Below are positions 1 to 64,000 of a DNA stretch of 64,000 bases, one piece after another. Where the stretch lies: contig OZ022577.1 of assembly GCA_963669155.1 (NCBI GenBank), positions 9,328,038 through 9,392,037 of the forward strand, written 5' to 3'. A program made the position numbers and the translations under genes. Every line of letters starts with the position of its first letter. Position 1 is the stretch's first letter. This stretch comes from Arbacia lixula (Eukaryota; Echinodermata; Echinoidea; Arbacioida; Arbaciidae). The notes under the pieces are model-generated. The model did no database searches and had not been told where the DNA came from. It saw nothing but the letters and a program-made list of their open reading frames with translations.

Positions 1-94
1 GTCCTTTGTGTTCCCCCTGCTTCTTTAGCTCTTTCTCACTCTTGGTCTCTCTTTCTCTTTCCCCTATATCCTCTTTTTTTCTTTCCCTTCTTTC

Positions 95-157
<63 letters not shown>

Positions 158-425
158 TCTCTCTCTCTTCCTCATCATCTCTGTCTTTACCACTTTTCTC
201 TCTCTCCCTCCCCCTATCGTCTCTTTCTTCATGACCTCCCTGTCTTTTTCCCCTCACTTCCTCTTTCTCTCTCTCCATATCCTTTGCTTTCTCTTCCTTG
301 TTTATCTCTTCATCATCATCATCTCTCTCTTCACCACCTCTCTCTCTATCCCTACCCCCCCTTCTCTCTCCCCCTCCCCCTATCGTCTCTTCCCCCCTCC
401 CTCCCCTTCTCTCACTCTCTGTTAC
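1..425. repeat. Pyrimidine-rich low-complexity tract with (CT)n core
   Basis: Nearly pure C/T on the + strand, with an uninterrupted CT dinucleotide core at about 104-171 and TCTC/CCCT variants on both sides. The long open frames here, poly-Ser/Leu on one strand and Arg/Glu on the other, are by-products of the repeat and not genes. Confidence 0.9.
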
Positions 426-2833
426 ACCCACTACACTGTAGTACATGTATTCCCTACTGGCGTACAGACATCTCTCAAGAGCACCCCATCAAGAATGAAT
501 GCCTCCGTGCAGGTTGTGATATGAAGGGAGATTGTCTGTGTGTTGCGCAGCTCGATATCACCCTGACCTTTTTGGGTGCTATACAAACACAAGGACATGT
601 ATAATGCATGGTTCCTCCCTGCCTTATGAGACATGTGAGCATATTGACATGCACCTACCTGACATGAACCGGTGTAAAAGGCTCAGAAAGAGAAGGAAAG
701 GATACATTTGGTGATGTTCTTGAAAACTAAATAATATTGAGCGGCAAGAACATGTGTACATGTTCACGTAGGTAGTAATCTTCATATTTGTCCTTGCAGT
801 AAGTGCAATTGTCGCAAAGTGACAGTTAATGTAATTTAAATACTTTGGTCTTCCTGATGTTACCTGAAGTGATGGCAATTTGACAGTAATTTTGCAGCTC
901 CTACATAATAAACAGCGATGAGATATAATCCACAATAGATTGTAACATGTTGAATTTGACGACTCTGTAAAAGTGTCATATTTCCTGTGTGTAGAAAGTT
1001 TTAGTGATCATTTCACCTTGAATTTTAACACACAAATATCACACTCTCTTTTGGCTGTGTAGCCACAATAAATGTCTGTTTTTACGTACTTGTTATTTTT
1101 TAGTACTCCTTCATTAAGACAATATTAACTACAAAATATATGACCTACTTTGATGGGTGATTTAATAATCCAGCAGCCCTTTCGGCACCACCCTTTCATG
1201 CAAGCTGAACACCTGTTCATTCGTATGAAACTAGATTCCTGTCCATCAGTAAGTAATGGAACCAGCGAGGACACATCTATATTTCATTGCCCATATATCT
1301 TAATCCATTTGGTGCATTGAGTTGGCTCATTGAAAGGAGTGCAGGTTTGTTGCTGATCAATATTGCACTAGCAAAAAATCTTGTCGCCACATTGGCTGGA
1401 GTCAAAAAGCATATTTACCGGTATGTCAGAGATTTAGCAGTAGGTATTGGTCACTTCCTTAGTTCTCACAACTAAATGTTTTGATTGATTGGTTTAATAT
1501 CAAAGTTGATTTAATCTAAAACATGAAATGTGAAGCTTTGAATAAATACTTCAATCTGGTCACTGAAAAGTGGAGTTGATTTACACCTGAACATGTACCA
1601 TCAAAATATATACTTACAACTTATTTTACATAATTCTCACTTTCTATAATATGTATCTGATATTGAAAATGAAAATACTAGAAGAGAACACACAAATTAT
1701 TCCATACATTTCAGCCTCTTTTAATTTCATCAGCAAACACAGTGCTAACTCAATGAGGAGCTCATGGAAGAGGGAAGTGAGCCCTCTATAGTTCTTCCAC
1801 ATCACATGTAGGATGGGGAGGGGGGGGGGGGGGTGGGGGGTTGTTGGTAGGTGCTCATATTGAGCTCGTGCATAATACAGCACTGCTCGCCTGGGTGAGC
1901 AAGGAGGAATTACTCATCTGGGACTACCAGTGGGTGGATATGGCTTTGGCTGCGATGATTATTCCATTCCTTTCCATACCTGTTCATCAAGCTCAAAGCA
2001 CTCCACTCTCATTCTTTAAAGGGATATTTAATATTTCATTCAATACAATGTCGGCAACATTCTCCCCCACCTCATTTTTTTATTACAATAAATAATAATT
2101 ACAAATATTGAAAAATCAAAGAGCCTTTGATCAAAAGGTAGAAAGTAAAATTCACATTAATATCATGCAAGTTGAGGATACTTTATCTGAGAAGAAGGGT
2201 AATTAATTTTACACTTTAACTTCTTTAGGCTCTAGACGGCTAAAATGTTGCTTTTCAATTATTTTTTTTTGCCCACAGCATTGCTATCATTGCATTGTTT
2301 GAATCGCCATCATGATTAATATTAAAACTTATTGCTGTCCGTATTCCTAGATGGAGTACTACCATTAATAACACCAGGTCCTTCGCAGTTGATCATAAGA
2401 TTGTTGTTAGAACACAGCTGGCATATATTTTAAACATATTTAAGACATATCAGAGCAGAAAATTTGTTTCATGTATCAATAAAATATGATAAAATAATTT
2501 TGAGCCCACAACCATTTAACATGATTTTTTCCAGAGCAGAATTTATTCTATTTTTGTCATTTAACAGAATCACGCATTGGTGTAAGTTGGGATGCATCGT
2601 GTATTTGCACAGTTTTCACATTTTCTATTAGTTATTGTATGCATGCTCCAAACAACAAATATTGTGATGTGTCATTTGAGATATTTCACCTCACAATATA
2701 TTTTTCACATATCTTTGCATGCTGACACAGTATTAAATTGAAGTCTGTGGGTTGTGAATGTCAGTCACACAATCAATTTCATACGCAAACTCTTATAGGA
2801 AATCTTTGCACAAGCTGCTCGCTCATGCAACTT
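426..2833. other. Non-coding upstream DNA, no gene seen
   Basis: AT-rich sequence with only short, unconvincing open frames. It contains a G-rich run at 1815-1841. I see no recognisable coding exon, RNA gene or element ends here. Confidence 0.6.
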
Positions 2834-2937
2834 TATGCAAGAAAAGTACTATTGACTACTATTCATGCAAATAAAAGTACCACTGACTGCCATGTATGTA
2901 AGTGAAAGAAGTATTGACTGCTATCATGCAAATGACA
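2834..2937. repeat. Three-unit degenerate tandem repeat carrying ATGCAAAT octamers
   Basis: Units of about 31-36 bp, each built as ATGCAA plus (A)AAAGTA plus a (T)TGACTGC-like stretch, start near 2834, 2866 and 2896, and a final ATGCAAAT is at 2926. ATGCAAAT is the classical POU/Oct octamer. Any regulatory role is inference. Confidence 0.6.
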
Positions 2938-3170
2938 AACCTCCACCAGCTTCAAAGCAGGGTGGTTTTATTACATTACTATCAACCTATTCGGTAAGAG
3001 AATTATTCACCCTCTATGGGCCTGAAAAAATACTACTCAATGAGCTTTGTATGTTTTGATGGTAGAATAATCCACAAATGGCACGTTAAGGGTTGTACAT
3101 TGTCAATTATAATTGATAAAAACTCAAAGGTCTCCATGCTGTATCATGAAGTATGTACATGGACATGTAT

Positions 3171-3393
3171 AGGGCACCGAAATGTGATGTCATAAGAGCG
3201 TATCGTGAAGACAACTGGTTCTAAACTATGTTGGTAGAGCAAGCAGCGGTGACTACAGTGAAGACTTTCACTAGGAGTGCCCGACACTAGCCAGCTAGAT
3301 TATGTCAGTGCAGTAAGCTTCCCTTTTGAGGGATGTTGTTTAGAACCAGAAACCTGTATGACAATGGATATGACAACACCACTTCGGTACTCG
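3171..3393 (-). mobile_element. Foldback MITE, family with possible 5S-like core, copy 1
   Basis: The left end (GGCACCGAAATGTGATGTCA, then AACTGGTTCTAAAC) is the imperfect inverse of the right end (GTTTAGAACCAG, then CACTTCGGTACTC at 3380-3392), which makes a short non-autonomous element with terminal inverted repeats. Read on the - strand, its middle (about 3260-3308) contains CTAGTGTCGGGCACTCC, nearly the same as the middle of the element at 8754-9084, so the two are diverged copies in opposite orientation. An open frame starting at 3277 overlaps the element and looks fortuitous. Confidence 0.65.
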
Positions 3394-4429
3394 ATGTCAC
3401 AGGAAACTGAGAGACGAGGAGACGTTAATGTGACGGTGGGGCTGGGATGTGTGGAGAGTGCAGTCCGTGCCACTCAGTCCAAGGACATGCAGGTCACAGG
3501 TGATGACGAAGTGATAAATTTCCGAGCAATAATTTCCCAGTCAGGTCAATTCCATCTTAGATGGCACCGTGCTGGTGTCAAGACGTCCATAGCATCAGGG
3601 ACCTTTGGGATGTTAGCGTGAGTGCACTTGGTGTTTTTAAGATACTGTATCATGCGATATGGCTTGTCTTGATTCTTGAGGGTGGCGGACAATTATATGT
3701 ACTACAAGACGCAACATATACGCAGACGGTTGACATGTAGGAAAAGTAATGGAGGTCAGCAGAAGATGGAATGTATAAGACAGTCTTCAGTTGACTCTGT
3801 GTAGCCACATGTGCCCTTTTCTTATAAAAGTAATCCAAATCTCATAGAGGAGCAATTTACCTAAAATATTTGATTTCATATCATGTAACAAGCAGGAACT
3901 AAAGATATTAACCCTAAGCATACAGACAAACTGCCTCTGTATGAGACTAATGTGTTAAATACATAGAGGGTATGTAAAGAGTTAATGGTTGCAAAATGTA
4001 AGCATTTGATAAATATTATGTAACTAGCATGTACAGGGCAGCTAATGTAGTATCAAGAGATTTTGTAATGTCTTGCATCTAACTAGTGTGCAAAATCAAA
4101 TGATGGGAGTATGATAAAAAAAAAAACAGCATATCTTCACACATCTTTATAGACGGTGTATTGATTAAGTTGGGCTGGGATGTAAGGGGGAATTCATCTT
4201 TTGATGCTTGCATTGAATAGTTCCCTTTCACCATGACTATGTGCCTCTATTGTGCAGCTGCCAGAATGGTACCAGCCAGGTGTATTCACAAAGAAATCTT
4301 GATTCTGGCAGGATCCTTGTGTTTTTTATACATTCATGTGAGAGCAAAGTTGCAGGGAGACCGCTTCTTAGACTTGATAATGCTTAGTTTATCATCACTA
4401 TCACTATCAGATCATCATGCCTGTTTGTA
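3394..4429. other. Non-coding DNA, nothing recognised
   Basis: No exon, element end or tandem structure that I can support. A short open frame running through 3394-3621 is the tail of a frame that begins inside the neighbouring MITE. Confidence 0.5.
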
Positions 4430-5095
4430 GTCTATTTCTTCTTCCAGCTATTCCTTCTTTTCCCCTCCCCCACCATGTTTGTACATGTACTTGTATATTC
4501 TCCACTGTCTTTGTCTTCTCTTCTTTTTTACATTATGGTTTTGCTCACCCCTCTCCTCCTTTGTACCCTAATCCTCCTCCCTCTTCTTTCTTCTCCCCCT
4601 TTCTCAATTTTCTCTTCCCTTCTTCCTTCATCCCTTTACCTTCTTCCTGCTTCTGTATCCCCTCCGCCTCCACCGCAATCTCAATAGATATTTCCCTCTC
4701 TCTCCATCCCTCCTTTTTTTACTCACCCTACATTCCCTTCACATATTGCCCCCTCCATATTCTTGCACTCTGCACTCTCTCCCCAAACCCCTACTACCTC
4801 TTCCTATTCCTCCTCCCATCCCCCCATATCCTCCCATTCTCACACCCTCTCCCTTCTCCCTCCTGTCTCCCCCTGTTGTCTCCCCCTCCCGTCTCCCCTC
4901 CTGTCCCCCATTTCCTTGTATATCCAACACCCCCTTTCTCCTCCCCCTCCTGTCTCCTCTTCACCCTTCCACATTCCCCTCTCCTAATCCCCACTCCCAC
5001 CCCCATATTCTCCTATTCCCACGCCCCCTCTCTCCTCCTCTCCCCTCTCCTCTCTCCCCTCTCCCGTCTCCCCCTGTCTCCCCCTTGTATGGTTG
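4430..5095. repeat. Long C/T-rich (CCTCTCC)n-like tract
   Basis: About 660 bases of almost uninterrupted pyrimidine on the + strand, with repeated TCTCCCC, CCTCTCC and CCCCTCC words. The 230-residue Pro/Ser/Leu open frame across it is a composition artefact. Confidence 0.85.
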
Positions 5096-8000
5096 ATGCA
5101 CTGCTATGACAGGGATGGACTTTGTCATGTTAATAAAGAGCAGAATGGTGCTCAGCTGGTAGAATAATTATACTAATTACTAATTGTTCCAATATAGGCC
5201 TAGGTCACAGGCCGTAGTTTACGCTCCAACATCTCTTCCTTGGAAGTGTACTTTATTTCCTGCAATGTTAAAAGTCTTGTTAAAGGTGCAACATGTAGGA
5301 ACTAATCCCCATAGTCAATGCATTATGTTGTAATGTAGAACTCCTGATTGGTGGTACTGAGAGTGTTGAGAAGTATTTGTTCTTAATGAGTAATCTCAGT
5401 CTCACGTAATTGATCCAAATACTGGTGGTATGACTGTCTCTTTGAGTCTTTTACATCTACCTCTAAATGCATCATGGAGGCATTTTAGCAAGAAAAATGC
5501 ACACACACCCCATAATGGTACTTTAGATTAAGAGAGGAGTGTGGTTTCACATCTACTGAAGATATGGGATTAGTCCTCACCCAATTTCCCTTCACATTGC
5601 ATTATGCATTGAGCCCCACCTTCAGGTGTGTGTGGGTCATTATATAATATATCCTGGGTGAGAGACAATCCACCCCGCCCTCCAGTGTGGGGAGGATAAT
5701 TGATGTTTCAGTGGAAATGAGGCTGCTGATGTTTTATTCATGATCACCTCTGAGACTGACTGGGGTTCCCTAAAACAATCTGAATGCAAATCATAACTTT
5801 GACGTTTTTTTTTTCTTCAATTTTAGCTGTTCTAAATGCATGTAATGCCAATCTAATTCCTATTAAATAAAAACTCCTATAGACTCATATACATTAGCTA
5901 AAGCAAAATTATGAAGTAGAGGGAGTTAAATGATGACAAATATTGTTTTGTTGCAGAATCATAAGATAAAATGTTTTCCTATTTTTATTGATGATTGAGA
6001 TTTTTATCCTAAAATGTTGGAAATATATTGCCTAGTACTACATGTTGAGGCAAAATATGGTCTAACTTGTACATGTACATGTATGTAATTAGCCATATTG
6101 ATTGCATTGATAATCAGTGTGCTGAAAGGCTCAGGTCTTGTTAGTAGTCCATTGTAAATACTTTCGGCAAGAAGACGAGCAGAATTATCCACACACATAT
6201 AATGCAGCTTCCATCCTCATTAGCTAATTGTCGGGGCAAATTTGCATTCCTCAGAGGGCTGTGTTAATGGAAGTCACACGCCTCGCTGATTCATTGACCG
6301 ATTCCACAGGGAAAACAATCATTTGGGTCAAAACTACCCTCACGAACATTTACATACATTGTACTTGGGTGTGTGTCTGAGAGACTTTGCATCATGGGAA
6401 ATCTAATCATGAAGTCGAGATAAAGTTCTCGGTACATTCGTGTTGACATTGAAGGCATGTTCAGGATTGCATAGCCTGCTGTTGAGTTGATGAGAAAATG
6501 TGGGGAGAGTGGTGGGAGAGGGGGGAAATTAATTTGTAATCGTCTCGAGGAGTATTTGTGGAGGGGATGGGAAATGACAGTGGTGTGTTAATCAATGATG
6601 GTGGCAGCAGTCGATTGCATCGTGGTAATGGTTGGTTTGGAGCCAGCGTTGGGGATTGGTCGCTTTGCCTCATCATCTCACAGCAACCCTTCCCGCTTGA
6701 ATGGGTTCCAGCTCCCGACGCTGATCTATGGATTCCCTTTCTTCGTACGCATGCCGGCGTGCAATGTGCACAGACGACTATTGTCATTTTGAGTGGTAGC
6801 TCCAAAGTTGCAGGTGTGCAGTGTGCGGTGTGAGGGGGGAAAAAAAACTAATGCTGTCGGCTCGTTATGTGCAGAATGAGGAAGTGACGGAATGATGGAG
6901 TGATGGTGTCGCTGTCATGGATGTGAGACGGTAAAGGAGCCAAGGTCGTCAGATAACGGATGGTGTGTGGATGAAAAGCCCAGAGCTCTTTTGGCAACAC
7001 TTCTACTTTTTATGCAACGTGAATCTACATGTAGCTACCAACCACCACATGCTCCTCTCCGAGATAGATGGGGGCGGGTGTTGAATACTGGAGCTGGCTG
7101 GTATTAACACATGTGGTTATTTTGCCTTCACCTTTATGATTGGATGACTAGGATCCTTGTGTGTGCTGAATGTCAGGGGGGAATAGCGGCATTATCACCA
7201 GCATCGTATGCGGAGTCGGGAGTCGTCTATCTGAAAGCTCTCATTTCAAGTCCTTGTTACTGGAATTCTTGTTGTCTCTTGATTGCTCCTATGATTGGAG
7301 GTGCTTGTTTGCGCCCCACTTTGGGCCAAGAGGTCATTAGATCAGTGTAAGAGTCTTCACGGGCCATGAGATTTGGGTCAGGAGTGAAAGGAACCTCTTT
7401 TCGTGAATTGCAGCCTCCATTCTTTCAACATGTTTGGCTGTATGGTGAGCAGTCCAAAATGCCAACAGGAAATCAATTACAGATGATGTGCTCTTAGGAG
7501 GGGAGAGGAAAGTGCATCGATACGTAAGACCCCACGCAAAACAGGATGTATAGCTAGCACGCCATCAGCACGGCAATATTAGATTACAAGAGTTTTAGAG
7601 TGATCTGTTCGTGCCTTGTGGATGCAAGCAATGGAAATGAAATAGAGTGTTTATGTAACTGTTGGGAGTCTGGCAGAGTTCGCAACGATTCACACACGCC
7701 ATACGCTCGGGGCAACCACACCACGACGCGTGTTTATACCCAAGTGAAAGAAATGTTATAGGTCGAGTTTGGAAACAAGCATCGAGAGGATATGCATCTT
7801 GAAGAGTCAATTTGAGGCAGTAGTTGTGGAGACTGTTTGAAGACGCCATATCTCGAGGGAGTTTACCACCCCCTCGTCCTTTAGTTTGGGCTGTATGTCA
7901 GGCTAATGAAATATGGATGAGCCTGCCTGGCCGTGGCCAGACCACGGTTGAAAGGGCTGCCTGCTCCCCAGCACCGTGCTTAATGTACTTATGTGTTTAA

Positions 8001-8437
8001 ATCACTATGTCAATTTACTCTTCATCGAGATAAGTCACGCTGCTTACAAGTAGCTCCTGGATTCTGCTACCTGCATTGATTTTGACTTGCAGAGACTGAG
8101 GGGTGATGATGCCCCTTCTACAGAATTGTTTGGAAGTTGAGGCTTTGCGTTTGTCATCGTTGGATTTATTTTTGGATAAAGCATATTTATGCATTGGTTA
8201 TCATTTCTGGAGTGGATTGGTTTTGGCACATTTTGTATCTCGAAGCATGGAGTCAGATGTAACGCATTCATGCTAGCAAGAATATTTGAATAGAACAACC
8301 CTTTTTTAGAGGAAGAACCTGCTTCTGATTGGAGTCCTTATCAGTGCCTTATCTTTCACTGCACTATAGCACGTGTGTGGTGGATCTTCTTTATAGTGGA
8401 TGTGTAAATATAAATGTGAGGAACAAACGCGCCAACC
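5096..8437. other. Upstream region of the SNAP-25 first coding exon
   Basis: No coding exon is evident. From about 6200 the DNA becomes richer in GC and CpG (6200-6330, 6440-6840, 7660-7990), as expected for promoter, 5' UTR or cis-regulatory DNA. A TATA-like word (AAATATAAATG) lies at about 8406-8416, only some 25 bases before the ATG, too close to serve as a TATA box unless the leader is very short. I cannot place a transcription start. Confidence 0.4.
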
Positions 8438-8575
8438 ATGCCTGAGAACCATACCAAGAATGGAAGGGTCTCGAAAGGAGGGGGAGGAGAAGGTGGGGGA
8501 GGAGAGGGTGGGGAGGAAGGGGACCAGCAGACTCAACAACAGGAGCTCAGCCCTATCGAGGCCCAGACAATAGAG
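8438..8575 (+). CDS. SNAP25: SNAP-25, likely first coding exon (N-terminal tail)
   Basis: Probable start of the t-SNARE SNAP-25, the Qb/Qc SNARE that pairs with syntaxin and synaptobrevin to drive synaptic vesicle fusion. The exon encodes 46 residues from ATG 8438, in a fair Kozak context (CCAACCATGC), and ends ...QTIE followed by the donor GAG|GTAACA in phase 0. Residues 14-28 form a Gly/Glu repeat (GGGGEGGGGEGGEEG) made by a purine-rich GGA/GGT microsatellite, so this part may vary in length. Residues 36-46 (ELSPIEAQTIE) resemble the start of the first SNARE helix in invertebrate SNAP-25. The phase matches the phase-0 acceptor at 42060. About 11 residues expected before SLEST are missing, and no exon for them was found. 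Assignment rests on resemblance and phase, so it is moderately sure. Confidence 0.6.
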
Positions 8576-8584
8576 GTAACAATA

Positions 8585-8735
8585 GTGCCATTCTCATTGG
8601 GCTTAAAAATTCACGAAGTTAGGGTGAAAGTTGCCTAGCAACTGTACCAAAAGCCGAACGGTCCTATTGTCCCGGTCCCCTAACTTCGCGATTTTTCTAA
8701 CTTCGCGATTTTTTAAAGCCCAATGAGAATGGCAC
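8585..8735. mobile_element. 151-bp foldback MITE just inside the first intron
   Basis: The left arm GTGCCATTCTCATTGGGCTT... (8585) is matched by its inverse ...AAGCCCAATGAGAATGGCAC (ending 8735). The arms continue inward through a CGCGAAGTTAG-like segment that occurs inverted at 8612-8623 and again at 8681-8710. It would fold into a near-continuous hairpin. It begins 9 bases after the exon's last base, leaving only the core donor between exon and element. I see no clear target duplication. Confidence 0.8.
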
Positions 8736-8753
8736 GATTTAGAGTGATTTATA

Positions 8754-9084
8754 GAGTATGGAAGTGGTATCATATCCATTGGTTCGCTGGCCTCTGGTTC
8801 TAAACAACATCATTCAAATGAGACATTCACTGGTCCGACCAGGGTGGTCGCCAGAAAATTTAAATGTGGCTCACAATCACTTTCTGGATCCGTCGCGTGG
8901 TGTTTGCGCTACACGTTTCTGCATTGGGGACCACCCAGGGTCTGATGCTGTTAAGCAGTCTAGTGTTGGGCACTCCCAATGAGAGTCTCCGCTATGATCT
9001 CTGATGTTCGCTTTACCCTCATACATGTAGTTTAGAACCAGTTGTCTTGACAACACACTCATATGACATCACACTTCGGTACTC
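8754..9084 (+). mobile_element. Foldback MITE, family with possible 5S-like core, copy 2
   Basis: The ends are imperfect inverted repeats: AGAGTATGGAAGTGG...CTGGTTCTAAACAA on the left, and TAGTTTAGAACCAG...CACTTCGGTACTCT on the right. The left end matches the right end of the copy at 3171-3393, so orientation is opposite. The centre at 8938-8992 reads TCTGATG, GTTAAGCAG, TAGTGTTGGGCAC and GAGAGTCTCCGC. These pieces follow the order of the internal promoter region of eukaryotic 5S rRNA (TCTGAT, GTTAAGCAG, TAGTACTTGG, GGGAGACCGC). That link is a resemblance by eye, not an alignment. Confidence 0.6.
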
Positions 9085-10146
9085 TATTCAAGTTTATATA
9101 TTTATCTGTATGGTACATATATACAATATATAAGGGCTCTACACTAAATTTTTTCAAAGGAGATCTGGATGTTCTTTTTTTTTTTTTTTGTATAGGGCCC
9201 TTATTTACTTTCCTACATTTAAGGGTATAAGTTGTAATTCGAGCTTGTGTCGAGCCCTGCATAGTATTGTTATACAACTTATATTAGTATTTCATATGAA
9301 AATGATTAGATTGTGCATTCTCTCTTCCTTCTATTGTGACACAATTACAAGAATTAGGTTGGATTTTGAGCTCTTGATATTGAATTGAATACAATATACT
9401 TCTGTATGACAGTGTGAAGGACATGTAGATTTTACATGATTACATGACTGTTGAGTACTAGTGCAATAGCTGTCTTCATATACCAACACTCCCATTTTTT
9501 TGCACTGTGTTCACATGTATGAGAATGTAACGTGCATTTCAAACCGATCATGACGATGTTGTGTATGCAATTCTGCTGGCTATTACAAACGAGCCTTAAA
9601 TTGATTACCGCAGCAAAGTGTCCTCGCACATTCGCCCTGAAAATAATTCTCTCCTGATACAATAACAAAGTGGTAGCAGCGTTGGTGACATCGGTGAAGT
9701 AGGATGATTTATGGTTGAAGAGAATGATGATCTGTAATGGGTTTCCAGCTGGGTTGAGAGGTCGGGCTGCGCTCAGGCAGAAGGACTCTGGCAATGCACT
9801 CCTTCCTTCTCTGGCCAGATCCATTCTAAATAGATTTCAGGATATGAGGTACACCAGGAATGGCCGAGATCTACCAGCCCAGGCAGGCACCATCTTCAGA
9901 TGCACTTTCTTTTACAGACTGTTGCAAATAACCCCTAACAACCCCCCAGTCTTCCTCCCTAAAAAAATACAGTCAAGACAGGGTAGCCCTTTGCAGGTCA
10001 TAAAAATAAAATTTTGGAAAAAAACACAGCTAATGGAGGCAAATACTGTATAAGTACTTTGCATCCAATAATAGAACTGGAAATTGATTTTGAACGGAAT
10101 TTGATTAATTTTTAGATTTCAAGTAGGTATTGGATGGGTCGTCCAA

Positions 10147-10169
10147 CCCCCCCCCCCCCCCCCCCCCCC
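10147..10169. repeat. Poly-C run of 23
   Basis: Twenty-three consecutive C on the + strand, the longest of the homopolymer C/G runs in the window. Confidence 0.95.
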
Positions 10170-10449
10170 GCAGTTCCTGTAGCTTAAAGGCTTAGACCGC
10201 AATCAGCCCACATTGTAGTTCTCCGCTCCACACTGTCTGCAGTGATACGAACAGTGCGTGAACTGGCAGCACCACGCGCTGTCCACTGCAATACTGTAAG
10301 TGATTGTAGACTGGTCACTACGAAAATGCATGCTTTAAACGTAAAGGATAGTATTTCTCTTTTCCTGAAAAGGTTTGTGAAACTACGACTGAAATTTCAT
10401 TAAAATTGAAAAAGAACTTAAACTATGATGGCATTGCTGGGAATTTGAA

Positions 10450-10775
10450 GCGCTAAGAAACAACTGGTCAAATTCACAGGCTTGAATACAAAATGAATGG
10501 TTTTATCTTCTAGAACTTGGCACTGAATTTTACCTCACAAAAAAGAGCCAGATCAACTGGAGCCCTGGCTAACGTTGCAAGAACCATATTGGATTTGCTT
10601 AGAAGTAGGAGTGTAAGGAACAACTGGCCAGATTCACAGGCTTGAATATGAAATGAAAGGTTTAATGTTCTAGACTTCGCAGATTGGTAATGAAGTGAGC
10701 CAAAAAAGAAAAGGCCAGGACAAGTAAAACGTTAAGTTTACATTATAATGTAGCCCTGGGTAACATTGCAACAAC
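10450..10775. repeat. Diverged tandem duplication, period about 160 bp
   Basis: Two units share CAACTGGYCA, ATTCACAGGCTTGAATA, AATGAA(T/A)GGTTT, TTCTAGA and AGCCCTGG(C/G)TAAC...TTGCAA in the same order and spacing. The anchor CAACTGG occurs at 10461 and 10621. The second unit is slightly longer. Confidence 0.75.
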
Positions 10776-10785
10776 TCTGTCACAC

Positions 10786-10907
10786 TGACCGTATCAAGAT
10801 CTTACCATGTATTAAATTAAAATTAAAAAGCAATGCATATTTCTTCTCTCAGAAGAAATATGCAGTGCTTTTTAATTTGTTTACAGGGTAAGATCTTGAT
10901 ACGGTCA
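10786..10907. mobile_element. 122-bp hairpin MITE
   Basis: The left arm TGACCGTATCAAGATCTTACC and the right arm GGTAAGATCTTGATACGGTCA are exact inverses, and the pairing continues inward (AATTAAAAAGCA(A/C)TGCATATTTCTTCT), so almost the whole element folds on itself with hardly any loop. No protein coding capacity. Confidence 0.85.
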
Positions 10908-12951
10908 GACCTTTTCAGACCTACTGTATATAATGTGGACCAGTTGTTAAATCTACTATATGCGCATCCATCAATGACTTACCAATCCTTTCATGAGCCC
11001 ATAAGATTAATGACATGAAGCATTTTTGGCATACTCCCAGTAGTATGGGAAGCATGTACCATCCTGTATTTAAATAAAAAACAAGTCATTCATTTTCAGG
11101 ATGGAGCATGATGTCTTATTTACTTGGTGTACAGCGTATGCCCCAAATTTTTTTTAAAAATTGAATTTCCCCCAGAAAGCCCTTTCACTAAAATAAGAAA
11201 CATTTTGTTATTTTACGCACACTACATTTGGAAATGAAGGAGCTAAAGCACAAGAGGTTTGATCCTTAATCCACCTAACTTCTCAGAATAGCAAGATCGG
11301 GGTCCAGGTTGTTCTCTTTCCAGCCGCTTTTTGCATTTGCATGCCTGAACGCTCCCTCATCCTGTTGAAGCAATGATAGCCATGTGTGAAGATTCAACTT
11401 GCACATATATAGCACAATGTGCAATTACTGCATTCACTTTAACCTTCCTGTCTTTAGAGTTCAAGTATGGAACCATCTGTCATTGCAGATGTTCAACGAT
11501 GAATCCATATGGAAAGAGAGAGCTAAGGGGAATGGCCTTTGCCTTTTCAACCCCACAAGTCAAATTATGTAATATCATACGGGGGATGATGCACGGCGCA
11601 CAATGAGTGATCTACTTTTAAATTAGACGTCACGATTCAGTACTTGGCAACAGTATTCTAGATCATGCAGGGCTTGCCATGATTTTTTTTTTTAAGGTGG
11701 CTGGCATGGCCACTCGAGCATTTGATCCAGGTGAGCCCTGTCATGTGACATTACATGTTTACTTAAATGAACAGCAATGCAAAGTACTTCACAATTCTCC
11801 CTATTTCGTAGAACTCTTCAAATCTGACCGCCTGTTGCGCTCTAATTTTTCTACCTTTAAATATAGGATGGAAATTTATGAGTTATCATTTAGGTAAAGA
11901 GGGAAAATAACAATGATGGAAATAAGTTTAGCTTTCATTATTGTTTTTTTTTCTACATTAAAACTTGCTTTAGTGACCACCAGTAAAGAAAGACCATCTG
12001 TTTTTAAAGACTATATTGATTGTTTCCTTTGAATATTTTTGCCCATTGAAATCTGTGTTAAAACAACCTATACACAAAGACCACTTGCCCATGAAGACCA
12101 CATTTCTTGTCCTTGAGCAGTATTTCTCCACAGGTTTAATGATCTTAGCAACACATTACATTTGTTTTTGTTAAATAATGTTAAGGAGCTAACACTAATT
12201 ATAGATTACAAAAAGGAAACAATGGATCTTTTATTAGTTGAATTGTAAAAAGCTCCTGTAGCATGTGAATATGAAGCTGTGACAGGATTTTGTGTTGGTT
12301 TTGTGGATTAAATTGACTCAACTCTTCTAGATATCCAACAGGCTGCATGCATGTGCAGATTAAACTTCAGGTGATTCTGTAGCTAGATGAAGATACATGT
12401 AGACATCCTTAGGGAAAACTCGCAAAGTTAATTATTCATACTGTAGTGTATATGTACGCTGTATGTTGTTGGCTGTAGGACCGCAGTCCACTGTCCCATA
12501 TTCCCATCATACCCATGCATTATAAATTGAAGTGTGCTGAGCGTTACCATGGGTATCGGGAACGCGGCGTAAACAAGGTGGGGGATGGGGTCCACATGGT
12601 ATTTAACACCTGGGCTGGAGGATTTGTCGCACAAAAGTTTAATGGGTTGCGATCAAATATGGATGAATTTAGAGACTGCTGTAGATGGCTTGTTTCGAGA
12701 GCGAGGGGGGCATGAGGTTGTGCATGTAAAAGCAAGCTTTGCGGCTTCAATTCCCTTGCCGTCCTATCCACTTGCCTTGATTTTTCTCCTCAATTACACT
12801 AGCAGCCTGTCTCATTGTTCAACTTGCTGATTAAGAATGCATAGATTAGTTTGCTGATATATCAAAGTTTTAGGCATCACAACTTTTGCCTCAGGATTTT
12901 GAGTGTCCTTGACATCTAGCAGTGTAAATGATGTAGAGTCGTAAATGAACT

Positions 12952-13051
12952 AGTCGTCATCCATACAGCAGATTATGCTAGAGTCACGCTGCACAGTATC
13001 TGATTGAAGAAAAGCCAGCCCACAAATTTACAGGCTCAGTAAAGAACATTT
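12952..13051 (+). repeat. Dispersed repeat family A, partial copy 1
   Basis: Shares TCATCCATACAGCAGATTAT, then GAGTCACGCT, AAAAGCCAG, CCACAAAT and GCTCAGTAAAGAAC with 38285-38535, and the later part with 19058-19305. It keeps only the second half of the repeat. No tRNA-like promoter boxes were recognised. Confidence 0.7.
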
Positions 13052-14595
13052 TTAACAGTTAGGAAAGAGCACCTTGCACAGTAATGCTGCTATTTTTTTT
13101 TTCAAACTGAGAGTAATATTAAAGTGATCCTGTTATCAAAGCATCGTCAACACCACAGCACTTAATTAAATAATGTTTCAAGGATCACTCATGGCACTCT
13201 TTCACAATGGTCCTTGCTCATTGGGCTAAGCATAGTATTGATCTAAACAGTTAGTTTACCCACTTAGCATGAGGGCCAACGCATATTGTATTGATTCTTC
13301 ATTTGTTCGACTTTGAATTTTTAATGTAGGTCAGATATTGGTTGCCGCTTCATTACTTCGTAGTATGTAGTGATGAAGAACCATAATACTGACATCTATT
13401 TCTTTATTAATTTATTAGGAAGAAGAGAAATGAAGAGCTTGAAAAGTTCCATCTGATCACTGTGGCAGATTGAGGAGAATAAAATCCTTAAAACATAGAG
13501 TTAAACAACAAAATCATTGAAAAGTGGAGCAGTAAGTTACAAAGTTTTGGAAATAACTATCAGCCTGTCATCACGACTTGGAATGTTAGTGGGTACCTGA
13601 ATTGGTCCATGTACAGTAGTTGTATCACATGCTGCAGAGACTTGTATTCTTTATGTGTTCATCACATGATACCATTAGCACACTGGGACCTTGCAATCCA
13701 AGGGCCTATGACTACTGGTAATTACTTCCTGATAAATATCTGATCTTGCTCAAATTTTTACAATTTTTTAATCAGATTTTTCAGATTTTATACTAATCCA
13801 CTTGATTTTAAAGGTTCCTTCCCCCTTTTTAAGCACTTTCATGCACAAATTAGCTGTGCAGGGTGAGCAGTTTGCATTGATTAGTGGTTGCTATGTCAGG
13901 TTTGCCTTGTGCTGCCCATGGATGCTGGTTCAGTGAGATGGTGATAAAATGTATGTTGTATTGCATTAAATAAAAGAAGAACATTTAGAAGAATATTTGT
14001 GCTGGTCTTTAGGTAAATGTATTTATAAAGTAAAATAAAATGGCTATGCACCAGTGGATTTTTTTTTTAGGGCAGATACTACTTTTCATTTCCAATGAAT
14101 AACATGAAACTACTCCCTGAGCCAAGTTGTTTATTAATACCTTTCATTAATGAGGATTTTGTTTCACATGGTCTCTCTTCGTTTTGCATTGTAAGGGCTA
14201 CATGCTCATCACTCTGAAGCGTGTGTAATTTGTTCATTGCTTGTACTACCACGTCTCCATTGTGGTTCTTTTTCACACCCACTGACATGAGGAGGCACCC
14301 TGAATAAAGCTGTGCATTATACCCTATATACACTGCACACACTAGCTGATGGTCTCAGTTGCAGGCAGGCTGTATCTACATTACAATTAAGGCTGGATAA
14401 TCAGACTAGACAGCCCTCTCCTTCTCTGGAAAGGATGCTGATCAGTGAAAAAAATATCAATAACAGGGGCTAAATTTATCCCCCAGAAAGAGCAAAAGAG
14501 CTTCTGTGATGACTTGACTTTTCTCATAGGTTACTGAGTATAATGCATGGTGGAGCGTGTTTGTTTCATGACGTCAAACTTGAGAATTAGCCCCT

Positions 14596-14614
14596 CCCCC
14601 CCCCCCCCCCCCCC
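14596..14614. repeat. Poly-C run of 19
   Basis: Nineteen C in a row after CCCCT, in non-coding DNA. Confidence 0.9.
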
Positions 14615-14988
14615 TGCTCGGAAATTGATTGTTATCAATTTTCTTACTACTTAGTCTACATGTTTGTGAACAGACTTGGTTGTTGATCGTAGCATGTGAC
14701 CATGCACACAGTGCATCAGTTCATGCAGTATGCCACAGCCTACAGTGGTTGTATGAACCCTGGAAGAGTACCAGTATGACATCAATATGACAGCAGCGGA
14801 GTAATGCATGTATTGATTGATGGCGAGTTCTGGCCATGTTTTAATGTCAACATGACAACAGTATTCAGTATCAAAGACATACTGTACATGCACACCCACA
14901 TTGCAGTCTAGAGTAAAAACATACTTGAATACTCATGGGTACACTGTAGTATGTATTTCCCCCAGGCTTGCATTTTTATGTATTTTTC

Positions 14989-15415
14989 TCCCCCTCTTCT
15001 CTCTTTTTTCTTTCTTTCTCTTTCTTTCTCTCTCTTTCTTTCTCTTTCTCTCTCTTTCTCTCTCTTTCTCTCTCTTTCTCTTTCCCTTTCTTTCTCTTTC
15101 TCTCTCTTTCTCTCTCTTTCTCTCTCTTTCTCTTTCCCTCTCTTTCTCTCTCTTTCTCTCTCTTTCTCTGTCTTCCCTCTCTTCTCTCTCTTCTCTCTCT
15201 CTCTATTTCTCTCTCTTTCTCTGTCTTTCTGTCTTTCTCTGTCTTTCTCTTAAGTTCTTAGTGTCCCTCTCCATCCATCTCCTTTTCTACATCTGTCTCT
15301 TTCTTCCTCTTCCCCCTCCTCCTCTCAACCTCTTGGTGTCACCATCTCTGTCTCTGTCATTTTCATCTATATCTCTCTTTCTCTGTCTCTACATTTATGT
15401 TGTTCTTACTCTCTC

Positions 15416-15456
<41 letters not shown>

Positions 15457-15460
15457 ATCT
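14989..15460. repeat. Pyrimidine microsatellite block: (CTTTCT)n and (GTCT)n
   Basis: A run of TTTCTCTC units fills 15002-15250. Mixed CT sequence follows, ending in a clean GTCT tetranucleotide array at about 15418-15453. The long Ser/Leu/Phe open frames through it are artefacts of the repeat. Confidence 0.9.
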
Positions 15461-15875
15461 ATGTTGCTCTATCTTTGCTGATACCCCATTCTCATGGTTT
15501 CACCTCCCCTCCTGGTCTGCCCCTCTAGATGGTCATCATATCATTGGTGAGGGGATCCCTGAAGGACTGAATAAGTTGAATAGAGAACCATTGTGGTTAT
15601 TCAGCTTTCAGGCAGTCAGAATCACTAGCAATCAGTCGACTCCTAATAAGCTTTTAATTATTCAAAGAGTATAGTTTGGCTTTATGAAGAAATATGCCAA
15701 TAGTACATCCAGGTATTCAGATGCTTACATTTGATTTAAATGCAATACAATGTCATTATTTGACAACGATACTCTCTCTTTCTGATAATGAAAGAATCTT
15801 ATAGTGAGTTGCAAAACTTACTTAATTTTCACCACTCTTTGCTTCTCTTCTTTCTTTCGTATTTTTCTCTACTTT

Positions 15876-16147
15876 GGCCCATATTCTGAACAGAGGTTTA
15901 ATGCAAAGAGTACAATAAACCTGTACTAACTTTATGGGATACAAAATAAATCATCTAATGCTGTCACAGAAATTATCACAGCATCACATCAATGTGTAAT
16001 GTTCATTAATTGCTGTGATTATTATGTGGACAAACTTAATATGTCAAAGTGATTCCGAGAAAAAACAACAATTATATTGAATCCATAATGATGTTTCAAG
16101 CTGTTTAGTACACTGCTTGCGTTAAATTTCTGTTGAGAATATGGGCC
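15876..16147 (-). mobile_element. GGCCCATATTC MITE family B, copy 1
   Basis: The ends GGCCCATATTCTGAACAGA and TCTGTTGAGAATATGGGCC are inverse repeats of about 60 bp overall, with TTT on both outer flanks (a possible 3-bp target duplication). The middle, read on the - strand, contains TTTGTCCACATAATAATCAC and CTGTGACAGCAT, which recur in the copy at 61434-61694. Confidence 0.75.
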
Positions 16148-18310
16148 TTTGAGAATAGTTGACAACTCTACTTACTACTTCCATTTCATCTAATTTGTTT
16201 TTTTTTACTTAAACACTGAAAACTAAAGCAAAAAACAGTCTTGTGTAAGTGTCACAAGAAAAAATAATCTCTCCTCTTTTCCTTTCTTCACCCTTTAAGT
16301 GGGACAGATATTCTGAAAGAATAAAACCACATGGTGTTACCAAAAATGTTACTATTTTTAAATAGTATTCATTAGTATACTCTCACCATGGAAACATTAA
16401 AAGAACACTTTAAAGTCATTATTAACAACACAAAAAATCATTGCAAACCTATAGAGATATTTTAATGACTTCTGGTTGATTTAAAAAAAAAAAAACGTTC
16501 CAAATTAACGTTTTATACAAATTTCTTTACCATCCTTTTAGATTGAATGTTGGGCCCATGTTTAAAGGAAACCTCATTTGGAATATAGATGTGTGTATGT
16601 ATTTAATGTAAGTGATTATGCTTTGAGATCAGATTCTGTGAATGAAAGTTGTTTGCACCCACCTTTGACAATTTAAGGTGCCCCAAATTCTAAACGCCTA
16701 ATATCTAACTTGGCACATATTAAGTAGGCCAGTCATATTGATATGATTTGGTATGGTCGTCATAAGGATGCCCAATATATTCACCTGCTCCAAGAATAGC
16801 AAATGCAAATATATATCAAGAGCAGCAGCAATATTTAGATACAGTCGCTGAAATAACGCAAATAATTTTCATATGCATTGGACACCATTGAACACCTCAG
16901 CACGGATGAATTCATATTCTGCAATATCATCATGAATGCCGAAAGGTCATCAACTCAACTCTCAGTTGAAGAAAATTGCATTGATAGATTGGGACTGCAT
17001 TAATATTCTATGATTTGATTCGCATGAAGGAGTCTTTGCCATAGATCTGAGGACCGTTGGACTCCATAAATGTGACACTTTCATTATTAATAAAGTGATA
17101 TTTGTATTACTCCATACCAGGAGAGAAATTAGAGGAAAGGGTTTATGGGGGCTTCTTTTCCAGTTTAACATCACAAAAGAAACACATTGAATTATACTCT
17201 GCATTAGACCTTATAGTAAGTAAAATGAAGGTTTCAGAGGAACATATTTTTTTTTACAACCTTGGGTTCTTATTTTACTCTTCTGGGGCTTGATTATAGT
17301 GAAAGCCAATGTCTTAATTTCAATGAATCAATAGCCAAACTTGTAGAGGAGATGAAAGTCTACAAAAAGTATTTCTGTACACTTAACAAAATTACTGTAA
17401 TGGATATTCACCCCACTTGGAAATGACGAAAAGAGAGGCCACTATTGTCATAGAAAAAGTGGAATTCCTGTTTTTCTGGTGTATTGAATTCTACAGCATG
17501 CTCATTATAGCTTTCAACATTTCAGCAAGAATTGTATGCTTTAAATCAACTATCATAAAAATCTATCAATTTCTGATGTTTTAAGATGGATTGGTAGTCC
17601 TGTTCTGCGGTCTGATGGATCTCTATTCTGCCTCAGTACTACATGCAACGGAGCATGGTATGCTATCCAGTGGGAGTAATGGGGCTTGTATTTAAGAATG
17701 ACCTAGAGGGCTAATGCTGTATTGAATGAGACTTTGTGCTTAATCACACCATTGGAATACAATCAATGTGTGTGTATTAATGGGGCAGGAAGCATAAGCA
17801 ACACGAAAAACTCCCTCGTGAATGCGTAATGATTTGACAATCAAGTGTCTGGGGAAAGCGCACTCAATGATGCCAATTAGCGCAAATTAAAGCTTGGCAT
17901 TAGCTCTCAATGGCCTTGGTGGAAGCCGACCCGGATCATCGAGGCAGACTTCAGGGAGTTGAGTGTGTGTGTGTGTGTGGGGGGGGGGGGAGGGGGGTGC
18001 CCCTCTGGATTACTGGCCTTGGTGTTAATACTTTCCCATACCCATTCCCCCGAAGAGACATATTGAAGGGGATTCTGGTGAACATTCATTATCTCTCGCA
18101 CTCCAGCCCAAATATGGTTGGGGGGGGGGGGTAGATGGCAAGGCTCAGGTTTATGGGCCGTGATGTTACTTGGGGTGTAATGACCCATGATTGACAGTCG
18201 CCTTGAGCATACCCCAAAGAGACAGGTAGGAGTCATTGTGAGCGTTAAATGTCCCTTACACGGGATAGGAGGTAGGGGGATAGAGTGGATGGGTACAGTG
18301 TAGAGGGAGT

Positions 18311-18323
18311 GGGGGGGGGGGGG
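18311..18323. repeat. Poly-G cluster member (three runs of 12-13)
   Basis: Runs at 17979-17990, 18120-18131 and 18311-18323 sit within 350 bases. The first directly follows a (GT)n stretch. Confidence 0.9.
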
Positions 18324-18667
18324 CGTTGAGGTGAGTTTAGAGAGTTCCCCCTGCCCCCACCCCCACCATATTATTCCAGTAACAGTGACCCATGACCAGT
18401 GCTGAATCATACCTGCCAATTACATGAACCTCCCCCCATCCCCAAGAGACACGGACCAGGCTTGATGTGATCACTGGTTATCCTTCGTGCTCCGATAGTG
18501 CGCTGAGAAGCATGACATCCCACGTAACCATGTAATGATGCCAGCTACAATTAAGCACTGCCACATCAAGGCAAATGGACACCATCCATGAGTTCAGGAC
18601 CATTACTTCTCCATTCCTTCACAGTACATTACATTGCCCATGAACATTATGCACATTCCTACATGTA

Positions 18668-18779
18668 CAGTTGGCAGCAAAATTATTCACCCCCCCTCCC
18701 ATTTTTTAAATTCTGTCATAATGAATAATATTGCCATGTCAAAAATGAGAGGGGGGTTGAATAATTTTGCTGCCATCTG
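18668..18779. mobile_element. 112-bp Tc1/mariner-type MITE
   Basis: Terminal arms of about 39 bp, CAGTTGGCAGCAAAATTATT... and its inverse ...AATAATTTTGCTGCCATCTG, are flanked on each side by TA (18666-18667 and 18780-18781). TA target duplication and CAGT/CAGA ends are typical of Tc1/mariner elements. Too short to encode a transposase. Confidence 0.85.
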
Positions 18780-18974
18780 TATGTTGCTAAAGGGTAACAT
18801 TCTGCAGTGAAGATATAAATATAAAATATCAATTGCTACTGCGAAACCACACTATATGTATGTTAACCTGTTCAGTCCCCTAGGCAAGAAACCAAGTTGT
18901 TATTCAGATAGGGTTGTCAGTTCTCGGTACTGAGAAGCTTAACTCCTCCCCTACTACTTGTATATGAAATCCTT

Positions 18975-19052
18975 AGACCATATTCTTGAAACCTTAACAG
19001 TAGCAAAGCTGGTTACTAAAAATGCAAGTAGCTGAATGCACTTTAGTATTAG
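18975..19052 (+). mobile_element. Family C MITE, partial copy
   Basis: GACCATATTCTTGAAACCTTA...GGTTACTAAAAATGC...AGCTGAATGCACTTTAGTA matches the left two thirds of the complete element at 58609-58718. The right arm is missing. Confidence 0.7.
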
Positions 19053-19057
19053 CTTTT

Positions 19058-19305
19058 AACCCATTGATCATAGTTAGATTTTCTGGCTTCATGAACCTTG
19101 GTCTAGTTAGGATGTCAACATTCGTCATGGAAATGCAGTAACCAATAGAATGTGGCTTAATTGCGCCCTTCAAGGAATTTGAACTTTATTCATAGCCTGT
19201 CACAAATTTTCAGTGTAGCAGATTGATTGTGAGTCGTGCTGTTAAGTATCTCAGTGGAGAAAAGCCAGACCACAAATATGTGAGTAAATATGCTCACTAA
19301 AGCAT
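19058..19305 (+). repeat. Dispersed repeat family A, copy 2
   Basis: About 250 bp sharing CATAGTTAGATTTT, GTGGCTTAATTG, TTTATTCATAGCCTGTCA, GTCGTGCT and AAAAGCCAGACCACAAATATG with the copy at 38285-38535. It abuts the family C fragment just upstream. Confidence 0.75.
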
Positions 19306-21280
19306 GTGTATAAATAATATGTTTCATAAATATGGCCCCTGATCTTTGGGATTTACATGTATGGGCATTACTGGTTGGAGTGACACATGAATAATGGTTA
19401 GAATGATACAGGAATTAAACGCCTCGTCGTCGTAAAAAAAATGCTAGCTAGTGTCATTGATTTTGCTGAATGGTCCTAAATATTTTTCAGGAAACATCAA
19501 CATGGAAGATATATTATCACATCTGGCAAAGCATCAAGTTTCTCTTCCAATCTCAGTCTTGCAGCTTTGATTACATGCCGAGTATGTAACTGAATAATTT
19601 TTGAAATGTCACTGCTCTGCAATAACACAATTATACAAACAAATATGATACCATTACTTATCAAAAAAGAATATATCATAAATAACTTACTAGGATGTGG
19701 AGTTTTATCATTGTTTCATCAAACTCTGAGACAATGTGATGATAAACAATCCTCACGATATAAGAAAGTACTGCTATTGATAGTAATAACAAATAATAGT
19801 AATATTATGACAATAATACAATTAAAACAATCAATAATGATTTAAGTTACCATGCCAGAATCTGTAGGTATCACATACTTTTCATTCTTTATTCTATCAT
19901 GAGCTCATATCATTTCAATGAATAAAACTGGTGTGAGGGCCCTGAACAAAAAAATATATATATATTTTTTTTTATAAAACATGAAGCAAGTGGAATAACG
20001 AAAGAGGGGAAAATGGCAAATTTCAAAGAAGAAGGTGAAATTACAAGGACAAAAAGAGGAGAGGTAGGAGGGAAATGAGAACAAAAAGTAGAGAGATAAT
20101 GAAGATAGAGAATAAGAATGCAAAGAGGAGGAAGAAATTAGAATATGGAAAAGAAATATAATGAAAGGAGAAAGATACAGACAAAATAAATAAGTCAAGA
20201 CAAATTTAACACATCCCTACCTGATATGTTGGGCCTGCATGAGCATCCTATATTGCATGTCAGTGGATTGTTGCACTACCCCATCTATGGCCAAACTAAG
20301 CCAACATCCACCATCCACTCTCTGATTTTCATCTTGTTATCGACTTGTCAATGCTTGTGTGTGTGTGCTGTGTGTGCACATATGCAAGTACACTGTATCA
20401 CCGAAACATGCGTGGTCTAAGCTGAACACATATGATATGTGCCATGTGATGCTAAGGGTTTTCTGATAGGAATAATCAATAAACTATCAAAAGGATGTTT
20501 TTTAGAAGGAGACATTATTCTGAACGTATGATTGAGAGTAAAGCTTGGCTTACAGATGACATTCATATATAATCACTAATCTTATGATAGCATTTACCTT
20601 GATTTAATATCAAAGCTACGAAAATGTTGACATACTACTTTATATACCTGTTTGATCAAAACATTTATTATTTATTTTAAAACTATTTTGGTTTATTACA
20701 GAAGCAACGTAAACAAGGCAATAGGCTTACCAATGTCTGAATCAAAGAAATCACGTATATAAATCTGCAGATTTTATCTTGCTTGTAAAAGAATTTTAAG
20801 AATATGGGTGAAAATGGGTGAGAAATTCTGATCAATTTTTGTCATATACTGGATAAGTTTGCTTTAAGTCATTACTGGTGAATGGATTTACATGTGGCAT
20901 GTAAAGAGTTAATGGTCGCATTAACTGGTAGAGCCGTGGACAATGAACCTGCTATCTAATAAAGCTAAACCTCTCAAGCAGGATTGGAGAATTAGGAGGC
21001 CGCCACTCTCCTAGCCCATTGATACAAAGCTCAATGGCTCACCCAGTGATGAAAAAGAGGAGAGAGAGAGAGAGCAAGCAAATGATGATGTTTCCTTCAG
21101 GACCCAAATGACGACAGCTGCGTGCCACTCCACCTCCTGGTTGCCACGGCGACCAAGTGAGACCCCTCATCATTACCCCCCTAAATCTGAGCCAGGATTA
21201 TAGCACGCTCAGCAGGTAGTAGATTTCCTGAGCATGTATCACTTGGAGTCTTCGATTTCCTTCATGAATCTCTTCTTAAA

Positions 21281-21294
21281 GGGGGGGGGGGGGG
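21281..21294. repeat. Poly-G run of 14
   Basis: Fourteen G directly after TTCTTAAA. Confidence 0.9.
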
Positions 21295-21556
21295 ATGAAG
21301 GAAAGAACCAGCTCCCGTCATAATCCTCTTTATGTACATGTAATATCCAGAAGCTATATTAGGGCGAGATGGATTAGCTGATAGTATATTACCCTGGAAA
21401 AAAAAGTTCAGCTCTTTCTTCCCCCCTATTTCACAGTATCCGATATTAAAGACTGCATTTGTGAGTAAGTATTCTTTTCCAAGAAATCAATTGGCTCTGT
21501 GAAATCAAATGGTGTAATTCTCTCCATCATATTTGCGGTTTTATTATGGCTGTAAT

Positions 21557-22595
21557 TAAGCCTGAGTCATATCGATTTTTTCAGAAACCGGTGTTCGATG
21601 GCTTTGCGCCGATCGAACATCGATGCATCGATACATGACGTCACCCAGCCACTGCCAAGAGCCAATTTATGAATGAAAATATAGTAAGCATACGCAGTGC
21701 AATCCTTCCATTTCCCCACATAGTATTCCACCAAAACAAGCGTGCAATTCTCTATCACCTCGTACCAAAATCGACCTAGAATTTCACTTTCCTTTATTTT
21801 ATATGAATTATGAAAGGTATTCTCGGAGAATCTATTTTCTCACCAATACTGCACATGTAAGCGAATTTCGATTACTTCTTGTTTTTCCGTCAAAATCTTA
21901 CAAATTAGCGTCAATATGGCATCGTATACATGTATGTAGGTTGGAATCTGTAGAGTCTATTGCAACGGGCAGAAAGTCAATCAGCTTCCGGGTTGCGATT
22001 TTTTTTTCCCGTAACCCTGATGCGTCGAAAAATCGCTTCCGGGTTTCGGACAACGTGACCGGATATCGTTATCACTATTTTGGCGACCACGTGGTTATGA
22101 CGTGATCTACGCGATGCACCAATCAGTGGTCTCCGAATCGCTGTACGGAGACGCTCTATTAGTCTGTACGTCGGCAGCGTGTATGCAAATGAGCCTTACG
22201 CACGATTGCCACTGTATTTCCGGGTTTTCACAACACACGATGCTATCCGTTGTACAAAGTCTATGGACAATTGTTTGTTGTGGCGTTGCGCTGTATATAA
22301 TAGTGAACGAATCAAATCCAAGTAGTATGTAGTAGCTGCTTGATCATCAAGCGACCTGTTCATTCTCTTGATGCGTTACCTGCAAAACTCACAAAAGAGA
22401 GTAGGAACCAAGTAAGCAAATTAAGATTGTGAAAATATGAAGATAAATTGTGTATAACAGGACTATCAAACAAAAGATTTTGTGTTTTCTAGTCAATTTG
22501 GTAATTTCATCGATGCATCGAATTCATCAAAACGAAATCGGAGTTCGACTTCTTCGATCGAACACCGGCTTAATAATCGATTCGACTCAGGCCTA
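21557..22595. mobile_element. 1039-bp non-autonomous hAT-like DNA transposon
   Basis: An exact 8-bp direct repeat GCTGTAAT flanks the element (21549-21556 and 22596-22603). The termini are inverted repeats: TAAGCCTGAGTCATATCGATT on the left against TAGGCCTGAGTCGAATCGATT read inward from the right, continuing into (A)CCGGTGTTCGAT and ATCGATGCATCGAT motifs on both sides. An 8-bp duplication with TA(A/G)GC ends fits the hAT superfamily. The interior is CpG-rich compared with its surroundings and has only short open frames (100 and 76 codons) without a transposase motif, so it is probably mobilised in trans. Intact flanking repeats suggest a fairly young insertion. Confidence 0.85.
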
Positions 22596-23587
22596 GCTGT
22601 AATGGTGTTCTACTTCCTGTTGTTTTGAACTTTGTTTATACCTAGCATTGGAGCATGTACAGTATTGTAATGTTAAAAACTAGAAAGGTTATTTCTCCCT
22701 AGCCTTTTGCCATTATGTTCCGTGAAAGTTAAACCTTTCTTTACATAAACTGCTGCTGTATGGAGTTTGTGTGTATTACTTGTTCCAAAATGCACCAATG
22801 GCACATAGAGAGTTAATGTTCTAGTCTTGTGTATCTGTCAGTTATCATCTGTATTTTCAATTTGTATTCAATCTTCAGTATACTGCTTCCCCGGGACTAT
22901 GCATCAGCTGCTATTCACCTGTCATAACATTTTCCTCGCATTGATTTACATTTCAGGAAGTTAACATAATAGACTGCTTGAAGACATTCTTTTGTACTGG
23001 TTCCTGAAATCCACAGGAAAAAATCTCTGGCATGAATGGTTGAGCTTTCTATTTGGTGGATGACGATAATGTTACATGCGTTTGAGCATACATTTGTTCA
23101 CAGATATCACAGATATACCTCATTAGCATGTTAAGTGGAGTTGAAAATCAAGATTAGCAGTGTATGTATACAGAGTGCTCTGTCTTGGTGTGAATGGAGC
23201 ATTGCATTTGGCGGTGTCCTTCATGAATTCCAATTCGTAATTTATAGCAAATGTTACCTTATTTATGTTATGTTGTCACCCCAAGTGTTCAGATGGATCA
23301 AAGATGTTCTTATGTGGATTATCATGAGACTTGAACCACAGTAATGCAGTACTGCCGTTGTCAAGTACTTATTATAGAACACTGGAGCCTACTAAAGCTT
23401 TACTGAGAATATCAGTAAATATAATGACATCTCTTACCTGTCCACAAAACATCTCTCATTAAATAACATTATGCTCTTCTGGGAACTCGTGAAAAAAAAA
23501 TAAGCAAGAGAATAGAAGTCTAGGATATTGGTTCATACTTCTTACAGTATGGTGACTTTGCCAAAAGCCAGTGGAGGCCTGGTGGTG

Positions 23588-23805
23588 TCACTACCCAGCA
23601 AAAAATAGATGCAATCTTATACAGATCTACAGTATGTGGCACTTGGAACTGTGATCCCAGTTATTTGTATTCTAAATCAATCACTATAAGTCACAATAAG
23701 TCACTACCCAGGAAGAAATAGATGCAATCTTATACAGATCTACAGTATGTGGCACTTGGAACTGCTATCCCAGTTATTTGTATTCTTAATCAATCTTAAA
23801 TTGCA
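23588..23805. repeat. Recent tandem duplication, period 113 bp
   Basis: Two adjacent units begin TCACTACCCAG(C/G)AA at 23588 and 23701. They are nearly identical through ATGCAATCTTATACAGATCT, ACAGTATGTGGCACTTGGAA and CCCAGTTATTTGTATTC. Confidence 0.9.
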
Positions 23806-25533
23806 CTCCTTCTAATGCTTTGTATTGTAACTCGTATTATCATCATTTATTTCAGACACAAACATTACAAACATGTGAACCCACTATTTTGAGAAGTACA
23901 ATAATTTTTATCTATTCCACTCTCCCATACAGATACCACAGGACTCAACGCTCGTATTCATATCATAAATCCACATGGATAGTATGTTTCTTTTATGAAA
24001 ACAAATATGAGTTGTTATCATTTCTAAGACCCCCCGGACAATGGAAATGTCACGTTGACATTACTGCCTTTTTCAGTGAGGTAGTAGCATTGCTATATTT
24101 TGTCATGACTTACATATCACAACAGTTTTTTTGTTTTTGGTAGGATATAAGTGTAATATCATGCTACATGTAGCCCTTAAAAATGGTTTTGCAAGAGTGC
24201 ATCTACGTAATTGTCTAAAATGACATTCTTCATGAACAAGAAGTATGTTTATAGCCCGGGGAACATCCTTTGTTTTCATAGAGGCGTTCAATAGTAATCA
24301 AGTTTTATATTTGCCTACTGGGATATTTTTTGTTCAAATTTATGGTTGCCTTACATGTGGTAGATTTCCGTGTCATCCTAAACAAAATGTCTTCAGGATA
24401 CCCATAATATTTTGCTTGCTATCTATATCTATACCATACATGGACCTTCATTTTGTTTTAAATGATAAAAAGCTCAACATTGTGAGTTTGAAAAATTAAT
24501 GATGACAGTTGCTTTTTCAAAAACAAAAGAAATTGTTGACTTAAGTTCAGCCTGTTGTAGCATGAAGAGTCAATTGACTAGATATGGGGAGATGAAGATG
24601 GCCAACAAAGATATTGATATTTAAAATAACTGTAAGTTGAATTAAGAAAGCAGGGATTGTTGCAGTTTGCATGTTAATCTACATTTAAATGTACAACTAT
24701 GAAATTTACAATCAGTTGTGGCAATACATACAGTGGAAATAGCCAATCAACTCTGAGCATTATACATGGTGTTGCTATAGCAATTACAATGGTTTACATT
24801 TAGCAGACATTACTTGTTGTAAGATCCGGAAGCTTGCAGGTGGGGAAGGAATAAGCAGAAACCAAAGTAACAAATAAAGTGCAGATTATTCAAACTACTT
24901 GAATCACACATGCTTGTATCTCAACGAACAGTTTAATTTTGTGCAGACAAATACTAGATTTGTGTGAAAGCTGCACTATTTATGTAGAAAGTCTGAGCAA
25001 GTGGTTTTATAACTTTTGTTAAAGGTAACTGAATGAAAAAATTGAATTAGGCACAAGTGGATACGCAAATAATGTACAAGTAAATTATTGAAATCTTGTT
25101 TTTCCTGCTTCTCACGTCGTTAGCTACCCTCCCATCATGTGTCTGAGCCAGCCAATCAGAACCCTGCGCTGTCATGTGTGTGGGTAGAAGGAGAAGCAAA
25201 CCGCCAACGAAGTAACTGAAGTGTCTCCTTAAAAAAACAGAAGATTGAGAAGGTATAATGGTCCCCGTGCAGAGTTGTTTGTGTCTTAGAGGGAGGGGGT
25301 TGATGATGATTAGCATATTTAGCTGAGATGTTTTGCTGATGATTTATCACACATCTATGACGTGTTAAGGGTCGCTGGGTAAGCCTTTGTGACGTACAGA
25401 TGAGCAAACTCCAATCTCTAAACAACATTTTTGTGGGGACTTCTTGAAGCTGGCGCTTAATTTGATAAAAGTGTTCAGACAGGAAACTATAACCTCAAAC
25501 TGTCTAATAGAACAGATGACGCTTGCCAATGTA

Positions 25534-25880
25534 CTTTTCCCCCCATGTTTGACGTAATATGATATTTTCTTACTTTTTTTAAATAGCTTTGCAGTTTATT
25601 TTGAATTTATCAGCTATTTCTAAAATTTACTTGTTAACCAGCTCTTTGGCTGAATCGTTATCACACAAAATATTGTTTCCAACTATGACGTCAATTTTGA
25701 TTATGATGAGGCTCACGACACTACGATTATCTTTTCTCCCTTATGTTTGACGTCATATGATATATTTTTACAATCTTAATTGGTCTCTGTGTTTATTCAC
25801 AGAAAATTTATCCTTGTTAACGAGCTTTCTTGCTTTGTGGCTATCACACAAAATACGCAGTTTCCCCCAATGACATTGCC
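25534..25880. repeat. Diverged tandem duplication with CRE-like sites, period about 197 bp
   Basis: Two units share CTTTTCYCCC, ATGTTTGACGT(A/C)ATATGATAT, TTGTTAAC(C/G)AGC, ATCACACAAAATA and a final TTTCC, CAATGAC-like segment. The palindrome TGACGTCA, the full CREB/ATF site, occurs at 25686-25693 and 25748-25755. Regulatory function is inference. Confidence 0.75.
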
Positions 25881-28358
25881 TTGTCTTCTGTCATGGGAGA
25901 TCCTTCCCTTCCATTAATACTTCTTTTCTTTATAAACATATGTGCAGTTCAGGCTTCCTGTTAAGACTTGTAATATCTGTTCATTAGTACAATCTTATGG
26001 GCTCATTCTTTATAATCTTAGTAATGCGTCATTTAACCCTCTGATGGCTAAAATGGCATTTCTTTGGAAGTTCTTTGGCAGGAGTTTGAAATCTGTTATC
26101 TACATGTACATGTATGTCTTTTAGGGCTTTTGATTACTTAAGTGACCATTGTCTAGACCATAGAGAAAACTCCAATCCAAATGGCGAGCTGATATGTATG
26201 AAAGAAGCAACAGTAGAGAGGCAGATTGATGAAAGTTTGTGGAAAATCAGACTAGTGAGAAAGGTATCAGATAATAACACACATATAAATCTTTGAAAAA
26301 TCCTAATAAACCTGTAGCTAGCTGCAGCCATGGCAAATATTCTTCATCGGCATGTGTTGTTCTGGGTTTGATGTCCTGTTAATGCTATGTGTGAAATGAC
26401 ACTGACAAGCCTGAACAATATGTAAACCCTGTGTATGTTATTCATTGCCACCCTTGTAATATGTATGATATGTGTCACTCAATATAGTTACCCAAGCTTA
26501 TAGAGCTAATGATTGGAATTTCTGATGAAATAAGTTCTCATCTTTTTGCTCAAATCTAATCTCCCTGCTTCTATTCAAATTGAACTGTTTCTATAGCATT
26601 ATTTCTCTGAATATTATAATGATTATCATGTACATGTACATGAAGAATTACTGAAAGTTGACTTTGATCATGGTTCCATGTGCATGCATGGCGTAGACTT
26701 TTAAGGGTAATGCATCTTCTATTTGCATGTGGTACTCCAAAACATGGAGGAGAGTAAGTATGAGTAATGAATTGTGAATGAGAGTGGACGTTGATGAAAT
26801 AACATGCCATAGCTGATCATTCATTCACTTGTCATGTTTACCTTATCAGGAAATATTCATACATGTAACATGCAAGCTGACATATGAACAAGGGGGCTTA
26901 TGTACGTGTACATGTACATACATTATCTTGTTCATGTTCTTTAGGAGAGAATCAATTGATTGTTGTAGTCATGTACTCATGTTCAACCGAATATATTGTA
27001 CTTGCAATGGCTGGGTAGACTTTGTTATTCCCTGATTACCAACTTGCCCTTTTCACTTTCTTTACTTAGCTGCCATTCTACCTTCTTGTATATTTAGGCT
27101 TAGTTGAAACTTTGTGTTTGGGTTTTGTAAGATCAGTGATAATTATTGCTTCTAGATCATAATTGTTGAGGAAAGCCTGTAAAATGTTTAGAACTGCAAC
27201 ATTTCAAGCAGGAGAGAATGACTCAATCATATATTCAGAGAAAAATCTTTTTTTTTTTTTTTTAAGAACAACAATTTTGCATCTCGCTTGAGAAATGTTG
27301 CATAAAATGAAAAGCCTTTTGATCAAGTTATTTTTATACTTGTGAGTTGCCCATGCTAACTGGAATGTTATTCTATCGAAATATTGGCCAGTTGCGTCAG
27401 GTCTCATTAATGCAAATTTATTAGAAAGTGAGATCCGCCCTTTAGATTTATGTAGATATCTCCATGCTTCCTTGAGCAAGGCTAGGTATACCATAATTGA
27501 CCCCCGCAAGCTTTAGGTCAAGTAAGCAGAGGCACTTTCTCGCTGTTTACTCGTTTCTAGGAACCCCTAGGACTTGTTGATAGTGAAAACCTGCCACCCT
27601 ATTGCACTTGTGCTATTCTTACTTTTTTGTTTATGCATTTTCTAAACAAACATATCTTGTTTATTTAGCTTTAGTTAGTTAAAAGTCAGCACTCATAATG
27701 AAAAATAATACCTCAATGATTTTAATTTCCTATCTTGTAAGATTTGATATATATCAGTTGTGATTTTTCATTTTTTCATAAAGAAGCATTTGTAAAATGT
27801 TAATCATGAGAAGAATTAGGCAGAACTGCTTTTCATTGGTATTATATAACTTCAAAATGACAGCCTAATGTACCAGGCAAATGAACAGAAAACAATTAAT
27901 CGAGACTATTGAAACTGTCATTGGACCCATTGCTGATATATAGGAGCACAAATGTTTGGCAGAGAGCTTTTTATATAATTTGCAGACAGTTATAAGATAA
28001 TATGCACTAATATACCCACAGCTGCTTTTCTCTGTGGAAACATTAACTCTGTACGTGCCATTTATGTATATGTTCACCAGTGATGTACACAAATCCCATA
28101 GAGCAGTATTTCATCTGGCTTAGAAAGACTTAATCTTGGGCTGTGCCAGATATTCAGTCTGATTATATGCAAACGTACGTGCCATGATAGACAAAATATG
28201 CACATGAAACACAGCACGAGGAATATTGACATTTGCCAAACAATCAAATTAGAGTGAGATTGAATAAAGTTCAAACTCTCTATCTAGAATTTCCTGCTCT
28301 TGTTTTTTTCCTTACATTGAAGCAAGATTGAAAGCAATTTCTGACACACAAGGCAGCT

Positions 28359-28370
28359 CCCCCCCCCCCC
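28359..28370. repeat. Poly-C run of 12
   Basis: Twelve C followed by TCCACCC. Confidence 0.9.
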
Positions 28371-28669
28371 TCCACCCATACCTCTTCTCAGTGTGCTCAC
28401 CATTCTCTGTAGTGTTGGCTGTGGCCATGGGTGGAGTGTGTTTTGTAACGTGAGCTTGGGCCGTAGATCCCTTACATCTTTGTGCTTTTTCATTGAAGAA
28501 AGTAGCTAGGAGAAGGAGATTAGTCACTGCTTTGCCTGGCTGTCATGCAAGGGGGCAGAGATGGCTGAATCTAGGGATGAGAGAGACATATGATTGGAGG
28601 ATAAAACAGCTCGCGTTACAAACAGCAGGATGCAGACGTGCTCCAGATGCTGGCTTTCACTAATAGGGT

Positions 28670-28694
28670 AGGAGAGATAGAGAGAGAGAGAGGA

Positions 28695-28765
<71 letters not shown>

Positions 28766-28781
28766 TAGAGAGAGAGGCCGA

Positions 28782-28824
<43 letters not shown>

Positions 28825-28873
28825 TGCAGCGACAGACAGATACTTTGTATACACACATATGAAGATGGAGAAG

Positions 28874-28910
<37 letters not shown>

Positions 28911-28951
28911 GGGCAAATAGACAGACAGAGTCAGAGAGAAACAAAATCACA

Positions 28952-28994
<43 letters not shown>

Positions 28995-29022
28995 AGAGAG
29001 AGAGAGACAAACAGACAGAGAT

Positions 29023-29059
<37 letters not shown>

Positions 29060-29146
29060 GACAGAGTGTGTTTGAGAGAGAGAGAGAGATAGACATAGTC
29101 AGACAGAGAGGGAAAGGGAGCAAGAGGGAGAGAGAGAGAGAGAAAG
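28670..29146. repeat. (GA)n block with (GT)n insert
   Basis: Several pure AGAG arrays (28678-28830, 28880-28909, 29030-29056) are separated by CAGACAGA-type interruptions, and a (GT) array of about 17 units lies at 28957-28991. Open frames on both strands are repeat artefacts. The block lies directly upstream of the GC-rich island below. Confidence 0.9.
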
Positions 29147-29441
29147 AGTGAACTCCAACGCATCCCCCCTGGCCGTGTTCTTTCAGAGATAAACACGCTA
29201 GTTATGGAGCGCAGCACCTCGCTTCGTTGACGTGATTACAGTCAGTCGCAGCTTTGCAGCGGAGCTCATCAGGCTGTGTGAAGCTCTCTCGCTATTTTTT
29301 CCCCTCCTTGTTGGAAGTGGAGAATATCCCAAGTCTGCATATTAATGTTGCAGCCATATAACTGGGACTCGATAAAGGAAATATGGTGATATACTCCGTG
29401 AAGGTGGATCGGCTGTGGTTGTGGGCGCCGCGCAGCAGTCA

Positions 29442-29601
29442 ATGTGTGGGATAGAGAACAAGTGGGCACCAGCCTGTATCGTTTCTTGGATGTATCTTAC
29501 GACAGCTTTTACCCTGGCCTTAATCACTTGTTACAGCGGTGATCCTCTGAGGAACAGTCACCACCGAGAGACAAGAAGGAGACGGAGGAGAGGCAGAGGA
29601 C
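29442..29601 (+). other. Exon-like open frame with signal-peptide-like start (unrecognised)
   Basis: From ATG 29442 the frame reads MCGIENKWAPAC, then a hydrophobic stretch of about 17 residues (IVSWMYLTTAFTLALIT), then YSGDPLRN and a basic run RRRRRRGRGR. A donor-like GAC|GTAAGC follows at 29601/29602; read through, the frame stops at 29655-29657. A hydrophobic leader followed by an Arg cluster is what a first exon of a secreted precursor or a signal-anchored protein can look like. I recognise no family. It sits in a CpG-richer island (29150-30000) just downstream of the GA/GT block. Alternatives are the 5' UTR of an alternative SNAP-25 transcript or a chance frame. Confidence 0.25.
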
Positions 29602-29856
29602 GTAAGCTGCCCAAGTATCCCCAGCTGTGCCAGGCTGGATGGCCAGAGAGAAGCTGAGCATGTGTACCCGTAGTTTAAGTAGTCAATGAGTTTTACACAC
29701 CCGTGCCTTGATTCCTACCGGACACAGACTCTTCGGTGAGCTGTAACTGTAAGGGGGATGCGGTCCGCCCCTCTGCTCCCCAGATGACACTGTTGCTAGG
29801 CAATTGAGATGCTAATGCTGATGCTCTGCTAGCTCCATCTTCATAGCTTGAGAGGA

Positions 29857-29985
29857 ATGGCGAGCGATTTGGCATTCGACCTCACTTTTTACGAGAGGCG
29901 GCGTGAGCACAGGTCACCTTCGTTGCCGGTGATACGTAGCGACCTGACTGTGGAAGCATGCCTCATGCGAAAGTACTCCAGAGGT
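29857..29985 (+). other. Exon-like open frame ending at a strong donor (unrecognised)
   Basis: ATG 29857 (GGAATGGCG) opens 43 codons, MASDLAFDLTFYERRREHRS...MRKYSRG, that end exactly in phase 0 at AGAGGT|GTAAGT (29985/29986), a near-consensus donor. The phase would allow splicing to the phase-0 acceptor of the SNAP-25 exon at 42060, giving a different N-terminus. One frame in three would fit by chance, and the peptide has no heptad pattern, so this is only a candidate alternative first exon. Confidence 0.25.
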
Positions 29986-31688
29986 GTAAGTACCGCAGGC
30001 CGCACGACTCATAATCATCTCATTCTGGAGGGAGACGAACAACACCGAGGTGTTGTTGTTTGTGCCGATCCAGCCGTCTTTTTTATTTGTTAGAACCCCT
30101 CCAGGCAACTTTCTCTCTCTCTGCCCTTTTCATATCGGCTCGTCATGTGTTTATTTTGGCGTTTTTAAAAGGATTTGTTTTTACGTCACAGGAAGGCGAT
30201 GATATTAAAGCTGGTTTTACTGCGGGCAGAAACGGAAGCATTTTCTTGCAGGAGCTATTCCAGTATGCCCAATTTCCCTGACTGCTCATATTCCTCTACA
30301 ATACTTTATAAAGGGTGATTGTAGAACTTAAATGAACCTAATTTATTTATAATATGTAATCAGGATTTGTCTTTTATTGCCATTAAGTTGGCATAGGTGT
30401 AAATGTAATTTTTAAGAAAACGTATAGTTTTTGCATTCACACTTTATTCACATACACATGTTTTTTTCATATATATGTTGAAAACGTTTCAGATAATGAA
30501 AGACCTGTCTACATTAGATATGTTGGTGCTGGACACACTCCACTTAATCCACATACATTTTGTTATGGTACAATTGCAGCTTCCCAAGTATTGCGTTTCA
30601 TTTTGCGCGAAGCCCTCGTTGTCCCCAAAGGGCCAGCTGTCCTCATTGTGTACCGTGTGGCACACACATGCCAGGCAGATTTAATTACCGTACTGATAAC
30701 TGTCAGATACCTCATCAATTAGATAAAACTGAGCAAAGCCTTCTGTGCCATGAAATCCCATAAGAGTACACAATGACCTAAGCTGCGGACAGACAGATAT
30801 ACACACTTTTACACACATACACGCACATACACACACAGGTACTCACACATACTATTTTGGGTTTGTACTTCTGTTCTTATCTGAGAGCACTTGATTGGGG
30901 TTATTTGTATATATAGCAACAAGAATTGGAGTGAATTGCCTGGATGGGTGGCTGTGCCAAATGAAGGGATTCTGTTTTAGTTTGTGTTACATCTGTAGAG
31001 ATAAGCCTTCTCACCAGCTTGGCTGCATATGTGATGCACTCTTGAAAGTATTGTAAGGCAGAATTGGGGGCTTAGCCTATTTGTACAAAAAAAAAGATTG
31101 TGGAAACATTCACCTAATACAGGTTTTAAATCTCTTTTTTTTTTATTATGAGATATTCAAATTCATGATACAAGCCCTTTCTACATCCTGGGGCCTGCTG
31201 AAACATAAATATTGCATAAGCTTCTGAAAGGAAAAGAATACAAGAAAAAATGATATTGATTTTTTAATTCACTGATGTCATCATGAGAAATTGTATTTCT
31301 TTAGGAACAATAATGTAATATAATTTTTGCTTGGATGCAATTTCACTCTATAGAAAGTACTTTCACAGTAAATATAAATGTTTATTTTTCAAGTTTGAAA
31401 AGGAATGCTACATGTCTACTTAAATACTGTTATGTATGCATAAAATGTTGCTTTTTATGGTCTAATTTAGTTGACGACATATAAATTTCCCAAATGGATA
31501 TAACTTCCTGCTTGCTTGGTTACTTAACATCAATTATGTATCTTATAGGGTTTCTAGTCATGTAAGTTAGATTTATATAACATTTTGTTGAAGACAGTCA
31601 ACGTTCTTGTCCACAAAATTGCAATCTCAGTGGCCGTATCTCAAATTAACAGATATTGGAAGTCAGAATTGGATACAGGATGGATATA

Positions 31689-31719
31689 TAAGTCTATATC
31701 TAAGTTAGATATAGACTTA
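31689..31719. repeat. Perfect 31-base palindrome
   Basis: TAAGTCTATATCTAA, one G, then the exact inverse TTAGATATAGACTTA. It could extrude as a cruciform or be the remains of a very short foldback element. Confidence 0.9.
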
Positions 31720-32550
31720 CCCCAAACTTTTCATTGATAATGAAAAGGCCCTTCATGTAAGCTTTTGTGTGACATGATATTCTTCACATAATTCATACTT
31801 TAAAACTGCCGCTTGAATGATAATTGTTCAATTACCTATGATCAGTGCACTTGTGGAAAATGTCAGATATTTTGTAAGAAATACAAAAATGAGTACAATT
31901 TGCTTACCCTAGAATAATATAATGAGCATCATTAATGTGCATTTATGTATTTAACTGTACATTCTGAGAGGGTGTACATGTAGGTGTCTCATAATGACTC
32001 ACCTCCCATGACCTTTACAAGATTGCCAATAAAACGTCTGTAAAAACATCAAAAGAAGATCTCCTAGTACACCCAGACAGTTTGTCTTGGTTACTGTGAT
32101 CATTGATTGTATATATCTGAAGGAGACATATTGCAGGCACACAAAATATTTACAATTGATATCAATAAGCATGTAGGCAAGATGGAGTAGATGCTAGAGC
32201 ATCCTGGATACAAGAAATGTCATGCAGTATCTCAGGTCGACGTTGGAATCACTGTTGTGGCACAAAGTGAGGTCATAAGTGATATTCAAATACAGGAATA
32301 CTTCAACATTTTCAAGTAGTGACAAAAAATGAAAAATAGAGTTTCATAATTATGGAATGATATGCAGATTATCATGTGACCTGATGTAGCGGTGAAACAT
32401 ACTGTTAATGCGTGGGTGTATGGTGCTTGTGATAATCAGCTTCCCTTTGGAATAAACATATCAGAGTGGAATTACCTTAGAAAAGTAGTTGCAAATGTCA
32501 AAGAAGGTCACCTATAGCAATACAGTTTGTCTGCTTTAACTGCAAATAAA

Positions 32551-32784
32551 GCTTCTTTTCTTATCTATGGTAGATGTCAAAGTACTGAGATTTTTTAGTG
32601 AGAGTAATTTCTCATCATTGCAAAAATAAAGAATATGTAAAACATGAAACACATGAAATATAATATAAAGCACCTTTTCTGTCTTATGGTAGATGCCAAT
32701 GTAATAAGATTTTTTATTGTGTAATTTTCTCATTGCAAAAATTAAGAATATGTAAAACATATGAAACACAAAATATAACATGAA
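32551..32784. repeat. Tandem duplication, period about 119 bp
   Basis: Two units share CTTATSTATGGTAGATG-like starts, GAGATTTTTTA/AAGATTTTTTA, ATTTTCTCAT...TGCAAAAAT(A)AAGAATATGTAAAACAT and AAACACA(T)GAAATATAA. Moderately diverged. Confidence 0.8.
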
Positions 32785-32989
32785 GTTAATAGGACATGTA
32801 TGACTGTCTGTTTCTACCTCAGTTATGGAATATGACTGCTAGCTAGCAACTCATAGACGAGATCTCTGGTGCTGATAATGTATCGCTGCTAAGCTTCGGT
32901 AGCTCGGCTCTTGAAGGAATGAAGGAAGGCCCAGGGTTGAGGCAGGCAGGAAGATGAAGGAAACCAGTGGATGCTCACCTGCACAATGG

Positions 32990-33300
32990 TGTAGCCTCAC
33001 CAGGGCATGTGTTTGACTTCTTGATTCTGCTGTTGCCATAGATGTTTGCACAAGCCCCGGTCTTGAGCTCTCTTGTTGCAGGCGAGGCGAGACGCGGCGA
33101 GAGCACTTAAGAACCGGAGGGGGGACGGTGGTGCCTGGCCCACGAGAGACCGGGGAGATAAAGCGCCCCTCACGAAGTGCAATGCCATGCAAAGCGAGCC
33201 ATTTGGTCTCCGGGCACGCACACCTCGTGCGGCCTTATACCCTGCCCGATTGCGACACGGTAGCTCCAATTCAGGGCGTGACTCGAACCCGGTTTAATGA
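32990..33300. other. GC- and CpG-rich island, function unknown
   Basis: A clear GC-rich island in AT-rich intron, with many CpGs (GCGAGGCGAGACGCGGCGAG at about 33080-33100) and open frames of 70-110 codons on both strands. CTCTCTTGTTGCAG|GCG at about 33067-33080 resembles a + strand acceptor. On the - strand a TATAAGG word lies at about 33232-33238. No protein family recognised. It could be a regulatory element, a non-coding exon or a transposon fragment. Confidence 0.3.
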
Positions 33301-34292
33301 CATAAATTGGGGCATTGATCAGCTTGGCAGGGATTGATTAGAGATGTTTGTGGAGTGCTTGCTCCATTATTCCCACAGCAGGCACATTTTTTATGAAATT
33401 CTCAAACCCCCTTTTTAGGTTTAGACTTGGCTTGGCATTCAGATCATGTGCATTGATGCTCTACATACATGTAGCTACATAAAGGACTATGAAGCACGCA
33501 CTGCCTGTACAGTAAGAAATTCCTGCTTGATAGATCACTACAGTAGATTTAAGCGCGCCCCTCGTGAGTGGATAATAGGCCTGTCATGACAAGATAGAGC
33601 TGTTAATGTCGGAGACGGTGTTGCCATGGCAATCCGGAAGAAATTTCCCTCGATCGGAATTCAAGTTCATGCTACTGCATTGAGTGCTATGAATTGAAAA
33701 ATTCAAGGGCGTCTCAAAGACAACTTATAAGGAGTCTGCAGTGACATGGGGCTCGCAGTATCACCTTATTGATCTAGTCTTCTTTATGCTACACATCATG
33801 GGTGAATTGTAGGTACTGTTTGCAGTGTAGAATTAAAGAAGTCAGTAGCTTTGATTGAGACATTCACACTTTAACACCTGTAGCAATCTGGTCTTTGCGT
33901 GAATGTATCATTCTAAATGTATATGGGTACATTATTGAGAGCTTTAAATATTACTATAGGTGAACGTTAATGAGTGTTTCCAATCCTTAGGTTGTATTTA
34001 ACAGTGTTGATCACTGTGTGTTTCTTCATACATATAAATAGATTTATATGTACATGTAGCTTTAAAATAAAGTGACCTGTTAAAAGAGTTTGTGGTCCAG
34101 TGGTCCGACATTCATATGTGCTTTATGTTGCAAAAATTTAGAATCTGATGGGAATGCTTTTCACCACTGTACCTTATGAGTTTGTGATTCATCAATTTGA
34201 TAAATAATCTTGGTGTTTGCACATAATGTGTGACAGTTGTCCCCTATCCTCTGTGCTGTCATGTGAGTATGTAGTATTGTATATTATATTCG

Positions 34293-34408
34293 AGACATTC
34301 AGACATTATATCAAGACATTCAGACATTATATCCAGACATTAGACATTATATCAAGACATTGAGACATTTCTCAAGACGTTCAGACATTATATCATGATA
34401 TTCAGACA
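34293..34408. repeat. Minisatellite of GACATT/CAGACATTATATC units
   Basis: About five imperfect units of AGACATT-CAGACATTATATCAAG, with some units shortened or altered. Confidence 0.85.
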
Positions 34409-34426
34409 AACATGAATGATATATAC

Positions 34427-35395
34427 TCTGCCTAATATCTATACATGAGGGACAACGTGTTTATGTGGTGTGTGCATAAGCAGTGTTGACAATCAGCTCT
34501 TATGGCAAATTGCTCTGTAGTAGCATGGTAAATTTATTCACTACATTCTCTGAGGGACAAGAAAAATGTGAAAGGAAAGTTCCTCAGCCTTTCTCCTGCT
34601 GATAATTAAGACATATATCTGCCCAATTTCTATCAATCGAGACAACATGTTTATGTGGTATATTATTTAAGACTTCAATATCAGCTGCCATGCTGCTGAC
34701 AACTCCACTAATTGAATCAGTAAATTGTCTCAGGAACAAGAGAGATCGGACAAGAAAGTTGTAGTATTTCTCCTGCTAATAATCAAGACATAATATACCT
34801 GCATAATTTCTATCAATCTGAGTGTACATTACAGGCATAAAAAGACTCTGAACAATGCAAAATCAGCCACCATACTCAGACTTACTCAATGAAAGCTCTC
34901 TGAATTAATTCAGTAATTTCTCTGAGGAAAACGAGATTACTGAAAAGAAATTTGTAGTCTTTTTCTGCAGCATTTCTCTTGCTTACAATTCAGACATGAT
35001 GCATAATTTCCATCATTCTGGACAACATGTTTATGTGGATGTACATGTATATAAATACTGTAAAACTGTCAAAATCAGCCACTTAACTGCGACCAGCTAT
35101 ACAAGTAAAATCAGTAAAGTAAGAGAGATGTGAAAGGAAATATGTGGTCTTTTTCACAGCTTTTCTTCTGCTAATAATTAGACTTACATGTTTATCTATA
35201 TAATCTTTATCAATCTGGACAACATGTTTATATGGGTGTACATGTGAATATATATAAATACTGTCTTCAACAGTGCAGATTTATATGGTGACAGGTCTGC
35301 AAACTAATTCAGTAAATTCTCTGAGGAACAAGACAGATGTGTGAGGATATTTGGCAGTCTTTGTGCTCTGCCTCTCTCCTACCATCAGTGACCCG
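34427..35395. repeat. Five-unit tandem array, period about 180-200 bp
   Basis: Five diverged units start near 34427, 34619, 34799, 34999 and 35197. Each carries, in order, a CATAATTTCTATCAATCTGG-like start, GACAACATGTTTATGTGG, AATCAGC, TCAGTAAATT(C)TCTGAGG, ACAAGA, GATGTGAAAGGAAA, then TTTCTCCTGCTAATAATTA. Unit 3 lacks most of the GACAACATG motif. It directly follows the smaller minisatellite at 34293-34408. Confidence 0.85.
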
Positions 35396-36925
35396 GCTGT
35401 AGTATCCCCAGGCTCCTATTGATTTATTTCACTGACAATGATCCTCAGTCACAAGGTTACTAAGCCGCTTGTTCCCGTTTGTCCCCTCTGCCATCCAGAA
35501 AACAGATCAATGGACCCTACTTTCCACAACAAACCCTCCTCTCCTTTCCTTCTCCTGGGCTTTGCTCCTGGGTAAGACCTTTTCTTGATGTTACATACAT
35601 TGTACTCTACCCAACCTCATTTTTAGTTCAATTGTACATATAACAATGATAAATGAAATCATAACTTTATTTTTGCAGGTCTAATTAGGTCAGCAAATGA
35701 ACAGATCAGCCTTATTAACTCTGTTTATTTATCCCATGCATCTTTCCTCCACCCAAATCAAAATCCCAGCCACCCCCATATTATTTGTTTCCCGCCTTGA
35801 GGGATGGTTTTTAGAAAAAAAAGGCAACTTTTTCTAGGAGCTCCTCCCCCTCTTGTGTCAGTCTTGTAATAGTCTACTTTTACAATGATTGTAAAATTGT
35901 AATTAAAAAAAATACTAGTAAAGTGTTTACATTATTCTAATGAGAGAATTAACATATTATGAAAGGAACATATAGATATATGTCACTAACACATTTTGAG
36001 AAGCAATTGATCAACCATTGGACGTTTTTTTTTTTCAATCCATCACACAAAAACTATATTTTGATATTAATTGATGATGAAGACTAATGGTTTTAGTTTT
36101 AATCACAAGACATAAAAGGTAGTCTTTCTAACCTACATGGTTCTATACATATAAACGTGGGCTGGATCTGCAGAAAAAACAAATACACATCTTCGTATTA
36201 CAGAATACAAGTGAACACCGATAATGTATTAGTTTTGGATGGTACAATCTTACAATATTAGGTAGTTCTTTTTTCATATGTTTGTTTTTGTAGAACAAAA
36301 TATATTATGTGATGAATTTGTGTGGAGAGGGAGTGGGAGGTAAAAACCTTTCAAGGAGATGAATTCTGTGATTCTAGTGAGGATTCTTATTCTTCTCTTG
36401 TGCTAGACCATGCACAGATTTCTGGGATGTGCGCATAATAATGGAAGAAAAACAATATGTTACTATGGCACATCAAGAGGCTATTTTTCTGTGGAATGTA
36501 CTCAGCGAATTGAATTATTCACAAGCAAAACTTCATGGAGTGCTCATTATTGTGACAAAAGGTCAGACGATTTTGAATTTCATTCTGGGTAAATCTTTGT
36601 AGCATGACAAGCTTTGCTTTACTTTGGCATGACTCAACTTGGTAACAATTCTTTACTAGATCTAATAAAGCTTCCATAATAGAGGGACAAAACAGATTGT
36701 GCACTGCATTCATATCTAGCAAGAACACTGTCCACTTCAGGCAGAAATTGTGATTTTTATTATATCAAGATTTAGCATGGCGCTGTTTTTTTTTTATTTA
36801 ATGATTTACATTTTTAAATGTAGTCAATCTTTTTATTGCATCTAAAGGTAGAAGTATGTATTCCCTTTTAGCTCTTATGTCTGTGTGGTGCGATGTGATA
36901 TATATATGAGAGCGGCAAGAGCCCA

Positions 36926-37159
36926 AATTGGTATTCCAGCATGTACTCCTAAGATGCTCCTAATTCAAATTAGGGAGAGGGTGGCCATGTCCAGTGTGCA
37001 TTTCCTAACAAGCGGAGGGTAGTGTTTTATTTATGAAGAGCCAATCACAATCAAGAAATCTCATTGGGACTTTCCCCCGGTTTCTTCCTAAGTCTGTGGG
37101 TGTGCACATATGTGCACGCACATCAATCATGTACGCACGCCTACGCTGGAATACCAATT
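36926..37159. mobile_element. Inverted-repeat element, 15-bp perfect arms
   Basis: AATTGGTATTCCAGC at 36926-36940 and its exact inverse GCTGGAATACCAATT at 37145-37159 bracket about 200 bases. It may be a decayed MITE; the related word GGAATATACCCC at about 37306 suggests more family sequence to the right. No target duplication seen. Confidence 0.5.
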
Positions 37160-37940
37160 TTCTTAACTTGCTAATTTACATAAATGTCAATCAATTTAGG
37201 AGAAAACTTGAGGGGGTTAGGAGGAAAGTTAAGAGGGATTTTGGAATAACATTTCGGAAACAACCTAGAGTTTTGATCAAATTTCTCCTAAGTGAGCATT
37301 TTGGAATATACCCCTAGAATTACCTCTGTAACCTAAAAGTTCATGACCATATCCTACTGCTGCTGCTTTGCCAGGGCATTTTGAATCATTCTCAGATAGC
37401 ACCGATATGATACTCTATCAGCGATGGCATCAGCGATATATGTATTAAGTACTTACATCAACTCAACGGTGCGTGCATGCAATGTTTGCCTTTTGTGCTG
37501 ATACGCTTGTCACTACCGCTCAGCAATAGATTGTGGGGATTGACTCGAAGCGTACACTCATTACCTGGGTGAAAGGGCAAACAATAGTCGCGTGCAGAAC
37601 ATAGAGGCCTGTCAATACAACGAATGATTATGTTTAGTATAAATGTTTGATGGTACCACAACACCTAACGATGCTCTGGGTGATGGTTCCCTTTAATGAG
37701 TTTGATGTATCATATTTGTGAGAGAATTGCGCCCTACATATATGTGTGATTATAACCTGGATAGAGCAGTCAGACTCTAGATTCTAGATTAGGTGCTAGT
37801 ATATCAACATATCATAAGTACTTCGGCAGGGGGTGTGAAAAGGAGAGCAATGTTTTATAGATGAGTTGATGTATATTAACAACAGTATCATCTGCAATTG
37901 CAGAGAGTGATATGAGGATCCAACATATATGAAGGTGGAG

Positions 37941-38012
37941 GTGTCGTGGTGTAGGGGTTGTGAACTGTGACTGAAAATCTCGAGGGGCCAGGTTTAATTC
38001 CATCCATGGCAC
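37941..38012 (+). repeat. tRNA-like sequence, probable SINE head or tRNA pseudogene
   Basis: A 72-nt stretch with tRNA layout. GTGTCGT (37941-37947) pairs with ATGGCAC (38006-38012) as a 7-bp acceptor stem allowing G-T pairs. A TGGTGTAGGGG A-box-like region and a GGTTTAATTCC B-box-like region stand at tRNA spacing. The T-stem does not pair well and the B box is degenerate, so it is not a working tRNA gene. Its order resembles tRNA-derived SINEs. Confidence 0.55.
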
Positions 38013-38284
38013 TTGTTTTCAGCAAAAGTACTTAAACTACATTGCTGCTCTACACCTAGTAACATATTTAGGACAATTTGAGTTGTGCTTTTTAAAATAA
38101 CGGACAAACACACCTAACCATGATGTGCATTATATCAATGACAAAAATGTTTCTATCATGGGGCTCTATTTGGTATTTTAGGGGCTAAATCTTTAAGCTG
38201 TATAAAGCAAATCTATCTTCCCACTTGTCAGATTCCAATGCAACTTTCACCTCTGTGCATCTGAAAATTTCACCCCCCCCCCCA

Positions 38285-38535
38285 ACCTTTTAACCTGTTG
38301 CTCATAGTTAGATTTTTGGGATTTGTGAACCCCAGTCCAGTTAAATTATCAAAATTTGCCATGAAACTGCAATAACCAAAGGGGTGTGGCTTAATTGTGC
38401 CTTATAGTGAATTTGACGTTTATTTATAGCCTGTCATCTATTGTCCATACAGCAGATTATACAGGAGTCATGCTAAAACAGAATCTGAGTGGGTAAAAGG
38501 CAGTCCGCAAATATGCAAGCTCAGTAAAGAACGGA
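38285..38535 (+). repeat. Dispersed repeat family A, copy 3 (longest)
   Basis: Contains TTGCTCATAGTTAGATTTTT, TGTGGCTTAATTGTGCC, TTTATTTATAGCCTGTCA, TCCATACAGCAGATTATACA, GAGTCATGCT and CTCAGTAAAGAAC, joining the parts seen separately at 19058-19305 and 12952-13051. It starts just after a C11 run (38273-38283). Confidence 0.75.
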
Positions 38536-39117
38536 TTAAGCGCATCACATGTGTACCGGCTGTTGGAGATTTACTCCTCCCATCCGCATACACATTCATC
38601 ACCGTGGTAAAGTGCTCCTGAACCCTGGCCTAGTGTCTCCCTCTCCCACCCCTATGGCCAGACCCCTGGCTAGCATGCACTTTTCCAGCCAACACCAAGC
38701 TCATCTCCCCATCGGGGTGATAAAACCTCGTAACTCAAAAAATCTCCACGTTCAGATGAGCCAAAAAAAAAAAACTCCCTGCTTTGATATAGTAAGAGCT
38801 TAAGACAAGGTTCAGCTCAAGGGCAATTGTGGTTGCATTTCTGCTGACATGCACTAGACAAATTAATCAGAACATCACATTGTTCCTTAATACATCATTA
38901 TGAAGAAGAGTCATTTTCGCCAAGAATTGAGTTACATGGTTTTATCGCGCCACGGACGATATGAGGAATCTTAAATTCAAGGCTCTTCCATCTGTGAGTG
39001 GCACCATTTTGAAGAGATGCAACAGGCCCCAGAAGCTTCATTTTATCAAATTTAGCTCACTTGTGTCTGGCACAGCTTACACATAGCCACATATGAAACC
39101 TTGAGATGCCTTAGTCT

Positions 39118-39415
39118 TTGACCTGTATTCAGAGCAGTGTACTGAACAGTGTTGCAAACCTGTACTAAATCTATAGAATGCCAAATGAAACAATATGAAG
39201 CATTGTTATTGATTCACTATAACTGCTTTTGTCCTCAAAATCATTGTGGTATATTGAGTTTGTTAATTACAGTGAAAAACTGAAAACCCATTGCTGCAAT
39301 TCTGTGATGACATTCAATGAGTTTGTGACAGGATCATATGACTTCTTTTTGCGGTCCATGAAGTTAGCCTGCATTAAGTATGCAGTCTAAGTTCAACCAC
39401 TGTTGTGAAAACAGG
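39118..39415 (+). mobile_element. MITE family B, copy 2 (diverged)
   Basis: Shares ATTGATTCA, TATATTGAGTTTGTT, CATGAAGTTAG, TATGCAGTCTAA and the end ACCACTGTTGTGAAAACAGGCC with 61434-61694. The left terminus is poorly conserved. Confidence 0.6.
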
Positions 39416-40963
39416 CCTATGAGTTTAATTCATGCAAAAGGCCCCATGTGTTGCATGGTGTGCAAAGTTATTATTGTTTGTTCAGGCCTGATCATCTCCA
39501 TTTAGTTGATTCTCATTTCAACCATTATACATAATAATTTTCATAAATATCCCTTTCATTTATACAAAACAAAACATAAGGAACCATGTTCAGGAACCCA
39601 ACAAAACAACAATGTGTGCTGAAAACTGATGCCCGTATCTCATTTAAAATTGAATTGAATTGAATTAATAGCTCACTCAGCTGTGCTAACCATAGGAAGT
39701 TGCTTGTACATCATGACCCTACCCTTTTGATATGAAGAGGGTTAGGGTAAGTGGTTGAACAAAACAGAGCAAGTTCTATAAAAATGCCAGATTATATGCC
39801 GCGCTAAACATGGGAGTGGGCTGCCGAAACTCAATCCATTTGATTTGTAATGCATGAGACTCGACGAGGACTAAGTTACCATTGAATACTTGCCATAATT
39901 GTGCAAATTGTGCAAAAAGTTGAGGCTACGATATCTGTTAGAGTTGGCGTTCCGCCAGCGAGATTTATGAGCGTGTCCGTGAGTAACCCAACGCAGACAG
40001 AGGTGAGAAGAAAACCAGGCTGCATGTGTGTGTATCAAATTTGCACTGGCTCGGCTGGATGTGTGGGAGATGTTACAGCCCCTCTATGCATAAAGTACAT
40101 GTACATGTTGATTGGAGCAACAAGCTGCAGCTACTGCACAAGAGAAACAGGCTGTGAATGCGGTAGAATCGTACCAAAATGTTTGAAGATGTAGTTGGAA
40201 TTATAATAACTTGTAACATAAGGAAGGGGTGGGGTGGGCAAGGATGTGAAGTAGAATTTTCTTCTCATTACTAAGATTTGTTTCTTTTTTTAGACTTGTG
40301 TTGCTCATAAATTGTGCATTCTAAGAGCAAAATTAGAGAAGTTGTGCCTATTCCTATGTATACTTTATCTTCATTCCTTTTAAATGTTCCTCATGTATTG
40401 TGCATTCTGAGAGAAAAGTTAGAGAAATCAGTATTTATTCTTATATATCTATATACATTTTCTCTTCATTGCTAGTATTTTTTCTTTCCCTTATGCAATC
40501 CTTAATTTCTCAAGTTTTTTTAAGGCTAGAACAGTTTTATATAGCTTTGCAAGCAGTGAACATGTAGGTGGGCAATGTTTTTCACTAGAAGACTCTGAAA
40601 GTACATAATTATATTTTTAGCTGTATATTCGTACAAGTTGTTGAATGCCGTGGGAGGAATAGTAGGTGTAGGTAGAATCATAGTAACATCATCTAAACAG
40701 TATTTTCTCCTCAGTTTGTTAAGCTTATGAATATGAGTGGGAGGAAAGAGCTTAAGGGTCTTACCCACAGCCCTGCACCGCGATGCATGCTGAAATCAAT
40801 TTGTAATATTGAGAGACCATATTATGCTAGACAATAATCTTTGAGACTGCAGTCAGAATAACAAAATAAAGTCTTTGTCTTTGTGTTGCAGCACTGGTCA
40901 CTGTTGTTACATGTGCATATATCTTACACACACACCCACACATGCACACACAGACAGATAGAC

Positions 40964-40998
<35 letters not shown>

Positions 40999-41125
40999 CA
41001 GGTCCAAAAACCTACGCACACAAACACACAATCACATAGGTACATGCTGATGAAGACAAAATGCAAGCACAATCTGTCTTACAGATATAGACACATATAT
41101 ATCACACACACACACACACACAAAA
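40964..41125. repeat. Microsatellites (GAAA)n and (CA)n
   Basis: A clean GAAA array at about 40964-40997 is preceded by CACACA/CAGACAGA, and a (CA) array lies at about 41104-41122. Confidence 0.9.
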
Positions 41126-41412
41126 CACACACTCAGACAGTTTCACAAGTGTTTATGCATTGAGATGTACAGCATACATACACACATCACACACACAAAC
41201 ATCATCATCAACTATCTGCAGTAGATATGGACTTGTTGGGTATAGAATAGTGAATTTATTTCCCCACATATTGGGAGATTATGTGAATACATTATTCTGC
41301 AGTAACGTGGCTGAATATCTCTTGATGAAATTACAGTATTTTTTTAAAATGAATATAAAGTGGCGGGGTCCATAAAATATGGTTTCTCAAATAAAGATGA
41401 TTTTTCAGAGTA

Positions 41413-41657
41413 CAGTGAAACCTCCCTTATAGTAACCACCTGTATGAGACTTTATTTTCCAGTTCCTTTAAACAATGCAAGCACCTGTCTTAACTCTGAA
41501 CAAACCCTTTTCTTCTACCTGTAATGCACACAAACCCAATAGAGGAGCTCTTGCCTGCACTAGAGGGGTTAAAATAATACTTGTATATAGACCACTTGTT
41601 ATATAAAGACCATATTCCCTTTCTAACTGAACCAGTCTTTATATACAGGTGACACTG
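41413..41657. mobile_element. Tc1/mariner-type MITE, 245 bp
   Basis: The ends CAGTGAAACCTC and GGTGACACTG are imperfect inverses flanked on both sides by TA (41411-41412, 41658-41659). Inside, TTATATAAAGACCATATTCC and TATATAGACCACTTG resemble a more decayed stretch at about 11967-12110 (AGACCAT, AAAGACCACTTG), possibly the same family. Confidence 0.65.
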
Positions 41658-42059
41658 TATTGGGACTAATGGAATCAGAGACCGTGTATATTTAGAGAAT
41701 TGATAGGCATTGGAAGAGTAAGATTATGATCATTATTAATATATTTTAATAATTCAATTCAATTTGAATTTATTCAGCACTGTTGTAAAAACACAATTAT
41801 ACAATTCAAAGAAATATACCAAATACATGAAACTGTAAATTACATTGAACATCAAATTCACAAGAGTTTAACAGAGACATGTTATACATTAATGCTAACT
41901 ATATACATGTGTTATACATCAATGTTATCACTGAATATTTAAAATCTTTGAACTTCATGTTAAGTGTGTGTTTTGATAGATGATCATGAAGCTGAAGACA
42001 AAATAGATGAAATTGTTTTTTAAAACATCCGTTTCTTTTCTTCCCTTTTTTCTATGCAG

Positions 42060-42101
42060 TCGCTGGAGAGTACCCGGCGCATGCTGCAGATGTCAGAAGA
42101 G
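42060..42101 (+). CDS. SNAP25: SNAP-25 exon SLESTRRMLQMSEE (first SNARE helix)
   Basis: A 42-nt exon, phase 0 at both ends, with acceptor TTTTTTCTATGCAG|TCG and donor GAG|GTACAG. It encodes SLESTRRMLQMSEE, matching human S25-E38 (SLESTRRMLQLVEE) at 12 of 14 positions and close to fly and nematode SNAP-25. It forms the N-terminal part of the Qb SNARE helix that zips with syntaxin, synaptobrevin and the second SNAP-25 helix. Phase 0 at the 3' end suits either downstream 49-nt exon. This is one of the most certain calls in the window. Confidence 0.95.
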
Positions 42102-43295
42102 GTACAGTAAACAGCCAACTTTTCTTTTCTCAATGTTCTTTGTTTGTGTGTGTATCCAGTTTTATGTTTTGTTTTAGTGTGTATGTGGTGTGTTTTGGGG
42201 AAACTCGTGTTATTATTGGCTTGTCATATGGTTGAATACACCATATTAATGGTTGCTAATATATTAGGTATTTAGAACAAATAAAGACTGAAAACTGGAA
42301 CATGAAGAGGGAACAAAGAAAAAAGGAAAAGGATGATGTTGAACATTTAATTCTTGCTGTAGACGGTTTATTTTTCCTTGTTCCTAGTGTACTAGAAAAC
42401 AGATTTAAGACAAAAAAATACGAATTCAAAAAAGATTGTATCACTGAATGTTTGAAAAAGACAGATTCAACAACAACAAAAATGAATGCAAGAGAGATAG
42501 TGTCACTGAACCTTGGAACACTGTGCTGCCTGGCTCTGTAAGTCGCAGCTTGCCGACAATGAGGTCAGAGAAATTTGAGTTGTAGTACAGAGATTGGCCT
42601 TCAATAGCTTGATCCGCCTTCTGTCTTCCCTTGCTAACTAGAGTCTCACTCTCTCTCTCCTTTTCTCCGTCTCATCTCACGGTAACTCTCATGATTTATG
42701 GAAAACCAAGAGAGCTGAGACCCATTTTTTTTTCCGCTGGGAAAAAGTATGGTTTCCCCTCACAAAACGGCAGCGATGAAGACAGAATGGGAAATTCAAA
42801 GTTTGATAGAAAATGGCGACTGCATACAGACATGCAGCTGCATCCCAGGGTTATTATCTGTGGAAGAAACACTAACTTAACTTTCTATGTGCCAACTTTG
42901 TGGAGGTATGGGCAAGGTCCCAGTGTTAAAATATTTATACTAGTCAAAACAAACTAAAAAGATCAAATAGATCACAGACACAAGAGGGATTTTCCCCAAA
43001 CAGACCCAGTCTCTGACCTCAATGGAGATTTAGTCCTGAGGGGACTAAAAGAGATTAAAAGCTATGCAATCCTTTCAACTGACTGTGTTTCCTTCAGGAA
43101 AGTTCATGCATGAAGCATACATGTGAAAATTGGGATAAGCAAAGACTTTCATAGAGATTGGATGTGATGAATACTTTTTGAAGTTTCTTTCCTAAAAATG
43201 AGCAAGTTGCAGATAAGTAGAGATATATCAGTGAGAGTTGGGGAGGAAACGCATTTACTTTCTTGGTAAACAATGGACACCTATTAGTAAAAAAA

Positions 43296-43502
43296 GTACT
43301 AAAACTTTTACAGGATGGTATCCACAGGAATCTGCATGTACGTAACTTGGTGTAAAGCAAAAAAAGGAGCCAAAAAAAGCGTTATCAGCAAATTGAAATG
43401 TACTAAAACTTTACAGGATGGTATCCACAGGAATCTGCATGTACGTAGCTTGGTGTAAAGCAAAAAAAGGAGCCAAAAAAGGGTTATCAGCAAATTGAAA
43501 TG
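43296..43502. repeat. Near-identical tandem duplication, period 104 bp
   Basis: Two units start GTACTAAAACTTT at 43296 and 43400 and differ by only a few bases through GGATGGTATCCACAGGAATC, TGCATGTACGTA(A/G)CTTGGTG and AGGAGCCAAAAAA. The low divergence suggests a recent event. Confidence 0.95.
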
Positions 43503-46003
43503 TCTGCTGTACAAGCCCGACAGCAAACGTATCCCTCTCTGTGAGGAAATCTGTGAGGAAATCTGACACGAAAGTCACGAGGTTTGCATACTAATGACAA
43601 CAAGCCGGAGCTCATTATTACTAAATGCCGCCCTCGGGCAGGCCACGGAGGCGCACTCCTGGCTGGGGAGGAAGACCCTGGGATTGGAAGCGAGACGAGA
43701 GGTCAGCGCCGGTGAGAAGATGAGACGGGATGAGATGAGATGAGGAGGAGGGGGAAGCAGAGATAACGGGAGCAGCTGATGAGGAAGGTGACACGACCTG
43801 ACCTTATCTCTGGCTCAGCCCCGACGCATTATCTCATGTTTGTGTGGGTTTTATTCAGGGTGGGATCGTATGAAAAACAGTCTTAAGACTGAAGGACCAA
43901 CAGGGAAGTTAGCTCCTGAAAGTGTAAACAAAAGATACACAGAAAAAAAGGAGATGTAGATTAAAGAAACCCTCACAAAATTGAAAAGATCGTCCAAATT
44001 GCAAGAAAAGACAAAAAGGAAGAGGGAAATGGAGGATCTCCAGATTGAATAGGCTTCTCTGGTAACTAGATGTAGTAATGATTTTAAGAAAATAAAGACT
44101 GGCATAATGGAAAGGTCCTCATTTATCACTTACTGGACTCTCTTTGGAAAAAAAATAGAAGAAAATGATTAAATCAAGCCATTCTAAAACATAATACCTC
44201 CTATTGATAAGCATATAAAAGCCATTGCACAGTGTTCTTTGGATTTGGGTAAGTATCTGTATGCAAATAATCCTCACAAGGCATAAAAGTTTGTCAGTTC
44301 TTTGTTTTGAGCACAGATACGTACAAATACTTTCTAGATATAATGTTGGCATATGCTTCTCTTTCAAAGCAAAATATAACATTCCAAATGGCTGTGCTTT
44401 TATGTGAGTGACTTCTTGTTATGTACTGTGATTACAATTGTATTTACAAGTGAGTCCCCTTTCTATGATTACAAAGTGAATTTGGGGAAATATGACACAA
44501 GTGGGAGACAGTAAATTCTGTGCTGACCAAAAGATTTATTTTAACCATATATTTTGTGTGATTTGTGTACGGTTGTTGTACTTGTACTTCCATATCTGTT
44601 TGTCATGGATGCACGTGTCATCTTCTATATCTGTCACTGTTGCTCACTTTCTATTTATACATTTCTTTCTACACTGTCAATCTTAGCTCTGGCACAATCT
44701 GCTATATCAAAATCGGATTCCCTGTCTAATTGAAATTACCCCAGACGTGGTGGGTGTTGACTTTCTCCAAGCCAGTGCTGGTGGCTGTAATCAGTGGCAG
44801 AGTGGGGGAGGAGGCACCCACGCCATGTCTTCTCCCAAGCCACTATTTAAATCAAGAGATAAGGCTGGCGAAAGGGCACATTGAGTCATTCTGATACTTT
44901 GGGAACTCTTTATCCAAACAGTGACAAATGATTTGCATTTATAGGAGATGACAGATTTGGAAAGTGCAATTTCCGGTATTATATTGTGTTAACAACAAAT
45001 TAATCCAGAAATGAAGAGCACAAGGGCGGTAATAAGTCATACGTACACCCTCCTACCCACTCCCGCAATCCAACCCAAATGAAATTAATGAACAAATGAG
45101 CATATCATGACAAAAGTAGGTGAAACAGAGCAAAGAACATAGTCAGGCCAGGAAAAAGAAACTTGCTAAAATATTTAGTTTTAGTTTATTTAGTTTATAG
45201 TTCCCAAAAATGCTATGGATTCACTTTAGCAGCCCTCAAAAATTAAATTTGATTTACTGATATGATTTCAATGTCAATGCGGTTATCTGTTAGTTTGTAC
45301 CTGTCAGCATACAGACAACAACAACATGTAGGTGATGCGTGTGTATTGATACACTGTGAAGAGTTATTATGCCACGCTGATTTGTTCTGCAGATATAGTG
45401 TGTAGGAAGAACAGAATATTTCCCAGAAATACATCTTTTCTTGCCCAACCTCCTATCTGTGACTTTCCTGAGAATCTAGCCATGAGAGTAATTCATCAAT
45501 GCTCTTAGAGACGCCCTACATTCATTTCTGCTCAGCGGATGGAGGCTGTCTTTTGAGTTTGAGTACTTCTGACTCATTGTGTTAAGAGCGAGACATACGT
45601 GTCAAAAGGCTCGTCCTTGAAAGAAAAGAAACGTCTCGCTACACCATTGAACCTCGTAGAACCCCCCTCTGTCAAGATGTCATAGCGCTACAAATTCAAT
45701 TCACCTATTTGCTCATGAATGTAAGTAACTGCAGTGTTTTTTTCCCCTCCACGGCGGAATTCCCGTACAATGCCCATGTAGTGTACCTGCACACATAATA
45801 TAACTCGCATGTTTGTCCACGCAGTCAAACACAAGCGCAGCAAACCAAATTTGAGCAGATATTCAAACACTAGTTTACCATCCCTGGAGGGAGAGTCTGT
45901 ACATAAAGCTGATGCTTGCCGCGCATCAGCAAATTACTCGCTCCAGTCGTCTGTTTCTGCTCTCTGCCAAGAAACAGGAACAAGGAGCGTTTGCGATAGA
46001 GAA

Positions 46004-46021
46004 CCCCCCCCCCCCCCCCCC
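46004..46021. repeat. Poly-C run of 18
   Basis: Eighteen C after GAGAA. Confidence 0.9.
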
Positions 46022-46652
46022 TCAGTCTGCACCAGAAGGGAAAGGCAGATTTATATCTCTCACATTATTATTGTCCCATTGATTGATTGAATTTCTGAAA
46101 ATTGTGTCCATTTTCCCATGATTTCACCTTTTTTTTCTCTTTCTTTTCTCTGTCTCACCTTTTGTGTTCATGTCATCCGTTTGGTTGTCTATGATAATAT
46201 GTGTGTCATATTTCTATTTGTTCATTTGTTGTTAATGTATATGTCTTTGTTAATAATCTTTCCTTTGTGATTTGCTTCTAATAAGGCAGAAAAAAGGGAT
46301 TTAAGAAATCTTTTATGATGGCCCTTGAAATCTGAGAATATCAATTTTCATTGATACAATTTATGAAATGTATATTTGAAAAATTGCATATGTTTTAGGA
46401 ACATGAATCTAATTGTTGTCACCTGATTAAAGCCAAAAAAGGAGGGGTGGGGAGGTTGTACTAAGAAAACTGAAAAATTGGGTTAAACATTTGGTGTGTC
46501 AGGTAGACTAATGTTTAATGTTTAAAACAATTATATTGTTGTTTGTTTCCCATTGTTATAATGTGAAGTGAAATTCTGTGTACATGTACCAATGGCCTAA
46601 CATGTAGTCCCTTGCCTATGTTTTGGTGTAACTCTCAACATTTCCACCTTAG

Positions 46653-46701
46653 AGTCAAGATATGGGCATCAAGACTTTAGTTATGCTGGATGAACAAGGA
46701 G
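46653..46701 (+). CDS. SNAP25: SNAP-25 alternative exon, copy A (SQDMGIKTLVMLDEQG)
   Basis: A 49-nt exon after TTTCCACCTTAG and before the strong donor GAG|GTAAGA. It starts in phase 0 and ends after one base, encoding SQDMGIKTLVMLDEQG plus a G that joins AG of the exon at 59128 to make Glu. It corresponds to human S39-G54 (SKDAGIRTLVMLDEQG), just before the zero-layer Gln53 and including it. Compared with copy B it has Gln, Asp, Met and Met at the human 40, 41, 42 and 49 positions. Q40 and M42 are unusual for the family, so this copy looks like the derived one. Use of both copies, or neither, breaks the frame. Confidence 0.93.
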
Positions 46702-49700
46702 GTAAGATATGATGGACCAGCCGTACAGTCATAACATCACAAATCCTGACCACATGTCCGTCCAAATCTACCTTGTATAATGACTTCATTATCCTTATTA
46801 TCAAAGGAGCGTGTTTTCTTGCACACTGTCTCTGTCTCTGTGTTTGAAATAGGCCAAAGAAGCCGTACAAGTATTCCCAGTTGCCTTTCATGTCTAATTG
46901 CATTCTGTCCCCAGAGGTTAAAACCTTTATTTAAAAAACAAAAGAAATGAAGAAATGTTTTGTAAGTCTTTTCTGCTATACTGTTCTGTCATTCAAAGCT
47001 CATTGAAATTGTAGGGATCTCGCTTTAAAGGGAAAGTCTACCCTGTACTTAAGTTGGTTTTGATTAAATCAGAATAAGTGAAAGAAACAAATAAGTGACA
47101 TTTTGACAAGCATTTATCAAAGGATAACAGAGTTATTAATTTACAAAGTCTTAATTGCGTGACATTGCAAGCTAGTCTACTGTAAATTATTGCATTCTTT
47201 ATTTATTTAATATGGCAGTTGGCTCTAAAGGATATGTATACCATTTCCCCTCTACATTGTATATATTATGAGACACACACACCACTATGAGCAACATTTA
47301 TTCTTTCATCAAACCTCAGAAAAGGGAACATTTATGGAATCCTACAGCACACAACATATTGGAGAGCAGCTCGCAAGTGTCATGATTTTCTTATCTCTTG
47401 ACAGATTTTCGTCAAACATTTACTAATATGCTGTTTTCATCTTTCTGCTATAATTAAAACCAATTCAACTTCATGGTCGTCTTTCCCTAAAAAAAAAAAA
47501 GGGGGGGGGGGGCATTCAGGCTCGCTTGATTCTATACTGTAAATGTTCTTGAGGCATGATTCCTATCTGATTATGAGAGATCCCAAGGGGAAACGTCAGG
47601 TACCAGAGCACATTCTGGTAATCAAATTCATTGCATCTAGAAATAGACATCAACTTTAACCTTCTTGTCCTCGGAAGGATTCCCATGCACAGCATGATTT
47701 AAAACATGGCCTTGTCCTTGCTTATTGCCAATGTCAAGTGTACATGGATGAGTAATTTCATTTGAGCAATCACTCTTTTCTATTTGTTTTAAAAGATTGG
47801 CACAAGAACATGTCTTATAAATCAATGTTTGAGTAATTGAAATGAAAGTAAAGGCCTCCATAGAGTTTTGTGCAAAAAGAAATTAGAAATTAGAAATTTT
47901 GTGAAAACTTAACTTGCTCTCCTTTCTTATCTGGTTGACATGAACAATATATTGCAGAACATATTCTATGGGGTGACACCAAAACATAAAATGTGTATGG
48001 AAAAAGATGACTATTATTCTAGAATGATTTGTAGTATTTGAGGAAAAGGCTTAGTATTTAGCATGCAATTATTTTAGATATTTGAGACATGGTGCAAGAA
48101 ATCACGACTTTCCGTATCTGCTATTCTGGTGAAATCGCTAGCTTTATACTCGGTGCGTATTACGGTCGGTTGTGAGTCGGGATTGTGATGTTAATTGCTG
48201 GAATGGCTGCCAAAGCAGAAGGCAGTGTGACACAATACATGTCTTCTGCTTTCAAAAGCCGACTGCTGAGGAGATTTATCTGAGGAGTTCAGATGTCTCT
48301 CCTCATTCTTTCCAAAGCTCAGTGCCTGTGGTGTGACTGGTCACAGTAGAGGCATTGTGTTAAGGAACATTTTAAGACAATGACATGTCAACTCTGGGCT
48401 CTATAGCTTGACGTGTACTCATGCAGAACTCATGCCCTTAGCATTAATCATGAAAATGCATGCACTTATATTTCTACTGATAAACATGGCAACATGTATA
48501 TCTCATGGGCAGTCATGGATGGTGCTTTGCCATTTTGTTGACTCGATTCCAATGACATGTAGGTTAGTTCATGTACTCGTCATCATTAATGATTCTGCCT
48601 CATCCTTGCCGCTCTCAGCCGGATGCTATCCCTCGCCATGGCAACAAGCATACCCCATCTGGACAAACACCAACTATATACAGCAAAGTCACTAACAGCG
48701 ATAGCAATAATTATTAACAACAGGGAATTTGTACAACTTTGTTAAATTGCTGAGTTGCTTCATTTTGCACCTCACTCACTGATATACAAGACTTATCATT
48801 AATATCAGTGACATTGTGAAAATCTAGCATACAGTTGGTTAACTTGTCAACAGGTTGGCAATTATTTATAGCGCTATGATAACCATCTTTCCAACACAGA
48901 GAAAATCAATAGCACTAACCTCATCTTTCCCCATGGCTCCTTGAGGCTTTCGATGATAACTTCTAGCATTACTAAGAAAAAAAGATACCTAAAAATATCC
49001 ATCTTTACATATTGCTAGAAGAAATCGGAATGTGGTGTATGTTTCGCAGTTTGGTGACGTCCATGCTTGAAGTTAAAAGAGAGGGATATCATTTGCTGGT
49101 GTCAAGTAACGCTGACAGCTGATCCATCACATGCAGTGATCAATGCATGCAAATTAACCGGTGGAAGCAGCCAAACACAGGCAGAGGTGGAGAGGAACAC
49201 AACCTTATGGAATGCAACAGCCGCACAGCCACTCATAAAGTTTTACCGTTTGAAGATAATGACCATGTTTGGATTAGGAACACACAGCAATTCAAAATGC
49301 ATTTTTGTGCTTCAAAGGAAATTGAAATTTGAAAAATTGTTATGAAGTGATGATTAGAGCTGTGTAAATGTTGTATTTCTAAGCCTGTGATCCTAAATTT
49401 AGAAAAAAGTAAGATTAAGTGGTAGAAAGCATGGGTTAACAAGAGTTTGCAGTTCAATATGTCTGATGTGACAGTTAAACATAATGCAGTGGATAATTTT
49501 TGGAATAACAATTAACAATGTTTTCTCTGCTAATATTTGCCTCTTAACCAAGCAAAATTTAGTGACTCTAACCCAGTTTTTTTATCACTCAAACTTGCCT
49601 GTTCTTCCTTCTCCACCTACAGCATGTGTAGCTGCCCCGGTTTAGGCGGTGGTGATGGGTTTTATTTCAACGCAATCTCACCACGCCTATACCTTTGTTT

Positions 49701-49774
49701 TTTCTCTCTCCTCCACCAACACCCCCACATCTATCTATCCCCCATATCTTGACTTCATGCCTTCCCTGGTATAG
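46702..49774 (+). other. SNAP25: SNAP-25 intron between alternative exons A and B
   Basis: Holds a 462-bp foldback element (47027-47488), an A12G12 run right after it, and two TGCATG words (about 48456 and 49144) that match the RBFOX splicing-factor site. The last 150 bases before exon B are rich in C/T (TTTTTTCTCTCTCCTCCACC at about 49700), as PTB sites are. Roles are inference. Confidence 0.75.
47027..47488. mobile_element. Foldback element, AAAGGGAAAG ends
   Basis: The left end AAAGGGAAAGTCTACC...TTGGTTTTGATTA is mirrored at the right end (TAATTAAAACCAATTCAA...GTCGTCTTTCCCT) over about 40 bp with some mismatches. It carries no coding frame. An A12G12 homopolymer pair (47489-47512) begins at its right edge. 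Confidence 0.75.
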
Positions 49775-49823
49775 AGCAAGGAGGCGGGTATCAAGACTTT
49801 GGTGCTCCTGGATGAACAAGGAG
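49775..49823 (+). CDS. SNAP25: SNAP-25 alternative exon, copy B (SKEAGIKTLVLLDEQG)
   Basis: A 49-nt exon after CCTTCCCTGGTATAG and before donor GAG|GTGACA, which is weaker than that of copy A. Phases are identical to copy A. It encodes SKEAGIKTLVLLDEQG, which in its first half matches the common invertebrate form (fly and nematode SKEAGI), so it looks closer to the ancestral exon. The two copies differ at 11 of 49 bases, 4 of them synonymous, and at 4 residues. That bias towards a conserved protein, plus intact splice sites, argues that both are used. The 80 bases after the donor are strikingly C-rich (CACCCCACCCC-type), a context bound by hnRNP K/L-like proteins in other systems. Confidence 0.93.
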
Positions 49824-50868
49824 GTGACATATCAGTGCCCCAGTCTGTTTGCACCCCACCCCACCCAACACCCCACCCCCTTCCTCGTACCCCATCCCGC
49901 CCCATCCCCCATAACGCACCTTGCTCTGTTATGTGTAGTTATAACGGTTACCTATGTGTATAACGCATCATTCTGCAACATATAACCCAAGTGCTCCGCA
50001 GTTTCATCGCTGGCTAACGAGAAGTTAACTTTGAAAGGTCATGTGCTTCCAAGCTACCATACTAAAAAGCCATAAATTACTTAGCTCGTGAACAAAATGT
50101 GTCTTGCAAAATGTGTCTTGCCTTCTGCCACGCCATGGCTTGCAATGCTCAATAGTGCTGTAAAAAAATCTTTGATGAAGTATTATTTGATTTATTTAGA
50201 GTGCTATTTTTTCGTTTTACGGGGGGAGGGAAATTGGGAGTAAGATTTCACAAACAACTACCCTATGTCAAAAATAGTTTCATGTTTGTCCTGTAGCTTA
50301 ATAAGAAGAAGGAGTTTTGCCATCAAGGTAATACAATATCGTGAGATATCCATATTGAGTAAGACGGGAGAGAAAAAAGTGATGATTGGAAATGAAAACG
50401 AGGGAATGAACTCACAATGTATATTTCTTGGAGGATATTATAAGGTGCAAAATCAAATAACCTAAAGACAGATGGGCAGGTAACTATGGAAAATTAAATC
50501 AGAAGAAAAAGGTTTTCTGCAGGCTGTTATACATAGTGTCTAGTGTTTGGTATTAGATTGTAGATTTATGTACAGTTTGGTGTTGTTGATTCGCTGTGTT
50601 TGTCTTTGTATGAGAGACCATAGACTGTCCCCATGTTGATATCAGTGAACAATGCAATAAGGAGGGTGCTAAATTCAACACCAGTCGTGTGTCTTGTTCA
50701 AGTTGCAGAACAAGGGTTAAATTGACATCCGTGGTTTTTAGAGTTCTCAAGGGTTGCGTATTTAACACCAAGTGTAGTAAGTGTATCACCAAGAAAGCAT
50801 TAAATTGATGTGAAGATTGAGTGTTGCTGTATAGTGTAGTGTAAAGTGTTACTGTCTTAGTTTGACAT

Positions 50869-50996
50869 TTAACACCAAAGATATTAAATGCAATACACTT
50901 GGGATGAAATTAACAACAGAGGTATTGAATGCAATGCTCTTGGGATCAAATTAACACCAAAAGTGTTAAATGCAATATTCTTGGCATCAGATTTAA
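50869..50996. repeat. Minisatellite, about 42-bp unit, three copies
   Basis: Units of the form TTAACACCAAAAGTGTTAAA-TGCAAT-CTTGGGATCAAA start near 50869, 50910 and 50952. TTAACACC and its inverse GTGTTAA occur within each unit, so each can form a small hairpin. More scattered AACACCA words occur from about 50680. Confidence 0.75.
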
Positions 50997-51701
50997 AATC
51001 AAAAGTGTTAAAACAGACACTTTTGTGTTTTCCATATGATACACCACCAATTTTTTATTTGAATTTTGTAGTGCAATGTCCCCATGCGTGAATTAGTATC
51101 TAGAATATAGAAAGTAATAATCGGTACATTTGTAACTATCATCGTGATGAATAGCCCAATTTGTGTTTGCTATATGTTTCTATGTTGTGATGTGCTAGTC
51201 ATTCCCACTAACTGTGTAGTTATATCTTCTGTGTGACTCTAGTTCTCAGTGGCCTATTAGAACATGTATACTCACCAGAAGATATGAACATATTATGCAA
51301 TGTATACAAATGTAATCTTCCTCTTGTCCATGTCAAGCACAAGGAATATTCCAGGAATATATGTTGCCTAACACTGTCTGTGTTGCACTAATTACTTCTG
51401 TATAGAATTTTGTGCATTATTTCAGTGTCACACACAAAGTAAAGATGGGGTGATAAATGTAATGATTCTCTGCGCAATTTGTTTTTGTCAACTGAAGCAG
51501 TCTTAATGTATACATCTCCCATATGATACACTTGTTTGCACACATATCCAATCTTGACTAGACTTAGATACCCACCTATGTTTGCTGTGGCATTGTGGCG
51601 CAGAGCATATATTCATATATTGTGCACTTTCCACCACTTCTATTCCTAAGAAGGGTGTTTCTAACATGCCATATGATTTAAGAACACTTCTATAGTGATG
51701 A

Positions 51702-51780
51702 GGGACCATATTCTTGAAACCTTACAAACACTTTCAAACCCTAGTTATGAACTAAATGCGTCATGTAGCTATGCATATTT
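51702..51780 (+). mobile_element. Family C MITE, partial copy
   Basis: GGGACCATATTCTTGAAACC matches the termini of 58609-58718. The following sequence has drifted and the right end is replaced by the foldback element beginning at 51816. Confidence 0.55.
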
Positions 51781-51815
51781 TTTTTATAAACTAGCTAAAT
51801 ACAAAAAAAAAAAAG

Positions 51816-52563
51816 TAAGTCCCCCCCCCCCCCCCTAAGTCAAATAGCATAAATTTTTATCAAAGAGGTTTTGGGCACAATAATGTGGCAGGATTGTTCC
51901 TTATCTTATTGACTAACATATGTGTGAAAATCACATTAATCCAATTAGTCATGCATGAGTGGGCACATTGTTAAGGCAAAAATGTCACTTTTCAAAAATT
52001 ACAAGGGTAATTTTGGGGTTTTGTCACGAATTTTTCATGAATTCTATTTTGGTGCATAATTTATGTCCTTTCAATGTTAATCATCCATCTCTCGATGCAC
52101 TAATACCTATCCCGACACTCAACTCATTGTTCTGGTTGAGTGAGCACCGTTTATCAAATACTCATCCCTCTTGAGTTTGAAACTTTTAAAACCCTCTTAT
52201 TTAGGTGAAAAAATAAAACTCTGGATATTTTGACAAAAATGTAACATGACCTGTTATGTAAACGTGAGAAGTCATTTTCGTGCCATGGTTGAGTGAAAAC
52301 ACGTTAAAAATCACACAATAAATGCCAAAATGTATTGTTAAAACGGCAGAAACAATTACCCTTGTGACTTTTGAAAAGTGACATTTTTTTTCTTCATTTT
52401 TTCCTTTTAAATGTGCCCACTCATGCATGACTAATTGGATTAATGTGATTTTCACACAGAAGTTAGTCAATAAGTTAGGGAACAATCCTACCAAATTATT
52501 TTGTTCAAAATCTCTCCGATAAAAAGTTATTCTATTTTGATAAGGGGGGGGGGGGGGAACTTA
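51816..52563. mobile_element. Long-arm foldback element with poly-C/G termini, 748 bp
   Basis: Arms of about 200-210 bp (51816-52014 and 52353-52563) are inverse copies. Landmarks are TAAGT(C)15 against (G)14AACTTA at the tips, AATCACATTAATCCAATTAG, GTCATGCATGAGTGGGCACA and TTACAAGGGTAA. The central 340 bases carry no recognisable gene. The arms have drifted by small indels, so it is not brand new. Confidence 0.85.
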
Positions 52564-52972
52564 ATTTTTTTGTTATCGAGGTGTCATTAATTTGGCCCCT
52601 TGGTCTGTCACCTAATGTTCCCTATGATCAAGATACGAACTAGCATCGTGAAGCAGTGATTACAGATTACAGATGACTTAAGAATATAAAACAACAAAGG
52701 AGAGAAATAGAGCTAATTATCTCCAATAGAAGAGTGAATAGAAGTATTGTCTGATGTGAAATCCACCGTGCAAATATGTTCTGGTTGTATGTCCTTGAAT
52801 AGTTATGTAAAGAGTGAAGAAGGAGTTAGTCTAGATGTCCAGATCTAGTTGTAGATGCAGCAGTGCATCGGACATAAACAGACCACACTGCAAAGCAGGG
52901 AACCTAGGCTTGCACCCCCTCCCATCTTGCAAGGAAGGAGAGATAATTAGGACATTTCCTTTAATTTTTGGG

Positions 52973-53194
52973 CAGCGTAAACCCAGATCTCTATTATTTA
53001 ATTTCTGACAGTGTAAACCCAGTGCTTATTCACAATTTTTGAATAGTGTATACCCAGCTCTTGTAATCTGTAGGTAGTGTTAACCCAGCTCTTGTCTGTA
53101 ATCTTTGGGCAGTGTAAACCTAGCTCTTGTCTGTAATCTTTAGGCAGTATAAACCCTGCTCTTGTCTGTAAGCTTTGGCCAGTTTAAACCCAGC
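52973..53194. repeat. Minisatellite, about 35-bp unit, seven copies
   Basis: AGTGTAAACCCAG followed by CTCTTGTCTGTAATCTTT recurs with anchors near 52974, 53010, 53045, 53077, 53111, 53146 and 53181. The middle units are the most alike. Confidence 0.9.
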
Positions 53195-53975
53195 CTCCTG
53201 TCTGGGGTGAAGTCCTTCCGCCTGTCTCCTTCCCAGTTTACTGTCTGTGTGTGAAGTGCAATGCTGACCCCTCCAGGTCTCTCACTAGCCTGTCCCCCAG
53301 GCTTTTCGACACTTATAATCGAAATCAGCAAAGCTACATTTGAGTCTGGTACCAACAAGACTTCATCACCTCAATTCCCTATCTTGGGAATTAGAACTTC
53401 ACATCGATTAGTCTAAATCAGCTAGACCCTTGTGAGCTCCTTACCGCACCCGTGATTGTCCAGTTTGGATTAGAAATGTCAAGTACCTTGGAAGCAAGGC
53501 TAATCTCCCAGTAGCTTAACCCCAATTCCCTCTGTGAATTAGTTCTGTGCGTCCCACAGCAACCTGACTGATGATGTGGAAAGTGCAATATGCTTCATCA
53601 CGATGGTCATAAAGTCAGAGATGCTGGCTTGGCAGTCAAAGGTATGACTGTGCAGCCTTGTTCATGGAAAAAAAAACATGTTATATTGAAAACAAATGTA
53701 AAATGTGAAGTGTTTCCATTAGCCCTACACTTATTTGAATGCAATAATATGACCAATGTGTGTCACATTAAATTTGGAAGTGAATGTTTAAGATAAGAGT
53801 TTTGTATACAGTCTCAATAAGATGAATTCTAAGTATTTGTTTCCACTTGGGTTGTTGCACAGAGTAGGATCCTGTGGTATCCTGAGTACTCAGAAGCTCA
53901 GAAGCAATATATGCATGCTTTAGGTGGCTGTGGGAAGGTTATTGATTTCAAGGTGACTCTATCTTTAAAATATTG

Positions 53976-54296
53976 AGTTCTTCCCCCTCTCTCCTTTCTC
54001 TACCTGGGTCTCTCTCTCTCTATCTCCCTCTTTTCTCTCTCTCTTTCAATCTCTCTATCAGTCTCCCTATTCTTTCTTTGACCCTCGTCCCCATCTATCT
54101 CTCTCTTTCTCCTTTTCTTTCTCTTAACTATATTTTCTTTCTCTATCCGTCTTTCTTTCTACCGCCATTACAAGCTCGTTATTTCTTTCTGTCTCCTCCC
54201 GTCTCTTTTCTCCTATCTTTTTTCTTTCCTCCTCTCTCCACTATCTATTTTGCGCTATCCTCTCTAGATGTGCATCTGTCTCTGCCAGTCTTTCTG

Positions 54297-54345
<49 letters not shown>

Positions 54346-54500
54346 CTCTTTCTCTCTACCTAACTATTAACTCTTCCCTTCCTCTCTGTCTCTGCCTGTC
54401 TTCATTTTCTGTATCTATTCCTCTCCTTGTCTCTATCAATTTCTTTCTCTTTTTCCTTCCCTTCATCTGTCTCTCGCTCTCTATCACTCCATCCCTCCTT

Positions 54501-54540
<40 letters not shown>
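53976..54540. repeat. (CT)n-rich microsatellite block
   Basis: C/T-rich on the + strand, with pure CT arrays at about 54299-54342 and 54505-54537. The open frames through it are Ser/Leu repeat artefacts. Confidence 0.9.
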
Positions 54541-54541
<1 letters not shown>

Positions 54542-57500
54542 ACATTTCCAGCCAATCCCACCCATCCAAATCGAGCCCGCCCTTGAATTACGACACGCTA
54601 GTGGCGCACGGAATAACAAGAAACTATTTGGGGTGGGAAGCAGAATGGAAAATTACACTGATCGGATTATGGGGGTGAAACAAGCCAAAAATAATTTCTC
54701 TGTTTATACTTCAGAGCTGCCAATGGAGTGGGAGAGAGGTGTTTGATTGAGAATTATTGTGGGAAGTTGTTTTGAAGGGAGGCCTGGGGGCACCAGTTGA
54801 CAAATCATACTGAAAATGAAATGATTTCTGCCTTCTTTAAGATATATAGTGGAGGGTCTTAAAATATTTGAAGTGTCAGTGTTAATCTGTCTATAAGGAG
54901 AAGTCGTCCCATGAGGCACCACACAGCCATATTCAAATTTTGTTTAGTGTTTGAGTGTATACGTGGACTTGACTACAACAACAACAAAATCCGTCTGTAC
55001 ATATAGCTGCACAGTGCATTTATGGGTGGACTTTTCCCACTTTGCAGTATAGAGAATCGGGAGGATCGATTGATAATCACAGTTTTTGAGCCATTTAGTG
55101 AATTGGTGAAATATTTTCCCAATACTTTAGTTAGGAGAGTTGTATTGATCCAGTGTACATGTGTGTTAGTTGTACCCACATGCAAAAAGAGAAGAAGCTG
55201 AATTGAAAGGGTACGCCGATTGTACCACCTCACTTAATAATGGCAACACCAACAACGAATCAAATCTAAAACAAAATTGAAGCTATGATGAATTCAGCAG
55301 CGTTTGTCCCTGGGCCTTACCAAGAAAAAAAGTCTGAGATAGAGAGAGAGTGTTTCGTTTGTAAGAAAGCACAACACTTGTGCTTGACGACACTTGAGAG
55401 TGAATTATTGTTCACCGTTCACCCGGCGCTGTCTTTGAAGTCGCACTCCATGCACTTTGGGCCACTGAAAATTTGTACCTTAGTGACAAGAAATATATGT
55501 TTCATAACCGAACAGTGATGCAAATTTGGCCCTTCTCTCTCCCAAATTGCTGCTTCAGACAGGAAATGTCATATTTTTATAAGGGACTTTAAAGAAAAAA
55601 TGGATTTGGAGCACCTCTGAGCATATGAGCATATTGACCCAAATACATTGGGGTTGGTGTATGTCATGTGTGGTAATACTTGCTGATGGGTTAATGCAGA
55701 GGGAAAGGGCAGAAAAGAAGAAATAGAGATGAGAAAGTTAGGAAACATGAGATGTGTGAGGGGTGAGTGGTGAAGCCTTTAAAGATTGTCCGTCCCTTTT
55801 GCAAGCTTAAAATTTGAAATCGTCTACCACGATCGTAAATTGAAGAAAGTGTGATTCAAGACCATTTCTAAGAATATAGCATGTTGAAGCTTTCTGTATA
55901 TGTAAAAAAATTCAGCCGTTAAATTTCAAACCAACTTTTTTGTACCACGAAAAAAGTATTAGTCTTTGTTACAGTATCTATGTGGTTATTATGCGTGTGT
56001 GAAATCCTAATTTTATGAGTAACTACCAAACTTTGGAGATGATTCCTTCCATAGAGCAATTTTCTTCATAGTGCGTTTTTTAATTTAATTAACAGATTAA
56101 TCAATAAAGCAGGTATTTCAGCACAAACTGCTAAGAGCCTGAGGTAAAGACTATTAATCAGACGTTGTTTATGTGCATTATTTGAATTTTACACTACGTA
56201 TCAGTTTCAAATTGTGAATATAGAGCTTGCTAACACTTCTCCATATGTTTTGCCAATGTTTCGATGGTTTTGTGGCGATCTGAAAAGGGGACTGGTTGTC
56301 TTTAACTTCTCCGTGATAATGAATATGTTGTCAAGAAAGTAAGATGGGGCTAGTTTTTGGCACGTTCAATAAACCACTTTTCAATATGTATGCAAATGTT
56401 AGGCACATTTTTCAGACAATGCATTACTCATGGTAACCTCAACCTTGTCTGTGGTTTTTCCAACTACACGTAGCAACATCTAATAGATTCAGAGTGCATT
56501 CCACGTATTGAATCCAAATTACTGTCGATCATTGACTCTTATTACTCTTAACTAGTCCCTGAATAAGGCAGTCAGAGAGAAAGTTTCATTCAGTTTGGAT
56601 ATGTGAAGAAAGGTCTGCAGTTGGGTAAAGATTACCCAACAATGAATCAATTTCAAAGGTGATAGTCAATATCATTCCACCAAAAGTCATTTTTAAGTTC
56701 CTATACCCTAAGAGAGGATCTTCAATTTTGTGGTATTGACACAACTTTTTATTTGAGGCATGCAAAATGTTACACCTCCGTTAAAAATTAAGAATTGTGG
56801 GGGTATATGAAAAAAAAAAAAACAATCTGTGTCCAGTTATTTGATATTAGTATTAAACTGCATTAAATTAAATCAGTTTTGTGTGATCAAGCATATTTCA
56901 AAGTCTTGCTTTCTTCTGTTGAGAATTGAATGTTTTGTAACTTAAAATGATTGACTTAAATAATGATTTATGATCTAAATGCAGCACTCATACTATGCCA
57001 TACACTGTTCTTATAGCATTTAGATGTGTAAAGTGACATGTCATCAAGCCAAGATGATATTCAGAATTTGACTTGATTGTAGATGACATGCTGTAAGATT
57101 TATTTGAATGGCAGCTTCATTCTCAAACCAGAACAAATGGCATGAAAATGTATTTCTTATATGGCTTGTGATCACCTTGTGGGTTATGTGTAACACCTAA
57201 CCCACCTCTTGCATCGTCACTGTACAGTATGTCCACATGTAATGATTGCTATATGAAATTATGTTGTCATTGATACCACTCCCCGTCTACCCCAACCCTA
57301 AAACCTAATAAGCTTGAATAAATTCCATTAAAGGAAATGAGTAGTAGAGGTCAAGATTCCTAGACCCGTTATCATGACAGGACCATTCTGCTTTGACCAC
57401 ACCTCTGGTTTTTGTTTGACTCCAAGATTATGTGAGTGAATTGTCTCAAAATTATGAAGTCATGAAAATAGTACAAGACCGGAACCTGTAAATTTGGGCA

Positions 57501-57584
57501 GAAAGGTCCTGCTGTGATTACAGGATCTGAAATCCTGACTACTTCCATCCATCACCTTTAATGTAAACGTAATGTCCTCAGCAC

Positions 57585-57654
57585 TAACTCTAACCCTGAC
57601 TCTAACCCCTAACCCTGACTCTAACCCCTAACCCTAACCCCTAACCCTAACCCT
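57585..57654. repeat. Interstitial telomeric repeat block (CCCTAA)n
   Basis: TAACCC units, with CTAACC and CTGACT variants, run for about 70 bases and end in three near-perfect CTAACCCTAACC units. TTAGGG is the usual metazoan telomere unit, but this block lies inside an intron. Confidence 0.9.
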
Positions 57655-58255
57655 GTGCTCTATGTTTTACATATATCATTTACATATGCATTTGTAGTTT
57701 AGTTTAGATTAATATATAACGCTGCTTATCTGTTCTATCATGTTTCTTTGTGCATAAATACAATGTACATGTGGTATTGTCAGATCACAGATGATACTGA
57801 GATATTTACATACCCCACATCAGTAAAATAAAATATACAGAGCTAGATTTGTAGATTACAAGGCTCATTATAGACTGCTTGTACCCACATTAAACAATCA
57901 ACAGTATACAATTATTATTTTTTTTTGTTAGATTAGCTATTTTCTTTCCATGTATGGCATTGAGGTGCTTTAAAACTAATTGACATTTTTATCATAAATG
58001 CTGTAAAAGGCCTTGTTTTACATTACTAACCACCATGATGCATGAGGATAATGATAGAAAAGCAGTAGTTTTGTGATTGCACGTTAATTGATATGCACAG
58101 TGTGATGTGCTATGTCTCCATGGATGACAGAATGCATTTAGTTAGATGATTAATCCAAATCACTCAGTCCACAAAGAACCATAACATTCTCTCAGAATAT
58201 GTTCTGTATTGGTTTTCAAGAAGAAACAAGTTTTCCCTCAATCAGGTCAATGTGG

Positions 58256-58391
58256 GTCCTGTCTTATAAAGACTTCAGATTGATATGATACAATTGCAAG
58301 TCCAGTCCCCTATCTTGAATGTACAGACCAACGATTGATATCAATCGGAACTCAGTTGCGATCAATCACAGATCTTTATAAGACAGGACCC
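58256..58391. mobile_element. 136-bp foldback MITE
   Basis: GGGTCCTGTCTTATAAAGA and TCTTTATAAGACAGGACCC are exact inverse ends. The interior also shows ATTGATATCAAT palindromic sequence. Confidence 0.85.
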
Positions 58392-58527
58392 TGCTTGAGC
58401 GATGGAATTGATTACAATCATTATTTTGTGCACTTTGTTTGTTGGGTATGGTTAATTGTTTCAATATTATTTTGAAAGGATTTTATGTAGCCAATCCTTT
58501 GCAGATATTGTAACTTACTTTATATCA

Positions 58528-58586
58528 CAACTACCATGGCAACAGCTGCATGCTCAGAGCTGATTGGCTGGCTCCATGGTAGTTAC
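58528..58586. repeat. Short inverted repeat
   Basis: AACTACCATGG at about 58529 and its inverse CCATGGTAGTT at about 58574 flank some 36 bases. It may be a small hairpin or MITE remnant. Confidence 0.6.
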
Positions 58587-58608
58587 AGTGTATATGCGAT
58601 GTAGCACT

Positions 58609-58718
58609 GGGGCCATATTCATGAAACCTTACTAGCCTACTTTGTTACTAAATATGCATGCAGCTGAATGCACTTTAGTAACCTTCAAGGCTAAGTAGGG
58701 TTTCATGAATATGGTCCC
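58609..58718. mobile_element. Family C MITE, complete copy, 110 bp
   Basis: GGGGCCATATTCATGAAACC...AGCC and ...GGCTAAGTAGGGTTTCATGAATATGGTCCC pair over most of their length. Partial relatives lie at 18975-19052 and 51702-51780. Confidence 0.8.
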
Positions 58719-59127
58719 TGGTCTGTAGGTAAGTGATGTATGTATTTCATAGTCGATTGTGTACTCACTATCAATTTTTTTTTAAAGTCATGTTTTATGT
58801 TTTTACTGATCATGTGAATAGTACAGTGTTGCTAAACAGGAAGTTCTTGGTGTCCCATGGTGATCCATAATCTCCCATACAAAACGTATAGGGCACCATG
58901 AGATACCACTAAGTTCCTTAAAGGCCACCTCAGATGAAACAATTTGAACCCCATTGTATGACTCTACGACTGGCTGATTTCACATATCCAGTCGTAGGTC
59001 GTAGATCGTAATGACTGTAGAATCTTGGTAAAATTGTGTCGTCTGCAGAGGCCTTCAGAGCGATACTGTATTTCACAATGGCTGTTCTTTGACTGAAATC
59101 TCCCTCCTTGCACCCCTCGTAACTCAG

Positions 59128-59245
59128 AGCAACTGGACCGCATTGAGGAGGGCATGGACCAGATCAACACTGACATGAGAGAGGCCGAGAAGAACCTCAC
59201 CGGCCTTGAGAAGTGTTGCGGCATCTGCGTCTGCCCCTGGAAGAA
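59128..59245 (+). CDS. SNAP25: SNAP-25 exon: SNARE helix end and cysteine cluster
   Basis: A 118-nt exon with acceptor CCCTCGTAACTCAG|AGC and donor AAGAA|GTAAGT. It takes one base from the upstream 49-nt exon and leaves two for the next. It encodes (E)[28 protein letters not shown], then [11 protein letters not shown]. This is the second half of the Qb SNARE helix and the start of the linker. The four cysteines correspond to human 84, 85, 88 and 90; position 92 is Trp, as in nematode. In other animals such cysteines are palmitoylated to hold the protein at the plasma membrane. It equals the vertebrate exon 5 that exists as a duplicated 5a/5b pair; only one copy is visible here. The 3' part of the gene lies outside the window. 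Confidence 0.95.
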
Positions 59246-59310
59246 GTAAGTAGGACTTAGGTTTAAACCCCGGCAGCCTCTGTCTCTTGCTGTGAATGGT
59301 TGGTTGCTCA

Positions 59311-59493
59311 GGGGGGTGTTTCTCCAAGCTGTTCGTAAGTTACGAACGACTTCATGAGCGACTGGTGATCCCTTCTTGTGCTATATGTGATACCACACTT
59401 TGTTCGTTGAGAATCTGATTTAGCACAAGAAGGGATCACCAGTCGTTCGTAAAGTCGTTTGTAACTTACGAACATCTTGGTGAAACACCACCC
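59311..59493. mobile_element. Foldback MITE, about 180 bp
   Basis: GGTGTTTCTCCAAGCTGTTCGTAAGTTACGAAC is mirrored by GTAACTTACGAACATCTTGGTGAAACACC, and the inner arms (GACTGGTGATCCCTTCTTGT and ACAAGAAGGGATCACCAGTC) are exact inverses. The whole element is nearly one hairpin. Confidence 0.9.
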
Positions 59494-61009
59494 TGGTATG
59501 CACTGCTGTAGCCACCACTAAGTGACATACAGTCATAGATTGAGACGGCAAGTGCAGGGTAAACATCTTATCTAAGGGTGAAAGCACCAGGTTTTACATT
59601 TTGTATAAGGGTAAAAGCACCAGGTTAAACACCTTGTGTAAGTGTGTAAGCACCAAGATAACCCGGGACCTGCCAGGGTGACATATTGAACATATCTCAA
59701 CATATCGTTCTATCCTATCACCCTGGAAGAGCACTTATCACGGATTGTACATTTTCTTTCTCTATTTCTATATTTACTATCGTGAATCCCATATAAATGC
59801 ACTCATAAACAAAGCCACTCTCTCAGAATTAGTTTTTTTATTTTGTTTAATTGTCGCACTTGGAGCTCATAATGTAATTAGCAATCGTGGTCATAGACAC
59901 TTGAAAAAACAAAACATTTGATCTTGGCTGAAAATAGCCTAATTAACCTTCTCTCCCATATCTCACTGATGTAACTCCAGCATTTCTTATTCCACATGAT
60001 AGCTGGAGGTGACCCTCACATCTTCTGAGTAGGTCATTCTATTTTTAGAAGATGCTTTCATTAAGCGCTCTTCTTCTTCAGTATAGAAAGCAGTGTCATG
60101 TAATGAGAGCTGACATTTTGTAACCTTAATGACATTTTGCACTGAATTTTATCAGATGAGTGATTGTTTAATGTGTGTGTGTGTGTTTGATTGTGTGTTT
60201 GTGGCAAACTAGTACAAATTATTAAATATATTGAAAGTAAGTTCATCTGATCTGACCATGAGTGTGTGTTCTTCATCACTTCTCAAAAAAGTTCCATAAG
60301 TTAAGATGTGCTTGTTAAAAACAAATAAGGTTATATATAGAGAGAAAGAGAATTGGTTATATATATAGAGAGAGAGAGAGAATGGGACAAATGAGATTCA
60401 ATATGTTGTGGCTTCTGTGCCTCACAAAAAGCTTCTCTAACAGATTTGTGCGTTTCACCATCCTGATGATTCAACTGTGGCCCACTGAGAGTTAAATTAC
60501 AGACCATATCTCTCGTTTGCTCCACTATCATTCCCGAGGACACATTACTGGCCATAACAAAGATTGCCCCACATGTACAAGGAGATTTGCAATAAATGAA
60601 TGCCTTCATATCATGCTGTATGAGACATATACAGTGACCGGGACCTTGATTTTCTATCCGTCCCTCAATCGTGGAATTTGCAAGTATATTGCATGGACTG
60701 TGCTTAAGCGGGTATCCATTGCCTACTGGCCTAGTAGGTGCAGTGATAAAGCGTTAGTGACATATTGCGTTCTTAGCCAAGATTGACTTGATATTGGCGC
60801 TATGATGAAGGGAGACAGATGGGGGGAGGGCCATGCAATGTCCCTGTGCTGTGAAACTCATTCAACCTTCTAGAATCATGGGTGCACAATGTGGTACTAC
60901 ATCCACATGGTTACCTCACCCTCCAATGTGCCGACATTAAAGAGAAGGGGTGGGGCTAGAATATGAGAGCTTTTCAGTTGTAAAGCAATCAGTGGGTGAA
61001 TATGTCGAC

Positions 61010-61882
61010 ATATATGGCCTCAGTGCAGGTAATAACCATATCAGAAGATATTTATGCATTCTAGGGAAGTGGCTTCAAAGCAGGGGAAGAAGTAATATAC
61101 AGCCATGGTCATTTACAGAACTACTACCGGTTTCGTACACTGTATATAAGTCTATGATAGATGCCAACTCATTTCCATTTGAAAGGAAGGGCTGAGGAGT
61201 GCCATATATTCATAGGATCTGTAATTATGGTTGAACTATTCTGCTATTGTCGTAGGTCTCATTGTTTTGATTTCAAAAACTCACAGTATATCACTTTGAA
61301 ATGGTTTATTCAAGTGATCCCAAATTCAAACTGCTAAGAGGTCACGGCGGAACAGTTTTCTTGACTACCTGTAATCCCTGCTCTAGGAGTTTTGTGTATT
61401 TATTGTGCAAAAATGCATCAAAATTGCAGATAAAAGGGCCAAATTCACAATGGCGCTTTAAAATTGATAAGTGTAGTAAATCTGGACTAACTATATGGTA
61501 TGTCAATAAAAAACATGCAGCATTATTGATTCAATATCATTGATTTTTATTTGATTGGTATATTGAGTTTGTCCACATAATGATTACAGCAAATGATCAA
61601 TGATTTTGTGACAGCATCAAATCATTTGTTTTGCCCCACATGAAGTTAGTCTACATTTAGTATACAGTCTAAATGAAACCACCATTGTAAATATGGGCCA
61701 AAGAGTTGTAAAGGAATGGGTTGCCATCTACCATAGATGTTTGCACACTATATATAAAAGACAGTTCTGCAAACTGCCAGGGTTGTTCATAACTTCTTCT
61801 TCTAAGATGAAGCCCCTTCTCTAGATTGCACTGATTACTTCTGAAGACACTCAGTACTTGCACTAAAGCCATACATGCCCAC
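61010..61882. repeat. Inverted pair of a ~175-bp repeat, with a MITE between
   Basis: The segment 61010-61183 (TATATGGCCTCAGTGCAGGT...CTATGATAGATGCCAACTCA) recurs inverted at about 61714-61882 (TGGGTTGCCATCTACCATAG...GCACTAAAGCCATACA). Read in matching frames both translate to related peptides (QPWSFTELL and QPWQFAELS; SMIDANSFP and SMVDGNPF), but neither is a recognised gene. Confidence 0.65.
61434..61694 (+). mobile_element. MITE family B, copy 3
   Basis: Ends GGGCCAAATTCACAATGG and CCATTGTAAATATGGGCC are imperfect inverses with AAA on each outer flank. The interior (TATTGAGTTTGTCCACATAA, TTTTGTGACAGCATCA, CATGAAGTTAGTCTAC) matches 39118-39415 directly and 15876-16147 inverted. Confidence 0.75.
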
Positions 61883-62525
61883 ATGTAAGGACAACTGATT
61901 TCCTTTTTACAATTTCATTGTAAACATCTCAAAATAGAGCTTGGTGTTTGAGGTCATATGCTAGCCTTGCGTGACAGCCTTGATAAATCCATCTGATGTG
62001 GAAACCCCTCAGGGCTTGTTTTTGAAGATTTGTTCAAAATCAAACTTTCTTAGTTGATATAGTCATGAGTACTGCATGCAGCTCAGTAATGACGTACTGG
62101 TTATGATGAGTATATTGTCAGCGTTTTCATGACCCATCAAATCTGTGTGCTGTGTACTCACTGTATGGATTCAATGGATTTGATTTACGACATCTGGATA
62201 TTTTTGTATTCTGCTCTGTTCTTTTTTTTAGAACATACTGATTTCTGTCTCAGTATGATTATATAGACAAATTCAGTTCTTCCCTTTGAATTAAACAGTA
62301 ACAAAGGAACGCATGTCTAATAAAAGTAAGAACCTAATAGAGTATAGTATAAGACTACTTGTGGGTCTGGGCTTACAAAAGTATAGTAATTCACTGTTTG
62401 CTGGAGGACATATGAATCCCACACATACTGTTTTCAGATGAAATATGAACAGAGGTATAAAATGTTGCACAAGATGACAAATGTTTTTTTCCCCCTTGTA
62501 ATTTAAAATAGAATTAAAAATTCAT

Positions 62526-62930
62526 TTTTAAAGTGTAAAAGTGTTGTCAATTTGAAAATGAGAGTAACTATTACTTATGCTTTTAAAAGGATCTTGTTGT
62601 GAATTCATTAACCCTCTCAGTCCCACAGTTAGTGTATTGTGTTGTATTTTAAATGGGACTCTCAATTGATGGTACTGAGAGGGTTTACAAATCTGATTTT
62701 TAAAAGTGTTGCCAAATTGAAAACTAGATTAAGTATTAGTTTTGCTTTCAAAAGACTCTGGTTGTGAATAAGTTCAACCTTTCAGTGCTATAGGTGTGTG
62801 CCATGTTCGAGAAGTCCCTAACTTGGTACAGAGAGTGTTAACCCTGATAGTCCCATAGGTGATAAACTGTGTTGTAATTGACGCAGCACTATGATTGATT
62901 GGTACTTATAGAGTTAGCAAACTGCAGCCA
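62526..62930. repeat. Diverged tandem duplication, period about 169 bp
   Basis: Units starting near 62526 and 62695 share TTTTTAAA(A)GTG, AAGTGTTG(T/C)CAA, TTGAAAA, TTGTTGTGAAT/GGTTGTGAAT and a following CCTCTCAGTCCCA/CCTTTCAGTGCTA. A third, partial echo (TAACCCTGATAGTCCCATAG) is at about 62838. The first unit contains an ACCCTCTCAGT/ACTGAGAGGGTT inverted pair (62612-62686). Confidence 0.7.
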
Positions 62931-63282
62931 TAGTGACGGTGAGGGATGACCGTTCCTTTACCTTCCCTGGGTCAGTAGGCAGGCATGTAGTCAGACCGTG
63001 ACCAACATATGCCATGCCCCTCCAGACATCTCAACCAAACAGTCTCTCACCAGACCTCTCTCATCCCTACACACAACTGTTCTGGTATCCAACAACAGCA
63101 GTTACCACCCTCAATTTCCTAATAGAGATATGAAATACAGAGCGCCCTCGAGGGCCAGTTTTCAAGCCTGATGTCACGGAAGAAACAGTCATTTTTTCCC
63201 CTGAGGAACATTTTGTTCTCTTTCTTTAAATAGATTGACACACATTTATATTTTCTCTTCCTTGCGTGTTGAGGGTGGTGGT

Positions 63283-63299
63283 GGGGGGGGGGGGGGGGG
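63283..63299. repeat. Poly-G run of 17
   Basis: Seventeen G after GGTGGTGGT, ending in GATTTCC. Confidence 0.9.
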
Positions 63300-64000
63300 A
63301 TTTCCTTGCACTTTTTTTTTTCAAGATAACTTTATTAGCCATTCAGAAACGATAAAGGTATATAAACAGAGAAAGCCTACTAGGTCGTATAACAACATCA
63401 ATTTCAAATGTAGGGCGTAAAACACAGTCACAACAAAAACATGATATGCTTACTATACAAGTGTTACACGTACAGAAATAGAATACTGTCTGTTCATTTG
63501 AGAACATGAGAGAAACAAACATGGTGGTTATCCTGCATTCATGGTTATCCACCATACTGTACACGGTTAATATTTTGTTTACTTTAAACTTAAGAGGAAA
63601 CAATAGAACTACTTTTCTCAACGGCAGTGACTACAGCAAATGTCTTAGAAATTGCGAGAAATTAATGTTAACACAATATGTGTACGTAATGTACCCAGCA
63701 TGGCTTTTAACATAATTAGCAAGGAAATGTTTAAATCTATTTACTTCTGTGAAACACGAAACTCAGTTCAGGAAATTTTAAATATAAATAATTTGATATG
63801 AAATATGATGAGGTAATCTCTGTTTGACTCCATTTGTTTCTTTTCAGGGAGTAAACATTGCTATAGGCGCAGTGGGGAATTATGGCGTCAATTTCAAATG
63901 ATATCTGTAACAGATATTTAGATTTTCCATTTTCTATTGGATTGTAGTAGAATGCTCAAGAACGAGGTAATGTTTATACTGCTGGCAACATGAAGCCAGC

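What the first reader, a model, noticed from the sequence alone, without database searches (positions are those of the whole stretch)
46653..49823. Duplicated SNAP-25 exon: a probable mutually exclusive pair in the exon next to the one duplicated in vertebrates
Seen: two 49-nt exons, 3.1 kb apart, both with canonical AG/GT borders and identical 0/1 phases, encoding SQDMGIKTLVMLDEQG and SKEAGIKTLVLLDEQG. Known: vertebrate SNAP-25 has a duplicated exon 5 (residues about 56-94), giving SNAP-25a/b. Here that exon (59128-59245) looks single, while the exon before it (human S39-G54) is duplicated. Inference: an independent origin of SNAP-25 isoform choice in this lineage, affecting the SNARE helix just before the zero layer.
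Basis: partly seen in the sequence, partly recalled or inferred. Interest (0 to 1): 0.88.

Follow-up and report, generated by a model that had tools for sequence, protein, structure and literature searches.

The report
Ancient switchable exon in SNAP-25
In what is likely a sea urchin, the gene for the secretion protein SNAP-25 holds two versions of one small exon, likely used one at a time and predicted to change how the protein meets the calcium sensor that triggers secretion; closely matching pairs occur in other echinoderms, acorn worms and molluscs, and a looser pair in insects, so the choice likely predates most living animal groups.

Summary
Confirmed: 4A (46653-46701) and 4B (49775-49823) are two 49-nt, phase 0/1, AG/GT-bordered copies of SNAP-25 exon 4, the only ones found in 254 kb. 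Both or neither shifts the frame into an early stop, so one-at-a-time use is likely; no RNA was available. "Independent origin in this lineage" is not supported: types A (SQD-V/L/M-G) and B (SKEAG) occur together in 11 of 71 named genera (echinoderms, hemichordates, molluscs), and a B plus an A-like copy in three insect models. All 13 B copies in the tree form one clade; forced separate duplications fit worse. Against: 16 residues only, some both-B pairs, and insect order is B-A, not A-B. The swap changes surface residues, above all residue 40 (K in B, not K in A in 14 of 15 pairs), a published synaptotagmin-1 contact and one of three interface differences between SNAP-25 and SNAP-23. Three alternative first and three last exons allow 18 in-frame isoforms. 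Vertebrate-style exon 5 appears single here.

The parts
46653..46701 (+). SNAP-25 exon 4A (SQDMGIKTLVMLDEQG), type A, Q at human position 40
   Evidence: AG/GT borders, phase 0/1; profile score 57.8 bits; same peptide in Diadema and Lytechinus proteins
49775..49823 (+). SNAP-25 exon 4B (SKEAGIKTLVLLDEQG), type B, K at human position 40
   Evidence: AG/GT borders, phase 0/1; profile score 54.6 bits; type-B peptides in Asterias, Acanthaster, hemichordates, molluscs, insects
42060..42101 (+). SNAP-25 exon 3 (SLESTRRMLQMSEE), the shared donor for 4A and 4B
59128..59245 (+). SNAP-25 exon 5, one copy found, the shared acceptor; homologous to the exon duplicated in vertebrates
8438..8575 (+). alternative first coding exon N2 (MPENHTKNGRV...SPIEAQTIE)
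   Evidence: tblastn match to the N-termini of Amphiura isoform X2 (E 5e-4) and Antedon isoform X1 (E 1e-6), partly glycine-rich; ends in GT, phase 0
29857..29985 (+). alternative first coding exon N3 (MASDLAFDLTFYERRREHR...MRKYSRG)
   Evidence: tblastn match to the N-terminus of Lytechinus pictus isoform X2 (E 3e-22); ends in GT, phase 0

Best explanation
One SNAP-25 gene holds two 49-nt copies of exon 4 that are likely spliced one at a time and would swap residue 40 of the first SNARE helix between glutamine (4A) and lysine (4B) at the predicted synaptotagmin-1 contact. Shown: both copies are open, in phase, of two types that recur in several phyla, and pairs differ mainly at surface positions. 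Inferred: splicing joins exon 3 to either 4A or 4B and then to exon 5, and transcripts with both or neither would hit an early stop and be removed. Inferred: 4B keeps the full published set of SNAP-25 residues that meet synaptotagmin-1 (K40, D51, E52, E55, Q56, D166), while 4A lacks K40 and would weaken or retune that contact, so a cell could set how tightly release is clamped and triggered by calcium. Inferred: the pair arose before the protostome-deuterostome split; vertebrate SNAP-25 likely kept a type-B exon alone and later duplicated exon 5.
For: Two open copies with equal length, phase and splice borders. Frame logic, joined with the first N-terminal and third last exon: both or neither gives a stop at codon 70 or 57, more than 350 nt before the last junction. 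One gene at the sensitivity used: exon 7 matches one place in the 607-Mb genome at E <= 1, and a 41-aa exon 4/5 query one place. Other species: of 17 same-species isoform pairs that I picked, 14 have equal length and 12 of those 14 (9 species) differ only inside the 16 exon-4 residues. Both types in 11 of 71 named genera (2 echinoderm, 3 hemichordate, 6 mollusc). Position 40 differs in 14 of 15 species pairs, with K on the B side each time; core-facing positions differ in 5 of 75 cells, other positions in 74 of 165. All 13 B copies in the tree form one clade (no support values computed); trees with separate duplications are 25.9 and 34.5 log units worse (AU p 0.0025 and 0.0001). K40, D51, E52, E55, Q56 and D166 are named as primary-interface residues (PMC8967716, passages). 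Mutating the interface on both sides, K40A included, abolished the clamp (PMC7220375, passages). Human K40E is a reported pathogenic variant in the synaptotagmin-interface group that perturbed evoked release (PMC10102358, passages). A synaptotagmin-1-like gene in the same genome keeps 5 of 5 partner residues R281, E295, Y338, R398, R399.
Against: No RNA was available, so exclusive use is inferred. Isoforms of other species are database gene models whose read support I could not see. Copy order differs: A then B in the window, B then A in three insect models. Insect second copies are barely nearer to ambulacrarian A than to B (11.0 against 10.3 of 16 residues). Only 16 residues carry the signal, and selection could make copies converge; the strict single-duplication tree was itself rejected against the best tree (AU p 0.021), and setting the insects apart cost it only 5.3 log units. 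In Haliotis and Crassostrea both members of the pair are type B; Dreissena, Pecten, Mizuhopecten and tunicates are intermediate. K40Q alone was not measured in any passage I saw; K40E did not change spontaneous release, and modelling cited in the same review ascribes it to weaker intramolecular contacts. No regulator or RNA structure that enforces the choice was established.
Confidence: 0.6

Rival explanations
1. Exon 4 was duplicated separately in echinoderm/hemichordate, mollusc and insect ancestors, and selection drove one copy to the same SKEAG form each time.
For: Order of copies is reversed between the window (A-B) and three insect models (B-A). The insect second copies are only weakly A-like. 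Convergent tandem exon duplication in orthologous genes is reported as common between human and Drosophila (PMC9741552, passages).
Against: In that paper's calcium channels the independent events affect different exons, whereas here the same exon shows the same residue swap. Separate-duplication trees fit worse by 25.9 and 34.5 log units. Leave-one-species-out classification put 26 of 26 copies in the type that I had assigned. All 6 named non-bilaterian genera are type A, so each separate origin would need the same Q-to-K and V-to-A changes again.
Confidence: 0.25
2. The two exons are used one at a time, but what matters is another partner of the SNARE surface (complexin, alpha-SNAP, Munc13/Munc18, G proteins; partners recalled except alpha-SNAP), not synaptotagmin-1.
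For: Positions 41, 42, 45, 47 and 49 also differ often (12, 13, 9, 5 and 7 of 15 pairs). Modelling cited in PMC10102358 predicts that V48F and D166Y impair alpha-SNAP binding.
Against: The most consistent change is K40, a named synaptotagmin-1 contact, and the partner residues are conserved in this genome.
Confidence: 0.3
3. One copy is a rarely used or decaying relic, and the gene effectively has one exon 4.
For: 4B has a weaker-looking donor (GAG|GTGACA, no G at +5) than 4A (GAG|GTAAGA) (judged by eye, not scored). No RNA was seen.
Against: Both copies are open, in phase and match types kept in other phyla. Related species have annotated isoforms with each type.
Confidence: 0.06
4. The second copy is an allelic or assembly duplication.
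For: None found; a genome-wide DNA check of the flanks was asked for but not answered.
Against: The copies differ at 11 of 49 bases and 4 residues, flanks show only 26-42% ungapped identity, both lie on one 39.9-Mb contig, and exons 3, 5, 6 and 7 have one confident match each in 254 kb.
Confidence: 0.01

Closest known systems
Vertebrate SNAP-25a/SNAP-25b (mutually exclusive exons 5a/5b)
   Same: Same gene, tandem copies of one short exon in the first SNARE helix, a few residues exchanged, predicted one-at-a-time use.
   Different: The neighbouring exon (human residues 39-54, with zero-layer Q53) is duplicated here, while exon 5 has one confident match. The vertebrate duplication is dated to early bony fish and described as absent from Torpedo and Drosophila (PMC2581893, passages); the exon-4 pair looks far older.
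Vertebrate paralogues SNAP-25 and SNAP-23
   Same: At or near the synaptotagmin interface they differ by K40Q, L47I and V48T (PMC8967716, passages), which includes the K/Q swap of 4B/4A; log-odds put SNAP-25 exon 4 (PDB 6ip1_C) with B (-14.0 bits) and SNAP-23 exon 4 (PDB 1nhl_A) with A (+12.6 bits).
   Different: Two genes in vertebrates, two exons of one gene here. SNAP-23 has A42, a B-like residue, and SNAP-25 has D41, an A-like one, so the match is mixed.
Ancient invertebrate mutually exclusive exon pairs, e.g. Ca-alpha1T/cca-1
   Same: Tandem exons conserved across phyla and apparently lost before chordates, as described in PMC9741552 (passages).
   Different: Ion channel, protostomes only; the SNAP-25 pair spans deuterostomes and protostomes and lies in the core fusion machinery.

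Membership tests
Tandem-duplicated, mutually exclusive exons | neighbouring homologous exons of equal length and phase with canonical borders | tested here: met
Tandem-duplicated, mutually exclusive exons | including both or neither destroys the reading frame | tested here: met
   49 nt each; early stops in both cases
Tandem-duplicated, mutually exclusive exons | exactly one copy in each mature transcript | not testable with these tools
   no RNA; related species' gene models swap, not add, the exon (12 of 14 equal-length pairs that I picked), but three insect models include both
SNAP-25 family | Pfam PF00835 above its cut-off, both isoforms | tested here: met
   69.8 bits against a cut-off of 25 for the 4A and 4B forms with N1 and the third last exon
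SNAP-25 family | zero-layer glutamine, cysteine cluster and second SNARE helix | tested here: met
   DEQG, CCGICVC and exon 7 in the joined reading frame; feature names recalled
Vertebrate SNAP-25a/b type | duplicated exon 5 | tested here: not met
   one confident exon-5 match in 254 kb, 5,000 of them N
One bilaterian exon-4 duplication | type-B copies of different phyla group together | tested here: met
   13 of 13 B copies in one clade; AU tests; 16 residues only, no support values
One bilaterian exon-4 duplication | type-A copies of different phyla group together as well | tested here: inconclusive
   A copies mix with non-bilaterian sequences in the best tree, and the strict tree with A and B both monophyletic per group is rejected against it (AU p 0.021)
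One bilaterian exon-4 duplication | same order of copies in all lineages | tested here: not met
   A-B in the window, B-A in Exocentrus, Aphis and Cotesia models; order in other phyla not seen
One bilaterian exon-4 duplication | only the unduplicated, A-like form outside bilaterians | tested here: inconclusive
   6 of 6 named non-bilaterian genera are type A, but only the best 120 hits per search were seen

The most novel reading that the evidence does not exclude
The last common ancestor of bilaterians already chose between two SNAP-25 exon-4 types that set the synaptotagmin-1 contact of the SNARE complex (K40 on, non-K40 off); vertebrates gave up the splice choice by splitting the two types between paralogous genes, SNAP-25 (type B) and SNAP-23 (type A), and then built a new choice in the next exon. 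In this echinoid lineage the old switch still works together with three alternative first and three alternative last exons, up to 18 SNAP-25 forms from one gene.
Probability: 0.35. Interest if true: 0.87.

Novelty: new variant of a known kind. Interest (0 to 1): 0.76.

Why it matters
PMC2581893 (passages) presents SNAP-25 isoform choice as a duplication of bony fish and higher vertebrates that serves complex neuronal processes. If an older switch exists in echinoderms, acorn worms, molluscs and insects, tuning of the fusion machinery by splicing is ancient and vertebrates replaced rather than invented it. The swapped residue is a synaptotagmin-1 contact with a reported human disease variant (K40E), and two natural A-side exons (Babylonia X1, Cotesia) carry E at that place. 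That makes a clear biochemical test possible, for instance in sea urchin eggs and larvae.

Tried and rejected
Second copy as chance: rejected by the profile scan. Assembly duplicate: rejected on unlike flanks and single other exons; a genome-wide DNA check of the exon flanks was asked for but did not complete.

Competing RNA structure: a scan of 42102-59127 gave 16 inverted pairs, without a shuffled control. Twelve lie inside one intron; the largest (51805-51984 / 52395-52574) looks like a foldback element in the 4B-exon 5 intron. Four link different introns (I9, I12, I14, I15: 18-29 nt, 72-84% complementary). They were not followed up, so a docking/selector structure is neither shown nor excluded. 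Steric hindrance: unlikely, the intron between the copies is 3073 nt. Incompatible spliceosomes: both introns are GT-AG. Regulator motifs: 8 motif types around six exons, 96 counts, no correction for number of tests; the largest excess is TGC-type sites in the 300 nt after 4B (5 sites, printed as 0.00 of about 2000 background stretches), others such as PTB-like sites before 4B reach 0.02-0.04 and could be chance. No Rfam family reached its gathering score in the window.

Trees: Ptychodera (exon 4 like the other hemichordates), Babylonia, Haliotis and Crassostrea pairs were left out of the tree; Haliotis and Crassostrea are both-B pairs and speak against a clean A/B rule. Ptychodera and Crassostrea were also left out of the 15-pair position count. 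In one search the strict constrained trees were all rejected against the unconstrained one (single duplication AU p 0.021; separate in three groups 0.0004; ambulacrarian/mollusc single with insects apart 0.0007), so the better test is the looser one, which I designed after seeing and in which the B-clade tree is the best tree itself. The A/B labels were mine, the log-odds table was trained on those same 26 copies, and several copies are identical, so the leave-one-species-out result (26 of 26) is only partly independent. The isoform pairs were picked by me because they are from one species and, Mya excepted, differ at exon 4. Protein searches list only the best 120 of 1638, 1695 and 2196 hits, clustered at 90% identity, so absence of a type in a genus means little; 60 of the 175 proteins were not given a name in my table (25 A, 31 B, 4 intermediate).

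A report of an exon-4 duplication in SNAP-25 was not found in ten searches of an open-access library (listings with titles and starts of abstracts) or in passages of seven papers; in an eighth, PMC9811660, my terms gave no passage. Searches were about the interface and disease variants, not about duplication. Subscription papers and databases of predicted exons were not seen.
Full report
WHAT IS THERE. The window holds part of one SNAP-25 gene on the plus strand. Exon 3 (42060-42101) is followed by two 49-nt exons, 4A (46653-46701) and 4B (49775-49823), and then exon 5 (59128-59245); all borders are AG/GT and the frame is unbroken with either copy. The copies share 38 of 49 bases; flanking intron sequence shows 26-42% ungapped identity. 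Of eight differing codons, four are silent (S39, G43, L47, V48) and four change the residue: Q40K, D41E, M42A, M49L, written A to B in human numbering. A profile built from 57 distinct exon-4 peptides finds only these two places above 2 bits in 254 kb (5,000 of them N) on both strands (57.8 and 54.6 bits; best score in one shuffled copy -4.6).

THE WHOLE GENE. The genome (607 Mb, 590 contigs) places the window at C2:9328038-9392037. Fetching 190 kb beyond the window and matching proteins of other echinoderms and hemichordates gives the full coding gene. In window coordinates, where negative or above 64000 means outside the window, there are three alternative first coding exons (N1 -14441 to -14364, N2 8438-8575, N3 29857-29985), exon 3, 4A, 4B, exon 5, exon 6 (70434-70571), exon 7 (74267-74411) and three alternative last exons (79010-79072, 83307-83375, 90603-90671). 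The last three are weakly similar to each other (tblastn E 0.040-0.045 in 254 kb), so they too look like tandem copies. All 3 x 2 x 3 = 18 combinations are open and in frame. First and last exons have counterparts in annotated isoforms of other echinoderms: N1 and the third last exon in Diadema, N2 in Amphiura and Antedon, N3 and the second last exon in Lytechinus, the first of the last exons in Patiria. Exon 7 matches one place in the genome at E <= 1, so I see no second SNAP-25-type gene at that sensitivity. Diadema is an echinoid (Lytechinus recalled), so this is likely an echinoid.

WHY ONE AT A TIME. Each copy is 49 nt, so both together or none shifts the frame: joined with N1 and the third last exon, stops come at codon 70 and codon 57, more than 350 nt before the last exon junction. 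From general knowledge such mRNAs are degraded. That is an argument about outcome, not a demonstrated splicing switch: no RNA was available, intron pairings were only listed and motif counts were not convincing. In other species the database isoforms swap the exon rather than add it: of 17 same-species isoform pairs that I picked, 14 were of equal length; 12 of those (9 species) differ only inside exon 4, one (Saccostrea) in exon 4 and the last exon, one (Mya) in the last exon only. These are database models whose read support I did not see, and three insect models include both copies in one polypeptide.

NOT A PRIVATE INVENTION. Two exon types recur instead: A, usually S-Q-D/E-V/I/L/M-G-I/V-K-T, and B, S-K-E-A-G-I-x-T. 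Among 175 proteins retrieved (only the best 120 of 1638, 1695 and 2196 hits are shown), both types occur in 11 of 71 genera named in my table: Acanthaster, Apostichopus, Glandiceps, Ptychodera, Saccoglossus, Babylonia, Mercenaria, Patella, Physella, Pomacea and Saccostrea. Three insect gene models (Exocentrus, Aphis, Cotesia) carry a B copy followed by an A-like copy. The 6 named non-bilaterian genera are all type A; the four named vertebrates, three tardigrades and three annelids are type B; amphioxus and Lingula are type A; named arthropod genera are 5 A and 9 B; tunicates and three bivalve genera are intermediate. Haliotis and Crassostrea have exon pairs whose members are both type B, which shows turnover or separate later copies.

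PHYLOGENETIC TEST. The set is the 16 residues of 26 bilaterian copies (5 ambulacrarian, 5 mollusc, 3 insect species) and 6 non-bilaterian ones. In the best tree all 13 B copies form one clade (log-likelihood -254.7; no support values). Forcing the copies of each of the three groups together gives -289.1 (AU p 0.0001), and forcing deuterostome and protostome copies apart -280.5 (AU p 0.0025). Stricter trees, with A and B monophyletic within each group, were all rejected against the best tree: one duplication -275.8 (AU p 0.021), one duplication with insects apart -281.1 (0.0007), three duplications -291.2 (0.0004). Mean identities out of 16 tell the same with less force: ambulacrarian-mollusc B-B 14.1, A-A 12.7, A-B 12.0 and 9.8; within species A-B 11.2 and 10.4; insect A to ambulacrarian A 11.0 and to B 10.3; insect B to ambulacrarian B 13.2 and to A 9.6. 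So the B type is well held across phyla, while the insect A-like copy is a weak match. Sixteen sites are few, and the model has no selection for convergence. The main contrary fact is order: 4A precedes 4B here, but in the three insect models the B-type exon comes first. A tandem A-B unit that was duplicated again and then pruned could give B-A; so could an independent event. Genomic order in other phyla was not available.

WHAT THE SWAP CHANGES. Over 15 species pairs (Ptychodera and Crassostrea not counted) residue 40 differs in 14, with K on the B side each time (opposite: Q in 9, H in 2, E in 2, R in 1); in Haliotis both have K. Residue 42 differs in 13 and 41 in 12. Positions that face the helix-bundle core (39, 43, 46, 50, 53; register recalled, anchored on I67 as layer +4 in PMC10911398, passages) differ in 5 of 75 cells, the other eleven in 74 of 165. 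The exon choice thus leaves the core nearly alone and repaints the surface. K40 belongs to the SNAP-25 residues named for the synaptotagmin-1 primary interface: K40, D51, E52, E55, Q56, D166 (PMC8967716, passages); by eye the other five are present in the window gene with either copy. The same paper says that at or near this interface SNAP-25A and SNAP-23 differ only by K40Q, L47I and V48T. Mutating the interface on both sides (five synaptotagmin-1 and five SNAP-25 changes, K40A included) abolished the clamp in a reconstituted assay (PMC7220375, passages). Human K40E is listed among pathogenic variants, was grouped with the synaptotagmin interface, and perturbed evoked but not spontaneous release; modelling cited there ascribes it to weaker intramolecular contacts (PMC10102358, passages). 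In this genome a synaptotagmin-1-like gene keeps 5 of 5 partner residues (R281, E295, Y338, R398, R399) over three matched pieces, while another synaptotagmin keeps 1 of 5; I looked at these two of 37 matching places grouped in four loci. I therefore infer that 4B gives full, and 4A reduced or altered, synaptotagmin-1 contact. This is a prediction.

VERTEBRATES. SNAP-25 exon 4 (PDB 6ip1_C) scores as B (-14.0 bits) and SNAP-23 exon 4 (PDB 1nhl_A) as A (+12.6 bits), although SNAP-23 has the B-like A42 and SNAP-25 the A-like D41. One reading is that vertebrates split the two exon types between two genes and later duplicated exon 5. The exon-5 duplication is dated to early bony fish and described as absent from Torpedo and Drosophila (PMC2581893, passages). 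Human splice-donor variants c.72+1 and c.114+2 (PMC10102358) imply human exon ends after codons 24 and 38, so exon 4 starts at the same codon as here.

NOVELTY. Ten searches of the open-access library, eight of them on this topic, did not turn up a report of an exon-4 pair in SNAP-25. Tandem exon switches as such are well known, and convergence between human and fly is common (PMC9741552, passages). What appears new is the position, the breadth across phyla, and the match of the swapped residue to the calcium-sensor contact and to the SNAP-25/SNAP-23 difference.

Noticed in passing
window coordinates 79010-79072, 83307-83375, 90603-90671 (contig C2, beyond the window): Three weakly similar alternative last exons that replace the end of the second SNARE helix; annotated mollusc and hemichordate isoforms also differ in their C-terminal exon.
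   Followed up: partly
8438-8575 and 29857-29985: Two alternative first coding exons of SNAP-25 inside the window, each with a counterpart in other echinoderm isoforms; N2 is glycine-rich.
   Followed up: partly
51805-51984 and 52395-52574: Large imperfect inverted repeat (180-nt arms, 86% complementary), probably a foldback transposon in the intron after 4B.
   Followed up: no
46247-46264 / 48703-48720 and 48754-48772 / 50443-50461: Short complementary stretches (18-19 nt, 83-84%) that link the introns on either side of 4A and of 4B; no control was run, could be chance.
   Followed up: no
23587-23795, 32546-32785, 43292-43503: Roughly two-copy tandem repeats with units of 103-115 bp.
   Followed up: no
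59320-59490: Sequence just after exon 5 shows a long imperfect palindrome, seen by eye.
   Followed up: no
protein P0036: A sea cucumber record named 'ovarian synaptosome-associated protein 25-like, partial' carries a type-B exon (SKEDAIRTLVALDEQG), a hint that B may be used in ovary or egg.
   Followed up: no
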